Source of the DNA: Gracilaria domingensis
Lineage: Eukaryota; Rhodophyta; Florideophyceae; Gracilariales; Gracilariaceae
Length of the DNA: 64,000 nucleotides
Assembly: GCA_022539475.1 (NCBI GenBank)
Contig: VCMS01000125.1
Span: 85,970 to 149,969 of the forward strand
Direction of reading: 5' to 3'
The notes under the pieces are model-generated. The model was not told the DNA's origin. It saw only the letters and a program-made list of their open reading frames with translations, and ran no database searches. The position numbers and the translations under genes were made by a program. Shown piece by piece: positions 1 through 64,000 of the stretch (positions are counted from its first letter, which is position 1; every line of letters begins with the position of its first letter).

Positions 1-1358
1 GATTGCATTGTTCCTGATCACCATAAATGGCGAGCTGAGGCTGACCAGACACTGCCGGAAGCTCGTTTGTCCTAAAACCCACACCCCCTTCTCCCGAAAA
101 TGGGAAGTTTGATGAATGGGCCACATGTCCCCTTTCAAAGTCAGTTTCACAGCGAATATCGATGAAGGGAGGTTTCTGATGAACTGGGAGATCAGAGAAT
201 GCAGATAACCATTGCGACTTGTCCGAAACAGGACCAGAAGACTTGTGAGAATTCGACAAACCCATATGATATTTGCAATCAAGAGAGCAAACAGGGAGCA
301 GCGCTACCTCGGCTTTGTCTTTGACGAAAGGCTTGTGACAAGGTAAACTGGCTGCGAGTGATACTTTGCTTCTCTTGTATAATACGACCAATTACCTCTT
401 GTAACGAGTCAAGAGGAGAACGATGCGAGTGATGATGACTTTATCTAGGACGGATTCGGTGATACGTTGTTTGTCAAAGAGTCACTCGTGCAGACATGTT
501 ACGAATCCTTGTACGAAACGCTTACGATAGAGATCGTCTCACGACAATGTCCTTCCAGGAAAATCAGAGAACAGATAGCAGGCTACTCCTCAGAATATCC
601 TCAGCCACAAACTATGTAGAATGCAATCAACGAACGAAATGTCCGAAGGGATCGAGTTGAACGAGTAGAGCTAACCATACGACGCAAAGTATTTTGGCAA
701 TTTCAAAGCCATCTCTCATATTGTGCCATGGTGGCGTCCAGATTGACGTCAGCTTGTTACCTAACAAGGATGAGTTTAGCCCCAAAACTTCGTTTCGTTT
801 CACGCTCTACGAAGAAAGAAAAGCTACGAAGTTAGAAGGCTACCACTCTCTAGTCCAAGCCGGAAATCCTATTCTACGACACATCAGTGCTACTGACGTG
901 TCTCAGATTACTTTGTACAAAATATTTTCGAGGTCGTTTGGACAAATCTAGCGCTTTTCGTTCTTCGTCATCAATCGCAGAGCTCGTACTCTTTAAGGCA
1001 GGGCACAACTCGAACAAAGTATGTTAGCACAACCTTTGTGTAACTGCGTAGGACTCTGACAGGATTCTCTTTTCTCTTTCGCAACGGAGAGGGCCAGGAG
1101 TAGCCCAGTAATTCAGCTGCATAAACTGCGTTGCCAGTGTGAAGATTGGTGTTCCCACGCAAACCTCTGTTTGCTACTCCTTTGGGCTAGCCCACTTGAC
1201 GCTCGTCTAAACGGTAAGTTACCCCATACCCAAGACTGCAAACGAGCTTTGGAGCAGATTTTTGTGGCCCCGTTGGGGTACGAGTTGTTAGTGGTTTTGC
1301 TCCGAACTGGTTTTCGTACCTGAAATTGAGCAGTTTGGGATATTGCGGTGTGCCCTGG
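1..1358. other. No gene recognised (left edge)
   Basis: Only short open frames are present, the longest being 85 codons at 694-951 (+) and 100 codons at 1187-1489 (-). None has a recognisable motif or biased composition. The stretch probably holds the 5' flank and leader of the phosphatase gene that starts at 1359, plus unidentified sequence or the edge of a gene lying off the window. Confidence 0.4.
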
Positions 1359-2165
1359 ATGGCTTTTGTTACCAGTACCCTTGTACGCCCTCTGAATCGA
1401 ACAGCGTCGGTTCTGCGAGATAACCGACGGCCTCCAACGATGAGCTCAAGCCAAACGCCGAAGAACAAGGTTCTTGCTGATGCTACCAAACTCGCGGTAT
1501 CTGCTGCTGTAGCAGGTTTGGTTCTCTACAAGCATGACGCACCGACCATTCTTTATGTGTTGGCCTCCCTTGTCAACTCTGCTTCTGCGAAAGTCCTGAA
1601 ATTTCTCATCAAGCAACCGCGGCCTGATGGGGCGCAAAAAGGGGATCCAGGGATGCCATCGTCTCATGCCACGTCGTTGTCTTTCTTGTCGTTGGCATTC
1701 CTTGGGTATATTAACTGGTACGCGCGCTCTGCTTTAAAAACAGCTGGTGCCGGCTTCATTGTTCTTCTAGCAGTGATGGCCTCATACTGGCGAGTGTCGG
1801 CTGGATACCACACGGTACCACAAGTTCTCGTTGGATGGCTCGTCGGTTCTTTCAATGCGGCTCTATATACTGTGACTCTTCCGTGGACAATACCGCGACT
1901 TGACCAGCTGATGAGGGGAAAGTCTTTGCTCGTCACGTTTGTGATGCTGCTGGTAAGTTGCCCATGCATGCGCTCGTTTTAGGCTGTTATACATGCGTTT
2001 TTGACTGACATCCTCTGTCATGTGTCTCCATTCGAAACGAACAATTTTCTGCAGGTGGCAGCCATTTTTATCGTGGGCCCCGATCTTTTGGCTTTTGCTC
2101 GTCGATTTTCGACACCGCTGCAGACTCCGCGCTCTCATGAGACCAGACCGGGAGAGAGAAGTTGA
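1359..2165 (+). CDS. PAP2-family lipid phosphate phosphatase (LPP-epsilon / dolichyl-diphosphatase-like), one intron
   Basis: The gene is join(1359..1952, 2055..2165), 234 aa. The 102-bp intron has a GTAAGT donor at 1953 and a TGCAG acceptor ending at 2054, and splicing keeps the frame. All three PAP2 motifs are visible: K81-x6-R88-P89, P100-S-S-H103, and R145-x5-H151 followed by Q155. Gln in place of the usual last Asp is also my recollection of plant plastidial LPP-epsilon proteins. Hydrophobic segments flank the motifs, as in integral-membrane phosphatases acting on phosphatidate or dolichyl diphosphate. The first ~28 residues are Arg/Ser/Thr-rich and precede a second Met at 1440, which suggests a plastid transit peptide, with 1440 as an alternative start. 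Family assignment is firm; substrate and plastid location are inferred. Confidence 0.85.
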
Positions 2166-2284
2166 GCTTGATGCCGCCCTTCCGAGCTGGAACTTTCGAT
2201 ATGTGCGCATCGATATAGGATCCCTGATATACCAAAGCTGCCTCGAGACACAGAAATAGATACACACGCGTCATACACGACAAA

Positions 2285-2337
2285 TCTCGCTCTCTCGCTC
2301 TCTCTCGCTCTCTCTCGCTCTCTCTCGCTCTCTTCGC
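2285..2337. repeat. TCTCTCGC microsatellite
   Basis: About six imperfect 8-bp units of TCTCTCGC form a pyrimidine-rich run that ends 13 bp before the ATG at 2350. It lies in the short 184-bp gap between two same-strand genes, so it is probably leader or core-promoter sequence of the DoxX-like gene. Confidence 0.8.
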
Positions 2338-2349
2338 ATTCCTGACACC

Positions 2350-2913
2350 ATGAGCTCGAAGCGACTGACGCCGGAGCTGGCTCCAGGGATGACGCCGTCA
2401 GCTGACTACTTTATCAAGTTGTTGGCTCCCTACAAAGGAACCATCTCCTTACTGCCGTTCTTGTTTTTCTCGCTCGAATCCGTGCTTGCCGTTGTTTGCT
2501 CGCAGGTTTACGGGGATTCGGACTGGCTGCTCAAGTTTAGCTTCTCACAGCTGCTTGCCATCAACATGGTGTTTGCTGGGATCCTACATTTTCACAAGCC
2601 GCTGTATGAGTTTTACACATCGATGATATTCGTTCCGTTTAAAGACTTTTGGCTGTACTCGACAGGGATAGTTATGGTGTTTGCAGGGATTGGCCTCGTC
2701 GTTTCCAGCACGCAAGTTGTGTCTGCGTACGCGTTGATAGCTGTGTTAGTGATTATGTTTCCCGGAAACGTCGCTTGCGTGTTCTCTGCAAAGCCGCGAA
2801 AGTTGGTATGCAACGGATCCATGATAGGTGCAGTGCTACGTTTACCGATTCAGTTTCTGTTCATTGCGTGGGCGAAATGGTTCACATCGCCGCCACTGCC
2901 ACCCCCATTCTAA
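2350..2913 (+). CDS. DoxX-like membrane protein
   Basis: A 187-aa protein without introns. It has about four hydrophobic segments (roughly residues 30-55, 65-85, 95-120 and 125-145) and a C-terminal block reading RLPIQFLFIAWAKW. That block resembles the last helix of DoxX/DoxD-like membrane proteins, where an R-L-P-x-Q...WA signature is usual. Function in eukaryotes is not established, so only membrane location is claimed. The ATG at 2350 directly follows a pyrimidine microsatellite. The TAA stop (2911-2913) overlaps the TAG stop of the convergent dehydratase gene (2910-2912 read on the minus strand), so the two coding regions share 4 bp. Confidence 0.6.
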   Translation: MSSKRLTPELAPGMTPSADYFIKLLAPYKGTISLLPFLFFSLESVLAVVCSQVYGDSDWLLKFSFSQLLAINMVFAGILHFHKPLYEFYTSMIFVPFKDFWLYSTGIVMVFAGIGLVVSSTQVVSAYALIAVLVIMFPGNVACVFSAKPRKLVCNGSMIGAVLRLPIQFLFIAWAKWFTSPPLPPPF

Positions 2914-4052
2914 ACAGCAGCGACACTGGATGCGCTTAGCTTTCGAATTGTGTCAAAACTGACGTTGCCGCCACACGCTATGACTACAGAGGCGACGCAG
3001 TTGTGCGCGTCGCGCCATTCCGCGTCTCGCTGCATGCCGGCAACGGCCACGCCCGCGGCGCCCTCCAGCAGCTTGTGCTCGTGTGCCAGAACGTTGCACA
3101 TTGCGCGCCGGATGTCCTCCTCCGACACGATTGCCCACGCGTCGACCAGGTGCGAGCACGCCTCATACGTGATGGTGTTCTGCTCGATCTGGCCGGCGCT
3201 TGCGTCCGAGAGCGTGTCCCTGCACGGCGCCTGCACGACGCGCCCGGCCTTGATGCACTCAAACATGACGGCAGAGTGCTGCGGTAGGCAGCCGACGATG
3301 CGCCACTGGCCCGGCTGGCTGGCCTTGAGCACGGCGGCGACGCCGGCGATGAGCCCGCCTCCGCCGACGGTGACGTAGCAGCACTTTTGGCGGCCCGCAA
3401 ACGACGGGCACGAGCGCGCAAGGTACTCGATGATCTCCACGCCCACGGTGCCGTTGCCCGCGATGACGAGCTCGTCGTTGTACGGCGACACGTAGCGCGC
3501 GCCGTGCTCGGCGGCAAAGCGCGCGGCGGCCAGCTCGGCCTGCAGGCAGTCGGCGCCCAGCAGTCGAATCTCGCACTTGCCGCCCTCCGCAAAGCGGCGC
3601 AGCGCCAGCAGCTTGGAGCGCGCGGCGCTGTGCGGCAGGAACACGGAGGCGCGCACGTGCAGCAGCTTGGCGGCGTGCACGACGGCCAGCGCGTGGTTGC
3701 CGGTGGAGGCGGTGACGACGTGCGCGGCGCGCGAGCGCTCGACGCAGTGCACGGCGCCGCGCGCCTTGAACGAGTTGGTGACCTGCTCGCTCTCCAGCTT
3801 GAGGAACACGGCCGGGCCCAGCGACAGCGCGCGCAGCATGGGCGTGAGGTGCAGCGCGCCGGGGTTGCGCTTGCGCGCGGCCTGCAGCGTGCTGTGCGCC
3901 GACGCGCACAGCTCGCAAAAGTACGCGGCGCAGCTGCGCGGGTCGTTCCACGACAGCGTGGTCATGAAGTCCGATCCGCGCTCGCCGGGCGCGCCCAGGC
4001 AGAACACGCCGGTGTCGGGCAGCGCGGGCGCGGCGGGGCGCGTGCCGAGCAT
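2910..4052 (-). CDS. PLP-dependent threonine/serine dehydratase family (serine racemase-like)
   Basis: A 380-aa fold-type II PLP enzyme. N-S-F-K-A-R-G-A carries the Schiff-base lysine (K96), S-T-G-N-H-A (about 116-121) is the substrate loop, and a G-G-G-G-L-I-A-G phosphate-binding loop lies near residue 227. Members catalyse alpha,beta-elimination of L-threonine or L-serine to 2-oxo acids, or racemise serine. There is no C-terminal ACT-like regulatory domain, so this resembles catabolic dehydratase or serine racemase rather than biosynthetic IlvA. I start at the Met at 4052; the open frame runs on to 4535 but upstream it is G-run and proline/alanine-rich translation typical of this locus's promoters. 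A Cys-rich N-terminal extension of ~60 residues is unusual. The gene is divergent from the Alba gene and convergent with the DoxX-like gene. Confidence 0.85.
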   Translation of the reverse strand: MLGTRPAAPALPDTGVFCLGAPGERGSDFMTTLSWNDPRSCAAYFCELCASAHSTLQAARKRNPGALHLTPMLRALSLGPAVFLKLESEQVTNSFKARGAVHCVERSRAAHVVTASTGNHALAVVHAAKLLHVRASVFLPHSAARSKLLALRRFAEGGKCEIRLLGADCLQAELAAARFAAEHGARYVSPYNDELVIAGNGTVGVEIIEYLARSCPSFAGRQKCCYVTVGGGGLIAGVAAVLKASQPGQWRIVGCLPQHSAVMFECIKAGRVVQAPCRDTLSDASAGQIEQNTITYEACSHLVDAWAIVSEEDIRRAMCNVLAHEHKLLEGAAGVAVAGMQRDAEWRDAHNCVASVVIACGGNVSFDTIRKLSASSVAAV

Positions 4053-4480
4053 GGTTGGCGCGCGGGGGATGGGCGGTGGGGGTTGGGCGGTTGGCGGTGC
4101 GGGGCAGGGGGCGGGGGGGAGGTGGCGCTTCACTGGGGGCAGGGAAGGGCGCTGCTGCAGCGCGCCGGCACGGCGGGGGGTGGGGGAAGGGGAGGAGGGA
4201 GGGGGAGGAGGGAGGGGGAGGAGGGAGGGGGAGGAGGGGGGTGGGCAGCGGGAAGGCGGAGGCGGAGGGCGGGAGCGCGGGAGCGCGGGAGCGCGGGGAG
4301 CGCGAGCGGACGCGGAGATGGCGGCGCGCGCAACGCCGCACGCCGCACGCGAGCGCGCCTTAGGCGCGCGCTGGCGGCGCGCCAATTGGCGCGTTTCCAA
4401 ACAGCGCGCGCGTGCCGCGCCGCCGCCGTGTCCGCTGCGTGTCCGCCGCGTGTCCGCCGCGTGTCCGCGCCACGCGCGCA

Positions 4481-4519
<39 letters not shown>

Positions 4520-4651
4520 GCAACAACGTGTGCACCTTCCAAGTTCACGCTTCCCGTGGCAACTCATTACGTCCCCAACTTCACTTTGCTGTCAAACTTG
4601 GCCGCTGCGCCGCCGCCGCCGCCCCCCCCTACCCCCTTCGATCCGCGCGGC
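4053..4651. promoter_or_regulatory. Divergent promoter region, G-run and CCG repeats
   Basis: This 599-bp gap separates the dehydratase (-) and Alba (+) starts. It contains about four GGGGAGGAGGGAGG units (4188-4240, a plausible G-quadruplex former), four copies of an 11-bp GTGTCCGCCGC-type unit (about 4428-4470) and about 11 CCG triplets (about 4484-4518). Apparent long ORFs here are repeat translations. No clear TATA box is seen for either gene. Confidence 0.55.
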
Positions 4652-4921
4652 ATGCTGCCGGACGACGAGCGCGTCGTGCGCGTGCGGCCGTCCGGCCGGC
4701 TGCGCCACTACATGGACTACGCGCTGGCGCAGCTGGCGCGCCGCTCCGTCGACCGCGTCGAGCTCGTCGCCGAGGGCAACGCCATCGCCAAGGCCGTGTC
4801 GCTCGCCGAGCTGCTCAAGCGCCGCCACGCCGCGCTGCGCCAGCGCTGCGAGCTGCGCAGCGCGCCGGCGTCCGACACGCCGCGCGTGCGCATCGTGCTG
4901 GCCAAGCAGCGCACAAACTGA
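4652..4921 (+). CDS. Alba-domain nucleic-acid-binding protein
   Basis: A small 89-aa basic protein consisting of one Alba domain. It begins R-V-V-R-V-R-P-S-G, continues Y-M-D-Y-A-L-A-Q-L and has the typical L-V-A-E-G-N-A-I-A-K-A-V-x-L-A-E-L-L-K block. Eukaryotic Alba proteins of this size are subunits of RNase P/MRP (Pop6/Rpp20 type) or bind RNA and DNA in the nucleus and cytoplasm. I start at the first ATG next to the domain (4652); upstream in-frame sequence is poly-Arg/poly-Pro translated from the CCG repeats. The stop is followed within 30 bp by a CAA microsatellite and then the 3' end of the convergent PMT gene. Family call good; RNase P role inferred. Confidence 0.75.
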   Translation: MLPDDERVVRVRPSGRLRHYMDYALAQLARRSVDRVELVAEGNAIAKAVSLAELLKRRHAALRQRCELRSAPASDTPRVRIVLAKQRTN

Positions 4922-4944
4922 CAACAAAAAGCTCTACTATCTCG

Positions 4945-4975
<31 letters not shown>
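4945..4975. repeat. CAA trinucleotide microsatellite
   Basis: About ten AAC/CAA triplets lie between the convergent Alba stop (4921) and PMT stop (4980), so they sit in the overlapping 3' UTRs of both genes. Confidence 0.85.
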
Positions 4976-4976
<1 letters not shown>

Positions 4977-4979
4977 GCG

Positions 4980-6548
4980 TCACGTCCAGCGCGGCATCCA
5001 CTGCAGCCGCCGGAACTGCGCCGCCGTGGTGGGCGTGGCGTACACCCACGGCGACCAGTGCACAAACGCGCCCACGGTGGTGGCCATGATGAGCGCCGCG
5101 GCCGCGAGGCGCGCGCGCGCGGGCAGCAGGTCCACCAGCAGCGCCAGCAGCAGCTGGCCGTACGTGAGCGCCGGCAGGTAGTGGTAAATAAAGTAGCAGC
5201 GCTCCACAAACATGAACGGCACCAGGTTGAGCACGTAGCCGGCGAGCAGGAAGCGCGCCGCCGGCGCCGCCTGCCACACGCGGTGCTGGCGCGGCAGCAG
5301 CGCGCGGTAGCGCTGCAGCAGCAGCAGCAGCAGCGCGCAGCTGCCCACGGCGGCCGACACCCACAGCGCGCCGGCCGGGTTCTGGATGAGGTACAGCGCG
5401 CGCAGGCGCGGAGCGTGCGCGCGCGCGGCGGCGGCGTCGCGGTTGACGTAGAAGAGCAGCCCGCGCGCGTTGAGCGGCCACTCGTACCAGCGGCTCTCCC
5501 ACGGGTGGCGCGTCTTGATGAGGCGGTTGGCGCGAAACTGGCGCCAGTGCAGCTCGTACAGCGCGCGCCACGCGCTGACGTTGTGGTCGGCGCGGAACGG
5601 CAGCGACGCGTTGCCGCGCAGCGAGCGCCGAAACGCGTCGGACATGCGCGCGCTGGACGGCGAGCTGTACACGGACAGGCGCAGGTACGCCAGCCACGGC
5701 GCGGCGTACACCAGCGCGGCGACGGCGGCGGCGAGCGCGGCGTCGGCGGCGGGCAGCGGGCGCGGCAGGAAGCTGACGCCCAGCGCGCACACCGCCGCCA
5801 CCAGCAGCGGCGTGACGGCGGCGGTCCACTTGACGGACACGGCGAGCGCGGCGCTGACGGCGGTGGCCAGCAGCATGCGGTAGTAGCGGCGCGAGCCGTA
5901 GCGCTCGCGCGCGTGGCGCCACAGGCGCAGCGCGCACAGCAGCGTGAGCTGCAGGTACAGCACCAGCTGCGAGTCGAGCAGGATGTAGCGGCTCTGCATC
6001 AGCAGCAGGTTGTCGCACAGCGGCAGCACGGCGGCCAGCACGCACGCCGGCGTGGCCAGCCGCAGCTCGCGCGCCGCCAGGAACGCCAGCGGCACGGGCG
6101 GCACGCCGAACAGCGCCGACGCGGCGCGCGACAGCACAAAGTCGCGGTTGGCGTACGGCGCGCCGATGCGCACCTCGAAGGCGCGCTGCGGCTGCACGCC
6201 CGCCGCGCGCGCCACCGCGTAGTGCGTGAGCTTGCCCAGCCACGGGTGGATGTCGAACACGAACTGGCGCTGCAGCTGCGCGCGCAGGAAGGCGAAGAAG
6301 TGGAACTCGTCGAACACCACCGCCGCCGGCTGGTCGATGCGGTACAGCCGCGTGAGCAGCGCCGCCAGCGTGAGCGCCAGCAGCAGCGGCGCGTCGCCGC
6401 ACCGCCGCGCGCCGCGCGCCGCCGGCAGCGCGCGCGCCTTGTGCGGCGGCGCGGCCAGCGGCAGCGGCGCCGCGGCGCTCACGGCGGCGGCGGCGGCGGC
6501 GCGCGGGCGCGCGGCGGCGGCGGAGGGGCGCTGGCGGAGGAGCGACAT
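4980..6548 (-). CDS. Dolichyl-phosphate-mannose:protein O-mannosyltransferase (PMT family, GT39), MIR-less
   Basis: 522 aa, no introns, very GC-rich. After an Ala/Arg-rich leader a hydrophobic segment runs into R-L-Y-R-I-D-Q-P, followed by F-D-E-F-H-F, the acidic lumenal loop motif of PMT enzymes. Many further membrane segments follow, and the C-terminal block ends F-V-E-R-C-Y-F-I-Y-H-Y-L-P, typical of the PMT four-TM C-terminal domain. The enzyme would transfer mannose from Dol-P-Man to Ser/Thr in the ER lumen. Fungal and animal PMTs have ~700-900 aa with a lumenal MIR domain between the N-terminal catalytic and C-terminal membrane halves. Here only ~90 residues separate the halves and no MIR motif is seen. 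Start chosen at the Met (6548) after the GCTGCG hexamer run. Confidence 0.85.
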   Translation of the reverse strand: MSLLRQRPSAAAARPRAAAAAAVSAAAPLPLAAPPHKARALPAARGARRCGDAPLLLALTLAALLTRLYRIDQPAAVVFDEFHFFAFLRAQLQRQFVFDIHPWLGKLTHYAVARAAGVQPQRAFEVRIGAPYANRDFVLSRAASALFGVPPVPLAFLAARELRLATPACVLAAVLPLCDNLLLMQSRYILLDSQLVLYLQLTLLCALRLWRHARERYGSRRYYRMLLATAVSAALAVSVKWTAAVTPLLVAAVCALGVSFLPRPLPAADAALAAAVAALVYAAPWLAYLRLSVYSSPSSARMSDAFRRSLRGNASLPFRADHNVSAWRALYELHWRQFRANRLIKTRHPWESRWYEWPLNARGLLFYVNRDAAAARAHAPRLRALYLIQNPAGALWVSAAVGSCALLLLLLQRYRALLPRQHRVWQAAPAARFLLAGYVLNLVPFMFVERCYFIYHYLPALTYGQLLLALLVDLLPARARLAAAALIMATTVGAFVHWSPWVYATPTTAAQFRRLQWMPRWT

Positions 6549-7108
6549 GGCGGCGTGCGGCGCGGCTGCGGCTGCGGCTGCGGCTGCGGCTGCGGCTGCG
6601 GCTGCGGCTGCGGCTGCGAGGGCGAGGGCGACAACGGCGACGACGGCATGGCGACGGCGGGGGTGGGACGGGGGGGGGGGGGGGGGGAAGGGGGGGAAGG
6701 GGGGGTGAGGGGGGTGCGCGCGGCGCGGCGCAGAGCGCGTTGCCGCCCGCACCGGGGGGGGGGGGGGCCGCGGCGGCTCGCTCTCTCCCAGCCGGGGGGA
6801 GGTTGGCAGCACAAAAAGGGGCGCGGCGCGGCACGGCGCGCGCGCGCGACGTGGCCACGCGGCGCCGGCGCGCGCGCCGCGAGTGCGGGAATGGCGCGCG
6901 CATGGCGCCGCGGCGGCGCGCTTACCGTCGCGCGCGCGCCGGCTGTCAGTTGACGGCCGCGCGCGCAGATAGCGCACGCACAAGCGCGCTGGCTGCTGGC
7001 TGCTGCCATTGTCGTTGTTTGTTTGTCTGTTGGCGCTGCTTTCTACCGTAGCGTTTATCGAGTACAGCGCGCGAAAATGAAGATAAGCGGCGGCGCGCCG
7101 CGCGCCCG
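6549..7108. promoter_or_regulatory. PMT upstream region with GCTGCG hexamer array and poly-G tracts
   Basis: A ~60-bp array of about ten GCTGCG units (6558-6618) lies immediately 5' of the PMT start, on its transcript if the start is correct. Beyond it is a run of 18 or more G residues (6668-6690) with further G-blocks to 6713, and another G tract near 6757. No gene is recognised. The region also serves as the 3' flank of the small gene ending at 7109. Confidence 0.55.
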
Positions 7109-7561
7109 TCACCACAGGTCCGTGTCGAACAGCAGCGAGCCGTGCAGCGCGTGCAAGCGCGGCGCGTCGCGCGCCTGCTCGCGCTCGTACTGCTGCTGCT
7201 GCTGCTGCGCCTGCTGCTGCTGCTGCTGCTGCTGCTCCTCCTCCTCGTCGTCGTCGCTGCGCTCCGACTCGAGCTCCTCGTCGTGCGCGCGCTGCACCTC
7301 GAAAAAGCGCACCATGTCGGTGGCGGCAAACTCAATGCTGGGCGTGCGCGAGCGCGCGGGCGGCGCGGCGGGCGCGCCGCGCAGCGGCTCGCGCAGCAGC
7401 ATGTGCAGCCGCTGCTGCACCGAGCACGACGAGCGGTTGAGCACCGTGTTTGCCCACGTCTCGTCGTCGCACACCTCGCGGCTGGCCAGCCGCATCTCGC
7501 ACGCCGCGGCGGCGGCGGCGGCGGCGCCGTCGTCGTCGGCGAGCGACCACACGGAGCCCAT
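7109..7561 (-). CDS. Uncharacterised small Gln-rich, acidic protein
   Basis: A 150-aa open frame starting MGSVWSLADDD. It contains a poly-Ala run, a Trp- and Cys-containing central segment (about residues 25-60), an acidic S/D/E block and then two poly-Gln runs (8 and 6 residues) encoded by CTG/TGC triplets. The C-terminus, after the repeats, reads LHGSLLFDTDLW. The non-repetitive N- and C-terminal parts have normal residue diversity, which argues for a real gene, but I recognise no family. It could be a nuclear regulator given its acidic and Gln-rich character; that is speculation. Confidence 0.45.
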   Translation of the reverse strand: MGSVWSLADDDGAAAAAAAACEMRLASREVCDDETWANTVLNRSSCSVQQRLHMLLREPLRGAPAAPPARSRTPSIEFAATDMVRFFEVQRAHDEELESERSDDDEEEEQQQQQQQQAQQQQQQYEREQARDAPRLHALHGSLLFDTDLW

Positions 7562-8595
7562 GGGTCGCGGCGGGCGGCGGCGGCGGGTCTCCTCTCTCTC
7601 TCTCTCTCCCTGTCTCGCGTGCGCGCCGGAAGGAAGCGGCGGCGGCGGGGGGAGGGGGGGGGGCGTGCGGGCGGCGCGGGGGGGGGGGGGGGGGTGGAGG
7701 GGAGAGGGGGTGGGGGGAGGCGGCGGCAGTACTGGCGGCGGGTGCGGAAGGAACAAGAACAAGACGTGAGCGCGGCGGGCAGCCGCCCTTGTATAGCGGC
7801 GGGCGCGGCGGGGCGCGCGCCGTTTACAGGCGCGGCTTGGCGTGTGTAAGCAACGGCAGCTTGTTGCCACATTGTTTGTCAGCCGCCTGCGCCGGCGCCC
7901 GCGCGCGGCGCGCCGTCTTGCGCGCCGCGTGCTGTAAACGGCGCGCTTGGCGTGCTTGGCGAAAAGCTTGGCGCGCTCGCGCGAGCGCGCGGCCACGGCG
8001 TGCGACGCGCGCCGCTGGTGGCTGTGCGTGGCCCGCGCGCGGGGCCGCCATTCAGCGCCGGCGGCACGGGGGGGGGGCGCCGTGAGCTGCGACGTTTGAA
8101 CGGCGGCGCCGCGCTGAGGTCAGCGCTGCTGCTGCTGCGCGCAGATTGAGGCTTTTGGGCACCTAGGATATCACGCGCCGCAGGCATCGGCTGCCGCTTG
8201 CAAGCGCGCGCAGCGCGTGCAGGCGTGCAGCGCGTGCAGGCGTGCGCGGCTGACGGCGCGTGCTGACAGCCGCCACGCACGGCGCCTGCTCGGCGGCGCT
8301 TCAAAACTACAGTAGCTTCAAGAATGCACGTGCGCGCGCCGCCTCCACGTGCGCCACGCGCACAGCGCGCACAGCGCGCACAGCGCGCGTTGGACAGCCG
8401 CACGCCAAAGCGCGCGCGCGCACGCGCGCAAGCTCGCCCCCCCCCTTCTGCAACAAGCCGCGCGTTTTTACGAGAGCGCTCTCTAACACGATACGTCGCA
8501 CGCACCAGCAAAACGCATCATCAGTGCCGCTCGCAGCAGCTCTGCGAGTGCGAGCACACAGCGCGCGCCTCTAGGCCACAGGCTGTGGCGCACAG
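7562..8595. other. 1.03-kb GC-rich intergenic region, no gene recognised
   Basis: Contains long G tracts (about 7650-7720) close upstream of the small gene. Short tandem GCGTGCAGGC-type units lie at 8213-8250 and GCGCACA units at 8358-8392. Open frames here on both strands translate to Arg/Ala-rich low-complexity sequence, and I see no domain. It must contain the promoter of the gene starting at 7561 and the 3' end of the FKBP transcript. Confidence 0.4.
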
Positions 8596-9154
8596 CTAGA
8601 AGCCCACCTTGAGCAGCTCAATGTCAAAGTACAGCGTCGAGTTGGGCGGGATCGCGCCGCCCGCGCCGCGCGCGCCGTACCCCAGCTCGGACGGGATCAC
8701 CAGCCGGCGCCGCCCGCCCACCTTCATGCCCGTCACGCCCTGGTCCCAGCCCTTGATCACCGACCCCGTATCATACCTATACCTGCCCACAAGCACCAAA
8801 ACAAAACAAAACAAAAAACACATACAACTGCGTCAGCGATCGTCGTCGTCGTCGGCGTCGCCCGCAAGCAACACGCGCGCACTTACTGGAACGGACGGCC
8901 GCGCTGGCGGGAGCTATCCACCACCCGCGCGCTGTCAAACCCGCCCAGCGTCAGCGTGTAGTGCACGTGCACCATGTCGCCCGACTTGAAGCCGGCGCCC
9001 GTGCCCACCACCACGTCCTCGCGCTGCACCTCGGCGCCCGCCGCCGCCATCGTCACGCGCCAAGCCGCGCACAGCCCCGCCGTCGATCGCACCAGCAACG
9101 CGCGCCGACTCACAGAGCGCCGCGCCTGCCGCTGCTGCTGCGTTGCGCCGCCGC

Positions 9155-9200
<46 letters not shown>

Positions 9201-9290
9201 GCACGACGCCGATCGTGCCGCTACGGATGCTGCTGCTGCTGCTGCTGCTGCTGGCGAGGCGGGCGACGCGCTGGGTGCTACGAACGCCAT
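8596..9290 (-). CDS. FKBP-type peptidyl-prolyl isomerase, probably thylakoid-lumen targeted, one intron
   Basis: Minus-strand join(9290..8887, 8782..8596), 196 aa. The 104-bp intron has GTAAGT at 8886 and a GGGCAG acceptor ending at 8783. The spliced protein reads through from R-P-F-Q into the catalytic block [16 protein letters not shown], then L-G-Y-G-A-R-G and [14 protein letters not shown]. The first ~60 residues are Ala/Ser-rich (poly-Ser from CTG repeats) like a transit peptide. They are followed by S-R-R-A-L-L-V plus a hydrophobic stretch ending A-A-A-G-A, which looks like a twin-arginine lumen signal and cleavage site. FKBPs catalyse cis-trans prolyl isomerisation; a thylakoid-lumen role is inferred from targeting only. 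Confidence 0.88.
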
Positions 9291-9334
9291 CTTTCGGCCC
9301 GATCGCGCAGCTTGCGCGCGCCGTCGTACGTGCT

Positions 9335-9341
9335 TTTTATA
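9335..9341 (-). promoter_or_regulatory. TATA box upstream of the FKBP gene
   Basis: The minus strand reads TATAAAA about 45 bp upstream of the chosen FKBP ATG (9290). This is one of the few canonical TATA elements visible in the GC-rich block and supports the chosen start. Confidence 0.5.
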
Positions 9342-9623
9342 CCCGTGGAAAAGGGTGTCGCTTGCGTCAGCGCCTCGGCTCTCGATATCTCGCAAATCTC
9401 AGCAAATGATCTCCTTCTGTAATGCTGTACGTTCACCAACCCTCGTCAGTCGCCTTCGTTATCCGCCTCGTCCTGTACAAACATAAAAAGTTACAAACGT
9501 AAACACATAAAGAAAAAAAACCTACAACTCGACCCGACTGCTAGCTAGCCCACTTTGTGTGTGTCGACCACGTCGACGCTCGCGATTACCACACGCCGCA
9601 CCAAGCAGCCGCTGCTATTGCTT
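9342..9623. other. FKBP upstream / kinase 3' flank
   Basis: AT-richer sequence than its surroundings, with A-rich runs near 9480-9525. No coding potential is recognised. It holds the distal FKBP promoter and the 3' end of the kinase transcript. Confidence 0.4.
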
Positions 9624-11738
9624 CTACCAGTACCGAAAACGTCTACGCTCCAGCGAAATGCCGTACCGCTCTACACGATCACTCTCTTCTAGCTCCAACG
9701 CGAGCAGCTCCTTCTCCATGTCCTGTTCGTCCACCGCGCCACAGGGCAGCCGGTACTGCGCACCGCCTCTTGCCGCCGCGCTCTCGTTGTCGCCGCCGCT
9801 CGTGCGCATCGCATCGCTGACGGCACGTGTTTCGTGGCTGCTGGCGTGTGTTTCGCCGTGTTGCGCTGCCTGATGACTATTCACGCCGGCTGACAGCTTG
9901 TTGTCGCGGCTGCTGTTGCGCAACTTGTCCGCCATTTCGCTGTGGTGGCAGCTGTCACTGCTCCCGTATGGGGAGCAAATGGCATTGTCTGACGTGTCGT
10001 TGATGTTGTTGTTGTTGTCGCCGTCGTTGTCGTCGGTGCTGCTGCTGCTGCTGCTGCTGGTAGTGGCGGTGTCCCACAAGCTGTCCGCACTGCTGTGGCT
10101 GCGCGATCGCCTCAGCAGCTCAGCGGCACGTTTGTCCGCGACGCTGCTCAGCGCCATCAAAGCGCTATCACTCGCTCTTGTATTACGCTCGTCACGCCAC
10201 TTGTCCGCCGTGGTATGCGCAGATGGCTGCGTAACCTGCGACGCGAGCTCGCCCATCTCGTCGCGTATGCTGTGCAGCTCTTCCGGCGACAGGCGCATCG
10301 ACTGCACCGGTTGGATCGTGTGTGCAGGCGGCGGCGAAAGCTCGGACGCGAGCTCGCTCATCTCGTCGCGGATGCTGTGCAGCTCTTCCGGCGACAAGCG
10401 CATCGACTGCACCGGTTGGATCGTGTGTGCAGACGGCTGCGAAACTTGGGACGCGAGCTCGCTCATCTCGTCGCGTATGCTGTGCAGCTCTTCCGGCGAC
10501 AAGCGCATCGACCGCACCGGTTGGATGGTCGCAAGCGCAGCGTGCACGCCGAGCTGCTGCTGCTGCTGCTGCTGCTGCCGAGGAGGCGCACACGACTGGC
10601 GATCGCGCTCATTCCAGTGCTCCTGCACCTGAACGGCGCCAAACTCGGAGAGATCGTCCAGGCCGGCGGCGGGCGCGGCGCGCTCGCGCGGCAGGCGCTC
10701 GTACATGCGGCGCAGCTCGGCGCACACGTCGTGCGCGGCGGGGCGCAGCCGCGCGTCGTGGTGCCAGCAGCGCTCCACCAGGCGCACGTAGCCGGGCGGC
10801 AGCCGCGCGTGCGGCGGCCACGGCGGGCGGCGGCGCAGCTTGGCCACCAGGTGCAGCAGCTGCAGCGGCTGGAGGCGCGGCCACGGCGGCTGCAGCGTGG
10901 CCAGCTCCCACAGCACCACGCCCAGCGCGTAGACGTCGGCGGCCTTGGGCGCAAACGCGTCGCGCGCCGGCAGCCCGTCGAACGCCTCCGGCGCCAGGTA
11001 CGCGTACGTGCCCGCCGGCGGCGCGCGCGGCTGCTCGCGGCGCGGCGGCGGCGGCGGCGGCGGCGGCGACGACTCGCGCGGGCGCAGGTGGCGCGACAGC
11101 CCAAAGTCGCACAGCTTTGCGCGCGCGGTGGGGGCGAAGGAGGCGGTGGCGGTGGCGGTGGCGGTGGCGGTGGCGGCGCACGGCTTCTCGGACAGCAGCA
11201 CGTTCATGCTCTTGAGGTCGCCGAACGAGAAGTGGCTGGCGTGCAGGTACGCCAGCGCGTGCGCGACGTGCTGCGCCACGCGCAGCAGCGACTCGTGGCG
11301 CAGCGCGCGCGCGCCGGCGGCGCGCAGCTCGGCCAGCGCGTCGAACAGGCTGCCGCCGCGCATGAGCTCCGTGACGAGCAGCAGCTCGTCGGCGTCGGCG
11401 GCGGGCGCGCGGCGCGACACCAGCGCGAAGAACTGCACGATGCACGGGTGGCGCAGGCGCTGGTAGCGCGCCAGCTCGCGGCGCAGGTGCTGCAGCGCCG
11501 CGCTGGGCGGCTCGGTGAGCGCGCAGCGCTTGACGGCCACCGCGCAGCCGCAGAAGGTGCCCAGCTGCACGGTGCCGAACGAGCCGCGCCCCAGCGTGGT
11601 GCGCGTGAGGCGGATCTGCGACGCGTGCACGCCCGGCGTGCAGCGCGGCGCGCGCGCGCGGCGCGGCGCGCGCGCGCGGCGCGGCGTGCGGCGCGGCGAC
11701 GGCGGGGGGGAGTCGGCGCGCGGCGGCGGCGGCGGCAT
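9624..11738 (-). CDS. TKL/Raf-like protein kinase with altered HRD motif and three C-terminal 35-aa repeats
   Basis: 704 aa. After a Pro/Arg-rich leader the kinase domain starts with the glycine loop G50-R-G-S-F-G, then V-A-V-K70, a catalytic loop S-F-G-D164-L-K-S-M-N169, D201-F-G, and an A-P-E-containing G-T-Y-A-Y-L-A-P-E. The overall pattern (D-L-K-S-x-N, W-E-L-A-T-L-Q-P-P-W) fits TKL/Raf-like MAP3K kinases. The usual His-Arg before the catalytic Asp is Phe-Gly, though Asp, Lys and Asn are kept, so activity is probable but regulation through a phospho-activation segment may differ. The C-terminal half has a poly-Gln run, three near-identical 35-residue repeats and a Ser/Asn-rich tail. The gene is divergent from APRT. 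Start taken at Met 11738; sequence further upstream is low-complexity. Confidence 0.8.
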   Translation of the reverse strand: MPPPPPRADSPPPSPRRTPRRARAPRRARAPRCTPGVHASQIRLTRTTLGRGSFGTVQLGTFCGCAVAVKRCALTEPPSAALQHLRRELARYQRLRHPCIVQFFALVSRRAPAADADELLLVTELMRGGSLFDALAELRAAGARALRHESLLRVAQHVAHALAYLHASHFSFGDLKSMNVLLSEKPCAATATATATATASFAPTARAKLCDFGLSRHLRPRESSPPPPPPPPRREQPRAPPAGTYAYLAPEAFDGLPARDAFAPKAADVYALGVVLWELATLQPPWPRLQPLQLLHLVAKLRRRPPWPPHARLPPGYVRLVERCWHHDARLRPAAHDVCAELRRMYERLPRERAAPAAGLDDLSEFGAVQVQEHWNERDRQSCAPPRQQQQQQQQLGVHAALATIQPVRSMRLSPEELHSIRDEMSELASQVSQPSAHTIQPVQSMRLSPEELHSIRDEMSELASELSPPPAHTIQPVQSMRLSPEELHSIRDEMGELASQVTQPSAHTTADKWRDERNTRASDSALMALSSVADKRAAELLRRSRSHSSADSLWDTATTSSSSSSSTDDNDGDNNNNINDTSDNAICSPYGSSDSCHHSEMADKLRNSSRDNKLSAGVNSHQAAQHGETHASSHETRAVSDAMRTSGGDNESAAARGGAQYRLPCGAVDEQDMEKELLALELEESDRVERYGISLERRRFRYW
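10222..10536. repeat. Three 105-bp in-frame tandem repeats in the kinase gene
   Basis: Three copies of a 105-bp unit, spaced exactly 105 bp (cores at about 10240, 10345 and 10450), encode the 35-aa kinase repeats containing MRLSPEELHSIRDEM. Copies differ at only a few bases, so the array is a recent or homogenised expansion that keeps frame. Each repeat predicts one amphipathic helix. Confidence 0.9.
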
Positions 11739-12064
11739 GTTCCGGGTTTCGGGAGCGGCGGGCGCGCGCAGGGTGGGGGGGGGAAGGAGGTTCGTTGGTG
11801 GACGGAGGAGAGGAGCGACGACGCGCAGCGATGCAGCCGTGACGCGCGTGCGAGCCGTCGCTGACAGCCGGCGGCGGCGCGCGCCGCTTTGAGGTGCGCG
11901 CGCGCCAATGGGCGCGCGCCGCGGCGCGCGCAGCAGCGCCGACGCGCGGCCGCGCATGGCTGGCGCGTCACGCGCGCGCCCTTTCTGCCAGCGCCGCTCC
12001 CCGCCGCGCCGCCCAACGCAAGCCGCGCTGCGCCCCTCCGCCAGCGCGCGCGCGCGCGCCCACC

Positions 12065-12109
<45 letters not shown>

Positions 12110-12474
12110 TGGTGCGCGGGCGGCGCGCGCCGCGGCGGCGATCACGGCGCAGCCGTGGCGCAGCCGTGGCGCAGCCGTGGCGCAGCCGTGGCGGTGCGTG
12201 TGCGCCAAAACGGCCGCGCGCCCCAAAGCTAACGTGACGCGCACAGCAAGGACGCGCGCCTGCGCCGCGCTTTTCGGCGCGCCCGCGCCGCAGTCGCATA
12301 TAATATCTCCGCCCGCGCGCGCGCGCGCCGGGAGAGCGCGCCGCCCGCCCTTCGCGCCGTCCGCCGCCGCGCCCGGTGGCGCACCCCCCCCCTCCCCCCC
12401 CCCTACCAGCCCCCCTAGCCCCCCACCAGCCCCCCTAGCCCCAGCCCCAGACCCCACCCCCTCCCCCGCGCACC
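11739..12474. promoter_or_regulatory. Divergent kinase/APRT promoter region with 11-bp and CCG repeats
   Basis: The 736-bp gap contains about 14 CCG triplets (12064-12108), then about five 11-bp CGCAGCCGTGG units (12147-12192), each with a CGTGG core that could be a tandem factor site. A TATAATA element lies near 12299-12305, about 170 bp before the APRT ATG, and a C-rich CCCCCCTAG repeat near 12400-12450 directly precedes that start. No gene recognised. Confidence 0.5.
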
Positions 12475-13227
12475 ATGTCGTCGTCGGCGCCGCCGCCGCC
12501 CGTCCCGCCGCCGCTGGACGCGTCCGCGCCGCCGCCCGAGGCGTTCAGCGACACGGAGGAGAACGGGTCGCCGTCGCGGTCGCCGCCGCCGCCGGCCTTC
12601 CCGCCGCCGCCGCTGCCGCACCTGGGCTCGCTGGGCGTGCACGAGCCGTACGTGCGCTCGTTCGTGCAGCGCACGCCCGACTGGCCGCGCGCCGGCGTCA
12701 CCTTCCTGGACGTGAGCGCGCTGCTGGCGGACGCGCGCGCGCTGCGCCACTGCGTGGACAGCCTGGCGGAGCGCTACGGCGGCGGCCACCTCACGCACGT
12801 GGCCGGCATTGACGCGCGCGGCTTCACGCTGGGCTGCGCGCTGGCGTACAAGCTGGGCTGCGGCTTCATCATGGTGCGCAAGGCGGGCAAGCTGCCGCCG
12901 GGCGACGCCGACGGCGCGTGCGCGCTGCTGTCCGAGCCGTACGAGATGGAGTACGGCGCCGCGCAGCTGCAGGTGCCGCCCGATCTGTTCGAGTCCTCCA
13001 GCGTCGCGCCGCGCGTGCTGCTGCTGGACGACCTGCTCGCCACGGGCGCCACCGCGCGCGCCGCGTGCAACCTGCTGCGCTCGGCGGACGCCACCATTGT
13101 CGAGGTTGCCGTGCTCATTGAGCTGTGCTCCGCCAAGCTGTGCGGCCGGAGACGGCTCAAGGAAGAGGGCTACATCGACCTGCATTCGCTGCTGTGCTTT
13201 TCGGAAGACGGCTCTCCGTGCGTGTGA
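12475..13227 (+). CDS. APT1: Adenine phosphoribosyltransferase
   Basis: 250 aa, longer than the usual ~180 aa because of a ~55-residue Pro/Ser/Asp-rich N-terminal extension. The enzyme core has P-D-W-P-R-A-G-V-T-F-L-D-V, G-I-D-A-R-G-F, V-R-K-A-G-K-L-P, Y-E-M-E-Y-G and the PRPP-binding loop L-L-L-D-D-L-L-A-T-G-A-T-A, the diagnostic order for APRT. It salvages adenine with PRPP to AMP. The extension is not an obvious transit peptide (acidic, proline-rich), so a cytosolic enzyme is likely. The ATG follows CACC and a C-rich leader. The TGA is followed by a CT microsatellite. The symbol follows common usage and is not specific to this organism. Confidence 0.9.
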   Translation: MSSSAPPPPVPPPLDASAPPPEAFSDTEENGSPSRSPPPPAFPPPPLPHLGSLGVHEPYVRSFVQRTPDWPRAGVTFLDVSALLADARALRHCVDSLAERYGGGHLTHVAGIDARGFTLGCALAYKLGCGFIMVRKAGKLPPGDADGACALLSEPYEMEYGAAQLQVPPDLFESSSVAPRVLLLDDLLATGATARAACNLLRSADATIVEVAVLIELCSAKLCGRRRLKEEGYIDLHSLLCFSEDGSPCV

Positions 13228-14451
13228 ACCACACGCTCTTCTCTCTCTCTCTTTCTCTCTCAGCCTGTCTTTGTTTTGCCAGGCGCCATCATCGCGTACT
13301 GCCTTGTATCCTTCAAGTGTGCACGCCTGCTTATTGCCCTCCACTTGCGTGCTCTTTTGGTTTTTGGGTTTTGGTTTTTGGTCTGCCCCGCGAGAGAGAG
13401 CGAGAGAGAGCGAGAGAGAGGCGACGTCGCTTCTTTCAAAACCTCCCACGAAACTGGCCGCCGTGTTTCGGCCGCTTTGCGCGCGCGCCTGTTTTCCTGT
13501 TTCTGCCTGCACGTTGCTGCAATCGAAGCGAGAGCGTCAACGCCTTGTACCACGTGAATTTGGCGCCGCAAGTTCCCCCGATTCGGCTCTCATCAACGGC
13601 AGAGTTGCATCCATCCATTTTTTTTTGCATGTCACGTCGTTTGTTTCATGGCACGCCTAGATTACGTCATATCCGTGGTACCGTCGTACATACTCTTGTA
13701 TCTGCTCTCAATACACAAGCGTGACAGTGAAACCAAACATAAAAAGCCACGCAGTCAGTCGCGCACATGTCTTGTGCTGGCCAACTGTTTGTTCTCTCAA
13801 AAACGTTTTAGTAGCGCTCTCATGACGCACCACCATTGTGCTGCGGAACGGCAGACATGTCGTTCGGGGCAGCGAACTGTATCAATGCGGCAGCTCACCG
13901 TTACGCACCAACACCTTCGCTTCAGTGCGTGTCTCGGCAACAAGGTGCCACTTACGACAAAGCACAGCGCAAATTAAATAGTTTTACGAATGATGATCTT
14001 CTTGAGCAATGACTAGTCCACCAGTTGCGCGCATATCAACGTCAAGTATCTCTTCAACGTACAGAGTCGGTACTACCGACGTACCGACGGCACACTGCAC
14101 GCAACAGAACAATGTAAACATCTCTAATGAACACTTTTGCCTTCACCAATGTGCGTCTGGGGATGAGCATGATGCTTGATCAATTGGATCATGATCCCTC
14201 GTAAGATCGATGCTCATGCAAAAGCCCACCCGTCTACGATCGCAGCAACGTCTCAAAACTCCACAGGCCGTGGCACTAGGCAACCTTAGCTTTTCGCCAT
14301 ATACCAATGGCTCATTGCTGGCCACTCACATACCTTCGTGATGCCATGATTCATTCGTTGAAAACAATCGCGCAATAAAATCTGGAGCGACTTCGAGCGG
14401 CACTTTCGTAACCTCACCTCCCGCGCCCCTGCTCCCGAGTTTATCTGTTCC
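13228..14451. other. 1.2-kb intergenic region, no gene recognised
   Basis: A CT-rich run (13236-13262) and a CGAGAGAG repeat (13390-13422) lie in the probable APRT 3' UTR. The remainder is ~45-50% GC with only short frames. This is where composition shifts from the GC-rich block to ordinary sequence. Confidence 0.4.
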
Positions 14452-16686
14452 ATGCGCATTGCTACGGCAAAGCCAAGGAATAGTAGAGAGCTACCTTCGT
14501 ACTTGCCTGGTGGTTATGTTGTTCCAGTTGCGCAGCCGCACATGAAAATTGGATGGTGCATGCAAGGTTCAGCAACCAATATGCGCACCATGGTGAAAGT
14601 GAAACGCTTCTCAATGGTTTCTTGTTCCAGATCCAAAACTGCCCACGAGATGCTCGCATTCGCAGCGCTGGGTCCCTTTCGGACACCAAATACTTCATGC
14701 GTGGGAACTTCCCTGTTTGTTTCCAAAGCCGCAAGCCCCGGCATTGCGAGCATGTCGAGGGTTCGACGTCACACGCCGTACGTGCCCTTGCGAGCCATGG
14801 CCTCTCAGAGTGCACCCGCGGCTTCATCACCCCGTTTAGCCGCCTTGAGAGAAGAGCTTAAAAGGTGCAATGTTGAGGCAATGGTAATCCCAACAGTTGA
14901 CCCGCATTTCAGTGAGTATGCGCCTTCGTCTTATGCTTACCGCAACTTCATTTCTGGTTTCACTGGATCAGCCGGTATAGCATTGGTTACTCTCGACGAA
15001 GCCTACCTTTGGACCGATGGAAGATATTTCCTACAGGCCGAAAAGCAGTTGGACGCCAACTGGAAACTGATGAAGGCTGGCCTACCGGAAACTCCAACAA
15101 TAACGGAATTCATCGCGGAGAGCTTGCCGAAAGGCAGTCGGCTTGGAATAGATCCTTTTTTGCATTCCACGCAGTTCCTTGAAAAACTGCGAGAGGCCTC
15201 TGGCGACGATGAAGGCGTACAAGTTAGGTTTTTGGATTCTAATCCTGTCGAAACCGTTTGGGGAACTGATAGACCTCCGCTCCCGGAGGGAGAAGTGCGG
15301 GTTCACGACATCCAGTACGCTGGCAAATCCGTGAAAGAAAAGCTTGAGTCGTTACGAGAGTCAATGACGAAGAAGGAATGCTCTCACATGATTTTGTCAA
15401 TGCTTGATGAGGTGTGTTGGTTGTACAATATTCGAGGAAGCGATATTCCTCACAATCCTGTTGTTCTAGCGTACGCACTCATCAGCAAGGATACGTCAAA
15501 GATATACGTTGGCTCGTCCAAACTCGGTCCGAATGAAGTTGAGTTCTTGCGTTCAAGTGGCGTGGAAATACTTCCATATGAGAACGTGCTGCAAGACTTG
15601 CGTGATATCGCCCAAAAGCGAGAAAAAGTATGGTTAGATCCAAGCTCCACATCCGTTGCTCTCAAGGAAGCGCTTGGAGAATTCACATTTGTCGAAGAAA
15701 CGCCCGTGAGAATGGCAAAAGCGTGTAAGAATGAAGCGGAACTGCGAGGAATGCAGGAAGCGCATATTCGTGACGGTGTGGCCCTTTCGTCCTTCCTTTG
15801 TTGGCTCGAGGACTTTGTGAACACGAACGGCGGTTCTATTTCAGAACTCGAGGCGGCCACAAAACTTAGAGAGTTTCGGGCAGAACAGCATGGATTCTTG
15901 GAGGAATCCTTCCCCACGATTGCTGGTTTTGGCGCTCATGGGGCTATTATCCACTATAACCCCTCTGAAGGCTCTCCCGCGCAAATTAGCAACAAAGAAG
16001 TGTTTCTGTTGGACTCGGGTGGCCAGTATGTAGACGGAACAACCGACGTTACCCGAACAATGCACCTTGGAGGGAATGCCTCCGACCATGAGAAAGAGTG
16101 TTTTACTCGAGTTTTGCAAGGTCATATCAGAATTGACTCCGTGGTGTTCCCAGACGATACCACAGGGCTCATGTTGGATGCCCTGGCCCGGGTCTCTCTT
16201 TGGAACGTCGGATTAGACTACCGACATGGCACTGGTCACGGGGTGGGAGCATGCTTGAATGTTCACGAGGGCCCTCACAGCATATCGCCTCGTCCAAACT
16301 CGAACGTAGCGGCGCTGAAAGAAGGAATGATTGTGAGCAACGAACCTGGATATTACGAAGACGGAGAATTTGGTATTCGCATCGAGAATTTGCTTTACGT
16401 TGTGAAACGCGAGACTGCGCACAGGTTTGGAGGAAAGAACTATCTCGGTTTCGAAAGGCTGACCTATGTACCGTTAGATACGTCTATGATCAAGTGGGAG
16501 ATTTTGTCACAAACTGAAGTTGAATGGATAAACAACTATCATCAGGCTGTGTGGGAAAAGCTATCACCAAGAATGGTGGATGGGAAATACAAAGAATGGC
16601 TGTGGAAAAAGACGCGCGCCATGCATGGAGTGAAACACCCAACAGGCGTCACAAGAGAACCATGGAAAACCATAGCTTCGGCATAA
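14452..16686 (+). CDS. Xaa-Pro aminopeptidase (aminopeptidase P, M24B), probably organelle-targeted
   Basis: 744 aa, no introns. It has two N-terminal creatinase-like domains and then the pita-bread catalytic domain. Metal ligands are visible as L-D-S-G-G-Q-Y-V-D-G-T-T-D-V-T-R-T (two Asp), G-T-G-H-G-V-G (His), S-N-E-P-G-Y-Y and I-R-I-E-N-L (two Glu). It removes N-terminal residues preceding proline using two Mn/Zn ions. The domain I start (S-P-R-L-A-A-L-R-E-E-L) lies ~125 residues after the first Met, and the preceding stretch is basic and Ser-rich, consistent with a transit peptide. Mets at 14752 (MSRVRR) or 14797 (MASQSA) are alternative starts giving the usual ~620-aa cytosolic form. Confidence 0.92.
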   Translation: MRIATAKPRNSRELPSYLPGGYVVPVAQPHMKIGWCMQGSATNMRTMVKVKRFSMVSCSRSKTAHEMLAFAALGPFRTPNTSCVGTSLFVSKAASPGIASMSRVRRHTPYVPLRAMASQSAPAASSPRLAALREELKRCNVEAMVIPTVDPHFSEYAPSSYAYRNFISGFTGSAGIALVTLDEAYLWTDGRYFLQAEKQLDANWKLMKAGLPETPTITEFIAESLPKGSRLGIDPFLHSTQFLEKLREASGDDEGVQVRFLDSNPVETVWGTDRPPLPEGEVRVHDIQYAGKSVKEKLESLRESMTKKECSHMILSMLDEVCWLYNIRGSDIPHNPVVLAYALISKDTSKIYVGSSKLGPNEVEFLRSSGVEILPYENVLQDLRDIAQKREKVWLDPSSTSVALKEALGEFTFVEETPVRMAKACKNEAELRGMQEAHIRDGVALSSFLCWLEDFVNTNGGSISELEAATKLREFRAEQHGFLEESFPTIAGFGAHGAIIHYNPSEGSPAQISNKEVFLLDSGGQYVDGTTDVTRTMHLGGNASDHEKECFTRVLQGHIRIDSVVFPDDTTGLMLDALARVSLWNVGLDYRHGTGHGVGACLNVHEGPHSISPRPNSNVAALKEGMIVSNEPGYYEDGEFGIRIENLLYVVKRETAHRFGGKNYLGFERLTYVPLDTSMIKWEILSQTEVEWINNYHQAVWEKLSPRMVDGKYKEWLWKKTRAMHGVKHPTGVTREPWKTIASA

Positions 16687-16859
16687 ACGTAGGTGCAGGC
16701 CATGGTTTTGGACGTCAGAGCCTCGAAGCCCCTCTAGAAGATGACGTCTTAGGGTGTCTCAGAGGACGTGAGAACACATTTTTGAGATCAGTCTCGACCG
16801 TGCTCTACTTTAAAGGGAAGTTGCTTGGATGAAGTTAGGCGTAACTGTCTACGAGGGAG

Positions 16860-19130
16860 TTAAGTCCATTTGACGTTGCAAAGCACTGAGGGGCGAATGT
16901 CTGTACTAGGTAATGTTACCGGCTCGCCTTCCTTTGACATCAGCGGGAAGCATCTGTACCCTTCACGCAAAAGCGATGTCGGTACTGCGCAGTATCCCAC
17001 CAAATCGTCGTCAGAAGTACGATCATGATCATACACCTTGAGAACGATGACAGCAAGCGCACGATTCTTGACTTCCAGTAATGCTGTTTCTTTCCATACC
17101 GGCGAGAATCCATTCGAGCGACATGCTTGTGAGTCAATTTTTTCCGAGCAGTAGTCGTCCTCACCGGAGAAGTCTTCGTCGTAGAGTTTAATCACGCAGT
17201 AAGGATCAATCGTGTCCCGAGTGCTCGATACCTTTGGTTTCGGAAGCATGAACGCTGAGAGGAGCTGCAGGTGTAGGGTCTGTGGCTGCGTATCAGGAGA
17301 CTGACGAACAGTTTCGGAAAGAACATATCCACATCCATTATTAGCCAAGAATCGTGCTTCATTGACAGCCATGCCGTTGTCATGTTTTTGCCAGTTGAGA
17401 GCAACGATTTGGCACCCCAAATGGTGAGCTAGGGTGGGCGTATAATTGGACGAATCCACTCTCGTGCCTTTTGGATAGACTCTTGTCAGTCCATGTGAAT
17501 TGTACTCGCGGATGGCGTTGACCGTCTGGGTTCCACTCTCCCACACTTCGGCGACTTTTTTCTCGTTCACTGAGACACACGACGATGCAATGAACTTGTC
17601 TTTGCCAGACACGCCACTGATCCACATTGGCATTAATATCTTGCGACTGCCACCCGCAAGAAAGACTAACTGTGACATTTCCTCGGCTATCTTACTGGTT
17701 GGCTTCGACTTGGACAACTTCTCGGACCCAGAGGATGACGAAGAGTTTGATTCTTCCTCCCTCGACTTGACTGTTCGCGGAGATTCTTCAACTTCATCTG
17801 AGTCTTCGTCCTCTATGTTCGAAAACTCGGATGGCTTGGATTGAATGAGTATAGAATGACCAGTCTTCGCCTTCAGTAATACGCGCCCTCTAAGCTTCTC
17901 GGGGCTTGGAAGTACATCAACATGCGTACCAGCACAGTCCGGCCTGTAGAGGTAGTCTCCCAGTATCTCACATATGAGCGATGCCGCCTTGATTTGTTGG
18001 CGATGGCTGAGATGGTTTTCCAGGCTAAGAATGAGAGGATAGTCGGTACCGTGTGAGAAAGCATGTTCCCTGATGATGTTGAGGACGTCTTCGAGTGATA
18101 CCTCCGATGTCATGGTATGGCCATGCGTGACGACAGGTCTGTCGTCATCGCCATCCCACATGTCAATCTCCACACAGCGGCAGCCTCTCTGCAGCACGAT
18201 GCGATACATGTGATCAGTGCTGTCGCCCCGGAGTTGATCCGATTCTAGGTACGTGTTGTGAGAGGACGAAATGAGATACTCGTTCAGAGGACGAGTCATG
18301 TCGTGCTTTTGTGAGACGAGGTTTGGGTCAACAATGGAGTTGACAGGATGATGCAGCATGGCGACCAACAGCTGTGGCGGACATTTGTGGATGGCGTGCT
18401 GCTGAAACAGCTCGACGGCCTGAGAAGGGGAGCATTGCAGCAACGATGCTAGCGCACTGGGCGCCACCGGCTCGCCGTCGGGCGAGATGGTCTGAAAGAT
18501 TGAAGTCATGACCTGGGTGTTAGCTAAGTTAGAAATGACATTGGCAAAGTCAGAAAAGGAAACGGAATGGCCGGTGATGGGGCTGCCAGCCCGACGCGCA
18601 GTGTTCTGGAACTCCTCGACGGTGAGCTTGAGACAGATCGCCCTGGCCACCTGCGGAATGTGCGACAGCGGAAGACGCGGCACGTGTCCCCACGCGGCGA
18701 GCAGCGGCGCGTTGAGCGGCGTGAGATGGGCGTGCGTGGCGGCGACGCGGAGCGCGGCCACCGTGTCGGCAACGGAGATCCAGTCGGCTGCGCTGCTGGC
18801 GTGCGGCGCGGCAAAGTAGAAGATGTGGCGGTCGGCGTTGAGACTGGCGACCTGCGACAGCGGCACGGCCGTGAGCACGAACATGTGCGAGCGGCGGTTG
18901 TCGATGTTCTCCTGCGTGGTGGCGGGGCGTGCGGAGGCGGGCAGCAGCACGAAGGACTTGGGGTGCGTGGCGGAGGGCTCGCGGTAGTGCAGCACGGCGT
19001 CGGCGGTGAGAGTGAGCTCCTTGCGCTTCCAGCGGCGCTTCTTGGCCATGCGACCAAGCCAGTAGCGCGAGCCGGTGAGCTTCTCTACGTCGCACGGCAG
19101 CGCTGCCACGAGCGCGTGGGCGTCCGTCAT
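16860..19130 (-). CDS. Phosphoinositide-specific phospholipase C (PH-like/EF/X-Y/C2, delta type)
   Basis: 756 aa. In order: a PH-like region (about 10-140, basic R-W-K-R-K-E-L near its start), an EF-hand-like helical region, and the X box with S-S-S-H-N-T-Y (first catalytic His), E-I-D-M-W-D and T-H-G-H-T-M (second His). A Ser/Glu-rich X-Y linker follows, then the Y box with A-I-R-E-Y-N-S-H-G-L-T-R-V-Y-P-K-G-T-R and N-W-Q-K-H-D-N-G-M, and a C-terminal C2 domain with D-P-Y-C-V-I-K and Y-D-H-D. It hydrolyses PIP2 to DAG and IP3 in a Ca2+-dependent way. The first ~180 codons are markedly GC-richer than the rest. Plant PLCs usually lack the PH domain, so this architecture is nearer the animal/fungal delta form. 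Confidence 0.92.
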   Translation of the reverse strand: MTDAHALVAALPCDVEKLTGSRYWLGRMAKKRRWKRKELTLTADAVLHYREPSATHPKSFVLLPASARPATTQENIDNRRSHMFVLTAVPLSQVASLNADRHIFYFAAPHASSAADWISVADTVAALRVAATHAHLTPLNAPLLAAWGHVPRLPLSHIPQVARAICLKLTVEEFQNTARRAGSPITGHSVSFSDFANVISNLANTQVMTSIFQTISPDGEPVAPSALASLLQCSPSQAVELFQQHAIHKCPPQLLVAMLHHPVNSIVDPNLVSQKHDMTRPLNEYLISSSHNTYLESDQLRGDSTDHMYRIVLQRGCRCVEIDMWDGDDDRPVVTHGHTMTSEVSLEDVLNIIREHAFSHGTDYPLILSLENHLSHRQQIKAASLICEILGDYLYRPDCAGTHVDVLPSPEKLRGRVLLKAKTGHSILIQSKPSEFSNIEDEDSDEVEESPRTVKSREEESNSSSSSGSEKLSKSKPTSKIAEEMSQLVFLAGGSRKILMPMWISGVSGKDKFIASSCVSVNEKKVAEVWESGTQTVNAIREYNSHGLTRVYPKGTRVDSSNYTPTLAHHLGCQIVALNWQKHDNGMAVNEARFLANNGCGYVLSETVRQSPDTQPQTLHLQLLSAFMLPKPKVSSTRDTIDPYCVIKLYDEDFSGEDDYCSEKIDSQACRSNGFSPVWKETALLEVKNRALAVIVLKVYDHDRTSDDDLVGYCAVPTSLLREGYRCFPLMSKEGEPVTLPSTDIRPSVLCNVKWT

Positions 19131-20332
19131 GGCGGCGCGGCGCGGAGGGTGGCGATGGGAAGGGGAAGGGGAAGGGGGTGGGCAGGAGGGAAGGGGATAT
19201 GGGGATATGGGGGAAGGGGACGGGGGAAGGGAAGGAGGGGGGGGGGGGGGGGTGGATTTGGGAGGGAGGAGGGGGAAGAGGGCGGGGAAGGATGTTGGTC
19301 ACGCAATGGACGAATGGGATGAATAATGGGGGCGGCGGAGCGCGCGTGGAGCGTCCCGCTCCGTTTATGTGGCGCATGGCGCGTGTGGCGGTGGCGCGGT
19401 GTAAGCGGCGGTGCGTAGATCAGTTGCTCGCTCCGCCGTTTTTTTGTTGTTGCGCTCGCACGCGCTGCCCACGCGGCGCCGCCACGACTGACGCTGTCCG
19501 CCGAACGTGTCCTTCCCGCCTCTACCCTAATTCATCAATGTCATACCCGTCGCCTTACAAGTCTGCGCGCCCACACAGCCCTCGTCCTCGCCGTCGGTGG
19601 CATCACATGGACACGCTTTCACACACGAGAGCTGCTTGGCGGCAGCAGCCTGTGGCAGAAGCCAACCGCGAACAGGATGACTCAGGACGGGTCACACGAT
19701 GCCCACGGATGTGAGTGCGTTCTTGTTCAACTGAGCAAAAGTTTACAGTTCGCAGTATGCAGCATCCTCCAACAGTCCGTGACACGGCGTACTCGAGCTG
19801 AGTACTGCAATTAATTCCCTAGTTCGCGAATTGACTAACGGACACATATGAATTACTGTACCGTCATGTTTTTGAGCTACGTGTAGACGCGGTGACGAGG
19901 GCGAAGCGAGTGCAGTAATATAGCGCGCAAAATAAGAAAAAATCCGAAATACCTAGACGTAAGTAAGGCACTGTGCGCAAATGTAGATAATAGTGAGCTT
20001 ACGCCAATGGGAAATTTGATAAGTGTTTCACAAATACAAGCTACCCTTTTTTCCTGATATTAGGCTGCGAGTACGTGCAAAACTCAACAGTGTGGTTCGC
20101 TCAAATTCTTCCCGTTACGACGCTTCGAAGCCCCTTCACGAAGGACACTTACTCTCAACAGCCTCATGACCGTCAGAGAACCTTTCGGCAACTGTCGGCA
20201 TACCTACTTTTTCCAATTTCGATAAAAATAAGTCCAAAGAACCAAAACCATCACAGAAACGCTGCTTGTAGCCCAAGCACACAAACTGTCTGACACTGTG
20301 CCACTGCTCTTGTAGCACAGTGTATCAGCGTG
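19131..20332. other. PLC promoter and transposon flank; no gene recognised
   Basis: Next to the PLC start is a purine-rich G tract with GGGGATAT units (19150-19270) and a 13-base poly-G. From ~19800 the sequence becomes AT-rich up to the transposase ORF at 20333, so the left end of the Harbinger-type element probably lies between. I looked for but did not find a terminal inverted repeat by eye. Confidence 0.4.
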
Positions 20333-21685
20333 ATGCGCAGTGATGGTACCACGGTATCGATGTCGCACTGCCAACTGATTCACAATCACAGTATAATATC
20401 AAGCAAAACGGTCTCTAACCAAATTGTGAGGTCAGCTTTTCTAATAAATTCTGAAATCACTTCCACGGCAACATCTTCATCTTCATCTTCAGAGGATGAT
20501 GACATTGGACAATTCATGCACAGATTTGCCTTTCTACTAATACTTCTCATTCATCGCAGAAAGAAACAGCTACGAAAACGTAACGCAACTAAATTTCCGA
20601 CAGACAAACCGACATTCGAATCGCTGACCTCGATGTATTCCGACTCTGATTTCTTCGGCGCATTTAGAATGAGCCATACTACGTTCAACAAACTCTACCA
20701 CACTCTACTGCAAAGTTCATTTCTTACAGAGAGATCTCGTTTAGATTGTCGTTCAATTCAGGCCAAGGTAAGAGTGGCGATCGGAGTTCGTATTATGGCT
20801 GGTGCTAGCGTACATGATCTTATGCTCGCGTATAAAATCAGCAAAAGCAATGTCCACAAGTACTTCAAGACATTTATTTCTGCTGTGACGGAAACAATGA
20901 CACTACCCGGAATACCGGAAGATACTGCAGAACTTGAAAAACTCAGCTTCGGCTTCAAAACGTCTCGAAAGTACTCTAACCCATTTTCAGGTTGCATTGG
21001 TGCCTTAGATGGCATTTGTATGAGAAGTCGAAAGCCACGTGCTTTTGAGAATCCTGCAAGTTTCTTCTGCAGAAAGGGCTTCTTTTCTATACCCGTACAA
21101 GCTGTTGTTGACTCCCGATATCGATTTTTGGACTTTTCCGCTATGGCGGTTGGCTCGACAAATGACTCTTTAGCATATGAAATGTCCCCACTTGCCAGGT
21201 TTTTGGAGGCAGGAAAGCTTCTCTTGGGATATTATCTTGTTGGGGACAATGCGTACATGCTTTCAAACTCTTTACTATCGCCTTTTCCAGGCAAAAACGT
21301 AAGTGGTTTTGAAAGTGCGACTAACTTTTTCTTGTCCTCGATGCGTATACATGTGGAGCAAGCGTTTGGTATCCTCAAGCGTCGGTGGCGGGTCTTTTAT
21401 AACGCGGAACTGAACTACACAGTTCACGACTGTGTTCCTATTATTGCCACTGGAATGATACTGCACAATTTTTGTATCAATTGCGAAGGTATTCCTGAGT
21501 ATGTTTATGATGACGCAGAGCTTGAACAGATTAGAAAGGAGTCACGAGACTGGCATTCTCGTGTAAAACGCAGCGCAGGCCCTTTCTATCAGAACGCAAC
21601 TAATCTGGATGTGAATTTCACTCGCGACCTTCTTCTGAACATTGCAAAGGAGGAAGGTCTCTTGCGTCCTACGCACAATCTTTAG
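20333..21685 (+). CDS. PIF/Harbinger (HARBI1-like) transposase, apparently intact
   Basis: 450 aa, uninterrupted. The DDE_Tnp_4 nuclease domain is complete: G-A-L-D-G (first Asp), V-G-D-N-A-Y (second Asp) and H-V-E-Q-A-F-G-I-L-K-R-R-W (Glu with the typical basic tail). A helical N-terminal region with F-R-M-S-H-T-T-F-N-K-L precedes it. Composition (~42% GC) is lower than the neighbouring host genes. It sits against the broken end of the amine-oxidase gene, which reads in the opposite direction. No partner Myb/SANT-like ORF adjoins it, and its terminal repeats were not identified. It could be an active element or a domesticated HARBI1-type gene; the truncated neighbour favours the element. Confidence 0.88.
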   Translation: MRSDGTTVSMSHCQLIHNHSIISSKTVSNQIVRSAFLINSEITSTATSSSSSSEDDDIGQFMHRFAFLLILLIHRRKKQLRKRNATKFPTDKPTFESLTSMYSDSDFFGAFRMSHTTFNKLYHTLLQSSFLTERSRLDCRSIQAKVRVAIGVRIMAGASVHDLMLAYKISKSNVHKYFKTFISAVTETMTLPGIPEDTAELEKLSFGFKTSRKYSNPFSGCIGALDGICMRSRKPRAFENPASFFCRKGFFSIPVQAVVDSRYRFLDFSAMAVGSTNDSLAYEMSPLARFLEAGKLLLGYYLVGDNAYMLSNSLLSPFPGKNVSGFESATNFFLSSMRIHVEQAFGILKRRWRVFYNAELNYTVHDCVPIIATGMILHNFCINCEGIPEYVYDDAELEQIRKESRDWHSRVKRSAGPFYQNATNLDVNFTRDLLLNIAKEEGLLRPTHNL

Positions 21686-21689
21686 ATGT

Positions 21690-23338
21690 TGACAAGAAAC
21701 ACACGACTGCTTTTCAGCTGGGTTCTTGACAGTCTGAACAGTCAAGCGGTACTTTTGGTCATTTTGCTCACAACCATTCTTCCGCTCGTGAATGGTGTGT
21801 GACATATTGATATTGTCGACGTGTTGGGGCTTCCGTTCCGGAGCAGCAACCGTGGGCATAACGACGGTGGACTGCGTACTGGTAAGAGAAGGTTGCAGCT
21901 TGTTCTCCAAGACGCCACGTCTCCTTATGACTGTTTTGAGCGCCTCTCCCAAGGAGATACTGGAAGCGTTTTCCTCACCAAAGCGGCCTCGCATCTCATG
22001 CGCCTCGTCAAGGCAGGCATTAAAAAAGCGAAAAGCAACCGCATCCTTTTCCTTCGAAACCCACTTGCCATCCACATCAAAAATTGGACACTGCGTATCC
22101 ACCACATGCAGTTCGGCGTCCGTCTGCTGCGCCAACGTGGCGGCCGGGTTGTTAATTAGGCCGGTTATTAACATGGCGCCCATGTCCACCCCAGTGGAGA
22201 ACACCTTCTCCTCGGTACATATTCTGCCGCCCGGTCTCGATCTTGCCTCGTACACCGTCACTTGCACACCAAACGACAACAGCTGGCGGGCGGCTATGAG
22301 CCCCGAAATACCAGCGCCAATAATGGCTACGTGAGGGCGCGGAGTGAACTGCTCTCTCAGGCTGTGACAAATATCATTGGCGATGGGAATGGCGCCGAAA
22401 TATATAGCACCCGTACACAGCAGGTATGTGAACACACGTGCACCTAACTGATGATAACGAAAAGGTACATCGCCAAGCGCTTCCCGCAGCGTGAGTCGCT
22501 TTCGAGTATGACGATACCATATTCGAAGAATATGGTTGCGAAGATCCAGCAACACTAGGCGGGAGGAATTTCCGTCAAACAGGTAATGATGGATTTCATC
22601 GCTATCCACGACGTAGGGGTATTTCAAGGCGCGATAAGCGGCGCGAGTGGCCTCCGGCATGTTGGAGAAGGACGCGAGTTCATCTCGATGAGAAGATTCG
22701 GTATCCGGCGGGGCGGCACATCTGTGGCGATGGGCGGCGTCGTGCGAGGTGTGGGCGTCGTGCATGGAGGACGTGGGTTGCATGCGATTGGTCTTGAAGT
22801 ATTCGGTTCGCGACTCTACCCAGGCGTGGGCGGTACTGTACATGTTGCACTGGCGGTAGGCGGCGTCGACGGCGCTGAGCAGCAGTGAGTGGCACGGCAC
22901 GCAGTGGCCCGAGTGGTAGTGGCGAAGGCTGAGACTGTAGAGCGTGCTCTTGGTGGTGAAGAGCATCATGTTTCGAATCACGACCAGCTGGCGATTATTG
23001 GCGGCGGCCTCGACGCCGCCGAGCGCGCGAAAAAGCTCGAACAAAAAGTAAAGATCGACTTAGTCATCATCGAGAAGCGGGTTGGAAGTGAAGGGCTTTC
23101 TGGAAGGGCTGGAGTTCCAGTAGGAAACTAGCGCGTCATAAAAGGCGGCGCGACCGACGAGGCGCGCGATGGGATCGTCTAGCGGTGGCTTATGGACGCG
23201 CGGCGGTGGGGGGGATGGACGGCGGCACGCAGGCGGCAAGACTTCATGGGCAGCAGAGTGCGCGACGCGCCGGACGGCGGCGGTGGCGGTGGCGGCGGCG
23301 GCGGCGACGCGTGCGCGCGCCAGCGACGCGGCCGACAC
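21690..23338 (-). pseudogene. ARID-SWIRM-flavin amine oxidase (LSD1/KDM1-type), truncated and with an in-frame stop
   Basis: Read on the minus strand, the N-terminal part is ARID-like (A-R-L-V-G-R-A-A-F-Y-D-A-L and L-F-E-L-F-R-A-L-G-G-V), interrupted in the same frame by TAA at 23060-23062. A SWIRM-like domain follows (about 22450-22640), then the FAD Rossmann motif I-I-G-A-G-I-S-G-L-I-A-A-R-Q and E-A-R-S-R-P-G-G-R-I, as in histone lysine demethylases. Coding similarity fades near 21850, before the tower region and the whole C-terminal substrate/FAD half. Next on the left is the Harbinger transposase, and nothing resembling the missing half occurs before the PLC gene. The first open segment lacks an ATG, so a 5' exon may also be missing. 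Called a pseudogene on three grounds: the stop, the truncation and the missing start. Confidence 0.75.
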
Positions 23339-23700
23339 GCTTCGCTCGCGCGTATCGCACTAGTAGCCGCGGGGAGAGAGGGCGCAGCGCCGCTGGCGCG
23401 GCCGCACGGCGCGTATTTTCGATTTGCGCCGCAGCAGCGCGCGGCGCGCAGTGCCGCGGCGCGCAGTGCCGCGCCCCGTGCGGCGCCGCGCGCGCGTGCA
23501 CCTCTGGTGCGCGATGGAGAGCTCGGGCTCTCCGCCGCAGCCGCCGCCCCCGCCGCGTCCGCCCCGCCCGCCGCGTCCAGCGCTTCGTCCCGCGCCACTT
23601 GCCCGCGCCTGCGCGCCGCGGGCCGGCGGACAGTCTCTCCGTCCCATCGCCCGTCGCGCTGCTTCCCCCCCCCCCCCTCAGAGCACCAGCCCGCTCAGTC

Positions 23701-25508
23701 ATGTCGCGCTTCTTCCGCAATGAGGACGACTTCTCGTCGTCGAGCGAGTCCGAGTCGTCGTCGTCCGACGAGGAGCTCGGAGTGCAGGCGGCGCGAACCA
23801 CCGTCGGCGGCGTGGGAAGATCGCGCTTCCTGCTCAGCGATTCCGACGAGGAGGATGAGAAGAGGGTCATCCGCTCCGCCAAGGATCGCCGCTACGACGC
23901 TCTGGTCGCCACCGCGAACAACGTCAAGAGTCACATCAAGAACATGGACTGGTCCAAGCTGCAAGAGGATTTCGATCAGCTCAACGACGCCCTCAAGAAG
24001 ATCATGAAGACTGACATGGTCAGCGGCAAGAAACCGCCCGTTCCGGAGCTCTACGTGCGCGCCATTATTACCATAGAGGACTTCATTGCCGACACCCTCA
24101 AGGACAAGCCCAAGCTCAGCAAGACCAACTCCAAGAGTTTGAATCGCATGAATTTGAAGGTCCCGAAGAACAACCGCCTCTATAAGACTGAGATTGACCA
24201 GTTGCGAGCCACCGGAGCCCCATCACTCTATGACATGCCCGAGGACGACTCCGATTCTGACTTCTCCTCCTCCGACGATGATGATGATAACTTAAAGGAC
24301 GATCTGTCGGACACAGATGAATCCACCTCCACCTCCACCGGTTCAGAAGATGATAACAGAGGCGGCAGGGCCTCCATGTGGCTTAAGAAGGACAAAGGCG
24401 AAGCCACCACCAGCGCCGCTAAGATACGCAAGGAAAAGAAGGCCAGGGACGTTGACGCCGGTGCGGAAGCGGATCTTGATGATGACGACGGTTTCACAAC
24501 CGTCACGCGCGCCAAAACCGTCATACGCGAGACATTCAAACCGGATGAAATGAATGAAGAAGCTGTTGATACCAAAATGTTGGAAGTCTTGAGGGCTCGT
24601 GGTAGAAAGGGAACAAACCGCACAGAGCAAATCTCTCTCATAGAATCTTTAATCCCTTGTACAAAGAGTCCAAGACAACGCATAGAGGTTGTGCTGCACC
24701 TCATTTCTGCCAAGTTTGATGGCATTCCGGCCGCCAAGCTGTTCATGCCCGCAGAACTCTGGCGCTCTGCTGTTGGAGATGCGCAGAAAGTAATTGCATT
24801 AGCGCGTGAGCATTTCCCGGGTATTCGCTTTTCAGATGAAGCTGATGTTCGCGGTGAAGATCCCAGTATCATTTTAAAGGGAACTGGCACTGCTGAAATT
24901 GTTGATCCTTCAGGTGAGACCTTGGTTAGAATGGCAGTTCCAACTGCGGCTGAGGAACAAGTGAAGAAGACTGAGGTGGACGCCGAAGGGCAGATAAATC
25001 TTTGACGGAGCTTGCTGCACTAGTCTACCGGTATGGGGATGACCGCGCCAAGTCAATGGTGATGCTTGCTCATATCTACAAGCACGCTCTTGAAAACCGC
25101 TTCTACGCTGCGCGAGATATGCTACTAATGTCCCATCTACAAGAAACGATTGCAGAATCGGACATTCCTTTGCAAGTTATGTTTAATCGCGCGATGACTC
25201 AACTTGGTTTGTGTGCATTCAGAACCGGCAAGGCGTGGGAAGCACATGCGTGCCTACAAGAGCTTTGCTCTCCAAGCTATGGTGGTGGTGGTGGCGGACT
25301 ATCAAGGATGAAAGAGTTGCTTGCCCAAGGCATAACTCAACAGCGTGGGTATGAGAAGACCCCAGAGCAAGAGAAAGCTGAGGCAAGGCGGCAGATACCG
25401 TATCACATGCACATCAACTTGGACTTCATCAGGGAGCGGAACTGCGGTGGCGGCGATGGAGCTCGACCGTCACGACGTTCAGTCCACTGTACTCAGTGCA
25501 GTGCCTGA
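23701..25508 (+). pseudogene. eIF3 subunit c copy with frameshift and missing C-terminal PCI region
   Basis: The first frame (23701-25005) starts MSRFFRNEDDF, has Ser/Asp/Glu-rich segments and the eIF3c N-terminal domain, and ends at a TGA. The protein continues in another frame from ~25000 with I-Y-K-H-A-L-E-N-R-F-Y-A-A-R-D-M-L-L-M-S-H-L-Q and Y-H-M-H-I-N-L-D-F, both conserved in eIF3c. Just after that block (about 25430) similarity stops, ~200 residues before the usual C-terminus, which holds the PCI/winged-helix domain. A short stretch in a third frame (about 25460-25533) might be a PCI remnant, implying an internal deletion; this is weak. eIF3c is a core subunit of the translation initiation complex, so an intact copy should exist elsewhere. 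A sequence error could explain the single frameshift but not the missing end. Confidence 0.75.
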
Positions 25509-25840
25509 AAAGGCTGTACCGTCGGTATCCTAGACGGATCCATATTTGTTCTACCTTCCAAGAGCGCCTCTTTTGAGCGTTGCTGCCCGTCTCTTTGTCA
25601 GCACGCACTTGGACATGATTGTCCTTAGCAGTTAACCTATGAAAGGAACTCTATAGGGTGTGGTGAAGCGAGGCTGATAGGAAGGAGCGGGTAAGAGGCA
25701 GGTACGTATTTCATAAGCGCTGTCGTTCGTACTACGACACAGAGACAAATATCTAAGGGAGATCGTGAAAAGCCTCTATCGAAGTAAAAGTAAACCCATA
25801 AACAAATCGCAAGAACTACAAGGAATAACGCCACAGGATA
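25509..25840. other. Intergenic, no gene recognised
   Basis: A 332-bp stretch between the broken eIF3c end and the convergent 520-aa gene. It contains AT-rich sequence with no motif I recognise. Confidence 0.4.
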
Positions 25841-27403
25841 CTAATCTTCGCCACTACTCTTTCCAGCGGCTTTCATGATGTCGCTCTGCATGTTGTAGGA
25901 AAACAACTTGATACTTTCGCATTGCCGTTTCAGGTGAGCGATATAATCAGGGTCAAGGCTTCGCGCAACCGCGTCACGATATTTTGCGTGAGCCTCTTCA
26001 AACGCAGCACATACCTTCATAGAAGACATTATCCTTTCCACACTTTCTTCCATCGTCTCGCTTTGGGCTGCAGCTTTCAACGCAGCCTGAGCTTCAGCCT
26101 CCTTTTGCTTTCTTTCAGCACGATCTTCTTTCTTCATATCAACCTTCTCCTTATAACTGCCCGCAAACATATTCATAGACGAAGTCATCTCGGTGACCGC
26201 CCCATCAAAAACCGGATCACTGCTACTACGAGCAGATTTTGTTCTCTTGGAAGCAGTAGATGGCTCACCACCACTTGAATGCCTTCGACGCTTTCCACTG
26301 AAAGCATTCAAATCCCTACGCACGCCCAGGCTCCCATCCGCATTATCAGGTAACTTTCGAGTCAAAAATTGCCCGACAAGGCGATCAACGTCTTCGTAAT
26401 CCAAGCGAAAGACGCAGTACGTTAAAAAAACCCTGCGTCCTACAGCAGAGAGAACTTTTGACCGAGAGGTTCTGTGGCAAAAATCCATGAACGGCAGCTC
26501 TCCGTTATTTCCAGAGACTTCATAATTTGCAACTGTTCTTGTCCATACAGTTTTGTTTTCTCGCCACACCTCCGCAAGTTTTTGCCCACTTCGTTTAGCT
26601 AATGGCGCTAAACTTGGCACAACCTCAGATACCGGTGGAGGAAAATCTTCTATCGGGGCGAAATCTGTACAGTTAAAACGCTTCGTAATACGCTCCCACA
26701 GATCACCTTGCCTTATTCCAGAATCCTGTTGCGCCCTAGTAAGCGTAGAAGAAAGAGCATATATCTGCCTCTTCGTTTCCTCATCGTCTCTCACCAACAG
26801 CAAAAGTCTTGCGAATTCATTCTCGGAAAATTCCGGAGGCTTCTGTTTAGTTTGCTGCTCTTTTGAACCACGCTGAAAATCCAAAGTAGCTCCCGCTCCT
26901 AGCTCCTCGGCTTCGTCGCATTCCGAGAGAGACAGTTCACGAGTGAACAACTTACGCTCGTTATTACTTGGCAGAAGTTTTAAAAGCGTACTTTTGTCGG
27001 GTACAGTAGCCATCGATAGTCCTTTTTTCATATGAAGATGAGCACTCACATTTTTGCCGTCAATGCTGGTCATCAGCGAGTAGGGGAGAATGTTTCGCGC
27101 TAGCTCAGCGTGAACGTGAAGCATAACACGCGAACGGAGCACCTCTTTGGACCCAGTTGTAGGCCGACGCATAAGGCGAAGGAGAGAAGCGAGTTCAGGA
27201 CCACTCTTTGCGCAGATGTAGTCCCAAGCAAAATTGAGTTCTTCCTGGACTGTGTTTAGACACAGAGTCTGGAATCTTGATTTGTGGGGCGTAGTCTTTG
27301 AGCTGGATGGCGGTGAGTCGGTTGATAGGTGCGGAAGCTCATTATACAATGTAGCGCGGTCCATCGCACGATCTACGGACTCCATTTCGTCTTCGCTGTT
27401 CAT
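25841..27403 (-). CDS. Uncharacterised 520-aa protein, possible Myb/SANT-like DNA binding
   Basis: An intact frame from ATG 27403 (MNSEDEMESVD) to TAG 25841. Visible features: a Ser/Pro-rich N-terminus, and a helical Leu/Arg segment (about 100-140). A central region contains L-W-E-R-I-T-K-R-F and later V-W-R-E-N-K-T-V-W-T-R-T-V-A-N-Y-E (about residues 250-330), with Trp spacing loosely like SANT/trihelix domains. Then come a basic K-R-R-R-H/S-K-R-T-K segment that may be a nuclear signal, and a C-terminal coiled coil rich in K/E/A. I do not recognise the family. The gene lies between a truncated eIF3c and transposon debris, so it may belong to a mobile element (such as a Harbinger accessory protein) rather than the host; this is inference. 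Confidence 0.5.
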   Translation of the reverse strand: MNSEDEMESVDRAMDRATLYNELPHLSTDSPPSSSKTTPHKSRFQTLCLNTVQEELNFAWDYICAKSGPELASLLRLMRRPTTGSKEVLRSRVMLHVHAELARNILPYSLMTSIDGKNVSAHLHMKKGLSMATVPDKSTLLKLLPSNNERKLFTRELSLSECDEAEELGAGATLDFQRGSKEQQTKQKPPEFSENEFARLLLLVRDDEETKRQIYALSSTLTRAQQDSGIRQGDLWERITKRFNCTDFAPIEDFPPPVSEVVPSLAPLAKRSGQKLAEVWRENKTVWTRTVANYEVSGNNGELPFMDFCHRTSRSKVLSAVGRRVFLTYCVFRLDYEDVDRLVGQFLTRKLPDNADGSLGVRRDLNAFSGKRRRHSSGGEPSTASKRTKSARSSSDPVFDGAVTEMTSSMNMFAGSYKEKVDMKKEDRAERKQKEAEAQAALKAAAQSETMEESVERIMSSMKVCAAFEEAHAKYRDAVARSLDPDYIAHLKRQCESIKLFSYNMQSDIMKAAGKSSGED

Positions 27404-28148
27404 TGTATGCGCAAGACTGTAGAAGGTTGTAAATAACACAAAGGAGAAAGAGTGTGATCGAGAGTTCTGAGCGGTAGGTGGGAAGACGCAGTGTGTTTTT
27501 TTGGGTTGGAGTGGTGCGCTCAAATGGTGCGCACCAGCTCTTGCAACATAATTTGAAACGTATGCCCCTAGAGAATACAGCGTACGGCAGCAATGAACAT
27601 CGGCGGCTCTTCTCCCACAGAACAACCAGCCGCGTTTAAACGACAGGCGGGTTTGTACTCAGACGGTGTCATATATATCTGCCAGTGCAGTTTGCTGTAC
27701 AAGTAGCCCACTGGGCTACGTTAGAGTGCTGTGCACGTGGTTGTCCGCGGGCTACTGAAGTAAGACATTTGAGCCTAGATCAAAGGCTAAGAACTGGTTT
27801 ATCCGAGTTTTCATAACGGGAAGAAGCCGAGAATTTGCTCGCGCGATCTTCGTACACAGCCTCTTATCTCCTAACATTTTGGGAGCCTTGTACGCTATGC
27901 AGAACTTCATAAATTAAAAACAGACCTTTATAAAATCGCTCCCTTCCACACCATGTGACGTCTCTGCTCTCAATCAAGCCGATCCCTCTTGTATCTGGTA
28001 AAACATACTCCCCATGCGACAAAAAAACTTTACTATGCAAAGATAACACCGTCGTCGTTAAAACACATTGGTAAAGCTGCAATGTATTTCAAAGTAATAT
28101 TTTTTCTACAAAAAGAAATTCTCTTCTTTCAGTTCTGCAACGTCTCTG
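27404..28148. other. AT-rich intergenic region, no gene recognised
   Basis: Upstream flank of the 520-aa gene followed by AT-rich sequence. A GTAGCCC/GGGCTAC inverted repeat near 27703-27720 is the only structure noted. Confidence 0.35.
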
Positions 28149-28709
28149 TTGTTCTTGGATTTGCTTCCAATTGAAAACAAACGTCAGACTACAATTCTAC
28201 TTAAACAATCTCCGCAAAATGTTGCTAACGACTCTTCCATTAACTTTCTTCGTTTTTGCAATTATAACACGCTTGACTTATTTCGTTTTTTCCTTTTTTA
28301 TGTCATCCATATTTTTCAAGTAATTGGATGGTCACCAAACCAAACACAAACTGCAAAAAACCGCTACAAGTATGACGCAATTTTTGAAACATCTATAACC
28401 TTGTGTTGTCTTGCTTTGCCGGATAGATGGTGGGATTTAGAGCTTTCTTTTGCAACCCATGTGTCACATCTATCAGAAATTTTTTGGAAGGGCCTAGACA
28501 TGGTTGCAAAAAGAAAATCACACCTTACACTGAGCACAATACAGCAACACTACGTGCAAAAACGTACTCAAATGTTGGCGGCTTCGGTTCCAGACAAATA
28601 AAATACATTAGACCATTTCATTGGCTTCATCGACAGAACTGTAGTCGGTGTCGCGTGTTGGACTGTTCATATGTTGCAACCTGTCGTCCAGCGGTCTGGA
28701 GCGTAATTT
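28149..28709 (+). pseudogene. Fragment of a second HARBI1-like transposase
   Basis: A 150-codon frame carries the helical pre-catalytic region (R-Y-K-Y-D-A...L-P-D-R-W-W-D-L-E-L-S-F...L-S-E-I-F-W-K-G), the pattern that precedes the DDE domain in a distinct HARBI1-like family. After a TAA and a frame change the sequence near 28620 reads F-I-G-F-I-D-R-T-V-V-G-V, matching the first-Asp block (usually F-x-D-G-T). Everything downstream is missing. It is not a copy of the 20333-21685 transposase. Confidence is moderate because only the N-terminal part remains. Confidence 0.5.
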
Positions 28710-30417
28710 GAGTGAGCTCGTAGATGTGAATGAAAATAAGTATGAACTGCACGGCGACTTAGGGTATGACTGGCATCCGGTTTCCAAACTGCACCAAGCG
28801 GCGAATATCAGAGAGAGAATTATCCAAATGGGTTTTGGCCTTCTTCTCCTTTCACCGCTTTGATGCAAACTTCTCATTTTTTCGCTTCTTCCTCTTGGCC
28901 AAAGCATCCAGCACCTGATCGCTCTTCAGATTAGCACCCGTTTTGGTATCAATTCGAATATTATCACTCCCAACAACGTTAGCATCGCAGAAGAAAGACC
29001 CAGTCGAGTTTTTATAACATGAAAACACCTCATGTAGTGATGGAGAGTTTTCCTTGTCAGCACAGGAACTCTATTCCTGCGTTTCAACAACTGCCGTTCG
29101 CTATCGGTCCACGTACGTACTGATCTCTTCAAACCGGACATAATGTTACTTCTTGTAGCAGCTCTGTCGTAGGCGTCTGTGAAGCAGGGTGCTTCATCGA
29201 AACTATCTAAATTTGACTTCAGCTGCGCAGCACGCTAAACTGTTTCGTGTAAGTGGGATTTAAATGAGGAGAAGACACCCACATCTAGTGGTTGGAGGCG
29301 GTTTGGTGTATGGGCAGGGACTCCAATCACCGCTACGTTTGATTCTCGAAGAAGAGATAAAGCTTCAAACAGTACGTATGCACTATAACCATCAAGCGCT
29401 TTTTCTTCAGGTTTCCTGAATATCGCAACCTCTTGAACGAATTTAACAACCCAATCCGCAAATATTGTGCAGCGTGCTCCAGCCAGATCTCGTTGACATG
29501 GATGACAACGCATGAGATCAGAGTTCAACGACAGGTATTCTTGATTAACCTTTCGGTACTTTGCCAATTTCCTTAGTAGACCACAACGAACGTCATGGTG
29601 TCCCCGGCTGCAGACACAACAGGCATCAATGTAACATGCTCCAGTGCCTCCTTGTTTTTCACCATGTTCTTTACCAGCCTTGCAGAAGATGGACCAATAG
29701 CCTTCCGGATGCTTCTGTTCACAATTTTTTTAAAACTTATTCCTGTCTGGTCGATGTTCCGATGAGGGTTATCGATGTTGCGGGGATCCATTGCGGCTTT
29801 GAGGCGAGCAATATGTTTCAACAAGTTCTCCTTGCTCATTGCGCGTACTCGTCGTTCGTTAATGAATTGCACAGATTTACATGTAAGGACCGAGTGCTCT
29901 CGCGGAAAGTACAGCATCCACCTTGGTCCCGGCCTTACTGTGGTGCAGAACCCAGCGACGAAAATTACAGGCAAAGACAGTTTAGACCTCCCTCTTGTTT
30001 GGCTGCACAGCAGTAGAGCGCCCTTACAAAATAACACAGATAGGCCCGGCGTAACTCCGGTGTCAACCCTTCCCAATGTTAGAAAGTGCAAAGCGGCAAA
30101 AAGAACACGTCCAGCGGTAGAACAAACACGACACTGTTGAAAATGACGTCCTATTAGTGAGAAAAGTACGCTAAAGATGACGGCGACGACACTCAATAGC
30201 GGTGAAGATCCATGCGAGTGGTCAAACTAAATCAAAGTAAACACTGGCACTCTCACACGCTCTATCTGTCCGATAAAACCACAAATGAAAAACCCACTCA
30301 CAAAAAGAAACATTCAATAGCGGTGGTTCAGTTTGAGTTGTCGCAAGGAGGATAGTGCTCACTACACAAGTTGCGAGCTCTCCCGATAGAGTTTACTACA
30401 CACCAAAGGTAGATGAT

Positions 30418-30685
30418 TGTTGAGAGACTGAAACGCATGCATGGAACACTGTGGTGCCGGACGTTGTGCTGCACTCTGAGCAGCACGGACAGTCACGAAA
30501 GTGGATACTTGCGTTCCAAACGGACTGCGAGCAAGCACACAAATTACAAGCAAGTTGATATTTGTGTGACTTGCTTGCTGGAAGCTAGAGCTAGATAAGT
30601 ACTAGTAGCTCGACTGAAAGTAAACTGTGATCGAGCTACGAGCTTGACAACCCCTTGTGAGACCCACCGTTCTACCTTTTCTACA
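30418..30685 (+). repeat. copia left LTR
   Basis: 268 bp, TGTTGA...TCTACA. It is followed directly by GGTTATGGAGCCC, which loosely resembles the initiator-Met-tRNA primer site usual in copia elements. Confidence 0.9.
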
Positions 30686-30784
30686 GGTTATGGAGCCCTT
30701 TATGCGCCACTGTAGCTGCGTGTGAACCGTCAGGCCGTCATTGAGGTGAAGCTGAGGTGAATCGGACATGCTTCGTTTGACGCC

Positions 30785-31429
30785 GTGAAGCTCGGAATGA
30801 TCCTTCGAGGGCTTACGAGGGACTCTGTCGTCACAGCTGAAGTGATTTATCAGACTGAGACGAGTTTGGAGGATGCCATACAGCGCGTAATCAGGAAGGA
30901 AGGGCAGCTGTTGAAGAATAACAGGAGGTACAGTAGTAGTTCTGGACACGTTGAAGCCCTGCAAGCGCGTACTGGGAGATCCTCGAGTGAAAGCAGATGC
31001 TTGTTCTGTAACAGGCAGGATCATGCTACGAAGAACTGTTGGAACAACCCGCGTATTACGAACGATTGGGGAAACAAGGACAGTTTGACCGAAGAGCAGT
31101 CACACTATAGCAGTGATGACCTGGCTGAAAGTATCGCAGGTTTTGCGGTTGTCGATTACGATGCGGACAGGACTCCGGAAAGAAAAATGATGCATGGTAC
31201 TGGTAGATACCACACTGAGGAATACATCATCCCAAGAGAGACAGACAACGTCGCGACACACCGAGTATGCCCGAGGCAGGACAATTCTTGGTATATGGAC
31301 TCCGGAGCGTTTAAGTGCATGGAGAACAGTAAGGTCTACTTCGTCAGTGGAGTAAACGCGTGTCACACAAGGAGTATTGCTGTCGGAGACGGCGATATGT
31401 TTCCCGGTCAAGGACAAGGGAAGGAATAG
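30785..31429 (+). CDS. copia gag C-terminal part plus protease start (remnant)
   Basis: An open frame with the CCHC knuckle C-L-F-C-N-R-Q-D-H-A-T-K-N-C and, ~90 residues later, W-Y-M-D-S-G-A, the copia aspartic protease active site. The N-terminal half of gag and the rest of the protease are missing or out of frame, so a functional polyprotein is unlikely. Confidence 0.75.
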   Translation: MKLGMILRGLTRDSVVTAEVIYQTETSLEDAIQRVIRKEGQLLKNNRRYSSSSGHVEALQARTGRSSSESRCLFCNRQDHATKNCWNNPRITNDWGNKDSLTEEQSHYSSDDLAESIAGFAVVDYDADRTPERKMMHGTGRYHTEEYIIPRETDNVATHRVCPRQDNSWYMDSGAFKCMENSKVYFVSGVNACHTRSIAVGDGDMFPGQGQGKE

Positions 31430-32235
31430 TGCTGGATTATGCAGTCGGAAGGAAAGCGCGAAGAGATGTGAACATGACATGCTTCATGTCCTAAAGCTGA
31501 TGTGTAATCGATTGTTGGTCAGCGATACTCGCCGCACAGGGTACATGACGGTGTTCATGCCTGACGAAGATGGTTCTGGGATAACAGGTATCGTCAAGGA
31601 ATGCAGCGAGAAGCTTTTAACGACAGGTAGGGAACTCGACGGAGGACCGCACGAGATCCAGATTACACCGACGAACAAATCAGGAGCGAATCTCTTGCTT
31701 TTTCGAGAGGGAGACAACGTCACGAGAATGTTGCAGAAGCGCTATGAAGATGACGGCCTGGAATACATCCGCAGGACATCGCGGTTGGGGACTGCAGTAC
31801 GAGTAGATCCAGCACATGAAGGTGGGCGTCGTGAATTCCGTGCACACGAGAATGCTAAACAAGCGTCAAGCAAGCCGAGGTCCGAGCCTCGTGACGACTT
31901 GGAAGGAGTTGACCAAGGTGTGGTCAAACAGAATGAAGTTCATCATGAAGACTTGGAAGACATGGATATGGCGAAGAATGAAGCTGATAAAGTGGCAATG
32001 AAGAGACATGTATAGTCATAATCGTGTATCTTGACGATAGAATTGTTGTGAGTCAGATCAGCAATGCCTTGTTCGAGTTTGGGAAAAGGCTGAAAGTCTA
32101 CGCTGCTATCAAAATTTACGTCCTACGCGGTTCGAGATGGAGTATATGTTTTGAAGGCTTTCAACGAACCGTTCGGACTCAGGAAGTGGCAGAGTGTGTG
32201 GACAAACTACAGCAAAATAAGAGGATGTTGTAGTT
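31430..32235 (+). pseudogene. copia pol debris
   Basis: C-E-H-D-M-L-H-V-L-K-L-M-C-N-R-L-L-V-S (about 31460-31520) corresponds to the post-protease block of copia polyproteins. A Y-L-D-D-R-I-V-V-S segment near 32025 is the RT catalytic box. The sequence between is not recognisable as RT or integrase. Several frame changes occur. Confidence 0.55.
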
Positions 32236-32361
32236 CAGGATGAACACTCAGACGAAATAGGACACAGCACTTCGCTTTGTTGTTTCATTCAAGATCAGGA
32301 ATACACAGACGCCTCTGTGAGCTGTTTGGAATACCCTTGGCCCGTTTGGATCGAGAGGGAG

Positions 32362-32629
32362 TGTTGAGAGACTGAAACGCATGCATGGAACACTGTGGTG
32401 CCGGACGTTGTGCTGCACTCTGAGCAGCACGGACAGTCACGAAAGTGAATACTTGCGTTCCAAACGGACTGCAAGCAAGCACACAAATTACAAGCAAGTT
32501 GATATTTGTGTGACTTGCTTGCTGGAAGCTAGAGCTAGATAAGTACTAGTAGCTCGACTGAAAGTAAACTGTGATCGAGCTACGAGCTTGACAACCCCTT
32601 GTGAGACCCACCGTTCTACCTTTTCTACA
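32362..32629 (+). repeat. copia right LTR
   Basis: 268 bp, 266 of 268 identical to the left copy; the two differences are G/A changes. Followed immediately by the ATGAT target duplication. Confidence 0.9.
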
Positions 32630-33394
32630 ATGATCAGAGTCGATCACTCGGTTGTTCTGTTCACTTCTCCAACTCTGGGTTGAGATCAACCGGCTCAGTA
32701 GTGTAGCCGGTCTACCCACTGTAAGTGAGGTGCATTAGATATTCTACAATAAATATCTAAATGCCCCCAAAGAATGGGTGCAAACCTTCCACGCGTGTGT
32801 GACTTACCGGCTATGCCGTGCACATCATAACTTCTATTTTTAATACTTATTACACTCATGAAGGGGTCAACCTCACCTCTTATTCATACTGTGTGTCACC
32901 ATCGCCCGAGATGGCCGCGTATACTATGGATCGCGATGGCGACTAAGTTCTGGAAAACGCGTTGCACTTCACTTTTATCTTTGCAACAGCGTTTGATCTC
33001 TTGATGGCGAAGATTGAAATATTTAGACACATAATGTTCCATGAAATTGAAGAGCGTAATTCGTGTGAAAGGCATCTTCATTCGTGCGTAGCGTTTGACG
33101 GCTTTCGTTCTGAGCTCTTCTTCCTGGGATGTAGACACTGGCAGTCTCTCATGCTTTTGGAGGCTACTTTTCATATATACAAGCTTGTTGGGTTCTTCTT
33201 GTGAACAGTTGTTGCTTCATTGCTGCCTGTGGCGGTTAGACGAAGTAAAATGAATGTAACAGTTCTCCACGACCTCGGATAGCGATGAACCGTTCTCCCA
33301 TAGACGTATCATATGGCATCTTTCAGAATCGGGAAAGTATACCGGCTTTGGGAGCTCTCTTCGTTGACTATGTCTACTGCTGTTGATTGAGACG

Positions 33395-34282
33395 TGTGGA
33401 TGCGGTCGTCCGATGTTTGATGGGATATAAAGGCAGCCATGCTTGGCTGTGGTGTGATCAAAGGCTGTTGTGCAAAACCCAGTGATGGGAAAAGACACAA
33501 AAAGGCGGTTCAGACCCTCTCTCAAGAGGCGAGCACAGCAGTAGAGCGCTCCCCCAGGTACGGCACGGCAATGCCGGGTGTAAAACCAAGGTCGACCCTT
33601 CCCAAGTAATGGAGGGAGCGAAGCGGCGAAGAAGACGCGTCCAGCGGTAGAAAACACACGACACAAGTCGGCAGTAGCGTCACGTGCGTAGCACGCGGTA
33701 CCCACGAATGTGACGATGACACGCGAGAGCGGTAATAGCCCACGCGAGTGTGTCGAGCCACGAACGGTATGCACCGGTACACCAAGTAGTGCTACCTGTA
33801 TAACAGGGACAGAAATAAACAAAACACACACAAAGTAAACACGCGAAAGCGGTAGTGGTGTTAATGATGCCGCGAGGCGGATGATGAACCCTGCACAAGG
33901 TGTCGACTCTCCGAGAGGAGGATATCGGTCACCAAGGGTGAAACATCAGAGCCGAGCACTCGGTTGTTCTGTTTACTTCCCCAGCACTGGGTGCAGCTCA
34001 ACCTACTAAGTACTGCAGTAGGTTGGCCCACTGTCAGTGTGGTACAGCAGATATGCTACAAATATCTACTTCAAATACCCCAATGAATGGGTGCAAACCT
34101 CCCACACCTGTGTGACTCACCTGCTAGGCCGTGCACCTCATAACACTAACTCTAATATTAAGTATACCCAGGAATGGGCTGATCTTACCAGTTATTCATA
34201 CTGTGTGCCAGCACCTCCCGGCATCGCCGTGCATATTATGAGTCGCATCAGCGAAGAAGTCCCGCAATCGCGTTGCACTACA
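33395..34282 (-). repeat. Ty3/gypsy LTR (3' LTR of a minus-strand element)
   Basis: About 888 bp, matched along its length by the solo LTR at 29882-32971. In minus-strand orientation it starts TGTAGTGCAACG right after a polypurine tract TAAGGAGGGGGAAA (34296-34283), the classical junction of interior and 3' LTR. The interior therefore lies to the right. The low-coordinate boundary is set by the alignment and is uncertain by about 10 bp. Confidence 0.65.
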
Positions 34283-34296
34283 TTTCCCCCTCCTTA
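34283..34296 (-). promoter_or_regulatory. Polypurine tract of the gypsy element
   Basis: On the minus strand TAAGGAGGGGGAAA abuts the LTR start. It is the primer for plus-strand cDNA synthesis and fixes the element's orientation as minus. Confidence 0.6.
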
Positions 34297-34361
34297 GGGT
34301 GCGAGTCGACCCCGCGAGTGGTTTCGCTTTCCTCCTCTGGAGTGCATTTAAGCACATTGGC

Positions 34362-36389
34362 ATGACGGTCTCCAATCCGGCCTCCCCGGTCTCTTCTAAC
34401 GTCGACACCGGTCAATCCCTCTCCACGCGGACTGCGGTCGTGTCTCCTCCGATACCTCGGCGCGCTCTCCCTTCTCTCTCGCTTCCAGCGCTTTTGTTTC
34501 TTCCTCGCGCGCTTCCTGCGATGCCGAACCCGAATCAGGGTAGCAACCAACCGCCTGGCGGGTCTCAGAACCAATACGTTGGTGGTTTCGCTGGGCCGCC
34601 ACACCCTTCCTTCTCTGGAGTGTCTCCCTCACAGCCGTCTTCCGCTGGCGTTCCGTTTCCGCAACCGATCAATCCTGGATTTCACACGGCGCCTCTTCCC
34701 CAGACGGGTGGTCAACTTCCGCCCCCGGCGTCTGTACCGCAGTGGAACTGGATCGCCCCTACCGTCCCGGTCCAACCGGTAATCAACCCGCATGCGGGCG
34801 CGTGGGCATCGTATGACGAACTCGACAACGTCGACCCTCGCAGAAATCCCACACCGTTCTTACGGGCTCGGTGGTTTCATCCGCAAGGCGTGACCAATCG
34901 TTCCCTCGTCGAGGCGTATGCCGATGGCAGTGTTCACCTCCCAGAAGACGTGCACGTCTGGATGACGATGACGTTCGACTGGCATTACCGGATTACCGTG
35001 CCTACCAACGCGCTCGTCCACCATCGTGGTCAGTCGCACAACTCCGCTCGGGCGGCCATGGTCCGCGTAGCGCCCATGCGAATGTTTCGCACGTACTCAG
35101 AGCGCCCGATTCCGGCGAACTTCCGTTTCGACGTGGCCTTCTTCCGAACACTCGGCGAAATCCAATATGGAGAGAATCTTGCCCGGCTCGCCGGTGTGGT
35201 GGAGCGTTATCAGAACGTCCCCGTTCACCAGGATCTCCTGTGCTGGACCCGTCCGCTCCTGCGTGCAGAATTTCGGTATCTCCCACGCGTGCCGCGGTCC
35301 AACTACCTTCAAACAATGATCCGTCCCGAACGACGTGCCCGCTCCCGATGGGGTTACCTTATCCCGTATCAAAACACGGAGTCAAACCGGATTCGTCCGC
35401 GCCACATGCGTGGGAGATATGTTCCTCTCCCCTTTGTGTGGGCGTCCGTGGAGGTCTGCCGTGGCTGTTACCTGGAACTCCCCCCCTGTCTCACGTATGG
35501 GGGTAGTAGGCTCGTGACAAACCCGTTTACGGGATGGTAGAGCGTTTTCCTCACGGAGTGGGCGGCGCGAACAGCGGTGTATCTCCTCAGCGAGGTGTAT
35601 GACCAGTATCGACTGTGGTTCATTCCCCCGCGCTTGCGGCAACTCATCCGAGCCTTGGATCTCACTATCTCTTTTGGCGGTAATGGAAACTTCTCGGAAG
35701 TCATGTGCCTCTTGCGAGTGATTGATGGGGTCGACTGGAGTCAGGTTCCTCTTTCGCAGAGCGCGCGGGACGAAGGCGATTCCGCTATTGATCGGTCTCC
35801 GGGTCGCAGGTCCCCACTGTCGGGTGATTACATCTATTACGACCCCTGGACACGGGTGCCGATTACCAACGCCGAGGCGGAGCTCCTTCGGAACGCCGAG
35901 CGAGTCATCCCTCCGGGGCACCCTACGGGCTTCATCATAACTGATGAGTTCTTCCACCCTGTTTGGGACCAGAACATCATGGTTGGCGACGCTCCCGATG
36001 ACGGTGACGAGTACGGCGACGACGACTTCACGGCAGCTCCAGTGGAGGGGACAGTACCTGCTTCAGCAGTGCCAGGTACCCAAGCGGGTGCTAACGCGGC
36101 CTTGTCGAGCCCGGTGAATGTTCCTTCTGCGCCTCAAGCGGTTCCTGTACCCACACCAGTGGTTGTCTTGACTCCAGAGGAGAGTGCTGCCAATTCTGCG
36201 ATGGCGGCGTCGGCTGCGGCGAACGAAGCCGCGAACGCGGGTATCTCTGACGAAGTACGGGCTGCCGTGATTGCTCAGTTCCTCAGCGAGGCTGGTGCTT
36301 CCGACGCGGCGTCGGGTGACGTTTCGCAAATGCGCGATGCGCTCCTTGCGCAGCTCGCGAACGCGAACAATCAGCCTGGTTCCGAGTAA
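34362..36389 (+). pseudogene. Antisense accessory ORF of the gypsy element, copy 1 (one in-frame TAG)
   Basis: Transcribed opposite to gag-pol and starting ~65 bp inside the polypurine tract. The frame runs 34362-35540, hits TAG, and continues in the same frame to 36389 (675 codons with the stop ignored). The protein has a Pro/Ser/Gln-rich start, a conserved ~400-aa core with Arg/Tyr/Trp-rich blocks (R-A-E-F-R-Y-L, G-Y-L-I-P-Y-Q-N, Y-D-Q-Y-R-L-W-F-I-P-P-R-L-R) and an acidic Ala/Pro-rich tail. Copy 2 (45434-47314) reads through the TAG position, so TAG is most simply a lesion. No CCHC, protease, envelope or membrane signature is seen. The function is unknown. Confidence 0.6.
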
Positions 36390-36901
36390 CTCGTGCAACT
36401 TCTCCTCCATGGAGTTCCTCCTCGGTACTACTCATTAGCTAGGCAGTTGCGGGCTCGTGTAGCGAGCCGCAACATAGTAACGATAACCAGTAAAACTGTG
36501 ACTTCTCTTGACTTCAAGGCTTCTTTCCTTTCTCAAGGTACATACTTCATAACTTCTCCCTTTCGGGGTAATTTTCCTCTTACGATTTTCCATTTCTTCT
36601 TCATAGAGTTCTTCTTTCTCTTCTGAGCTTCATTTCCTCTTCACAGAGTTCTCTTCCTCATTCGAGCTCCATTTCCGCTTCACAGAGTCTTCTTCCTCTT
36701 TCGAGTGTATCTATCGTCTCCTCTTCCTGAGGGCATTACTGTTCGAACTTCAACTGTCCTTTCCATAGAGTGTCTCCTCACCACGCGAGTAGCGGTACAG
36801 TACTCCTCTGGAGGTTGTCGCAGTGTTCCTCGATTGAGTGTTGCGTTCGTAGGACCGTTCGTGCGCGGTACGTGATAAGCCTCCGTCTCCAACGACGTGT
36901 G
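36390..36901. other. Spacer between convergent accessory ORF and pol, with 40-bp tandem repeats
   Basis: Three imperfect ~40-bp pyrimidine-rich units start at 36591, 36631 and 36670 (CATTTC...TTCACAGAGT...GAGCTC). A hairpin GTTGCGG...CCGCAAC lies near 36445-36473. On the minus strand this would be the 3' UTR of pol. No gene seen. Confidence 0.55.
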
Positions 36902-39900
36902 TTATCCGACCATCGCTTGATGTAGGTTAGCCGGCAATGCCGTCTTAGTTCGACGATGATACTGCACGATCTCCGATCGGGGTAAGTGCTCCACGGGTTC
37001 GTCCGAGTCTCGCGACGGCGGATAGCCATACCAGCGTACCTGGTACTGAACGTACCCCTTCGGGTTCCAACTGTGTCTCACAATGTGGTCTACGACGAAC
37101 TCTTTCGAGTATACGCCCCTCTCGAGCTCTTCCTGCGAAGGGTCGTCAGCGCGCTGCGGCGGTGCCGTAACTTCGTCACCAGCGGTGATGTGAGCCTCGA
37201 CTGACGCCTTTGGCGGTGAACGTGTCCTCTGTTGAGTGTTCGCTTCCCGTTTCCGGGCTTCCTCAAGCAGCTTCGCCGCTTTGGCGGGTCCGCGAACGGC
37301 TAGTTCACGCGGTAGTTCCCGTTCTGACGGTGAAGGCGGACGCGGAGGCGGATTGTTCACCACGGCACGTGCCGGTTCAGGTGAGGACACGCGACGGTTC
37401 GCGGTTGTGGCACTGCCATGAGCTGTGATTGGCCCACTGTGTGGCGCGCGCTGCGCGCCCCAAGATTTGTGGTGCGCAAGCGCTCCTGCAGCTGCAGTGT
37501 GCGTTTTCCCTAAATCAGGGCTGTAATCCGTGTCTCCAACGAGCGGCGCGCCGTCATGACTTAGCGAAACGTCATGACGTGCGACTTGCGACTTCCCCAC
37601 GGCTGAGTGCAACGGTACACTACCATTACCCGAACCGGTGTGTGTAATCTTTGCTTCAGCGAGCGTCTTCTCTTCTTCCTGCTCCGCAGTGTCTAAGGTA
37701 CCGGGATCTGCCGTGACTTCCTTAGCGCGCGCCCGCGAAGGCAGTATGAGGCGGTCGTCAGCGACGGTTTGCGGCGACTGCGCATCCGGAATACTCCGTG
37801 ATACAGTATCCAGCTTCGCTGTAGCCGTGCTCTGCCGAGAAGTCGTGTATTCAACGTCTACTTCCGGCCTTGCCGATGGAACTTCGCGAACGAGAAGATG
37901 CTCCGCGTCCTGCGTCCTCGTGACAGTGGGCGCGTGTTCCAGCGACAATTTCCCAAGCGGGTGAGCGATACTAGTATCCTGGGACAACCTCGAGTCCTTT
38001 CGTTGCGTGTTGTATCCTTCCGAAAGGTCGCGATCCTTCGTAGAAGGTTGTGCATCCTCCGCGGAGTTCTGCGCGACAGCGGCCGACTGCAGCTCGTCCT
38101 TCGCGGCCTCAACACGCGAAAGTGGGTGATCCTTCCCACTGACCGTGGTATCCGTAGCAACTACGTCTTCGACGGTGTCCTGAGGCGACTCCGCCTCCTT
38201 TTCATTCTCTTCCCGTGAATCACGGTGCTGGGACGGTAGCGACACCGGTAATTCACTCTCCGCGACGACGCGTGAATCCTCCTCCCCATCCTTAGGTGGA
38301 GCGTTACGGGGAGCAGTCATCACGTCTGTTGACGGTGTAATAGACGCTGTGAAACGCGATTTCACCAGCGGTGTATGTTCCGATATCTCGGCTTGCGACG
38401 ATATAATCGGTACCTCTGCGAGACCCCTTGCAGGGTGGCGAAGCCCCACAGTAGGTGTAGTGTTCTGCGACGAGAATTCTCGGTTCTGTGTCTGTCTAGC
38501 TTCCTGCTGTGAATCCGAAACTACTTCCGTGTGCACGGTTGGGTCCTGCACAACGCGATCGCGGGAGAAACACTCATGAGCGTCGCCAACTTCCAGTACG
38601 ACTGTGTCCGTATTCACGCTAATAACGCGGTATGGCCCATCAGCGATGGGTGAGACAAAGGCGAGTTTTCTCACTTTCAGTGGCGGTAGTGGTCTCCGTA
38701 CCCGGGCATCAAAGTTCCGCTTGTAAGCGTGTTGTGCTTTCGTCATTGACGACCTGGCGACAGGTACCATTGCGGATAACCACTGCTTCCATTGCAAGTA
38801 GTAATCCCGTATCGACGGTGACGTATCCAGCTTTGCTGATGGTTCAACCGCAACTGTCGGTGGTGTCCGTGAGAGCACAAGCTCAAAGGGCGATAAACCA
38901 GTTACTCTGTGAACTTGCGTATTATACGCATACGTCACCGTATCCGTGTAGAGATCCCAAGCTTTCGGGTGTTCAACAGTATAAGCCCGCAACGCGGAGA
39001 GCATTGTCGGGTTAAACCGTTGGCCTTGCCCATTGCATTGGGGATGATACATCGTCGTGAAGAGATTCTTCACGTCGAGTATCCGACAGACATCCTGGAA
39101 GAAACGCGCAGTAAATTGCGGACCATTATCCGAAAGGAGATTGACCGGGGGACCGTAGACCATAACCCAATGGCGAAAGAATGCCTCCGCAACACTGCGT
39201 GCTGTAATCGACTTCAACGGAACTGTCCGGACTAGCTTACTGAATCTATCCGTAATAACGAGTAAGAACCGATTTCCTCGGGAAGTACGCAAGAACTCAC
39301 CGAGTATACCGATGGCAATAAACTCCAACGGCGCCCTTGCGGGGAAAAGTGTTAGTTTCTTCGCATGGCGACGCTGTTTAACTCGCTCGCGAGCACAATG
39401 TGTACACGCCTTCACGGTGGTGTAGCAGTCCAACGCTAACGCGGGCCAGTAGAAATCCCGACGCAGTGTCTTGTATAACCGCTTAGCACCCGGATGGGAA
39501 GCCATCCGCGAGTGATGCGAGAGATGCAATACCCTTGTTTGTAAGGAGTGAGGAACCACAATCTGTAGGGTAGAACGAACCACTCTGACGATGTGATCTT
39601 GTGTGTTGACTCCGAACGGGATGTTAGCACCACCATTAATTTGGGCACGTATCTTCGTACAGAACGGGTTTGCCTGCTGCTCCCGCACCATTTCCTCTGG
39701 GGTGATTGAGACAAACGTTCCGGATTCCGGTTCTTCACCGTCTGCGACGAGCAAATCATCACAGATGTCGTCCGACACGATGTCGTAGTCCTCATCACCT
39801 TCCTCCATGAGGAAACAGGGGATATCTTCATCCTCGTCATCGACGGGTAAAGCTTCACCTTCCGTTCCTAAACGTGAAAGAGCATCCGCTTGCGCGTTCA

Positions 39901-41776
39901 AACAACCCTTCTTATAGGTGACCTCGTAGTCAAACTCGGCAAGCCGAAGACGCCAACGCATTAAACCTCCGGAAGGCTCCGTGACTGACATTAACCAACG
40001 CAATGCGGAATGATCCGTATTGACAATCAAGTGCACACCCATAAGATATGGTCGTAGAGTCTGCAAAGCCCATACCATGGCGAGACACTCCTTCTCGGAT
40101 ACCGAGTAATTGCGCTCGTGCACGTTGAGTGTACGAGACCAATAGCCAATTGGTTTGCGTTCCCCTTCGGGTGTAGTCTGAAAGAGAGCACAGCCAATCT
40201 GGTAATCGCTCGAATCCGTATCCACGGTGTACGGCAACCCGTTCTTCAGTAACGCTAACACAGGTGCCGTAGTAACAACCTCTTTAAGAGAGTTGAAAGC
40301 CTCCACTTGCGTGGGGGTAAGTAGTCCGAATTTGGGCGGTTGTCCCTTCTTCAGGAGTTCGTTGAGCGGTCCCGAGATCTTCGCGAAGCGAGAAATGAAC
40401 CGTCTATAAACGTTGCATAGCCGTAGAAAGGAGCGTAGCTCTGTCTGTGTAGTGGGGTGCTTCGCCTCTTTGAGGGACTTCACGCGAGCTTCCTCGATCA
40501 GTAACCGTCCAGGACGTATGACATGGCCCAGATACTTCACTGAGTCAGTGAAAAACTCACACTTCCTCAACTTGAGTGTGATTCCTGCATCCCGCAAAGC
40601 GGTCATTATCTCCCGAACATGTTCGAGGTGATCGTCCAAACTGTTGGAAAACAAGATGATGTCATCGAGGTATACCAAGCAACTCCGCCATTTGAAGCGA
40701 GCTAACAAAATGTCCAGAGCATGCTGAAATGTAGCGGGGGCGTTCGTTAACCCGAACGGCATACGCCTAAAGCGGTATAGTCCTGAATGACAGGTAAACG
40801 CGGTCTTTTCACGGTCTTCCGGTCTAACTGGTACTTGCCAGTAACCCCAGTTTGCATCCAAAGTGGAGAACACAGTAGCATCGCCAAGCGAGTCGATATA
40901 CTCGTCCATACGAGGTATGGGGTACACGTCTTTGACGTTCCAGCGACGATAGTCGATACAAAAGCACCCGGACCCATCGGGTTTCGGAGCCAGTACAACT
41001 GAAGATGCCCACGGCGACTGAGCCGGTTCTATCACGCCAGCGCGGAGCATTTTGTTGATCTGAAACTCTTCCTCTTCCCGTGCTTTCGGGCCTGCCCTGT
41101 AAGGGTGCTGAGCAATCGGTTTGGTCTCCGGCAGGAGGTCAATCCGGTGTTCCGCAGTTGAAACCTCTCCGAGGGAACCATCCCACATTGGTGTAAACTC
41201 TCGCAACATGTTGCGCAACTTCTCACGGTGTGAAACCGGTACATGACTGAGATTCAATTCTTCTAACTCCTTGATAGGGTCAATCTTGTCATAACTCGTA
41301 GGAACGGTCCTAACTTCCGAGTCATTCGTTTGTTCAACCGTCTGAGACGGGTCCGGCGCAGACGAGCGCGACGGTTCCGCCTGCCCCTCCTTAGGGTGAA
41401 GCACACGAGTGCGTTCTTCAGCAATCCCGAGCATCTCGGCGGCAGTTACCTTTGTAGCGATAAGCGCCGTAGGCTGCGGTAAGACAGTACCAATTACTTG
41501 GTTCTTCATCAGATACTGGGATTTCTTGCCAAAGTTGGCTAACAGAACCCGAAAGGGGTGTTCACTGTTGATTTGAACAACTCCGTTCGCCAACGCGACC
41601 TGATACTTCTCGTATAACGAGTTCAATGGTTTAAAAACCCGCAAATCACGCGGTGCGGCAGTAACATCAACCCAAACCTGGGATTCTGGCGGAATAGAAA
41701 TTGCACGCGCTACGCGGAGCTTGGCGACTCCTTCGGAGGTGAGGAATCCTGTAGAGGAGCGGGTAATGGTACCAGC
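36902..41776 (-). CDS. pol: Ty3/gypsy chromovirus-type pol: RT, RNase H, integrase, chromodomain
   Basis: The frame is open from 41776 and overlaps the protease ORF by ~66 bp in the -1 frame, consistent with a -1 frameshift. RT has V-F-S-T-L-D and C-L-V-Y-L-D-D-I-I-L-F. RNase H starts Y-T-V-D-T-D-S-S-D. Integrase has the H-x4-H...C-x2-C zinc module and S-D-N-G-P-Q-F, then a G-P-Y module. A ~400-aa Ser/Glu/Thr-rich linker leads to a C-terminal chromodomain-like block (V-D-H-I-V-R-H...Y-Q-V-R-W-Y-G-Y). The first and third integrase acids appear substituted: F-I-A-I-G-I-L-G has Gly where Asp is usual, and N-G-Q-G-Q-R-F-N has Gln where Glu is usual. The frame is uninterrupted, but this copy probably cannot integrate. 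Confidence 0.9.
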   Translation of the reverse strand, partial: AGTITRSSTGFLTSEGVAKLRVARAISIPPESQVWVDVTAAPRDLRVFKPLNSLYEKYQVALANGVVQINSEHPFRVLLANFGKKSQYLMKNQVIGTVLPQPTALIATKVTAAEMLGIAEERTRVLHPKEGQAEPSRSSAPDPSQTVEQTNDSEVRTVPTSYDKIDPIKELEELNLSHVPVSHREKLRNMLREFTPMWDGSLGEVSTAEHRIDLLPETKPIAQHPYRAGPKAREEEEFQINKMLRAGVIEPAQSPWASSVVLAPKPDGSGCFCIDYRRWNVKDVYPIPRMDEYIDSLGDATVFSTLDANWGYWQVPVRPEDREKTAFTCHSGLYRFRRMPFGLTNAPATFQHALDILLARFKWRSCLVYLDDIILFSNSLDDHLEHVREIMTALRDAGITLKLRKCEFFTDSVKYLGHVIRPGRLLIEEARVKSLKEAKHPTTQTELRSFLRLCNVYRRFISRFAKISGPLNELLKKGQPPKFGLLTPTQVEAFNSLKEVVTTAPVLALLKNGLPYTVDTDSSDYQIGCALFQTTPEGERKPIGYWSRTLNVHERNYSVSEKECLAMVWALQTLRPYLMGVHLIVNTDHSALRWLMSVTEPSGGLMRWRLRLAEFDYEVTYKKGCLNAQADALSRLGTEGEALPVDDEDEDIPCFLMEEGDEDYDIVSDDICDDLLVADGEEPESGTFVSITPEEMVREQQANPFCTKIRAQINGGANIPFGVNTQDHIVRVVRSTLQIVVPHSLQTRVLHLSHHSRMASHPGAKRLYKTLRRDFYWPALALDCYTTVKACTHCARERVKQRRHAKKLTLFPARAPLEFIAIGILGEFLRTSRGNRFLLVITDRFSKLVRTVPLKSITARSVAEAFFRHWVMVYGPPVNLLSDNGPQFTARFFQDVCRILDVKNLFTTMYHPQCNGQGQRFNPTMLSALRAYTVEHPKAWDLYTDTVTYAYNTQVHRVTGLSPFELVLSRTPPTVAVEPSAKLDTSPSIRDYYLQWKQWLSAMVPVARSSMTKAQHAYKRNFDARVRRPLPPLKVRKLAFVSPIADGPYRVISVNTDTVVLEVGDAHECFSRDRVVQDPTVHTEVVSDSQQEARQTQNREFSSQNTTPTVGLRHPARGLAEVPIISSQAEISEHTPLVKSRFTASITPSTDVMTAPRNAPPKDGEEDSRVVAESELPVSLPSQHRDSREENEKEAESPQDTVEDVVATDTTVSGKDHPLSRVEAAKDELQSAAVAQNSAEDAQPSTKDRDLSEGYNTQRKDSRLSQDTSIAHPLGKLSLEHAPTVTRTQDAEHLLVREVPSARPEVDVEYTTSRQSTATAKLDTVSRSIPDAQSPQTVADDRLILPSRARAKEVTADPGTLDTAEQEEEKTLAEAKITHTGSGNGSVPLHSAVGKSQVARHDVSLSHDGAPLVGDTDYSPDLGKTHTAAAGALAHHKSWGAQRAPHSGPITAHGSATTANRRVSSPEPARAVVNNPPPRPPSPSERELPRELAVRGPAKAAKLLEEARKREANTQQRTRSPPKASVEAHITAGDEVTAPPQRADDPSQEELERGVYSKEFVVDHIVRHSWNPKGYVQYQVRWYGYPPSRDSDEPVEHLPRSEIVQYHRRTKTALPANLHQAMVG

Positions 41777-42375
41777 TTAGCTGACGCTCGGCGTAATGAG
41801 CGACGAACAATGGGTACAACCGAACCATCTTCCATTTCTACTTCACGCGCACGCGGTCGTATGGCTTCGACATATCTGTCGCAGAAGTCACACCCTAGAA
41901 TGACAAGGGCAGCGAGCGTTTTTGAGACGATGAATTCTACCTGCTCGATGCAGTTACCAATCCTGACAATCAGTGAAACCATTCCAGCCGTTTGTAACGG
42001 GTTATTGTTAGCATCTGCCACGTCCATGACGGGTCCATGGCGGATTCGACAACGGACTTCCGGCGGTAGTAACGACTCAACAATGAAGGTGGGGCCAGCA
42101 CCTGTATCCAAGAGAGAGAGATGACGCACCATATACTGGGTGGATAGGCCAAGGTCAGCAAAGATCTTGTAGTTTCGCTTGGCCATTACCATGACTCGAT
42201 CCGGCATCCGGGTGTTCCTGAACTGTATCCAAGGGCGACGTACCACACCAATGGTGGTAGAGTCCACGTCTAAGACGCTCTGTATCCTCGAAAGGACTTT
42301 GACCTGGGAGCGAGGCGGTGACGCCTCGGGCGCCGTAGACCTCGAGTCGGGCGCCTCTCCATTGGAGACTCCCAT
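41710..42375 (-). CDS. gypsy aspartic protease ORF
   Basis: 221 aa. It carries L-L-D-T-G-A-G (retropepsin active site) and a C-terminal V-I-L-G-C-D-F block, the retroelement flap/ILG signature. The ATG (42375) lies 2 bp after the stop of the preceding 98-aa ORF. The C-terminus overlaps the pol frame. Processing of gag and pol is the known role of such proteases. Confidence 0.8.
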   Translation of the reverse strand: MGVSNGEAPDSRSTAPEASPPRSQVKVLSRIQSVLDVDSTTIGVVRRPWIQFRNTRMPDRVMVMAKRNYKIFADLGLSTQYMVRHLSLLDTGAGPTFIVESLLPPEVRCRIRHGPVMDVADANNNPLQTAGMVSLIVRIGNCIEQVEFIVSKTLAALVILGCDFCDRYVEAIRPRAREVEMEDGSVVPIVRRSLRRASAKLVPLPAPLQDSSPPKESPSSA

Positions 42376-42377
42376 AC

Positions 42378-42674
42378 TCAGTTTAACTGAGTTCCATCCG
42401 TTCTAACGGAAACGGCGTCCTGCGCAGCAGGCATCTTCACAGATTCCTGTGGAACAGCGACAGAACTACCCGCAGCAGCGGTTGCCGCCACGGCTTGAGC
42501 CGGTGAAACATTGACCTGGGTCGAACGAGAGTGCAGTAACGCAGCCAATTCTGCAGGAGACACCCTACGGGCGTACTCAGCCTTCGCACGCAGATATGCG
42601 GTTACCGGCACTGACGCCTGTTCGGCGGGGGTCAGCGCTTCAAAATTCGCCACAACCGTGGGCATTTCCTTCAT
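42378..42674 (-). CDS. Small 98-aa ORF between gag and protease
   Basis: Starts with the ATG immediately following the gag TAG (TAGATG) and ends 2 bp before the protease ATG (TGA-GT-ATG). It is Ala/Val/Glu-rich, includes T-P-A-E-Q-A-S and R-R-V-S-P-A-E-L-A-A-L, and is probably helical. It may be a separate gag-derived peptide made by termination-reinitiation, or part of one polyprotein read through both stops. No family recognised. Confidence 0.5.
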   Translation of the reverse strand: MKEMPTVVANFEALTPAEQASVPVTAYLRAKAEYARRVSPAELAALLHSRSTQVNVSPAQAVAATAAAGSSVAVPQESVKMPAAQDAVSVRTDGTQLN

Positions 42675-44468
42675 CTAGAGGTTACAGTTGGGAGCTGCAT
42701 GACCGTGGTTGTAACACGTGAAACAGATCGAAGGTGGTCTTCCGGAACTTGGTGGGTCTTGAAACTTCACCGTTCGCGGGTCTACCCAACCAGGTCGCTG
42801 GTAACGACTCCCGGAATAAGGTACTTGAGGACCGCGAACGCGGGGACGGTCTGCGTACAGCAGCGCATCTTCCGTGTTCGACGAAGCTTCTGAAGTAGAA
42901 GGTAACTCCGTAGTCGGGACAGAATCCAGATCCACCTGTGCGAGATGTAAGTTATCCACATCGTGGCCAGAAAAGTCCTGCGGTAGCAGTGAAGCTGATG
43001 ACAACCCTCCTTCGAGGTGCAACGCTTTGGTTGAAACCCGGTACCCGGTGCGTGCGCGCAAGGCGTCTCCCTCCGCCTTCGCGTACTGGACTAACTCCAG
43101 GTAGGTAGTCTTCTTCCGGTCTTCCCGTCGCTGAGCAACCAGAGTACGAATAGCCGGATTCAATCCGTTGATAAACAGCGTACAGCGCTCGTTTGACGAG
43201 TAAACATTGCCACAACGGTGGAATGCCTTATTCAGACGTACCGAGTACTCGGTCTCCGACTCCTTCGGGCGTTGTTTCGTCTCCCGCAACGCGGTGATTG
43301 CTTCCTCGATAGAGGTATTTGTCGCATACGAGCGCAACAAATACTGCACGGCTTCGGGCCAGCAGGTGACCCCTCCTTCAGAGGCGCGAGATGAACCTCT
43401 TACAGAGTTATACTGATCTTCAGCAAGTCCACGTAGAAAATACGGTAAGGCAACATAAGCTTGCCCCTCACTCATGCCGAGGATGTCAGCCTCCGCTACA
43501 AAGCGTGAAAGAAAGTCAAGCACCAGAATGGGATCCTCCCCAGTGAAAAACTGGTTGCAAAAGGTTAAGGACATGCGTTTGATGCAGTCCTTCACCTTAC
43601 CCGTGCCACGGGGCGTCCGATTCAGACTTGAATCTTCCAAACGGTAATACCGGTAAGATGATAACCTTTTGAACAAGGGATTCGTGGGCTCCAGTTCCCT
43701 CAAACCTGAGTGCTTTCGACCCCGTTTCCGGGTACCAACAACACCATAGGTGGACGTAGAACTCCGCGAACGCGTGGAACGAGCGCGACGTTCACCGTCA
43801 CTTGACAAACTCGATGATAGGGAACCCGCCGAGCGGTTTGAAATACCCGAATACTGTGACGAATCCGATTCATACTCGTCAACATTCCTCTTCTTAGAGC
43901 GGTTCTTCCCGGACTTCCGGTCACGTGTACCACGAGAAACTCCCGGAGAAGCGGCAGCAGGGCCGTCATCCTCACGGATGGTGGCTTCTAACGTCTGAAG
44001 ACGGCCAAGGATCCGAATGAACTTCGTGTCAACCTCCCCGGTGAAACTGGGATATCCTTGAAGAACTTTTAAAAGGGCATTAAAATCCTTCCGTAAAATA
44101 CGTAGATCATCTGATACACCTCCGTTGAGGGCTGCGTTAACCTTCAAACGAAGTGTGTCGACCTCGGAAACGAGTGCTTCATGAGAACTCCTCATGACAG
44201 CAGTCTGAGCCTCAAGCACACGAACTTGAGTCTCCAACTCGTTTACGAGCGCATCCTTCGCCGCGACAGCGGTTAAAAGACCCTCCAAAGGAGCAGATGA
44301 GGGCCCAGCCACTGGGGCGTCAGACGACTTGACAGGCTGTTTCCGATTTCCGGTTTCTTTCCACCACCCTGTATGTAGAGCAAAACCACAGCGATGGAAT
44401 CGTCTCTCAAGGCGTTCGAGTTCTTGCCCTCTAGACGAGGTGAACTCAGTGGTGAGCCCTGTGAACAA
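42675..44468 (-). CDS. gag: gypsy gag
   Basis: About 597 codons with a coiled-coil N-terminal third and Ser/Arg-rich linker. A capsid-like region contains L-D-F-L-S-R-F-V-A-E-A and T-E-Y-S-V-R-L-N-K-A-F, and a C-terminal CCHC knuckle reads C-F-T-C-Y-N-H-G-H-A-A-P-N-C. No ATG is found near the N-terminus; the frame stays open upstream into the 44.5-kb leader, and the first internal ATG lies near 44197. So the true start is unclear, or the start codon has been lost. Confidence 0.8.
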   Translation of the reverse strand: MFTGLTTEFTSSRGQELERLERRFHRCGFALHTGWWKETGNRKQPVKSSDAPVAGPSSAPLEGLLTAVAAKDALVNELETQVRVLEAQTAVMRSSHEALVSEVDTLRLKVNAALNGGVSDDLRILRKDFNALLKVLQGYPSFTGEVDTKFIRILGRLQTLEATIREDDGPAAASPGVSRGTRDRKSGKNRSKKRNVDEYESDSSQYSGISNRSAGSLSSSLSSDGERRARSTRSRSSTSTYGVVGTRKRGRKHSGLRELEPTNPLFKRLSSYRYYRLEDSSLNRTPRGTGKVKDCIKRMSLTFCNQFFTGEDPILVLDFLSRFVAEADILGMSEGQAYVALPYFLRGLAEDQYNSVRGSSRASEGGVTCWPEAVQYLLRSYATNTSIEEAITALRETKQRPKESETEYSVRLNKAFHRCGNVYSSNERCTLFINGLNPAIRTLVAQRREDRKKTTYLELVQYAKAEGDALRARTGYRVSTKALHLEGGLSSASLLPQDFSGHDVDNLHLAQVDLDSVPTTELPSTSEASSNTEDALLYADRPRVRGPQVPYSGSRYQRPGWVDPRTVKFQDPPSSGRPPSICFTCYNHGHAAPNCNL

Positions 44469-44559
44469 GGATAGTGCGGGTGTAAGACCGCTCGTGGTAC
44501 GGGATATACCTACGGAGGTTGAGGGGTGAACGGGCCTGATCCAGGAATCCGTCGAAAAG

Positions 44560-45353
44560 CGACGGAATGGTTGAGGAGGGAGGTACCGTAGAGCGGTGTA
44601 AGCCCTAGGTAAAAAGGGGGAAAAGGAAGGGAAACCAAAGGAGGAAAAGAGAGGAATCCCGCGGCGGGACGTGCGGCAAGCGGCAACAGACCCGGCGCCG
44701 GGAGACGAAGATTTGTATTAAGCCCACGCGGCACAACTCTATACAGAGGCGGAAACGCTACCAATTGTGGTGAAAGCAGTTCAACTGCACAGTAAACGAA
44801 ACAGAAAGTCCGAAGACACAGGATATATAAGCCCGAAGGCAAGGCACAATGGTCAGTATTGCCTGAGTGATCCCGAGGGATGAATCCAATCCGTACCGTA
44901 CGCGGTGACCCTCCTGAGGGAGTTGTACACTTCGCGCAGGCGAACTTGGTTCAGAGCCGAACTCGGTTACCCTTTACTGAAGGAGGAGGTGACCGGGAGG
45001 TCACCTCTTATATCGTAACCGATAAATTAGTTAAACTAAATTGAATAATCTATTGCACACCTAAGCAGGTCCATACACGTGGTGCACGTGACAACCCGCG
45101 GCAGCGGCCAGTAAAATATCCGACAATCAAAACAAGACATGTGTGAACACACCCATTCCTACACGCGCGTCCACGCGACCAGCACTCATCTGTGCCACGT
45201 CATGGCTGACCCCTCAGGGTACCGTACCTCAATACTGCCGAAAGCATCCCATCCGTGGGCCAATACTCATACCTTCCGAGTACCCGGAATCATCCTTACC
45301 AGGGGTTTATGAAAACAATCCCCGTGTATCGGGCGAGCACGTTTTGCTCTACA
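44560..45353 (-). repeat. Second, diverged gypsy LTR-like region
   Basis: Its high end on the minus strand reads TGTAGAGCAAAACG after a purine-rich ACTAAGGACGGGGATA-type tract (about 45354-45367). This matches the junction at 34282/34283 in position and pattern, but most of the body is not alignable by eye with 33395-34282. A GAGGTGACC/GGTCACCTC hairpin lies at 44986-45007, and a CAGAGCCGA-CTCGGTT block is shared with the other LTR. The low boundary is a guess based on expected length. It flanks accessory ORF copy 2 on one side and gag on the other, so it could be a shared LTR of tandem elements or the 3' LTR of a second element. Confidence 0.4.
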
Positions 45354-45433
45354 TATCCCCGTCCTTAGCGCAGGAAACATCCGGTTTGCAAGCGGAGACT
45401 CATCAGCGAGTTCGCATATAAGCGTGATGCACC

Positions 45434-47314
45434 ATGGACATATCCGAGATTCCGGTTCTTCGTCACAACGAGACACACGCGCAAGCGCACTCAGCTTCTC
45501 TGCACTCAGACGATTCAGTACTTGAAGTTTCTTCTGCGATCGACGATTCGATGAACCCTCACCAGGGCGACGAGCAGCCTTCCCAAGCCGGGGTTCCGAA
45601 CGTTTCGGGTCCCGCAACTCCTGCGACAGGGTATCTCGGCGGTTTCGCATCCGCTCCTTTGCCTCAGAGTCAACATCACACCTCTACACCGAATCCGGTC
45701 GACGTCGCGGCGTGGAATTCCGCTCAGGCGGTGCCCTTACTGACGACTTCAGCTGGCTGGATAGCGCGTGAATCGCTCTTTGTTCAAGATCCGACTACCG
45801 GAGCAAGCTGGGCCTATTCTAGAGCGCCCTGGTTTCACCCGACAGCGGTTCGCAACAGTGCGTTGATGGATTCATACACCGAGAACGGTATGCTGCCTGG
45901 CGGCCTGCAGCGAGATATGGTGGATTCCTGGGATTGGAGACACCGCGTGGCGGTCGCACCTCACGTGTTGTCACGGAAACGGCGCGGCCGTGGATACGAA
46001 ACTCTAGATGAAGCGCGCGCGGCTATGGCGCGATTGGCATACTTTCGGAAGGACCGAGCCTCGTTCCCCGAGAGGATCCCCGAGTCATATGGGTTCGACC
46101 TTTCCCGGTTCCGAACTTACGGAGAGATCAAGTATGGCGCGAACCTCGCGGACTTCCATGCGGCGGAAAACTTCCCGGAGTCGATGCCGGCGGACATTCT
46201 CCTGTTCAACAGGCCTATCTTGCGAGCGGAGTTCCGATATCTACATCGCCCTTCGGGAGAGGGAAGCTTCTTCGACCGATTGCGAAACGAACGCAAGTGC
46301 CGATCCCGGTTCGGGTATCTGATTCCACACCAGAACATGGAGGTTGAACATTTGCGTCCGGACGCACTAGTGGGTCGATTCGCTCCACTCCCATCGTGAT
46401 GGGCTCAATATGAGGTACCACGCGGGTGTTTCCCGGAATTGCCTCCGTGCATCTCCTATGTGGGGTCACGCATGATTGCGAACCCGCACTCGGAGTATTG
46501 GATGCTCTTCATCGCCGAATGGGCCGCTCGCGTTGCCGCGTTTATGCTATGGGAAGCATACGACCAGAACCGTGTTTGGTATCTGCCTCCGAGGTTACGG
46601 AATTTGATTAGGTCACTGGACTTATACACTGCGCTCGGTTCGGACGACAACGTCAGCGAGGTATTCAGCCTTATCGATCTCATCGATTCCATTGATTGGA
46701 GTACCGTTCCGGCGGAAAACGTCCCCAGGGGCACTCGTTCGCACTACGACCGTTCGCCGGGGCGAAGACATCCGGGTGCCAGTGACTTCGTGTATTACGA
46801 TCCCTGGGAGGGAGCTACCGTCCCGAAGGAGCGGGCTCCCGTCCTACGCTGACTTCCTCGAGTGGTTCCGAGCGAGCACCCCATTGGGTTCATGTTTTCC
46901 GACAGCTATTACTCCGTAGCAGACGAGGACGATCCAATGGTGGATGACACTGTGAAAGACCCGGCAACGGGAGGCCCGTCGGCGGCTTCCGCAGGAATTC
47001 CGGTTGTCGGAGGGGCGGCTGCGCCAGTTGCTCCTATCGGTTGGAGCGTGGGCCCTTCGCAGGGGAATATTGACCCTCGCGTGGTAGCCATGCGCAACTA
47101 ACTCCTCGGACTTGGGGTGCCGGTTCCACCGGATATGTACGACCTCGGCCAGCTGTTGCCATTGGGCGCGCAGGCTTTGGCGAGTCAGTCTCCCCAAGCG
47201 GGGCCGTCCAACCCTGGAGGTGCCGGTCCTTCGACAGGATGGCAGGGAACCCAACGGTGGGTTCCCTCCATGATGGGCTGTGGTAGGCTCTGCGACCAAC
47301 GCACTCCGCAATAG
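45434..47314 (+). pseudogene. Antisense accessory ORF, copy 2 (diverged, several lesions)
   Basis: Homologous to 34362-36389 along the core (R-A-E-F-R-Y-L, G-Y-L-I-P-H-Q-N, Y-L-P-P-R-L-R-N, D-R-S-P-G-R-R). The frame runs 45434-46399, stops at TGA, and continues in the same frame to 46852. It then changes frame for a V-P-S-E-H-P-I-G-F block (46862-47101) that matches the E-R-V-I-P-P-G-H-P-T-G-F part of copy 1. A final Pro/Gly/Ser tail ends near 47314. The TGA position is a sense codon in copy 1. No gag or pol lies to the right, so its own element is truncated before ~47.6 kb. Confidence 0.6.
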
Positions 47315-48030
47315 CTAGCGGTACAACTTCTCCTTAGAACAAAATCGACTTCGATATCAGTTCCTTCATAACCGGATTACAGTTCAGTGCCTCTGGCGCA
47401 CCATCGTTCCAATACGATTCTCCATTATGCGTGTAGCTTCAAGACATGTTCACATGGACCGTTAGACGGTAGTTCGGTTCTTTCCGATAAATCGGCGTCC
47501 GTTAGACGGAAATCATCTTTCTTCTTTCATCCCTTCGATATTTCCTTCCGTAGGAACAACCCAAACTTCTTGGTAATACCATCAGTTATTCTCCCACAAC
47601 GTCTGTCTCTTGCAGATGCTAGTTTTTGGCGAGGGTCGTCCAGAAATTGGCAAGGGTCGTCCAGTAAAGTTTTTGAAAAAATATCGACATCAATTATTTC
47701 AAAATTTGGAGATAATTGCTTGTGTCGTCCAGAATCGCTGTGCAGTAAATACTGGTGGGTTTTCCACTCATGCTAGTTCTTTAGTCGAGGGCTACCTGAA
47801 CGATATTTCGCGAAGTCTAGGTTCAGTTTCCATTAAGGTGCACATTACACGATACCTTCTGCGGAATGATACCCTGCAACGCATGGAATACTAGTACTAG
47901 TACAGATGATGCGCATTATGAAATCATATCGTCTTATTCGTATCTATTCTTCTATCGATCGCTTTTGCTAACCACTACTTCACTATATTACATGTACCAT
48001 TTCCCCATGATGGAGCGGGTGTAGGCGCAA

Positions 48031-48179
48031 TCTGCGGCAGATGCCGCAGACTGCACCTCCACCATAGTGCTGTATCGGTAGAACAAATACGCATTCCGAG
48101 AGGATGAGGCGCTTCGCGCCTCATCCTCTCCGTTTCTCATGTAGGGAACCATGCCCAGATGCATGGTTCCCTACTTGAG
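48031..48179. repeat. Cluster of three hairpins
   Basis: 48031-48050: stem TCTGCGGC/GCCGCAGA with a 4-nt loop and a partly paired outer stem. 48098-48130: perfect 15-bp stem with a 3-nt TTC loop. 48141-48174: perfect 14-bp stem with a 6-nt loop, extendable to 48136-48179 with one mismatch. The hairpins are spaced by ~10-45 bp and have unrelated sequences. Their role is unknown. Confidence 0.8.
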
Positions 48180-48656
48180 GAACCTGCACCTGCAACTCGT
48201 GAGCTACGTACGCATCAAAAGTCATTTACCTGTATACGCAAGCAGAAAGTATCCATAAGTTAGTCAGTGCTCCGTTCGATACATTTGAAATGCGATGGAA
48301 CGTACCATCGATAGAGCAAACCAGAAACGTTGCGCTAGAAAAGTCGAGGTACCTAGTAAATCGCAAAAGTAACCCAAAGCTTATTTCCTGCCGTGTAAAT
48401 GTCGCAGAGCGCGAAGAGACGGGGTGAGGATTGGTAAGTTTAGAACAAAGATACGTAGAAGGATATGGAAGCACGTACGAAAAGACTGCACGGAATACAT
48501 CCGTGAGATACGGATGATGTCCGCTTTATGGAGGCGTCCATTAGGCGGACATGAAGCATACCTCATTCTCTTCCCCGCACTCTACTTTTTAGCCAGTGCG
48601 AGGGCGGAGAAAGGTACGACGGAGCGCCGCTCGTGCTCCGTGCCATCCACATCCTG

Positions 48657-48683
48657 GCGTTCTACTCCGGCGGAGTAGAACGC
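48657..48683. repeat. Near-perfect 27-bp palindrome
   Basis: A 13-bp stem, GCGTTCTACTCCG paired with its complement, around a single central G. Weaker inverted repeats (ATCCGT/ACGGAT near 48499-48515, ATGTCCGC/GCGGACAT near 48517-48553) lie just to the left. All are upstream of the transposase start. Confidence 0.75.
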
Positions 48684-48927
48684 GCGACGGTAACGGTAGG
48701 TCGTACGCCGTAGGCGCGGCGGCGGCGGCGGCGGCGGAGGGAAGAGATTTATTTTTCTGTGCAAGATTGGACAGGTGTACAGCGTACAACGTTGCGAAAC
48801 CACAGGTTTATAACCAGTGGTAGATAATACGAGAAGTACACCCTTGTGTTGAGGTCGACGTGTACCTACGTTCCATTTTGAACGAGAGCACGTGATTTAA
48901 ATTCAAAATATATTCTCCGTTCTCACC

Positions 48928-51900
48928 ATGACGTCGATCTTGACTGTCACTCGACCTCCTTCTCCCTTCTTACGACGTTCTCTTGCAGTCTTTGTCGTCG
49001 TTTCTCGTTCTTTTCTTCTTCCCATGGTCTCCTACAGTACACATAAGAAGCGTGGGTGCCCCTTTGTTACTCGCCGAGGAGTCTTCTCTCTTCAACAGCA
49101 TGTCAACCATTGCCCGTTTCGTCTGAAAGCAGCGCTGGAAGACGACAATAGGCCGCCCATTTGGAGAAGCAAGCGTCTCAAGCTTTCCGCGCCCGCGCCC
49201 GCATCTTCCGAAACGGTCACTGCCCCTTGTCACCTTCCAGAGCCTCCGGTGTCCGAGGACATCGTTGAACCCACTCCGTGCGCCCCTCCCATTCCGGACA
49301 CTTCGCATTGTGTTTCTTCTTCCGCGGGTCCTGCGTCATTAGAGCGAGAACACGGAAGCGGTTCCCGCCCAGTGCCTTCTGAGGAGGCCCTCGGTGATTT
49401 GCATATAGATTATCTCACGGTTTGTCTGGCTTCAGTAGCTTCCAACCTTGGTCATCGTGAGGCAGACGAGCTAATTGGGCTACTTCGGGACCCGCGATTC
49501 TTGCAAAAGCGATTCAACGAGACTATAACATGTTCCAAGCGCTGTACAGAACTGAAGAACGCCATTTTCGAACGATACGTCTCAAAGGACGGTTTCAATC
49601 GAAGAACTGTCTCGCCAGAAGGATGTAAGTTCAGCGCCACCCTCTACACGAGAGACCCCGTTCAGACACTTGTGAAACAGCTCCAGTTGGCTAACAACGA
49701 AAACACATTCTTCCACCCTATACCTCAGACCCACTCCACGAAAATATCTCACCCCATGTCCGGCTCTCTCGCAAGAGAGGCCACCTCAAAACTTAAGGAA
49801 ATGGTCATGGGCTCTTTGGATAGTAGAATAGTGTGGTACTCCCAAGAAATAAGTTACAGTGAATCTTTCGTAGGTCTTCTGCAGGTATACACCGATAAGT
49901 CTTCAACAACTCTAAAGCAAACATCGGTTACCGCCTATCCTCTTCACCTCATATTTCTCAACTTCTCCGACGAGCTACGCCGTAAGTGCATCCGTGATGA
50001 CCTCACAGTAGTGGCATACTTCCCTACGACACTGATCGAGGTTTCCGCATCTGAAGCAGACGCAATGCCATTCGTTTCTAGCAAGTCTCTACGCGAGTCC
50101 AGGATGCAAATCCTTCAAGAATCTCTTCGTCAAGTCCTGGAGCCCATTCTAAATCTCACGCAGAAAGGTTTTCAGTTCATCGGCGAAGACAAACTAAGGC
50201 GAGTGTGCCATCCTCTGCTTGCAAGTTATTGTACGGATATTTTTGAGGCTAAGGACATTCTGTCCATTCCTCATGGGACCAAAATGGAAAGCCCGTGTCA
50301 TAGATGCAAAGCCCCTCGCTCATCTTTATGCAGTTCTATTCCCACCTCATTCAACGGACGTTCTCAAAAGCACACGAAAAGCATCCGAAAGACATACACA
50401 GCTATCTTGCAACATGCACAAAAAGATGAGGCGGAAAGACGTCCACGTCGTGCGAGGGAGAGAAGATCTCAAGCGGATACTCTGATGAGTTCAAATTCCA
50501 TATCTCTCACTCCTTCGTTCCTCGAAACTTCCGTAAGCCTTGGAATGATCCCGGGATTGTCTCCATACAGTCTGTTGTCATTCGAACCATTACACAACTT
50601 GCATCTCGGCATCTCGAAGCTGATAAAAACGGCCACAATCGAGAGACTGCAGTCAGACACCCTGTGAACCACAATAGGAACATCTGAATCGCGTTCATTT
50701 CGAACGATACGCACCCAACTCCTCAACCATGCAAACGCAATTCTAGCTGCCATAGAACGCGATTCTCCTGCCAAAGGTTTACATATCGATTTCTGCACGC
50801 AGGAGAAAGGCAAATCTTTGAATGGTATCTTCACGAAAGACGGTCTCCATGGAATGCTGGAGGCCAAAAACTACAAAGCACTTGACATGGTCTTCCCCTT
50901 CATAGGAGCATTCTTTGACATATGCTGTGGAGAACAGGACGTTGCCCCAATCACAACCGTTTTCTCTCAGTACTCGGACTTGCTTTCGACCTTATTCAGA
51001 TACAATCGTGACCCGTATTGGACTGAAAGCTCTCTCCTGTGCCTCATTTCGGAGATTGAAGCCTTCAAGCGTTCCGCAACAAAGACTCTGGCGGATTTTC
51101 ATCCCTCCAGACTGGGAACTCTGAAGTTTCATCTTTTCGATCATCTCGTGGACGATATTCGCCGTCTGGGAAGTATCAAGTACTACGACGCAGGCATATA
51201 CGAACATGCACACCTGCTATTTAAGAGACACTACAAAAAGACGTCCAGAAGAACAGCAACGGCTGTGGAGGAGACTATTCGCTCCATTGAGCACGGACAT
51301 GTTAGAAAGCAATGGAATGGCAATACTCCTTACCAGCGTAATCCAGGTTTACCAGGAACTTCCACACAGCTTCCTCGATTTGCAATGAGAGGGCGTTCTT
51401 TCACTTTACGAGCTCTTTAACATTGTGTTTCAAGTATTTCCAGTTCAAAAACATGGACTGCTGTTAGAAAGATGTTCTCAAGTACGGACACAAGGTCGAT
51501 TCTTGACCAAATTGGTGAACAGGCTTTTCCTCCTTTCCTCAGTCTCGTGAAAGAAACACTGGATGAGCACTCTATTACATACTTTCCAGAAAAGACAAGG
51601 ATAACTCTGATGAATTCGGCCCTCGTGAAAGGCGGTTTCGTTCCGACTCTTGAACACTTCGATTCGTCTTCTTTCTAAGGCACTTAAGCTGGGACGACCC
51701 AAATACCCCATCACCCAACGAGTCTTCGCTTCTCCAGCATTTGGTCCCAGTAGAAAGCCAAATTTTTCCACTGTATTGGTAAGCGGAGAAGATTCAGAGA
51801 CTTGGGTTGCCCAGGTAGTCGCTCTGATTCGAATATCTCTCCTTGATTCTGCACTTACCGCACCAGAGGTGGCATTCGTCCGGTATTTCGAGGTTTTACC

Positions 51901-52207
51901 CCCCGCAACAAACATCGACCACATATTGAAATGCATATCTTTACGGTGGGCTACAAACGATGAAAAGAACCACACTCTTCCGTTCCCTTGTCATTCCAAA
52001 GCGGGGACTATCGTAGAGTTAACTCCTTGGTACGGGATGGTTCCGGTTTCTGCACTACAGGGAACTGTCCATGTTGTTCGATCAAACTACCCTGCTCCAC
52101 CTTTTTGTCCTCCACTTCAATGGTTTCAACACCGATTCTACATCAATCGATTCTATCATGATTCAGATGAAGGACCAACTGAGCACGTTGATCTTGTACA
52201 GCCTTAA
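48928..52207 (+). pseudogene. Plavaka/KDZ-type transposase with two in-frame stops and a frameshift
   Basis: From ATG 48928: a zinc-finger-like C-P-F...F-S-L-Q-Q-H-V-N-H-C, a disordered Pro-rich part, then Y-T-D-K-S-S...A-Y-P-L-H-L-I-F-L-N-F-S-D-E-L-R-R-K. That is the first-Asp region of Plavaka enzymes, which usually read D-x-T...P-x-x-L-x-x-x-N...R-x-K. Next come C-H-P-L-L-A-S-Y with C-H-R-C, and F-E-P-L-H-N-L-H-L-G. TGA at 50665 and TAA at 51418 are in frame, with sensible protein continuing after each (Y-E-H-A-H-L-L-F-K-R-H-Y). A frame change near 51660 leads to a C-terminal domain ending F-Y-I-N-R-F-Y-H-D. The TAA stop (52205-52207) overlaps the stop of the convergent gene by 3 bp. Confidence 0.7.
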
Positions 52208-53175
52208 ACATTAAGGGCTCCATCCTCTACATGTTCACCTTGTGGTGCCTTTTCTTGTGATCCTGTGTTACTTCCGAAATCGTTCATGTCCATTTCCTTG
52301 AACTCCATATCCCCTTCCTCGCATTCACCAACGAAACAATCGCTAATAGACCCCAATCTTCGGCTCACACTGTCAATAAAAAATTGTTCTTTCACAGTGA
52401 GGTAAAGTCTTCCGTTCGACGGCATTCGATATCCAAATGTAGCCTCTCTCATGTCATTACCAAGAACCTTAGTCCAATCTTCCGTTGTCGTTCCAAAATT
52501 ATGAAACTCGCTGGAATTGGTCCTCAAGACACGTTGCCTAACATCCCCCAGAACATTCTTTAAACACAGAGGTAGCAGTTCAGCAAACTTCTTTGTAAAC
52601 AGTTTCTGTCTCTGGCCACCCCTTGACACATCCGTACTTAGAAGGCTCACAACCGTCAACACCCAAGCGTCCAAACGTGCGAGCAACAGTATTGTGCCAT
52701 CTAAAAAGGTGCCCGTATCCTTGTCTTCCACATCATACCCAATAAACTCCTTCAGTACTTGTACCCCGACACAGTTTCGGAAGAACAAGTCTTGATCTTC
52801 GGTCGGCATATCCTCGACATACTCCGCATTGGAGTACTTTAGACGAACAAATGGGGCTTTTCTCCACCATGAAGTGTTCGGTACACCATTTTCGTCAAGA
52901 CGCAGTATGTTCCCCTGCGCTTCCTTCAACTGCATTGTGAGTTCGTCAGCATTCTCTTCTACCAGCTTTGTTCTTCTCCAAATCAGATCGTACCCCAGGA
53001 GCAGAAATAGTTTATCCCTCGTATTTCTCTTACGAACGCCCACGACGTCACTCATGGTCTGCCGCATTCTCTGCCTAAGGCACATATCCGCACAAAGTTC
53101 CAGTATACACCTGTCGGTAAGAGATGCTTTTCTAATACCTTCCCAGCTCAACTCCTTCAACTCGCTTTCAACCAT
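52204..53175 (-). CDS. Uncharacterised 323-aa protein (KDZ unit)
   Basis: From ATG 53175 (MVESELKELSW) to TAA 52204. It is largely helical with C-I-L-E-L-C-A-D-M-C-L-R-Q-R-M-R near the start, a central L-D-G-T-I-L-L-L-A-R-L-D-A-W region and an acidic C-terminus. No family recognised. Its open frame extends 12 bp upstream, overlapping the end of the next gene, so it could be the C-terminal half of that protein joined by a -1 shift at CTTTG (53181-53190). Its stop overlaps the convergent transposase stop (TTAA at 52204-52207). Confidence 0.5.
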   Translation of the reverse strand: MVESELKELSWEGIRKASLTDRCILELCADMCLRQRMRQTMSDVVGVRKRNTRDKLFLLLGYDLIWRRTKLVEENADELTMQLKEAQGNILRLDENGVPNTSWWRKAPFVRLKYSNAEYVEDMPTEDQDLFFRNCVGVQVLKEFIGYDVEDKDTGTFLDGTILLLARLDAWVLTVVSLLSTDVSRGGQRQKLFTKKFAELLPLCLKNVLGDVRQRVLRTNSSEFHNFGTTTEDWTKVLGNDMREATFGYRMPSNGRLYLTVKEQFFIDSVSRRLGSISDCFVGECEEGDMEFKEMDMNDFGSNTGSQEKAPQGEHVEDGALNV

Positions 53176-53180
53176 TTTCT

Positions 53181-54599
53181 TCAGCAAAGCATCTGGCCCC
53201 CCTCTACCGAAGGTGTGAACATGCCAAAACTGCCCAAGAGCTCCACGGGGTTTTTAGGAACCATGTATGAACCACCTTCCTCCGGCTCAATAAGCCCTTC
53301 CCCACTCTCAGTTGCGTCTTCCACCTTCTCGGCACGGTTACCCCAATTTCGGGTGAGCGACTCACCTTCGAGCCATAGCTCACTTGTTTCTCTCCTTGCC
53401 CACGTCAGCATGTTGTGATACACTGCTCGAGCAACCCCTCGAAACTCGTCGCACACCTCAATTTTATGCTTCTTTCGACCTGTCTGCCCAGGTTCACCAG
53501 CACGTGTACTCCTATCTCCCTCCTGTTTCAGTGCCCCTCTTAGCCCTTCAATGACTAGATCCTTCTCTTCAAGCCTCTTTTTCAAAGCCGTACTCTGCTC
53601 TTGGGCGACCTTCACTAGAATTCCCCGAACCATCAAGTCTTCTTGTAGCGTCTTAACCTTTTCTTTCAAGCAATTCAGTTCATTTAAAAGATCACGTCTG
53701 TTCATAGAGGTTGATTTCACACCAGTGTGGAAATCTTCCGGTATTTCCCTAGCCTCTTCGGCGAGAGGCCCCGGTAATGCCGCAGGATTCGGTGTTATTT
53801 CGTTATCGGAACTATCCTCATGTGCCATACCCTTAGACACGAGAGGCTGCAGGCGTTCTGTGTCCACCCTTGGCACGGCTCCGAGCTCCAACTCCCGTGT
53901 CTGTCCTCCTCCATGGCATGGTATATCAGATGAATTGGGCCTCGTACGAGCTGCAACGGCCCCCGTTGTGGAAAGAGGGGAAGGTCGAGGAGTAAGTCGT
54001 CTATCAGTTGTCTCTCGATTTCTTATTGTCTTTCTCCCTTGTCCGGACCCATTGCGAGGCATCATACTATTCATAGCGGCCCCAGTTCTAGAAGACAAGG
54101 ATGAACGTGACGATCTTAATATACTAGGGCTCTCACGACTTCTCGTCATTGTCCCTTGTTGTCCAGATCCACTGGGCGGCGTAAACCGCTCCCCAGTAGC
54201 TCCGGTCTTCGATATCGGCCCGGGACATGAAGGTTTTGGTGTCATACGAACCTCTTCAGTTCCAGTTGTCATGTCCTCCTGTCCTGACCCGCTGGGCCGA
54301 GTTACCTCATCTTCTTGAGGAGCAGAGACAGATGCACGATTTGCATTATCGGCAGTTGACGGCACGACATCGTTCCCTGATCCACGAATTCTTGACGCAA
54401 TCCCGGAAGACGCTCCGCTTAGAGATGGGCGAGAGAGTACTATAGGAGGACGCCCACTGACTCTTTCCTTCGTCGAGGACGACTTCCGTTTAGGAAGTGT
54501 GGTGCTTGTAGCCTGATTCGTATCATCCGATGCTCTTCTCTTCTTCTGTCCACTCTTGTTCCGCTGCGTACTATTTCGCTTTCTCGGCGTTATACCCAT
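53181..54599 (-). CDS. Uncharacterised 472-aa disordered/coiled-coil protein (KDZ unit)
   Basis: From ATG 54599 (MGITPRKRNSTQ). A basic N-terminus is followed by ~250 residues rich in Ser, Arg, Pro, Thr and Gly containing several S-G-S-G-Q repeats spaced ~45 residues apart. A leucine/lysine/glutamate coiled coil follows (about 290-360), then a C-terminal W-A-R-R-E-T-S-E-L-W segment. The repeat spacing suggests internal duplication. No enzyme motif. It may be a structural or DNA-bridging partner of the element; function unknown. The gene ends ...GGQMLC-stop, overlapping the frame of the 323-aa gene. Confidence 0.5.
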   Translation of the reverse strand: MGITPRKRNSTQRNKSGQKKRRASDDTNQATSTTLPKRKSSSTKERVSGRPPIVLSRPSLSGASSGIASRIRGSGNDVVPSTADNANRASVSAPQEDEVTRPSGSGQEDMTTGTEEVRMTPKPSCPGPISKTGATGERFTPPSGSGQQGTMTRSRESPSILRSSRSSLSSRTGAAMNSMMPRNGSGQGRKTIRNRETTDRRLTPRPSPLSTTGAVAARTRPNSSDIPCHGGGQTRELELGAVPRVDTERLQPLVSKGMAHEDSSDNEITPNPAALPGPLAEEAREIPEDFHTGVKSTSMNRRDLLNELNCLKEKVKTLQEDLMVRGILVKVAQEQSTALKKRLEEKDLVIEGLRGALKQEGDRSTRAGEPGQTGRKKHKIEVCDEFRGVARAVYHNMLTWARRETSELWLEGESLTRNWGNRAEKVEDATESGEGLIEPEEGGSYMVPKNPVELLGSFGMFTPSVEGGQMLC

Positions 54600-54845
54600 G
54601 TTGTGGAGATAAACGGTGTAATGAAACGAAATTGTTGGGGGGGGTAAGGGGTGAGGGGGGGGTGCATGGTTCAGATATTCCGGGAGACTCCGCAGTTCCT
54701 GCTTTTTAGGAATTTGAGGTGCCCAATGGGTCGCAAATATCGCCGTTACAGATGAAGATCTCCAGTGTACATGTACAACAACGCGTATTGCAGGCAGCTG
54801 CAACATTCACAAGCATATTTACTTTCTATTCGGTACTGAACTCAT

Positions 54846-57800
54846 CTATTGCTCCAATGTCAGAGCCCAGTCCCAGGCGTACTGCTCTCCGTAGTTGAAA
54901 TACAACTCTTCGCCCCTCTCAATATCTCTTACTGCTCTACAACGAAGTAGAGCATAGTTAGAAAGGTCGGACTTAAACTGTATCACGGACTTCGCTTCCA
55001 CCACCTTCACATTGGCACTTCGAGTCCTGTTTGACCGGGGCTCCGATAAATCGGGATCCCCGGCATGATATCCGGCGTCGTTAATGTAGCCCCGATACAA
55101 AAAGGCGCAGGGACAATGTAGACTTCGCTCTCCTTTCTATCCTGAGCCTGTCCTGGTCTGTTCCTCAGGTGCAGAAACTCCGTACCAGTCACAGTGACCA
55201 TCATAGAAAACAACTTGTACCGCACTGGAGTTGCTCCGAGACAGCCACTTCCATACGTTAATTGTCTTTCCTTCCGGTTCGTCAGATCCGTGTATACCAA
55301 AGTTCCATAGAAATGACAGATAGTTTCCCCAGCCAATATCTTATGTTCCGTGAACACCCCCATACCAGCACGGGGATGTCGAATCTTAGAAGATGCTACA
55401 TGTAAGCGATAGCGATTGGCTTCAACAGTCAACAGCATATGCATATCCATTAGATTCAGAGCTCCTCGGTACTTCTCCTCCCAAAGATCTACAGTATGCT
55501 GTCCACACTTGTCGACAAAGTCCCAGTCCTTCCAGTATCTTCCTAAGAACTGAGTAATATGTGCAGGCATCACTTGGTACTGAGGGTAACCAAATGGAGC
55601 TTCCCATTCAAGCCGACCTCGGTCCCGATGTGGAACCCGTTCATAAGTCGTTGAAGCCGCATTCACCACCTCCTTTTCAACCAGGATGTCATTCTTCCCC
55701 CCGCGAATAACTTCGGCCATAAGAGTCGTTACATGGTGCTTCGCATGGCTGAAACATGGCCTATTCTTCTCGCACCCCAAGAACTTCCTATGCTTTGTCA
55801 GCGATAGGCACGCCATACCCGTAGAAAAAGTTCCCGCGAACATGTCCATGACAAGATCACCCGGTCTTGTGAAGCGACATATCAACTCCTTCATCAACTC
55901 CCTCGACTTCTGCTCCGGTCTTATGTACTGCCCACCTGGTACTGAACTACCTGGCTCATGTACCTTCCATGTCAACCACTCCCCCGCTCTCGGTTTTGGC
56001 ACCCGGTCAATTACATTCCTGTTAGCCGGGAAAGTAGAAGGAATGAAATTGTTCTCCTCAAATGGAGTAAGACTGGCTTTCTCCGATGGTCGCAATCCAC
56101 GCTTCACCCCATGAACGGCGTACTCCGTTACGGGCTGTATCCCAAACTTCCGTGGATTCCCTCCAACATTACTTCGATCCCGGATGAACACCAGTGGATT
56201 CGCATCCACTTTAAACGAAGGCGTGAGTTCTGGTTTACCTTCGCTTCCAGCTTCATCTTTAGTACTCACCGTTTCCGAAATTATCCTGTGCCAAACATGA
56301 AACTGTGCCATGGCACAGAATATAATGAAGTGCCCACCTGACCGAAGCGCGGAACTTATTAAGTCAGCCGTACGGATCATGTAATCCTCACTGAAGACAT
56401 CTTGAGCACTATTCCGTTTGTTCCTCTACCTTCGAGTGTTAAAGGGAGGGTCTGTTAGGACAAGCTGTGCCTCACCCCATAAAATCTCACTCTGATTCAT
56501 AAACGTTTCGTGTGTGTGCCTCAGGTCCTTCATGTCACAGTTGTACGCTACAAAGTGTGACTTTCTCATCCCCTTCCACACCTTGTCCATATTCATTCGA
56601 AGGAGACTGGATATCCCCTTCATGGGCGGCTCAATACCAGTCTTTTGGATGTTGTAACCGGCAACCCGAGATTCATGCTCCGCAAGATTCACCGGCTTCT
56701 CGACGTCGTCGCTATCGGAGCTCACGAGGTTCATATACTCTCGACGAAGTGGGGGTGGGGCAGACTTGGTCGAAGAAGGTTCGGCATTACCGGAAGTTTT
56801 AGGAGTTTTCGTCAGTTCAATATCAGGTTTCGCGTGAATGCCGACATGGAACCCTGCCGCATGACGCATATCCTGTATTTGTTTCCATAGCAACTCCGAA
56901 AACTTCTGAAATCGAGCAGGCAACTCACCGGAGTCAGAACCAGATACGGTATTCATCCGTATCTCCGAGAACTCTATCCAGTTCCTCATCTGATCAGCCC
57001 GTAAGCTATAGAGGCTATCGTGGGTGCATATGGTTTCGAGGTCTGTCAAAAATTCCTTAGCCAGTATTCGGAGGTTTGTATCGCATTCATCACTCAAGGT
57101 CTCCACCGATCCACTAGAACTGCTCTGTGGCACATCCTGTGTGTTGAATCGAGTACTCTGGCTCGGCGGGGCATAACCAGACTCCCATGTCTCTAGCGCT
57201 GTATACTTCAACGTCTGCATATTCATGTAAATGTATGGTTTCACCATGTGCGGAACGTTCGTGTATCCAAGATGAGCCGCAAAACAACTCCATGCCCATA
57301 CGGCCTCACTGAAAGCGAATCCCAGTCGATCACAGTTGTCTTTGGAGAACGACGTAAAAGTGGGTATGTACACAGATGGTGCATGGTTCACTTTTCGTTT
57401 CTTTTTCGGTTGTTTCTTCTTCATCATTCGGATATTGTCGTTCTCTCCCATTATGTGGCCGAGGTATGATAAGTATATAACGACCTCAAAAGGGTTCACA
57501 GCTGTTGGTGGGATGAACACTGTCGTCTTCAGAACCTGCTTTCTCCTGGTCATGAAATAACCAACCAGGCATCGCACCGGTAGGTATATACCCATATCCA
57601 TAGAGAGAAGGAAAAAATTGCGCAGTCTCTGGTCCTCATCCCCGTCCTTCTTGTCAAGAAGCTTCGTTACAAGATATCGTTGTTCCACAGGTTTGTTATT
57701 CACAACACTCTTTCGCAGCTGTTGCAGTGTCAAGTTCTGGAGGTTCTTGGAGTTAGTGGCCTCCTCAAACATCTTCCTTGCCTCCGAAATATCCTTATAG

Positions 57801-57982
57801 TTCTCGGCGCAGAACTCTATTAACCCTCTAAACCCCACGTCCCGTGACCGATCAGGGCCTCCATCGCTGTTTGCCAAAGCATCGCGAAGAACCAAGAAAA
57901 GTCTGACATATGCATGGAACGCCGGAGGCGGAGCACTCATGTCGATAGGATGCATCTCCTCTCCATCATCGGTGGAATCCAT
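54846..57982 (-). pseudogene. DNA (adenine) methyltransferase-like / SET domain fusion, broken by TAG and a frameshift
   Basis: ATG 57982 opens a ~500-aa N-terminal region without recognised domains, ending L-T-D-P-P-F-N-T, the DPPF catalytic motif (IV) of amino-methyltransferases. TAG at 56426-56428 follows; the same frame continues with S-G-G-H-F-I-I-F, then M-D-M-F-A-G-T-F-S-T-G-M-A (motif I, SAM binding). Motif IV before I is the permuted beta-class order, and DPPF suggests N6-adenine. A SET domain follows: G-M-G-V-F-T-E-H-K-I-L-A-G-E-T-I...F-Y-G-T. After a frame change at a T5 run (about 55095-55105) it continues Y-I-N-D-A...S-A-N-V-K-V...R-G-E-E-L-Y-F-N-Y-G-E-Q-Y. Predicted activities are DNA base methylation plus histone/protein lysine methylation in one polypeptide. 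Confidence 0.75.
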
Positions 57983-58890
57983 CGCTTCAGCGCAAACAAC
58001 GGATGCGAGCCTTTAAATGGCGACTTACGCTGGGCACCCCCGCTTTCGGCAGCTCCTCCCAGCGCACTGCCAGTCTCGTCCGTGTCCGTGTCCGCTCGGT
58101 GCGATAGCGCCGCGTGTCGGCCACGTCGCGACTCGGAGCTATTGCAAAGGTCGCGTATTGTGCTAAAAGTCGCGGATCAAGTGGGTGTGAAGCGCTAGTT
58201 TTCTCTAGTTTGATATATGTGCACGGCGTGTGCAGCGAAATCACTGCCGGAAGTGCCGGGAGGAGTGTTTTGGGAGGTCTCCGGAAGGCGCCAGAATGTG
58301 TCCAGAACGTGCCGCGGGCGGGGGGGGTCGGGCGTGTTAGGGTACATACCCTAACACGACCGGACCCCTCCGCCCGCGGGCACGTTTTGGGCGAGTTTTT
58401 GAAAAATGTGCGATTTTATGCCCGCGGGCGGGGGGGTCCGGTCGTGCCCCCCCGCCCGCGGGCACGTTCTGGCCACATTCCGGCGCCTTCCCGGGACCTC
58501 CCAACACACGCCGCCCCACAGTGATTTCGCTACACCCGGCCGCCGGTACGTTGGCGCCGCTGTCCACGTGTATTGGCGGGAGTAGGCTGTACATGGAAGT
58601 GAATGAGTGTACTCTTGACTACTATGCAAAGCATTTGAAGAGCATGATTAGGGAGCGCGACCATTGCTCGCGTGAGTCATCATTGCGCGAACTCCACGAC
58701 TCCAAAGCGTACAATCAGCGTGCGAGCGGCCACGGACAGGACACGGACGAGACTGGCAGTGCGCTGGGAGGAGCTGCCGAGAGCGGGGGTGCCCAGCGTA
58801 AGTCGCCATTTAAAGGCTCGCCTCCGTTCTTGTATCGTCCAGAGCGAGCGTATTGTTGATATACACCTTTCACTGCAATAGCTGTTCAAC
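57983..58890. promoter_or_regulatory. Divergent promoter built as a mirrored inverted repeat
   Basis: Outer arms: ~58000-58098 and ~58733-58828 are near-identical in inverted orientation, including TTTAAATGGCGACTTACG about 25-35 bp upstream of the methyltransferase ATG on one side and about 60-70 bp upstream of the ParB-like ATG on the other. Inner arms: ~58228-58330 and ~58430-58536 are also inverted copies (CAGCGAAATCACTG; GAAGGCGCC; CCCGCGGGC). Sequence between outer and inner arms is not shared. The centre carries several CCGCCCGCGGGCACGTT-type modules and a GTGTTAGGGT/ACCCTAACAC hairpin at 58334-58357. TTTAAA could be the core promoter for both genes. Confidence 0.8.
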
Positions 58891-61137
58891 ATGAAGCCAA
58901 CTCGTGTTCGAAAGCGTACGCAAAGCGGGACTCCTCGCACTCGGCGGAGCACTCGATCATTGCAAGGTAGAATGCGGGTTTCTCTGCAGATGGATGTTGA
59001 GAATAAAGGAAAGGTGATAGTCGGGGAAGCCTTGTTGCATGGAATTGGAAGTGTTCTACGCCGCGAGTTGCACGGGAAGCAATTGGACCCAGGTCTTGTG
59101 GTGGTTCATAATATTCTCATCAGTCGAAGCGGTCAGACGTTCTACCCTTACCGGGCGGAGGGCCTGGATCTTCCACAATATATCCAGGATCTCCGGACGG
59201 CCGCTCCTTGGGATGAGAAAATGATGGAACCGGTGGCAGCCAGCATTCCGGCGTCGAAGCGAGGAACGGTGAGCGCTATGAGTGAGGTGATGACGCTGAC
59301 AAGCCGCACGGAGCCAATTCGAAGTTCATCAACACCGAGAGGTAGCGCATCAGTAGCACCTCCGCGGGCAGGTCCGTCGTCTATTACGAAGCGGTCTATG
59401 GAGACGAGAGCATCCCCAGCTACGAAGCGGACAGGTCAAACAAAGTCTACCTCCGCTACGAAGCCCACTGCGTCGAAAAGGGCTTCTCCTGCGATGAATC
59501 AGACCGTCGACACAAGGGGAACTTCTGCGTCGAAACAGACGGTTCAGCAGGGGACGGCTGTGCAAGAGGAGGAAGATGAGATCATGAAAGGTCCCCTTCC
59601 AGACGCGGATGCGCAATCCGCGCAAGGAGCTGGTCCATCTGTACCCCAAACTGCACCAGAAACTGCGGAGCAGCAGGACGATGACGTTGTGCTTCTGTCC
59701 GCAAGAATGGCACGTTCAAGTGTTTCTGGCGAGCGGTCTGGAACACAAGGGACACCTACTCGGAGCAAGACGTACAGACGAATTCGTCAGAAGGTACCAA
59801 AGGTGAACCTCAATCAGTACCGGATGGTTGTTGTTACTGTTGACATCACTCTGGTGGACACTCCGCCCAATTTACTCCGTGGAGTAAGTAAACGCCACGT
59901 TGAAGCCCTTGTGAAGAGTATGGAGGAGCGGGGGATATTGCAGTCGATGGGTTCTTCAGTGGTGGCCTTACAAGATGCTACTACGGGAGAGAGGGATACT
60001 GACAAGGGACGCCTAACGAAGAAGTGCTTCATTGTAGATGGTTTGCATCGTCTGAAAGCTATACAATATTTGGCAGCGACTGGTGCACCGAAGTGGAAGC
60101 GATTAGCCAAGTTTTGGCGTTGCAATCTGCTGATACGAAGAGATGGGAGGCCCATTGGGATGAAGGAATTGTTATGTGTTGCTTCGTACCTCAATGAGTC
60201 GACGAGTACCATGCGAAGGATGATGTTTGCAGACAGGATACACTCTATAGTTAGTGTGGTCGCCATTCTAATTGAAGATGTTGAGGGGGTGACGCCGGCA
60301 GACGTGGATCCTGCAGAAGTGACAGAAGTGTTGAAGGAGAGCCAACTGATTGGGACCGTGCAAGAGCGTCAGTATCTGAGATATGCCAATGTCGCCCTGC
60401 AACTCATGTCTCGTGAGGGAATGCTGGCCCATTTCGAGGATATATGTGAGACTGTGAGTGACATAGGTCTCACACATCTGTCCCATACTCCGCTATATGT
60501 TTTGGATGCCGAGGAGTTTTCCTTCATTCTTGATTGTCTTCAGATGTTTCTATTGAAGGGCAAGTCGACGAAGACAAAGCAATGGAAAAGCTTTGATGAG
60601 GTTCGAGGTTTCTTTTATGATAGAGCACTGTCTCTGTTCCGCGCGGCTCGAGCAGTGAGGAATGAACTGAACGAGGAAGAGTCCATGGAAGTGTTCCTGA
60701 AACGCAAAGTCAGTCTTTCTGCTCCATCGAATGAAGATGACGTTGAAGACCCAGACAACAACGCAGCTGTGTATCAGTTCTTTTTGGCACAAGTTGTGAA
60801 CTTCAACACATTGTCGCGTGTTCGGAGCAGGACGAACTCAATTAGAACTGCCACGACTTCCGTTCAGAATCGATTGCGGACGATGCTCAAGGTAATTCCG
60901 CCCCTCGCACCATTGAAGCAGTCCGTGACGAAGAGGAGGACTCCCGCTGCTGCTGCTGCAACATCTGCCAGTGAAGAAGGGGAGCCGCGAAGAAGTGCAC
61001 GAGAACGGGCGCAGGTGAGTTATAGGGAAATTGAGCACGGCCGAAATCGAGGTGCCATAGAAGTTCTGGATAGCTCGAAGAAGAACAGCGGGCTCCGCCG
61101 AGGAAGAAACGGAGAAAGACTTTCACACAACAGATGA
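58891..61137 (+). CDS. ParB-like nuclease-domain protein (KDZ unit)
   Basis: 748 aa, uninterrupted. The N-terminal ~120 residues are globular, followed by ~170 low-complexity residues with repeated S-A-T-K-R/P-A-T-K-R units. A ParB/sulfiredoxin-like domain (about 310-450) has H-V-E-A-L-V-K-S-M-E-E-R-G-I, F-I-V-D-G-L-H-R-L-K-A-I-Q-Y-L (the G-x-H-R-x-x-A motif) and a helical A-S-Y-L-N-E-S-T-S-T-M-R-R-M segment. A long helical C-terminal part ends in a basic R-R-S-A-R-E-R-A tail. ParB-like domains bind CTP and DNA or act as nucleases; which applies here is unknown. The TGA overlaps the next ATG (ATGA at 61134-61137). Confidence 0.65.
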   Translation: MKPTRVRKRTQSGTPRTRRSTRSLQGRMRVSLQMDVENKGKVIVGEALLHGIGSVLRRELHGKQLDPGLVVVHNILISRSGQTFYPYRAEGLDLPQYIQDLRTAAPWDEKMMEPVAASIPASKRGTVSAMSEVMTLTSRTEPIRSSSTPRGSASVAPPRAGPSSITKRSMETRASPATKRTGQTKSTSATKPTASKRASPAMNQTVDTRGTSASKQTVQQGTAVQEEEDEIMKGPLPDADAQSAQGAGPSVPQTAPETAEQQDDDVVLLSARMARSSVSGERSGTQGTPTRSKTYRRIRQKVPKVNLNQYRMVVVTVDITLVDTPPNLLRGVSKRHVEALVKSMEERGILQSMGSSVVALQDATTGERDTDKGRLTKKCFIVDGLHRLKAIQYLAATGAPKWKRLAKFWRCNLLIRRDGRPIGMKELLCVASYLNESTSTMRRMMFADRIHSIVSVVAILIEDVEGVTPADVDPAEVTEVLKESQLIGTVQERQYLRYANVALQLMSREGMLAHFEDICETVSDIGLTHLSHTPLYVLDAEEFSFILDCLQMFLLKGKSTKTKQWKSFDEVRGFFYDRALSLFRAARAVRNELNEEESMEVFLKRKVSLSAPSNEDDVEDPDNNAAVYQFFLAQVVNFNTLSRVRSRTNSIRTATTSVQNRLRTMLKVIPPLAPLKQSVTKRRTPAAAAATSASEEGEPRRSARERAQVSYREIEHGRNRGAIEVLDSSKKNSGLRRGRNGERLSHNR

Positions 61138-62792
61138 GATCTACTCTGAACAGCATGACACCGGATGACCTGATGTCTCAACTAAATGAACATGTGCTGA
61201 GAGGAAGGTCGATGAAGGTTCAGTTCGTGGCATTGGGAGAGGGAGCGAATGCAGAGAACGCAGGAAGTTCTGCATTTGTGGATGACGAAGAGCTTCTTTC
61301 TGTGACGGTTCCACGGGTTGTCACCGTCGAGAAAGATGCTGCGCCAGACGATCAGCAAGAGACAGGTGGGGGGTCATTTGATGACGAGTTACTACAGCTC
61401 TTCCGGAATCTGAGGAGCACGGACTTGTTCGAGGAGACCCATATGATGGCCACCGAACCCATCATGGTGCGGGTATGTCAGGCTGAAACGCAGGAATGGC
61501 AAGGGAAGAACGTAATTGAGCACAGAGACCCTGGTCAGAGTCATTCACATACCGAAGGGACATAGGTCGGAGCTTCTAAGTGTCTCGAATCTCAGAGATG
61601 TACACCATCTTGTCTTTTGGCACGCTGCAAGGGCTGAACATCGCCTAAGGGCGGAGACATTTGTTATGCAGTATCTCGTACTCGCGACAGGTATGGATGA
61701 TGAAGAGGTGCTGTGGGTTGCTGCGAAGGAGCATGACGAATTTGGGCAAATGTTCTTCACCCAAATGCAAGCTGAGCTAAGGCAGAATGGATATTGCGTG
61801 CTTGATGGCTTTGCGACGGATAATGGTGTCCTAAATGGAGGAGTTGGAAAAAGTTCGAGAGTTCGGAGATGTGTCTGGGAAGTTGGTGGACTTCTTGAGA
61901 ATGAGTATGGAGCGATGCCGGATTACGGAAAGGGGAGGAACAGAAGTCGTTTGTTCAAATAATCAACGATGATGAAGGATGTAAGGACGGTAGCGATGGA
62001 CCATTTGAGGGGAGAGTGATGTCGACACGTTGGGGTACGGTGGAGAAGCCGGAGGATAATGAGGAGCTCAGGTGGGTTGTAAGGTCGCGTGCTTTACTTG
62101 ATGTTCGAATGGGTACAATTGCTGCGGCTTTGAGACTATGGGACAATGAGAAAGAAGCTGTGAAGATGTACACTCCGAAAACTGGTGGTCGATTTCTGGG
62201 GACGACGAGAAAGTGCAAGCGCCAGAGGCTGCACACCGACTTCAGTGGTCTGGCTACGAAGGAAACAATGAATACTGGTAACCCGGATACTTTGTAATGG
62301 CCTCTGGGAAAGAGGGCTTTCCTCTCTGGGTGAGCGCTGGAAGCCATCAACCGGTGGGGATGAACAACCAACAGTTGCGAGTGATGTCGGAGGTGTATCC
62401 AGCGAAGAAGATAATCATCCCACCGTACTCTGTATTCGTGGGCCGTGGTGATGTGACACATGCTGGAGCAAGTGGGAAGGACAAGGTGGATAGGCCGAGT
62501 CTATGGATGTGCTGGTTAGATACCACATGTACATGGTACCAGAGGGCTACGCACTACTGATTCTGTTCATCGGGTGCGGGATTTCCGACCCATGTTTGTC
62601 AATGGTGACGAGGAGGAGGAGGCGGAGGATGAACTGTTGTCCGATAAGGAGGGTGGGGCGGTTGACATGGACGAAGACCAAGTGGTCGTGGAGATTGGTG
62701 TGGAAGCGGACGCCGGTAGAACCGAAGTGCTCGAGAGTAGTAGTGATGACGATTTGCCAATAATGAGGCTGCGAGCGCCTCGAAGTGGATGA
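61134..62792 (+). pseudogene. 2OG-Fe(II) dioxygenase-like protein in several frames
   Basis: Coding signal passes through at least five frame segments: 61134-61565, 61516-61962, 61950-62297, 62290-62515 and 62515-62792. Joined in order it has an acidic N-terminal part, then a double-stranded beta-helix pattern: R-L-H-T-D-F (H-x-D iron ligands), Y/F-V-M-A-S-G-K, V-S-A-G-S-H, V-F-V-G-R-G-D-V-T-H-A-G-A (distal His) and V-R-Y-H-M-Y-M (candidate 2-oxoglutarate Arg). It closes with an acidic tail. Each shift is explained by a single-base indel, for example near 61940 (A3G4 run) and near 62287. I cannot place it among TET/JBP, AlkB or PhyH families by eye. Confidence 0.5.
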
Positions 62793-64000
62793 GAATGAGA
62801 TGATTAGTAAATTATGAGTGTCTTGCGAGTATTAAGAGTAGTATACTATTACAAGGCTATACATATGAACATAGAAAAGGTGCGGCAGGCTGGTAATTGA
62901 ACAAATGTCAAACGTCTTTGGTCCAGTTGCGTCTAATTGCAACATGCCAAATGCTCGGTATCGTTAACATCATTGGTGGCACCAGGCAATTCGCAATTGA
63001 ACATGCAGCGTCCTAACATTTCTGAACTGCACTTAAGGTTGCTTTTAAGAGAAGTATGAAACTGAGAAGCTATACAGTTCCTGTCTATGCGGTACTTGTG
63101 GCAGTATGGTGACTGTATCAGGAAAAATGGCAGAGGAACAGAGAGACTGGCGGAAATTTACCCAATACCTTGTCTAAGTTCATATATGCCAATGGTTACG
63201 GTATATTAAGTCGTTGATGGAACGTTAAGAAGAGAAGGAGAGCCAATTCAGAAGAAGTTGTGAAGTGTATGAGTTCATTGACGAACGTGTTGGTTTCGGA
63301 CTTGTCACAGGGGGTGATGTGGGCGACGTGGAGGGGAAATGGAAGGACTCGGAGACATTAAGTTTGGTGTTTCGGCAAATCATGGAGCTTTCCTCCGTTT
63401 CTCTGACGAGAGGGAATTAAGGCTGCATTCAATGATCACACCCTTGACACACTGTTGACGGACCACTGTTCTGGCAAGGGATTTGAATAGGAGGCATGGT
63501 ATTGTGAATGATGATGAAAGGGGTTTGTGGAGACCAGAAGTGATAGTGGCTTCCCAATTTCGTGTACAGCAAACTGTGGCAGTGGAGAGAAGAAGTGGAT
63601 GCTGTATTGGGGACCTGTTGAGGAAGATGGATGCGTTTGTATTATCTCCGGGATAAAAGTTGCGAAATTATGGACAAGCGATACACAAAAGGAAGCGGAG
63701 GAGAAATTTGGGATTAATTAACCGAGATTTATTGATAGGATGACGGTCGTGACGTTCGAAGTGTTTGAGGACGGCTTTGATGAGGTAGGCGGTACGGCGT
63801 TTCACGTCAAGAGATTGTAATCCGGGTGGAGTACACAACTGTTCGAAAGCGGTGGAGATGTACTTCGACATTATGTTGTGGCTCTGTTTGTACGGCTACG
63901 AGGAAAAAGCAGACGAATAAAAACACCATGAATCATAAAAGGGGTATTTGAGAATATACGAACTTTTTTATTACTGAGATCTCATATCATAGCTAAGTAT
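62793..64000. other. Right flank, no gene firmly recognised
   Basis: AT-rich with short frames only. A 67-codon minus-strand frame (63871-63668) has normal-looking composition (Q-L-C-T-P-P-G-L-Q-S-L-D-V-K-R-R) and could be an exon edge or part of the element; no family seen. The right end of the KDZ-like unit was not found. Confidence 0.35.

Follow-up and report, generated by a model that had tools for sequence, protein, structure and literature searches.

The window, a stretch of 64,000 nucleotides from Gracilaria domingensis, carries a Plavaka-type giant transposon of which the left-hand 16.4 kb are present (47600..64000, plus strand) and the remainder lies past the contig end. Its start at 47600 was placed by the terminus word and by the pile-up of match starts around query position 801, which corresponds to window position 47600; the element runs off the contig at 64000. 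In its long form it encodes a Plavaka transposase, a coiled-coil protein, a DNA methyltransferase-SET fusion and a fusion of a ParB-like domain with a 2OG-Fe(II) dioxygenase, and, farther on, a HAD hydrolase, a Rossmann-like protein and another ORF with coiled coils. Decay has affected the copy in the window. The first-pass annotation had proposed a 14-kb transposon-like unit with six proteins at 48928..62792. The transposon itself stood, but these bounds are ruled out by the terminus at 47600 and by the extent past the contig end, and the six proteins, although their genes are present, are fragments of only four genes, which this copy no longer keeps intact.

The transposase gene (48928..52207, plus strand) is interrupted in the window, where it is divided among ORFs 48928-50667, 50818-51420 and 51650-52207. 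The first ORF, in which CHRC is visible as a candidate for the C(2)C motif that Plavaka transposases have, along with H(3-4)H, between their second D and last E, matched the Pfam family PF18759 (E 5.8e-17, 62.4 bits compared with a cut-off of 26.3), and no Pfam family was found on the other two. The KDZ domain (PF18758) was absent from the Pfam matches of these ORFs at E≤0.5, which favours the Plavaka half of the initial "Plavaka/KDZ" assignment. Among the matches listed, frames of 1100 aa span the transposase in 42 of 75 copies, 4 of them flagged with a stop. The next gene, on the minus strand (52204..54806), codes for a coiled-coil/low-complexity protein without any Pfam family above the cut-off. 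It had been taken for two further unknown genes; both ORFs are present (53181-54806 and 52204-53187), but they form one open frame across the junction in the copies L020 and L050, and in the window copy a break in the frame divides what is a single gene.

A mobile family and its delimited copies

The left terminus (47600..47667, plus strand) includes 5'-CGTCTG and two 21-bp direct repeats with a GGGTCGTCCAG core (47626-47667). The left end opens with CGTCTGTCTCTTGCAGATGC, a 24-mer present at 563 places in the genome (up to 2 mismatches; control 0), and CGTCTG also opens the opposite terminus (L061:1868 and L061:599). Across the 77.9-Mb assembly the terminus words number 563 on the left and 578 on the right. 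Double assembly of some loci may inflate the copy counts: in the methylase and ParB listings several pairs of rows score equally, C160/C203 among them, and all rows were retained. The mean length of 44 delimited copies is 14.6 kb; if these are typical in length, the family would make up roughly one tenth of the assembly, a figure that is an estimate and not the result of masking. Several loci contain nested or rearranged pieces. No RNA families were found in the window.

A 9-kb block running from the transposase to the methylase is found again, at essentially its full length (to within 25 bp of 9073 bp), at 8 other places with 96-97% identity, 18 of 824 candidates having been scored; the scores of two of these places, C160 and C203, are nearly the same, and the pair may represent a single locus that was assembled twice. 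When pairs were counted by location, we found at least 8 for transposase and methylase, at least 7 for transposase and ParB and at least 28 for methylase and ParB, compared with 0, 1 and 0, respectively, in the opposite-orientation controls. These counts drew on the best matches listed (75 transposase, 95 methylase and 60 ParB places) and understate co-occurrence. Long copies measure about 20-24 kb, and both exact tag words are present in 5 delimited copies of 20.1-24.3 kb. The modification genes therefore do accompany the transposase in the same order elsewhere, in the 8 full-length blocks and in these 5 copies, and since the block recurs collinearly, neither a lack of co-occurrence nor an assembly join of unrelated loci, the two outcomes held in advance to count against the unit, was found. 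Judged from sequence, these copies are shown to belong to one mobile family with defined termini that carries a transposase.

Neither exact tag word was found in 32 of the 44 delimited copies, a count based on 0-mismatch tag places that undercounts the presence of the module; one of the 32, in C41, nonetheless contains a methylase place. The copies without exact tags include size classes of 9.1-11.2 kb and 12.5-15.3 kb, with 14 copies each. The modification genes are a modular part of the family, carried by the long form while many copies lack the exact tags, and they are therefore dispensable in cis. Both size classes, as well as the nested or rearranged pieces, would fit a decayed nest of several elements in which the modification genes are a different transposon inserted into the Plavaka element. 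We consider such a nest highly improbable, the least credible of the alternatives: the long form recurs with gene order and two termini unchanged, and casual inspection around the cassette brought no second terminus pair to notice.

Two fused enzymes

The methyltransferase-SET gene (54846..57982, minus strand; DPPF and DxFAGTFST motifs) is broken in the window copy, which matched the N6_N4 DNA methylase family PF01555 (Pfam, E 1.8e-11) and, in two halves each under the Pfam cut-off, the SET family PF00856 (E 0.14 and 4.8e-4). In the relative P0003 the SET match passes the cut-off (E 2.1e-6), and PDB sequence matches comprised methyltransferases and SET proteins alike, so the fusion recognized by the first-pass annotation is upheld. 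Sixteen homologues were found at E≤0.001, with Pfam SET listed for 10 of them. The methyltransferase motifs D441-P442-P443 and D643-x-F645-x-G647-T648 are invariant in all 17 proteins of alignment A1; with a DPPY-type motif IV ahead of motif I in one domain, they assign the enzyme, by its motif order, to the beta-class amino-DNA-methyltransferases. Foldseek matches included CcrM and M1.HpyAVI (E ~1e-10, TM scores by target length of 0.49-0.75), bdelloid N4CMT, and also phage and giant-virus methyltransferases and viral SET proteins; the PHROG match of the methyltransferase reached 1.7e-23. Canonical SET domains carry the motifs GxG, NH and ELxxDYG. Most rows of A1 retain the GxG and EELxxDYG-like ends, and ND is nearly invariant where the canonical domain has NH.

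Among the 95 matches listed, 15 have methylase-spanning frames of 1055 aa, and 6 of these are flagged with internal stops. Because other copies keep one continuous frame, the gaps in the window gene reflect decay, and an intron-containing methylase and SET gene is ruled out. For 12 open-frame copies, and without a neutral control, dN/dS was 0.14 over codon-alignment columns 451-600, 0.16 over 601-750, 0.35 over 751-900 and 0.27 over 901-1050.

On the plus strand, 58891..62792 encodes the ParB-like domain and the 2OG-Fe(II) dioxygenase, broken in the window copy past about residue 730. A ParB-like protein and a dioxygenase-like protein had been described here; their motifs were confirmed, but not their separateness, the two being fused in other copies. 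Frames of at least 1295 aa span both parts in 9 of 60 rows among the matches listed (3 of the 9 flagged); the longest with no stop flagged, in a copy outside the window, has 1308 aa. Two relatives, P0019 with 993 aa and P0020 with 1003 aa, also keep the fusion. The protein starting at 58891 has a VDGxHR ParB-type motif, whose DGxHR all 4 aligned sequences share and the genome protein P0018 lacks. PHROG matches to ParB-like partition proteins were weak (E 0.0077 for the L054 copy, 0.018 for P0019, none for P0020), and no Pfam match was obtained for the ParB part. The dioxygenase residues of HxD...H...R, namely H850, D852, H928 and R944, likewise do not vary among the 4 sequences aligned, of which two are copies from the G. 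domingensis genome; by motif alone, a 2OG-Fe(II) dioxygenase facial triad appears to be present. P0019, P0020 and L054 gave no TET/JBP or other Pfam match at E≤1, and up to E 10 the four members of alignment A3 matched only GmrSD_N (one member, E 0.2). The predicted structure of the fusion is poor (pLDDT 34), and its dN/dS is weak, at 0.62 pooled and 0.33-0.55 over columns 301-600.

Public proteins that keep one or the other fusion are 26-47% identical to those described here. The only named close relatives found were two proteins of G. domingensis, which cover 79% of the query region with identities of 94 and 89% and speak against a fungal host; a protein search with P0019 returned P0019 itself as the sole match, and no relative came from GTDB when it was scanned with the alignment of the ParB-dioxygenase. 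These comparisons bear on whether the genes are a captured prokaryote-like or virus-like module for replication and partition or for protection (ParB partition, phage-type DNA modification), acting extrachromosomally or against nucleases. The PHROG matches (1.7e-23 for the methyltransferase, 0.0077 and 0.018 for ParB) and the Foldseek matches to phage and giant-virus methyltransferases and viral SET proteins agree with such an origin. We nevertheless regard it as very unlikely, since IMG/VR held no confirmed relative of the ParB-dioxygenase or, whether searched with a single protein or an alignment, of the methyltransferase-SET protein, and the ORFs scanned against Pfam included no ParA match.

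The divergent promoter region and the right-hand genes

A 93-bp inverted repeat lies between the two fusion genes, with arm 1 (57995..58087) directly upstream of the methylase gene and arm 2 (58739..58831) directly upstream of the ParB gene; arm 1 is 97% complementary to 58739-58831. Of the 18 loci, counting the window, where both gene starts were located, 17 have both arms, and as they flank the intergenic region in these loci, we do not favour their being the termini of a small inserted element. Between them lie alternating GC-rich inverted repeat units (58249..58516) whose number varies among copies: at least one unit match occurs in 28 of 30 loci (the window and L032-L060), with a maximum of 11 overlapping matches, and the intergenic length ranges from 515 to 1458 bp in 18 loci. 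The dioxygenase and methyltransferase genes stand head-to-head in 18 of 30 loci, those with the methylase start within the stored flank, the search having required that orientation. The two fusion genes are shown, at the sequence level, to share a mirror-symmetric putative promoter region with GC-rich inverted repeats.

Such a single promoter for both genes could give self-limitation, as expected if the element turns methylation and heterochromatin on its own copies to limit damage, with SET adding a histone mark. SET can act as a silencing domain, and both the abundance of terminus words (563-578 in the 77.9-Mb assembly) and the many continuous frames among the copies listed are compatible with this copy control. 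We nonetheless think self-silencing improbable, given that an eraser-like dioxygenase sits within the same element and that module-less copies are common.

Farther right, a decayed HAD-hydrolase-like reading frame (62941..64000, plus strand) matches L061:6945-8032 at 92%. There, ORF L061:7005-7742 remained under the cut-off for PF08282 (E 0.082), and the adjoining L061:6002-6952 is a HAD-IIB hydrolase above it (E 1e-12). A Rossmann-like GxGxxG protein, recognized by eye from its motif with no family matched, is encoded at L061:4464-5453. That this protein adjoins a HAD-IIB hydrolase above the cut-off, and that the dioxygenase has no match to any DNA-modifying family, leave some room for the enzymes being cargo that serves metabolism or benefits the host. 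The methyltransferase alone would then deal with DNA, and the substrates of the dioxygenase, hydrolase and Rossmann-like protein would be small molecules or proteins. This cargo role seems to us rather unlikely, although less so than self-silencing: the dioxygenase forms one polypeptide with a ParB-like domain in the G. domingensis genome, in P0019 and in P0020, and its gene is head-to-head with that of the DNA methyltransferase in the loci counted above.

Proposed self-marking and comparison with known systems

The reading we prefer, to which we give about an even chance, is that the element encodes a self-marking/anti-silencing module whose specificity and function we infer. The ParB-like domain would bind element DNA, the inverted-repeat array being a candidate site; the methyltransferase would deposit N6-methyladenine or N4-methylcytosine on the element, SET would methylate histones in the vicinity or some other protein, and removal of a host silencing mark would fall to the dioxygenase. 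Element chromatin might in this way be kept permissive, or the action of the transposase timed, and the module could act in trans on shorter copies without module genes. The conserved catalytic motifs, the low methyltransferase dN/dS, the fusions kept in distant relatives, the methyltransferase fold, the termini and copy number, the collinear recurrence and the published transposon-borne ParB, TET and SET proteins described below suggest such self-marking; the module-less copies, the ParB part without a Pfam match, the weak ParB-dioxygenase dN/dS and ND in place of NH in SET weigh against it. More tentatively, the two proteins may form an epigenetic kit, one a base writer joined to a histone writer and the other a ParB-like DNA-binding domain joined to an eraser, both under one mirror-symmetric promoter, that would let the element both place a base modification of bacterial type on itself and strip host silencing marks. 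The first-pass annotation had likewise seen a writer, a histone-modifying domain and an oxidase that could mark or unmark the element's own DNA; the gene set holds, but its analogy with TET is functional at most, as no TET/JBP match was found.

Altogether, the enzymes look capable of marking DNA and chromatin chemically, probably for self-protection or self-regulation. Eukaryotes have few accepted 6mA or 4mC writers, and with hundreds of similar elements, many continuous frames and a little-changing methylase core, a transposon-installed bacterial-type base mark becomes directly testable; whether such a mark shields a transposon from silencing can also be tested in a seaweed. The host genus is cultivated.

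Fungal TET+ Plavaka elements (Kojima 2025, PMC12730594) likewise combine a Plavaka transposase with a 2OG dioxygenase passenger; there, however, the dioxygenase is a TET/JBP enzyme, whereas that of G. domingensis has no TET/JBP match, ParB is absent from the text of that paper, and its passages available to us do not feature a methyltransferase-SET protein. The same source gives fungal termini as TGT..ACA for PlavakaA and CATCA..TGATG for PlavakaB, the latter being those of the TET+ elements; the G. domingensis termini, both opening with CGTCTG, match neither, which argues against the fungal Plavaka subgroups but would not count against the transposase family. TET in fungal transposons and SET in HarbingerS and MuDR elements are noted there too (PMC12730594). 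The Phytophthora HarbingerS and MuDR elements resemble ours in encoding a SET histone methyltransferase but belong to other transposase superfamilies, and the passages do not describe SET as fused to a DNA methyltransferase. The named cargo of the Amoebidium "Plavaka giant repeats" (PMC11244446) is tyrosine recombinases, for which the G. domingensis ORFs scanned gave no Pfam match. The passages of PMC12502185 and PMC13062707 that we could draw on do not mention such elements.

Among algae, giant EnSpm elements, very large and with several accessory genes like the G. domingensis element, have been reported in the red alga Bostrychia moritziana (Petroll et al. 2025, as cited in PMC12477816). Proteins combining ParB and a DNA methyltransferase are reported in green, red and brown algal transposons, together with the proposal that they bind the transposon encoding them and modify it (PMC12477816). 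Sola1-1_Ec32 of Ectocarpus is likewise a large algal transposon (21.5 kb) whose accessory ParB and N4C/N6A methyltransferase gene is opposite the transposase strand; it differs in its Sola-1 transposase and in having ParB and methyltransferase in one 1104-aa protein, and the passages at hand mention neither SET nor a dioxygenase (PMC12477816). The initial claim that no such element had been described was too strong in view of these reports, although the exact set of a methyltransferase-SET protein and a ParB-dioxygenase in a Plavaka element was not encountered in the literature searched, the cargo of the red algal elements (Petroll et al. 2025) lying outside the comparison. Giant algal transposons carrying related accessory genes were already known; the pairing of two fused enzymes looks like a new form of them.

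Termini, complete form and copy number

We searched the 77.9-Mb assembly with window positions 46800-49600 and found that match starts pile up around query position 801 (best 40 of 774 candidates), which places the left terminus of the transposon at about 47600. The right edge of the window (C125:85970-149969) is a contig end, and the right-hand part was traced outward from L061, another copy, located on contig C257. Thirty-one of the 32 listed places (best 32 of 570 candidates) extended to query 4599-4601 of 4601, the remaining one, in C21, ending at query 2992. With a query spanning the end, all 40 places scored among 645 candidates ended at query 293-301, position 301 being the source sequence itself and position 293 corresponding to L061:1868. 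Read inward, both termini start with CGTCTG, and at L044:3862, in a further copy, the ParB gene is broken by a nested copy with the junction exactly at the left terminus of the latter. Adding window 47600-64000 and L061:6945-1868 together gives a complete form of about 21.5 kb. Words marking the left terminus, the right terminus, the methylase gene and the ParB gene were counted at 563, 578, 204 and 231 genome places, respectively (controls 0, 3, 0 and 0).

At L061:599-1868, two transposon copies stand tail to tail, their right parts about 99% identical, separated by a gag-like reading frame of about 1.27 kb. The window holds a Ty3-type retrotransposon (36902-41644 and 42675-44468), with a reverse transcriptase, integrase and chromodomain ORF and an adjoining ORF that overlies a 73% match (43200-43753) to this gag-like DNA. 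Elsewhere in the window, the GC content reaches 62-80% across 10 kb (3001-13000), compared with about 40-60% for most of the remaining window, in a segment containing a protein kinase ORF (9624-12299) and a 105-bp tandem repeat (10219-10526). Host-like genes for an M24 aminopeptidase, a PI-specific phospholipase C and the eIF3c N-terminus occupy positions 14452-25005, with a DDE_Tnp_4 transposase ORF (20330-21685) among them.

Gene order and the two fusion proteins

From the left end, the element carries the Plavaka transposase (+ strand), a coiled-coil protein (−), the methyltransferase-SET fusion (−), a divergent promoter and the ParB-dioxygenase fusion (+). Further right, in L061, come a HAD-IIB hydrolase, as one decayed and one open frame (PF08282, E 1e-12; TIGR01484, 42.3 bits for a cut-off of 41.8), a protein at L061:4464-5453 and a charged coiled-coil ORF. 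The L061:4464-5453 protein matched no family, and its PDB matches all had E≥0.66; by eye, its start is Rossmann-like (GxGxxG) and resembles that of ketopantoate reductases. In the window copy the frames of the transposase, coiled-coil, methylase-SET and ParB-dioxygenase genes are all broken; continuous frames of these genes are kept in some other copies.

The METHYLTRANSFERASE-SET protein has 16 homologues at 28-47% identity (E≤0.001), ten of them listed with both PF01555 and PF00856, and the methyltransferase catalytic motifs are invariant across the 17-sequence alignment. Its predicted structure (pLDDT 71) matched CcrM, M1.HpyAVI, M.BceJIV and the bdelloid rotifer N4C methyltransferase, and the 50 matches listed were all nucleic-acid methyltransferases; viral SET proteins appeared among the lower matches of a viral library search. 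By sequence profile, N6A enzymes came first for the methyltransferase, and EZH2, SETD8 and MLL-type proteins were found for SET. The predicted SET domain has ND at the position of the canonical NH motif. Among the 12 copies with open frames, the pooled dN/dS was 0.41, with 0.14 and 0.16 in the methyltransferase core, 0.35 and 0.27 in the SET-containing columns and 0.52-0.75 in the N-terminal 450 columns, values that would fit functional selection between transpositions.

Two G. domingensis proteins share 94% and 89% identity with the ParB protein of L054, another copy, which identifies the host as a red alga; their annotations read 'mediator of RNA polymerase II transcription subunit 15-like' and 'cell-wall-anchored protein SasA'. 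Two homologues, P0019 (993 aa) and P0020 (1003 aa), retain both the ParB and the dioxygenase parts at 26-32% identity. The putative ParB-like part is assigned from DGxHR together with weak PHROG matches of L054 and P0019, which fall at overlapping alignment positions; the dioxygenase part has the HxD...H...R set. Across 13 copies the pooled dN/dS was 0.62, with 1.01 and 0.84 in the first 300 columns, 0.55 and 0.33 in columns 301-600, and 0.53-0.86 in the remaining ones; frames differ where the stored stretches end, and this influences the last columns. The case for selection is therefore weaker here than for the methyltransferase-SET protein.

The two fusion genes run away from each other, head to head, and the same 93-bp sequence precedes each of them in mirror orientation (97% match). 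Of 30 loci, 18 had both gene starts within reach, and their intergenic lengths ranged from 515 to 1458 bp. GC-rich inverted units between the 93-bp arms numbered none in copies L050 and L051 and many in L034. Such a mirror promoter would lead to equal expression of both fusion proteins, and the intergenic repeats are a candidate binding array.

Long and short forms of the family

The 9073-bp block from transposase to methylase recurs at eight other places (C597, C323, C139, C120, C318, C65, C160 and C203) with 96-97% identity and at most 25 bp short of full length (best 18 of 824 candidates), and further partial matches are present. Tags were paired using the listed 0-mismatch places on contigs up to C59 (right 98/100, left 82/100, methylase 26/100, ParB 30/100). 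This gave 47 left-right pairs, 44 of which had no other listed terminus inside; as a control, an opposite-orientation right terminus lay within 60 kb downstream of 12 left termini. Five of these 44 delimited copies carried both the methylase and ParB tags (20.1, 22.6, 22.8, 22.8 and 24.3 kb), six the ParB tag only, one the methylase tag only and 32 neither. Since tags and termini with mismatches fall outside these lists, module presence is understated; a separate search placed a methylase match inside one of the 32 untagged copies (C41) and one ParB-only copy (C38). We conclude that the module, that is, the divergent gene pair, is part of the family's long form and that shorter, module-free forms are common. 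Fourteen untagged copies measured 9.1-11.2 kb and another 14 measured 12.5-15.3 kb; these discrete size classes without exact tags are possibly amplified deletion derivatives, or else a form older than the module.

Proposed working and comparison with known elements

Altogether, these data show a single mobile family, its gene content, the divergent arrangement and the conservation of the fusions and the methylase core. In the working we propose, the ParB-like part would guide methylation, histone marking and erasure of marks would follow from the other domains, and the module may act in trans and benefit transposition.

Giant KDZ, EnSpm and Sola-1 elements are described from a brown alga; one of them encodes a ParB-MTase protein, which may bind the transposon that carries it and modify it (PMC12477816, which also cites giant EnSpm elements with accessory genes in red algae); TET-bearing elements, Plavaka among them, occur in fungi (PMC12730594), and Plavaka giant repeats in Amoebidium (PMC11244446). 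Because these papers describe such elements, the kind of element is already known. As far as our searches go, with red algal EnSpm cargo judged from the citing paper, what appears new relative to that literature is the presence of MTase-SET and ParB-dioxygenase fusions, head to head, in a Plavaka element.
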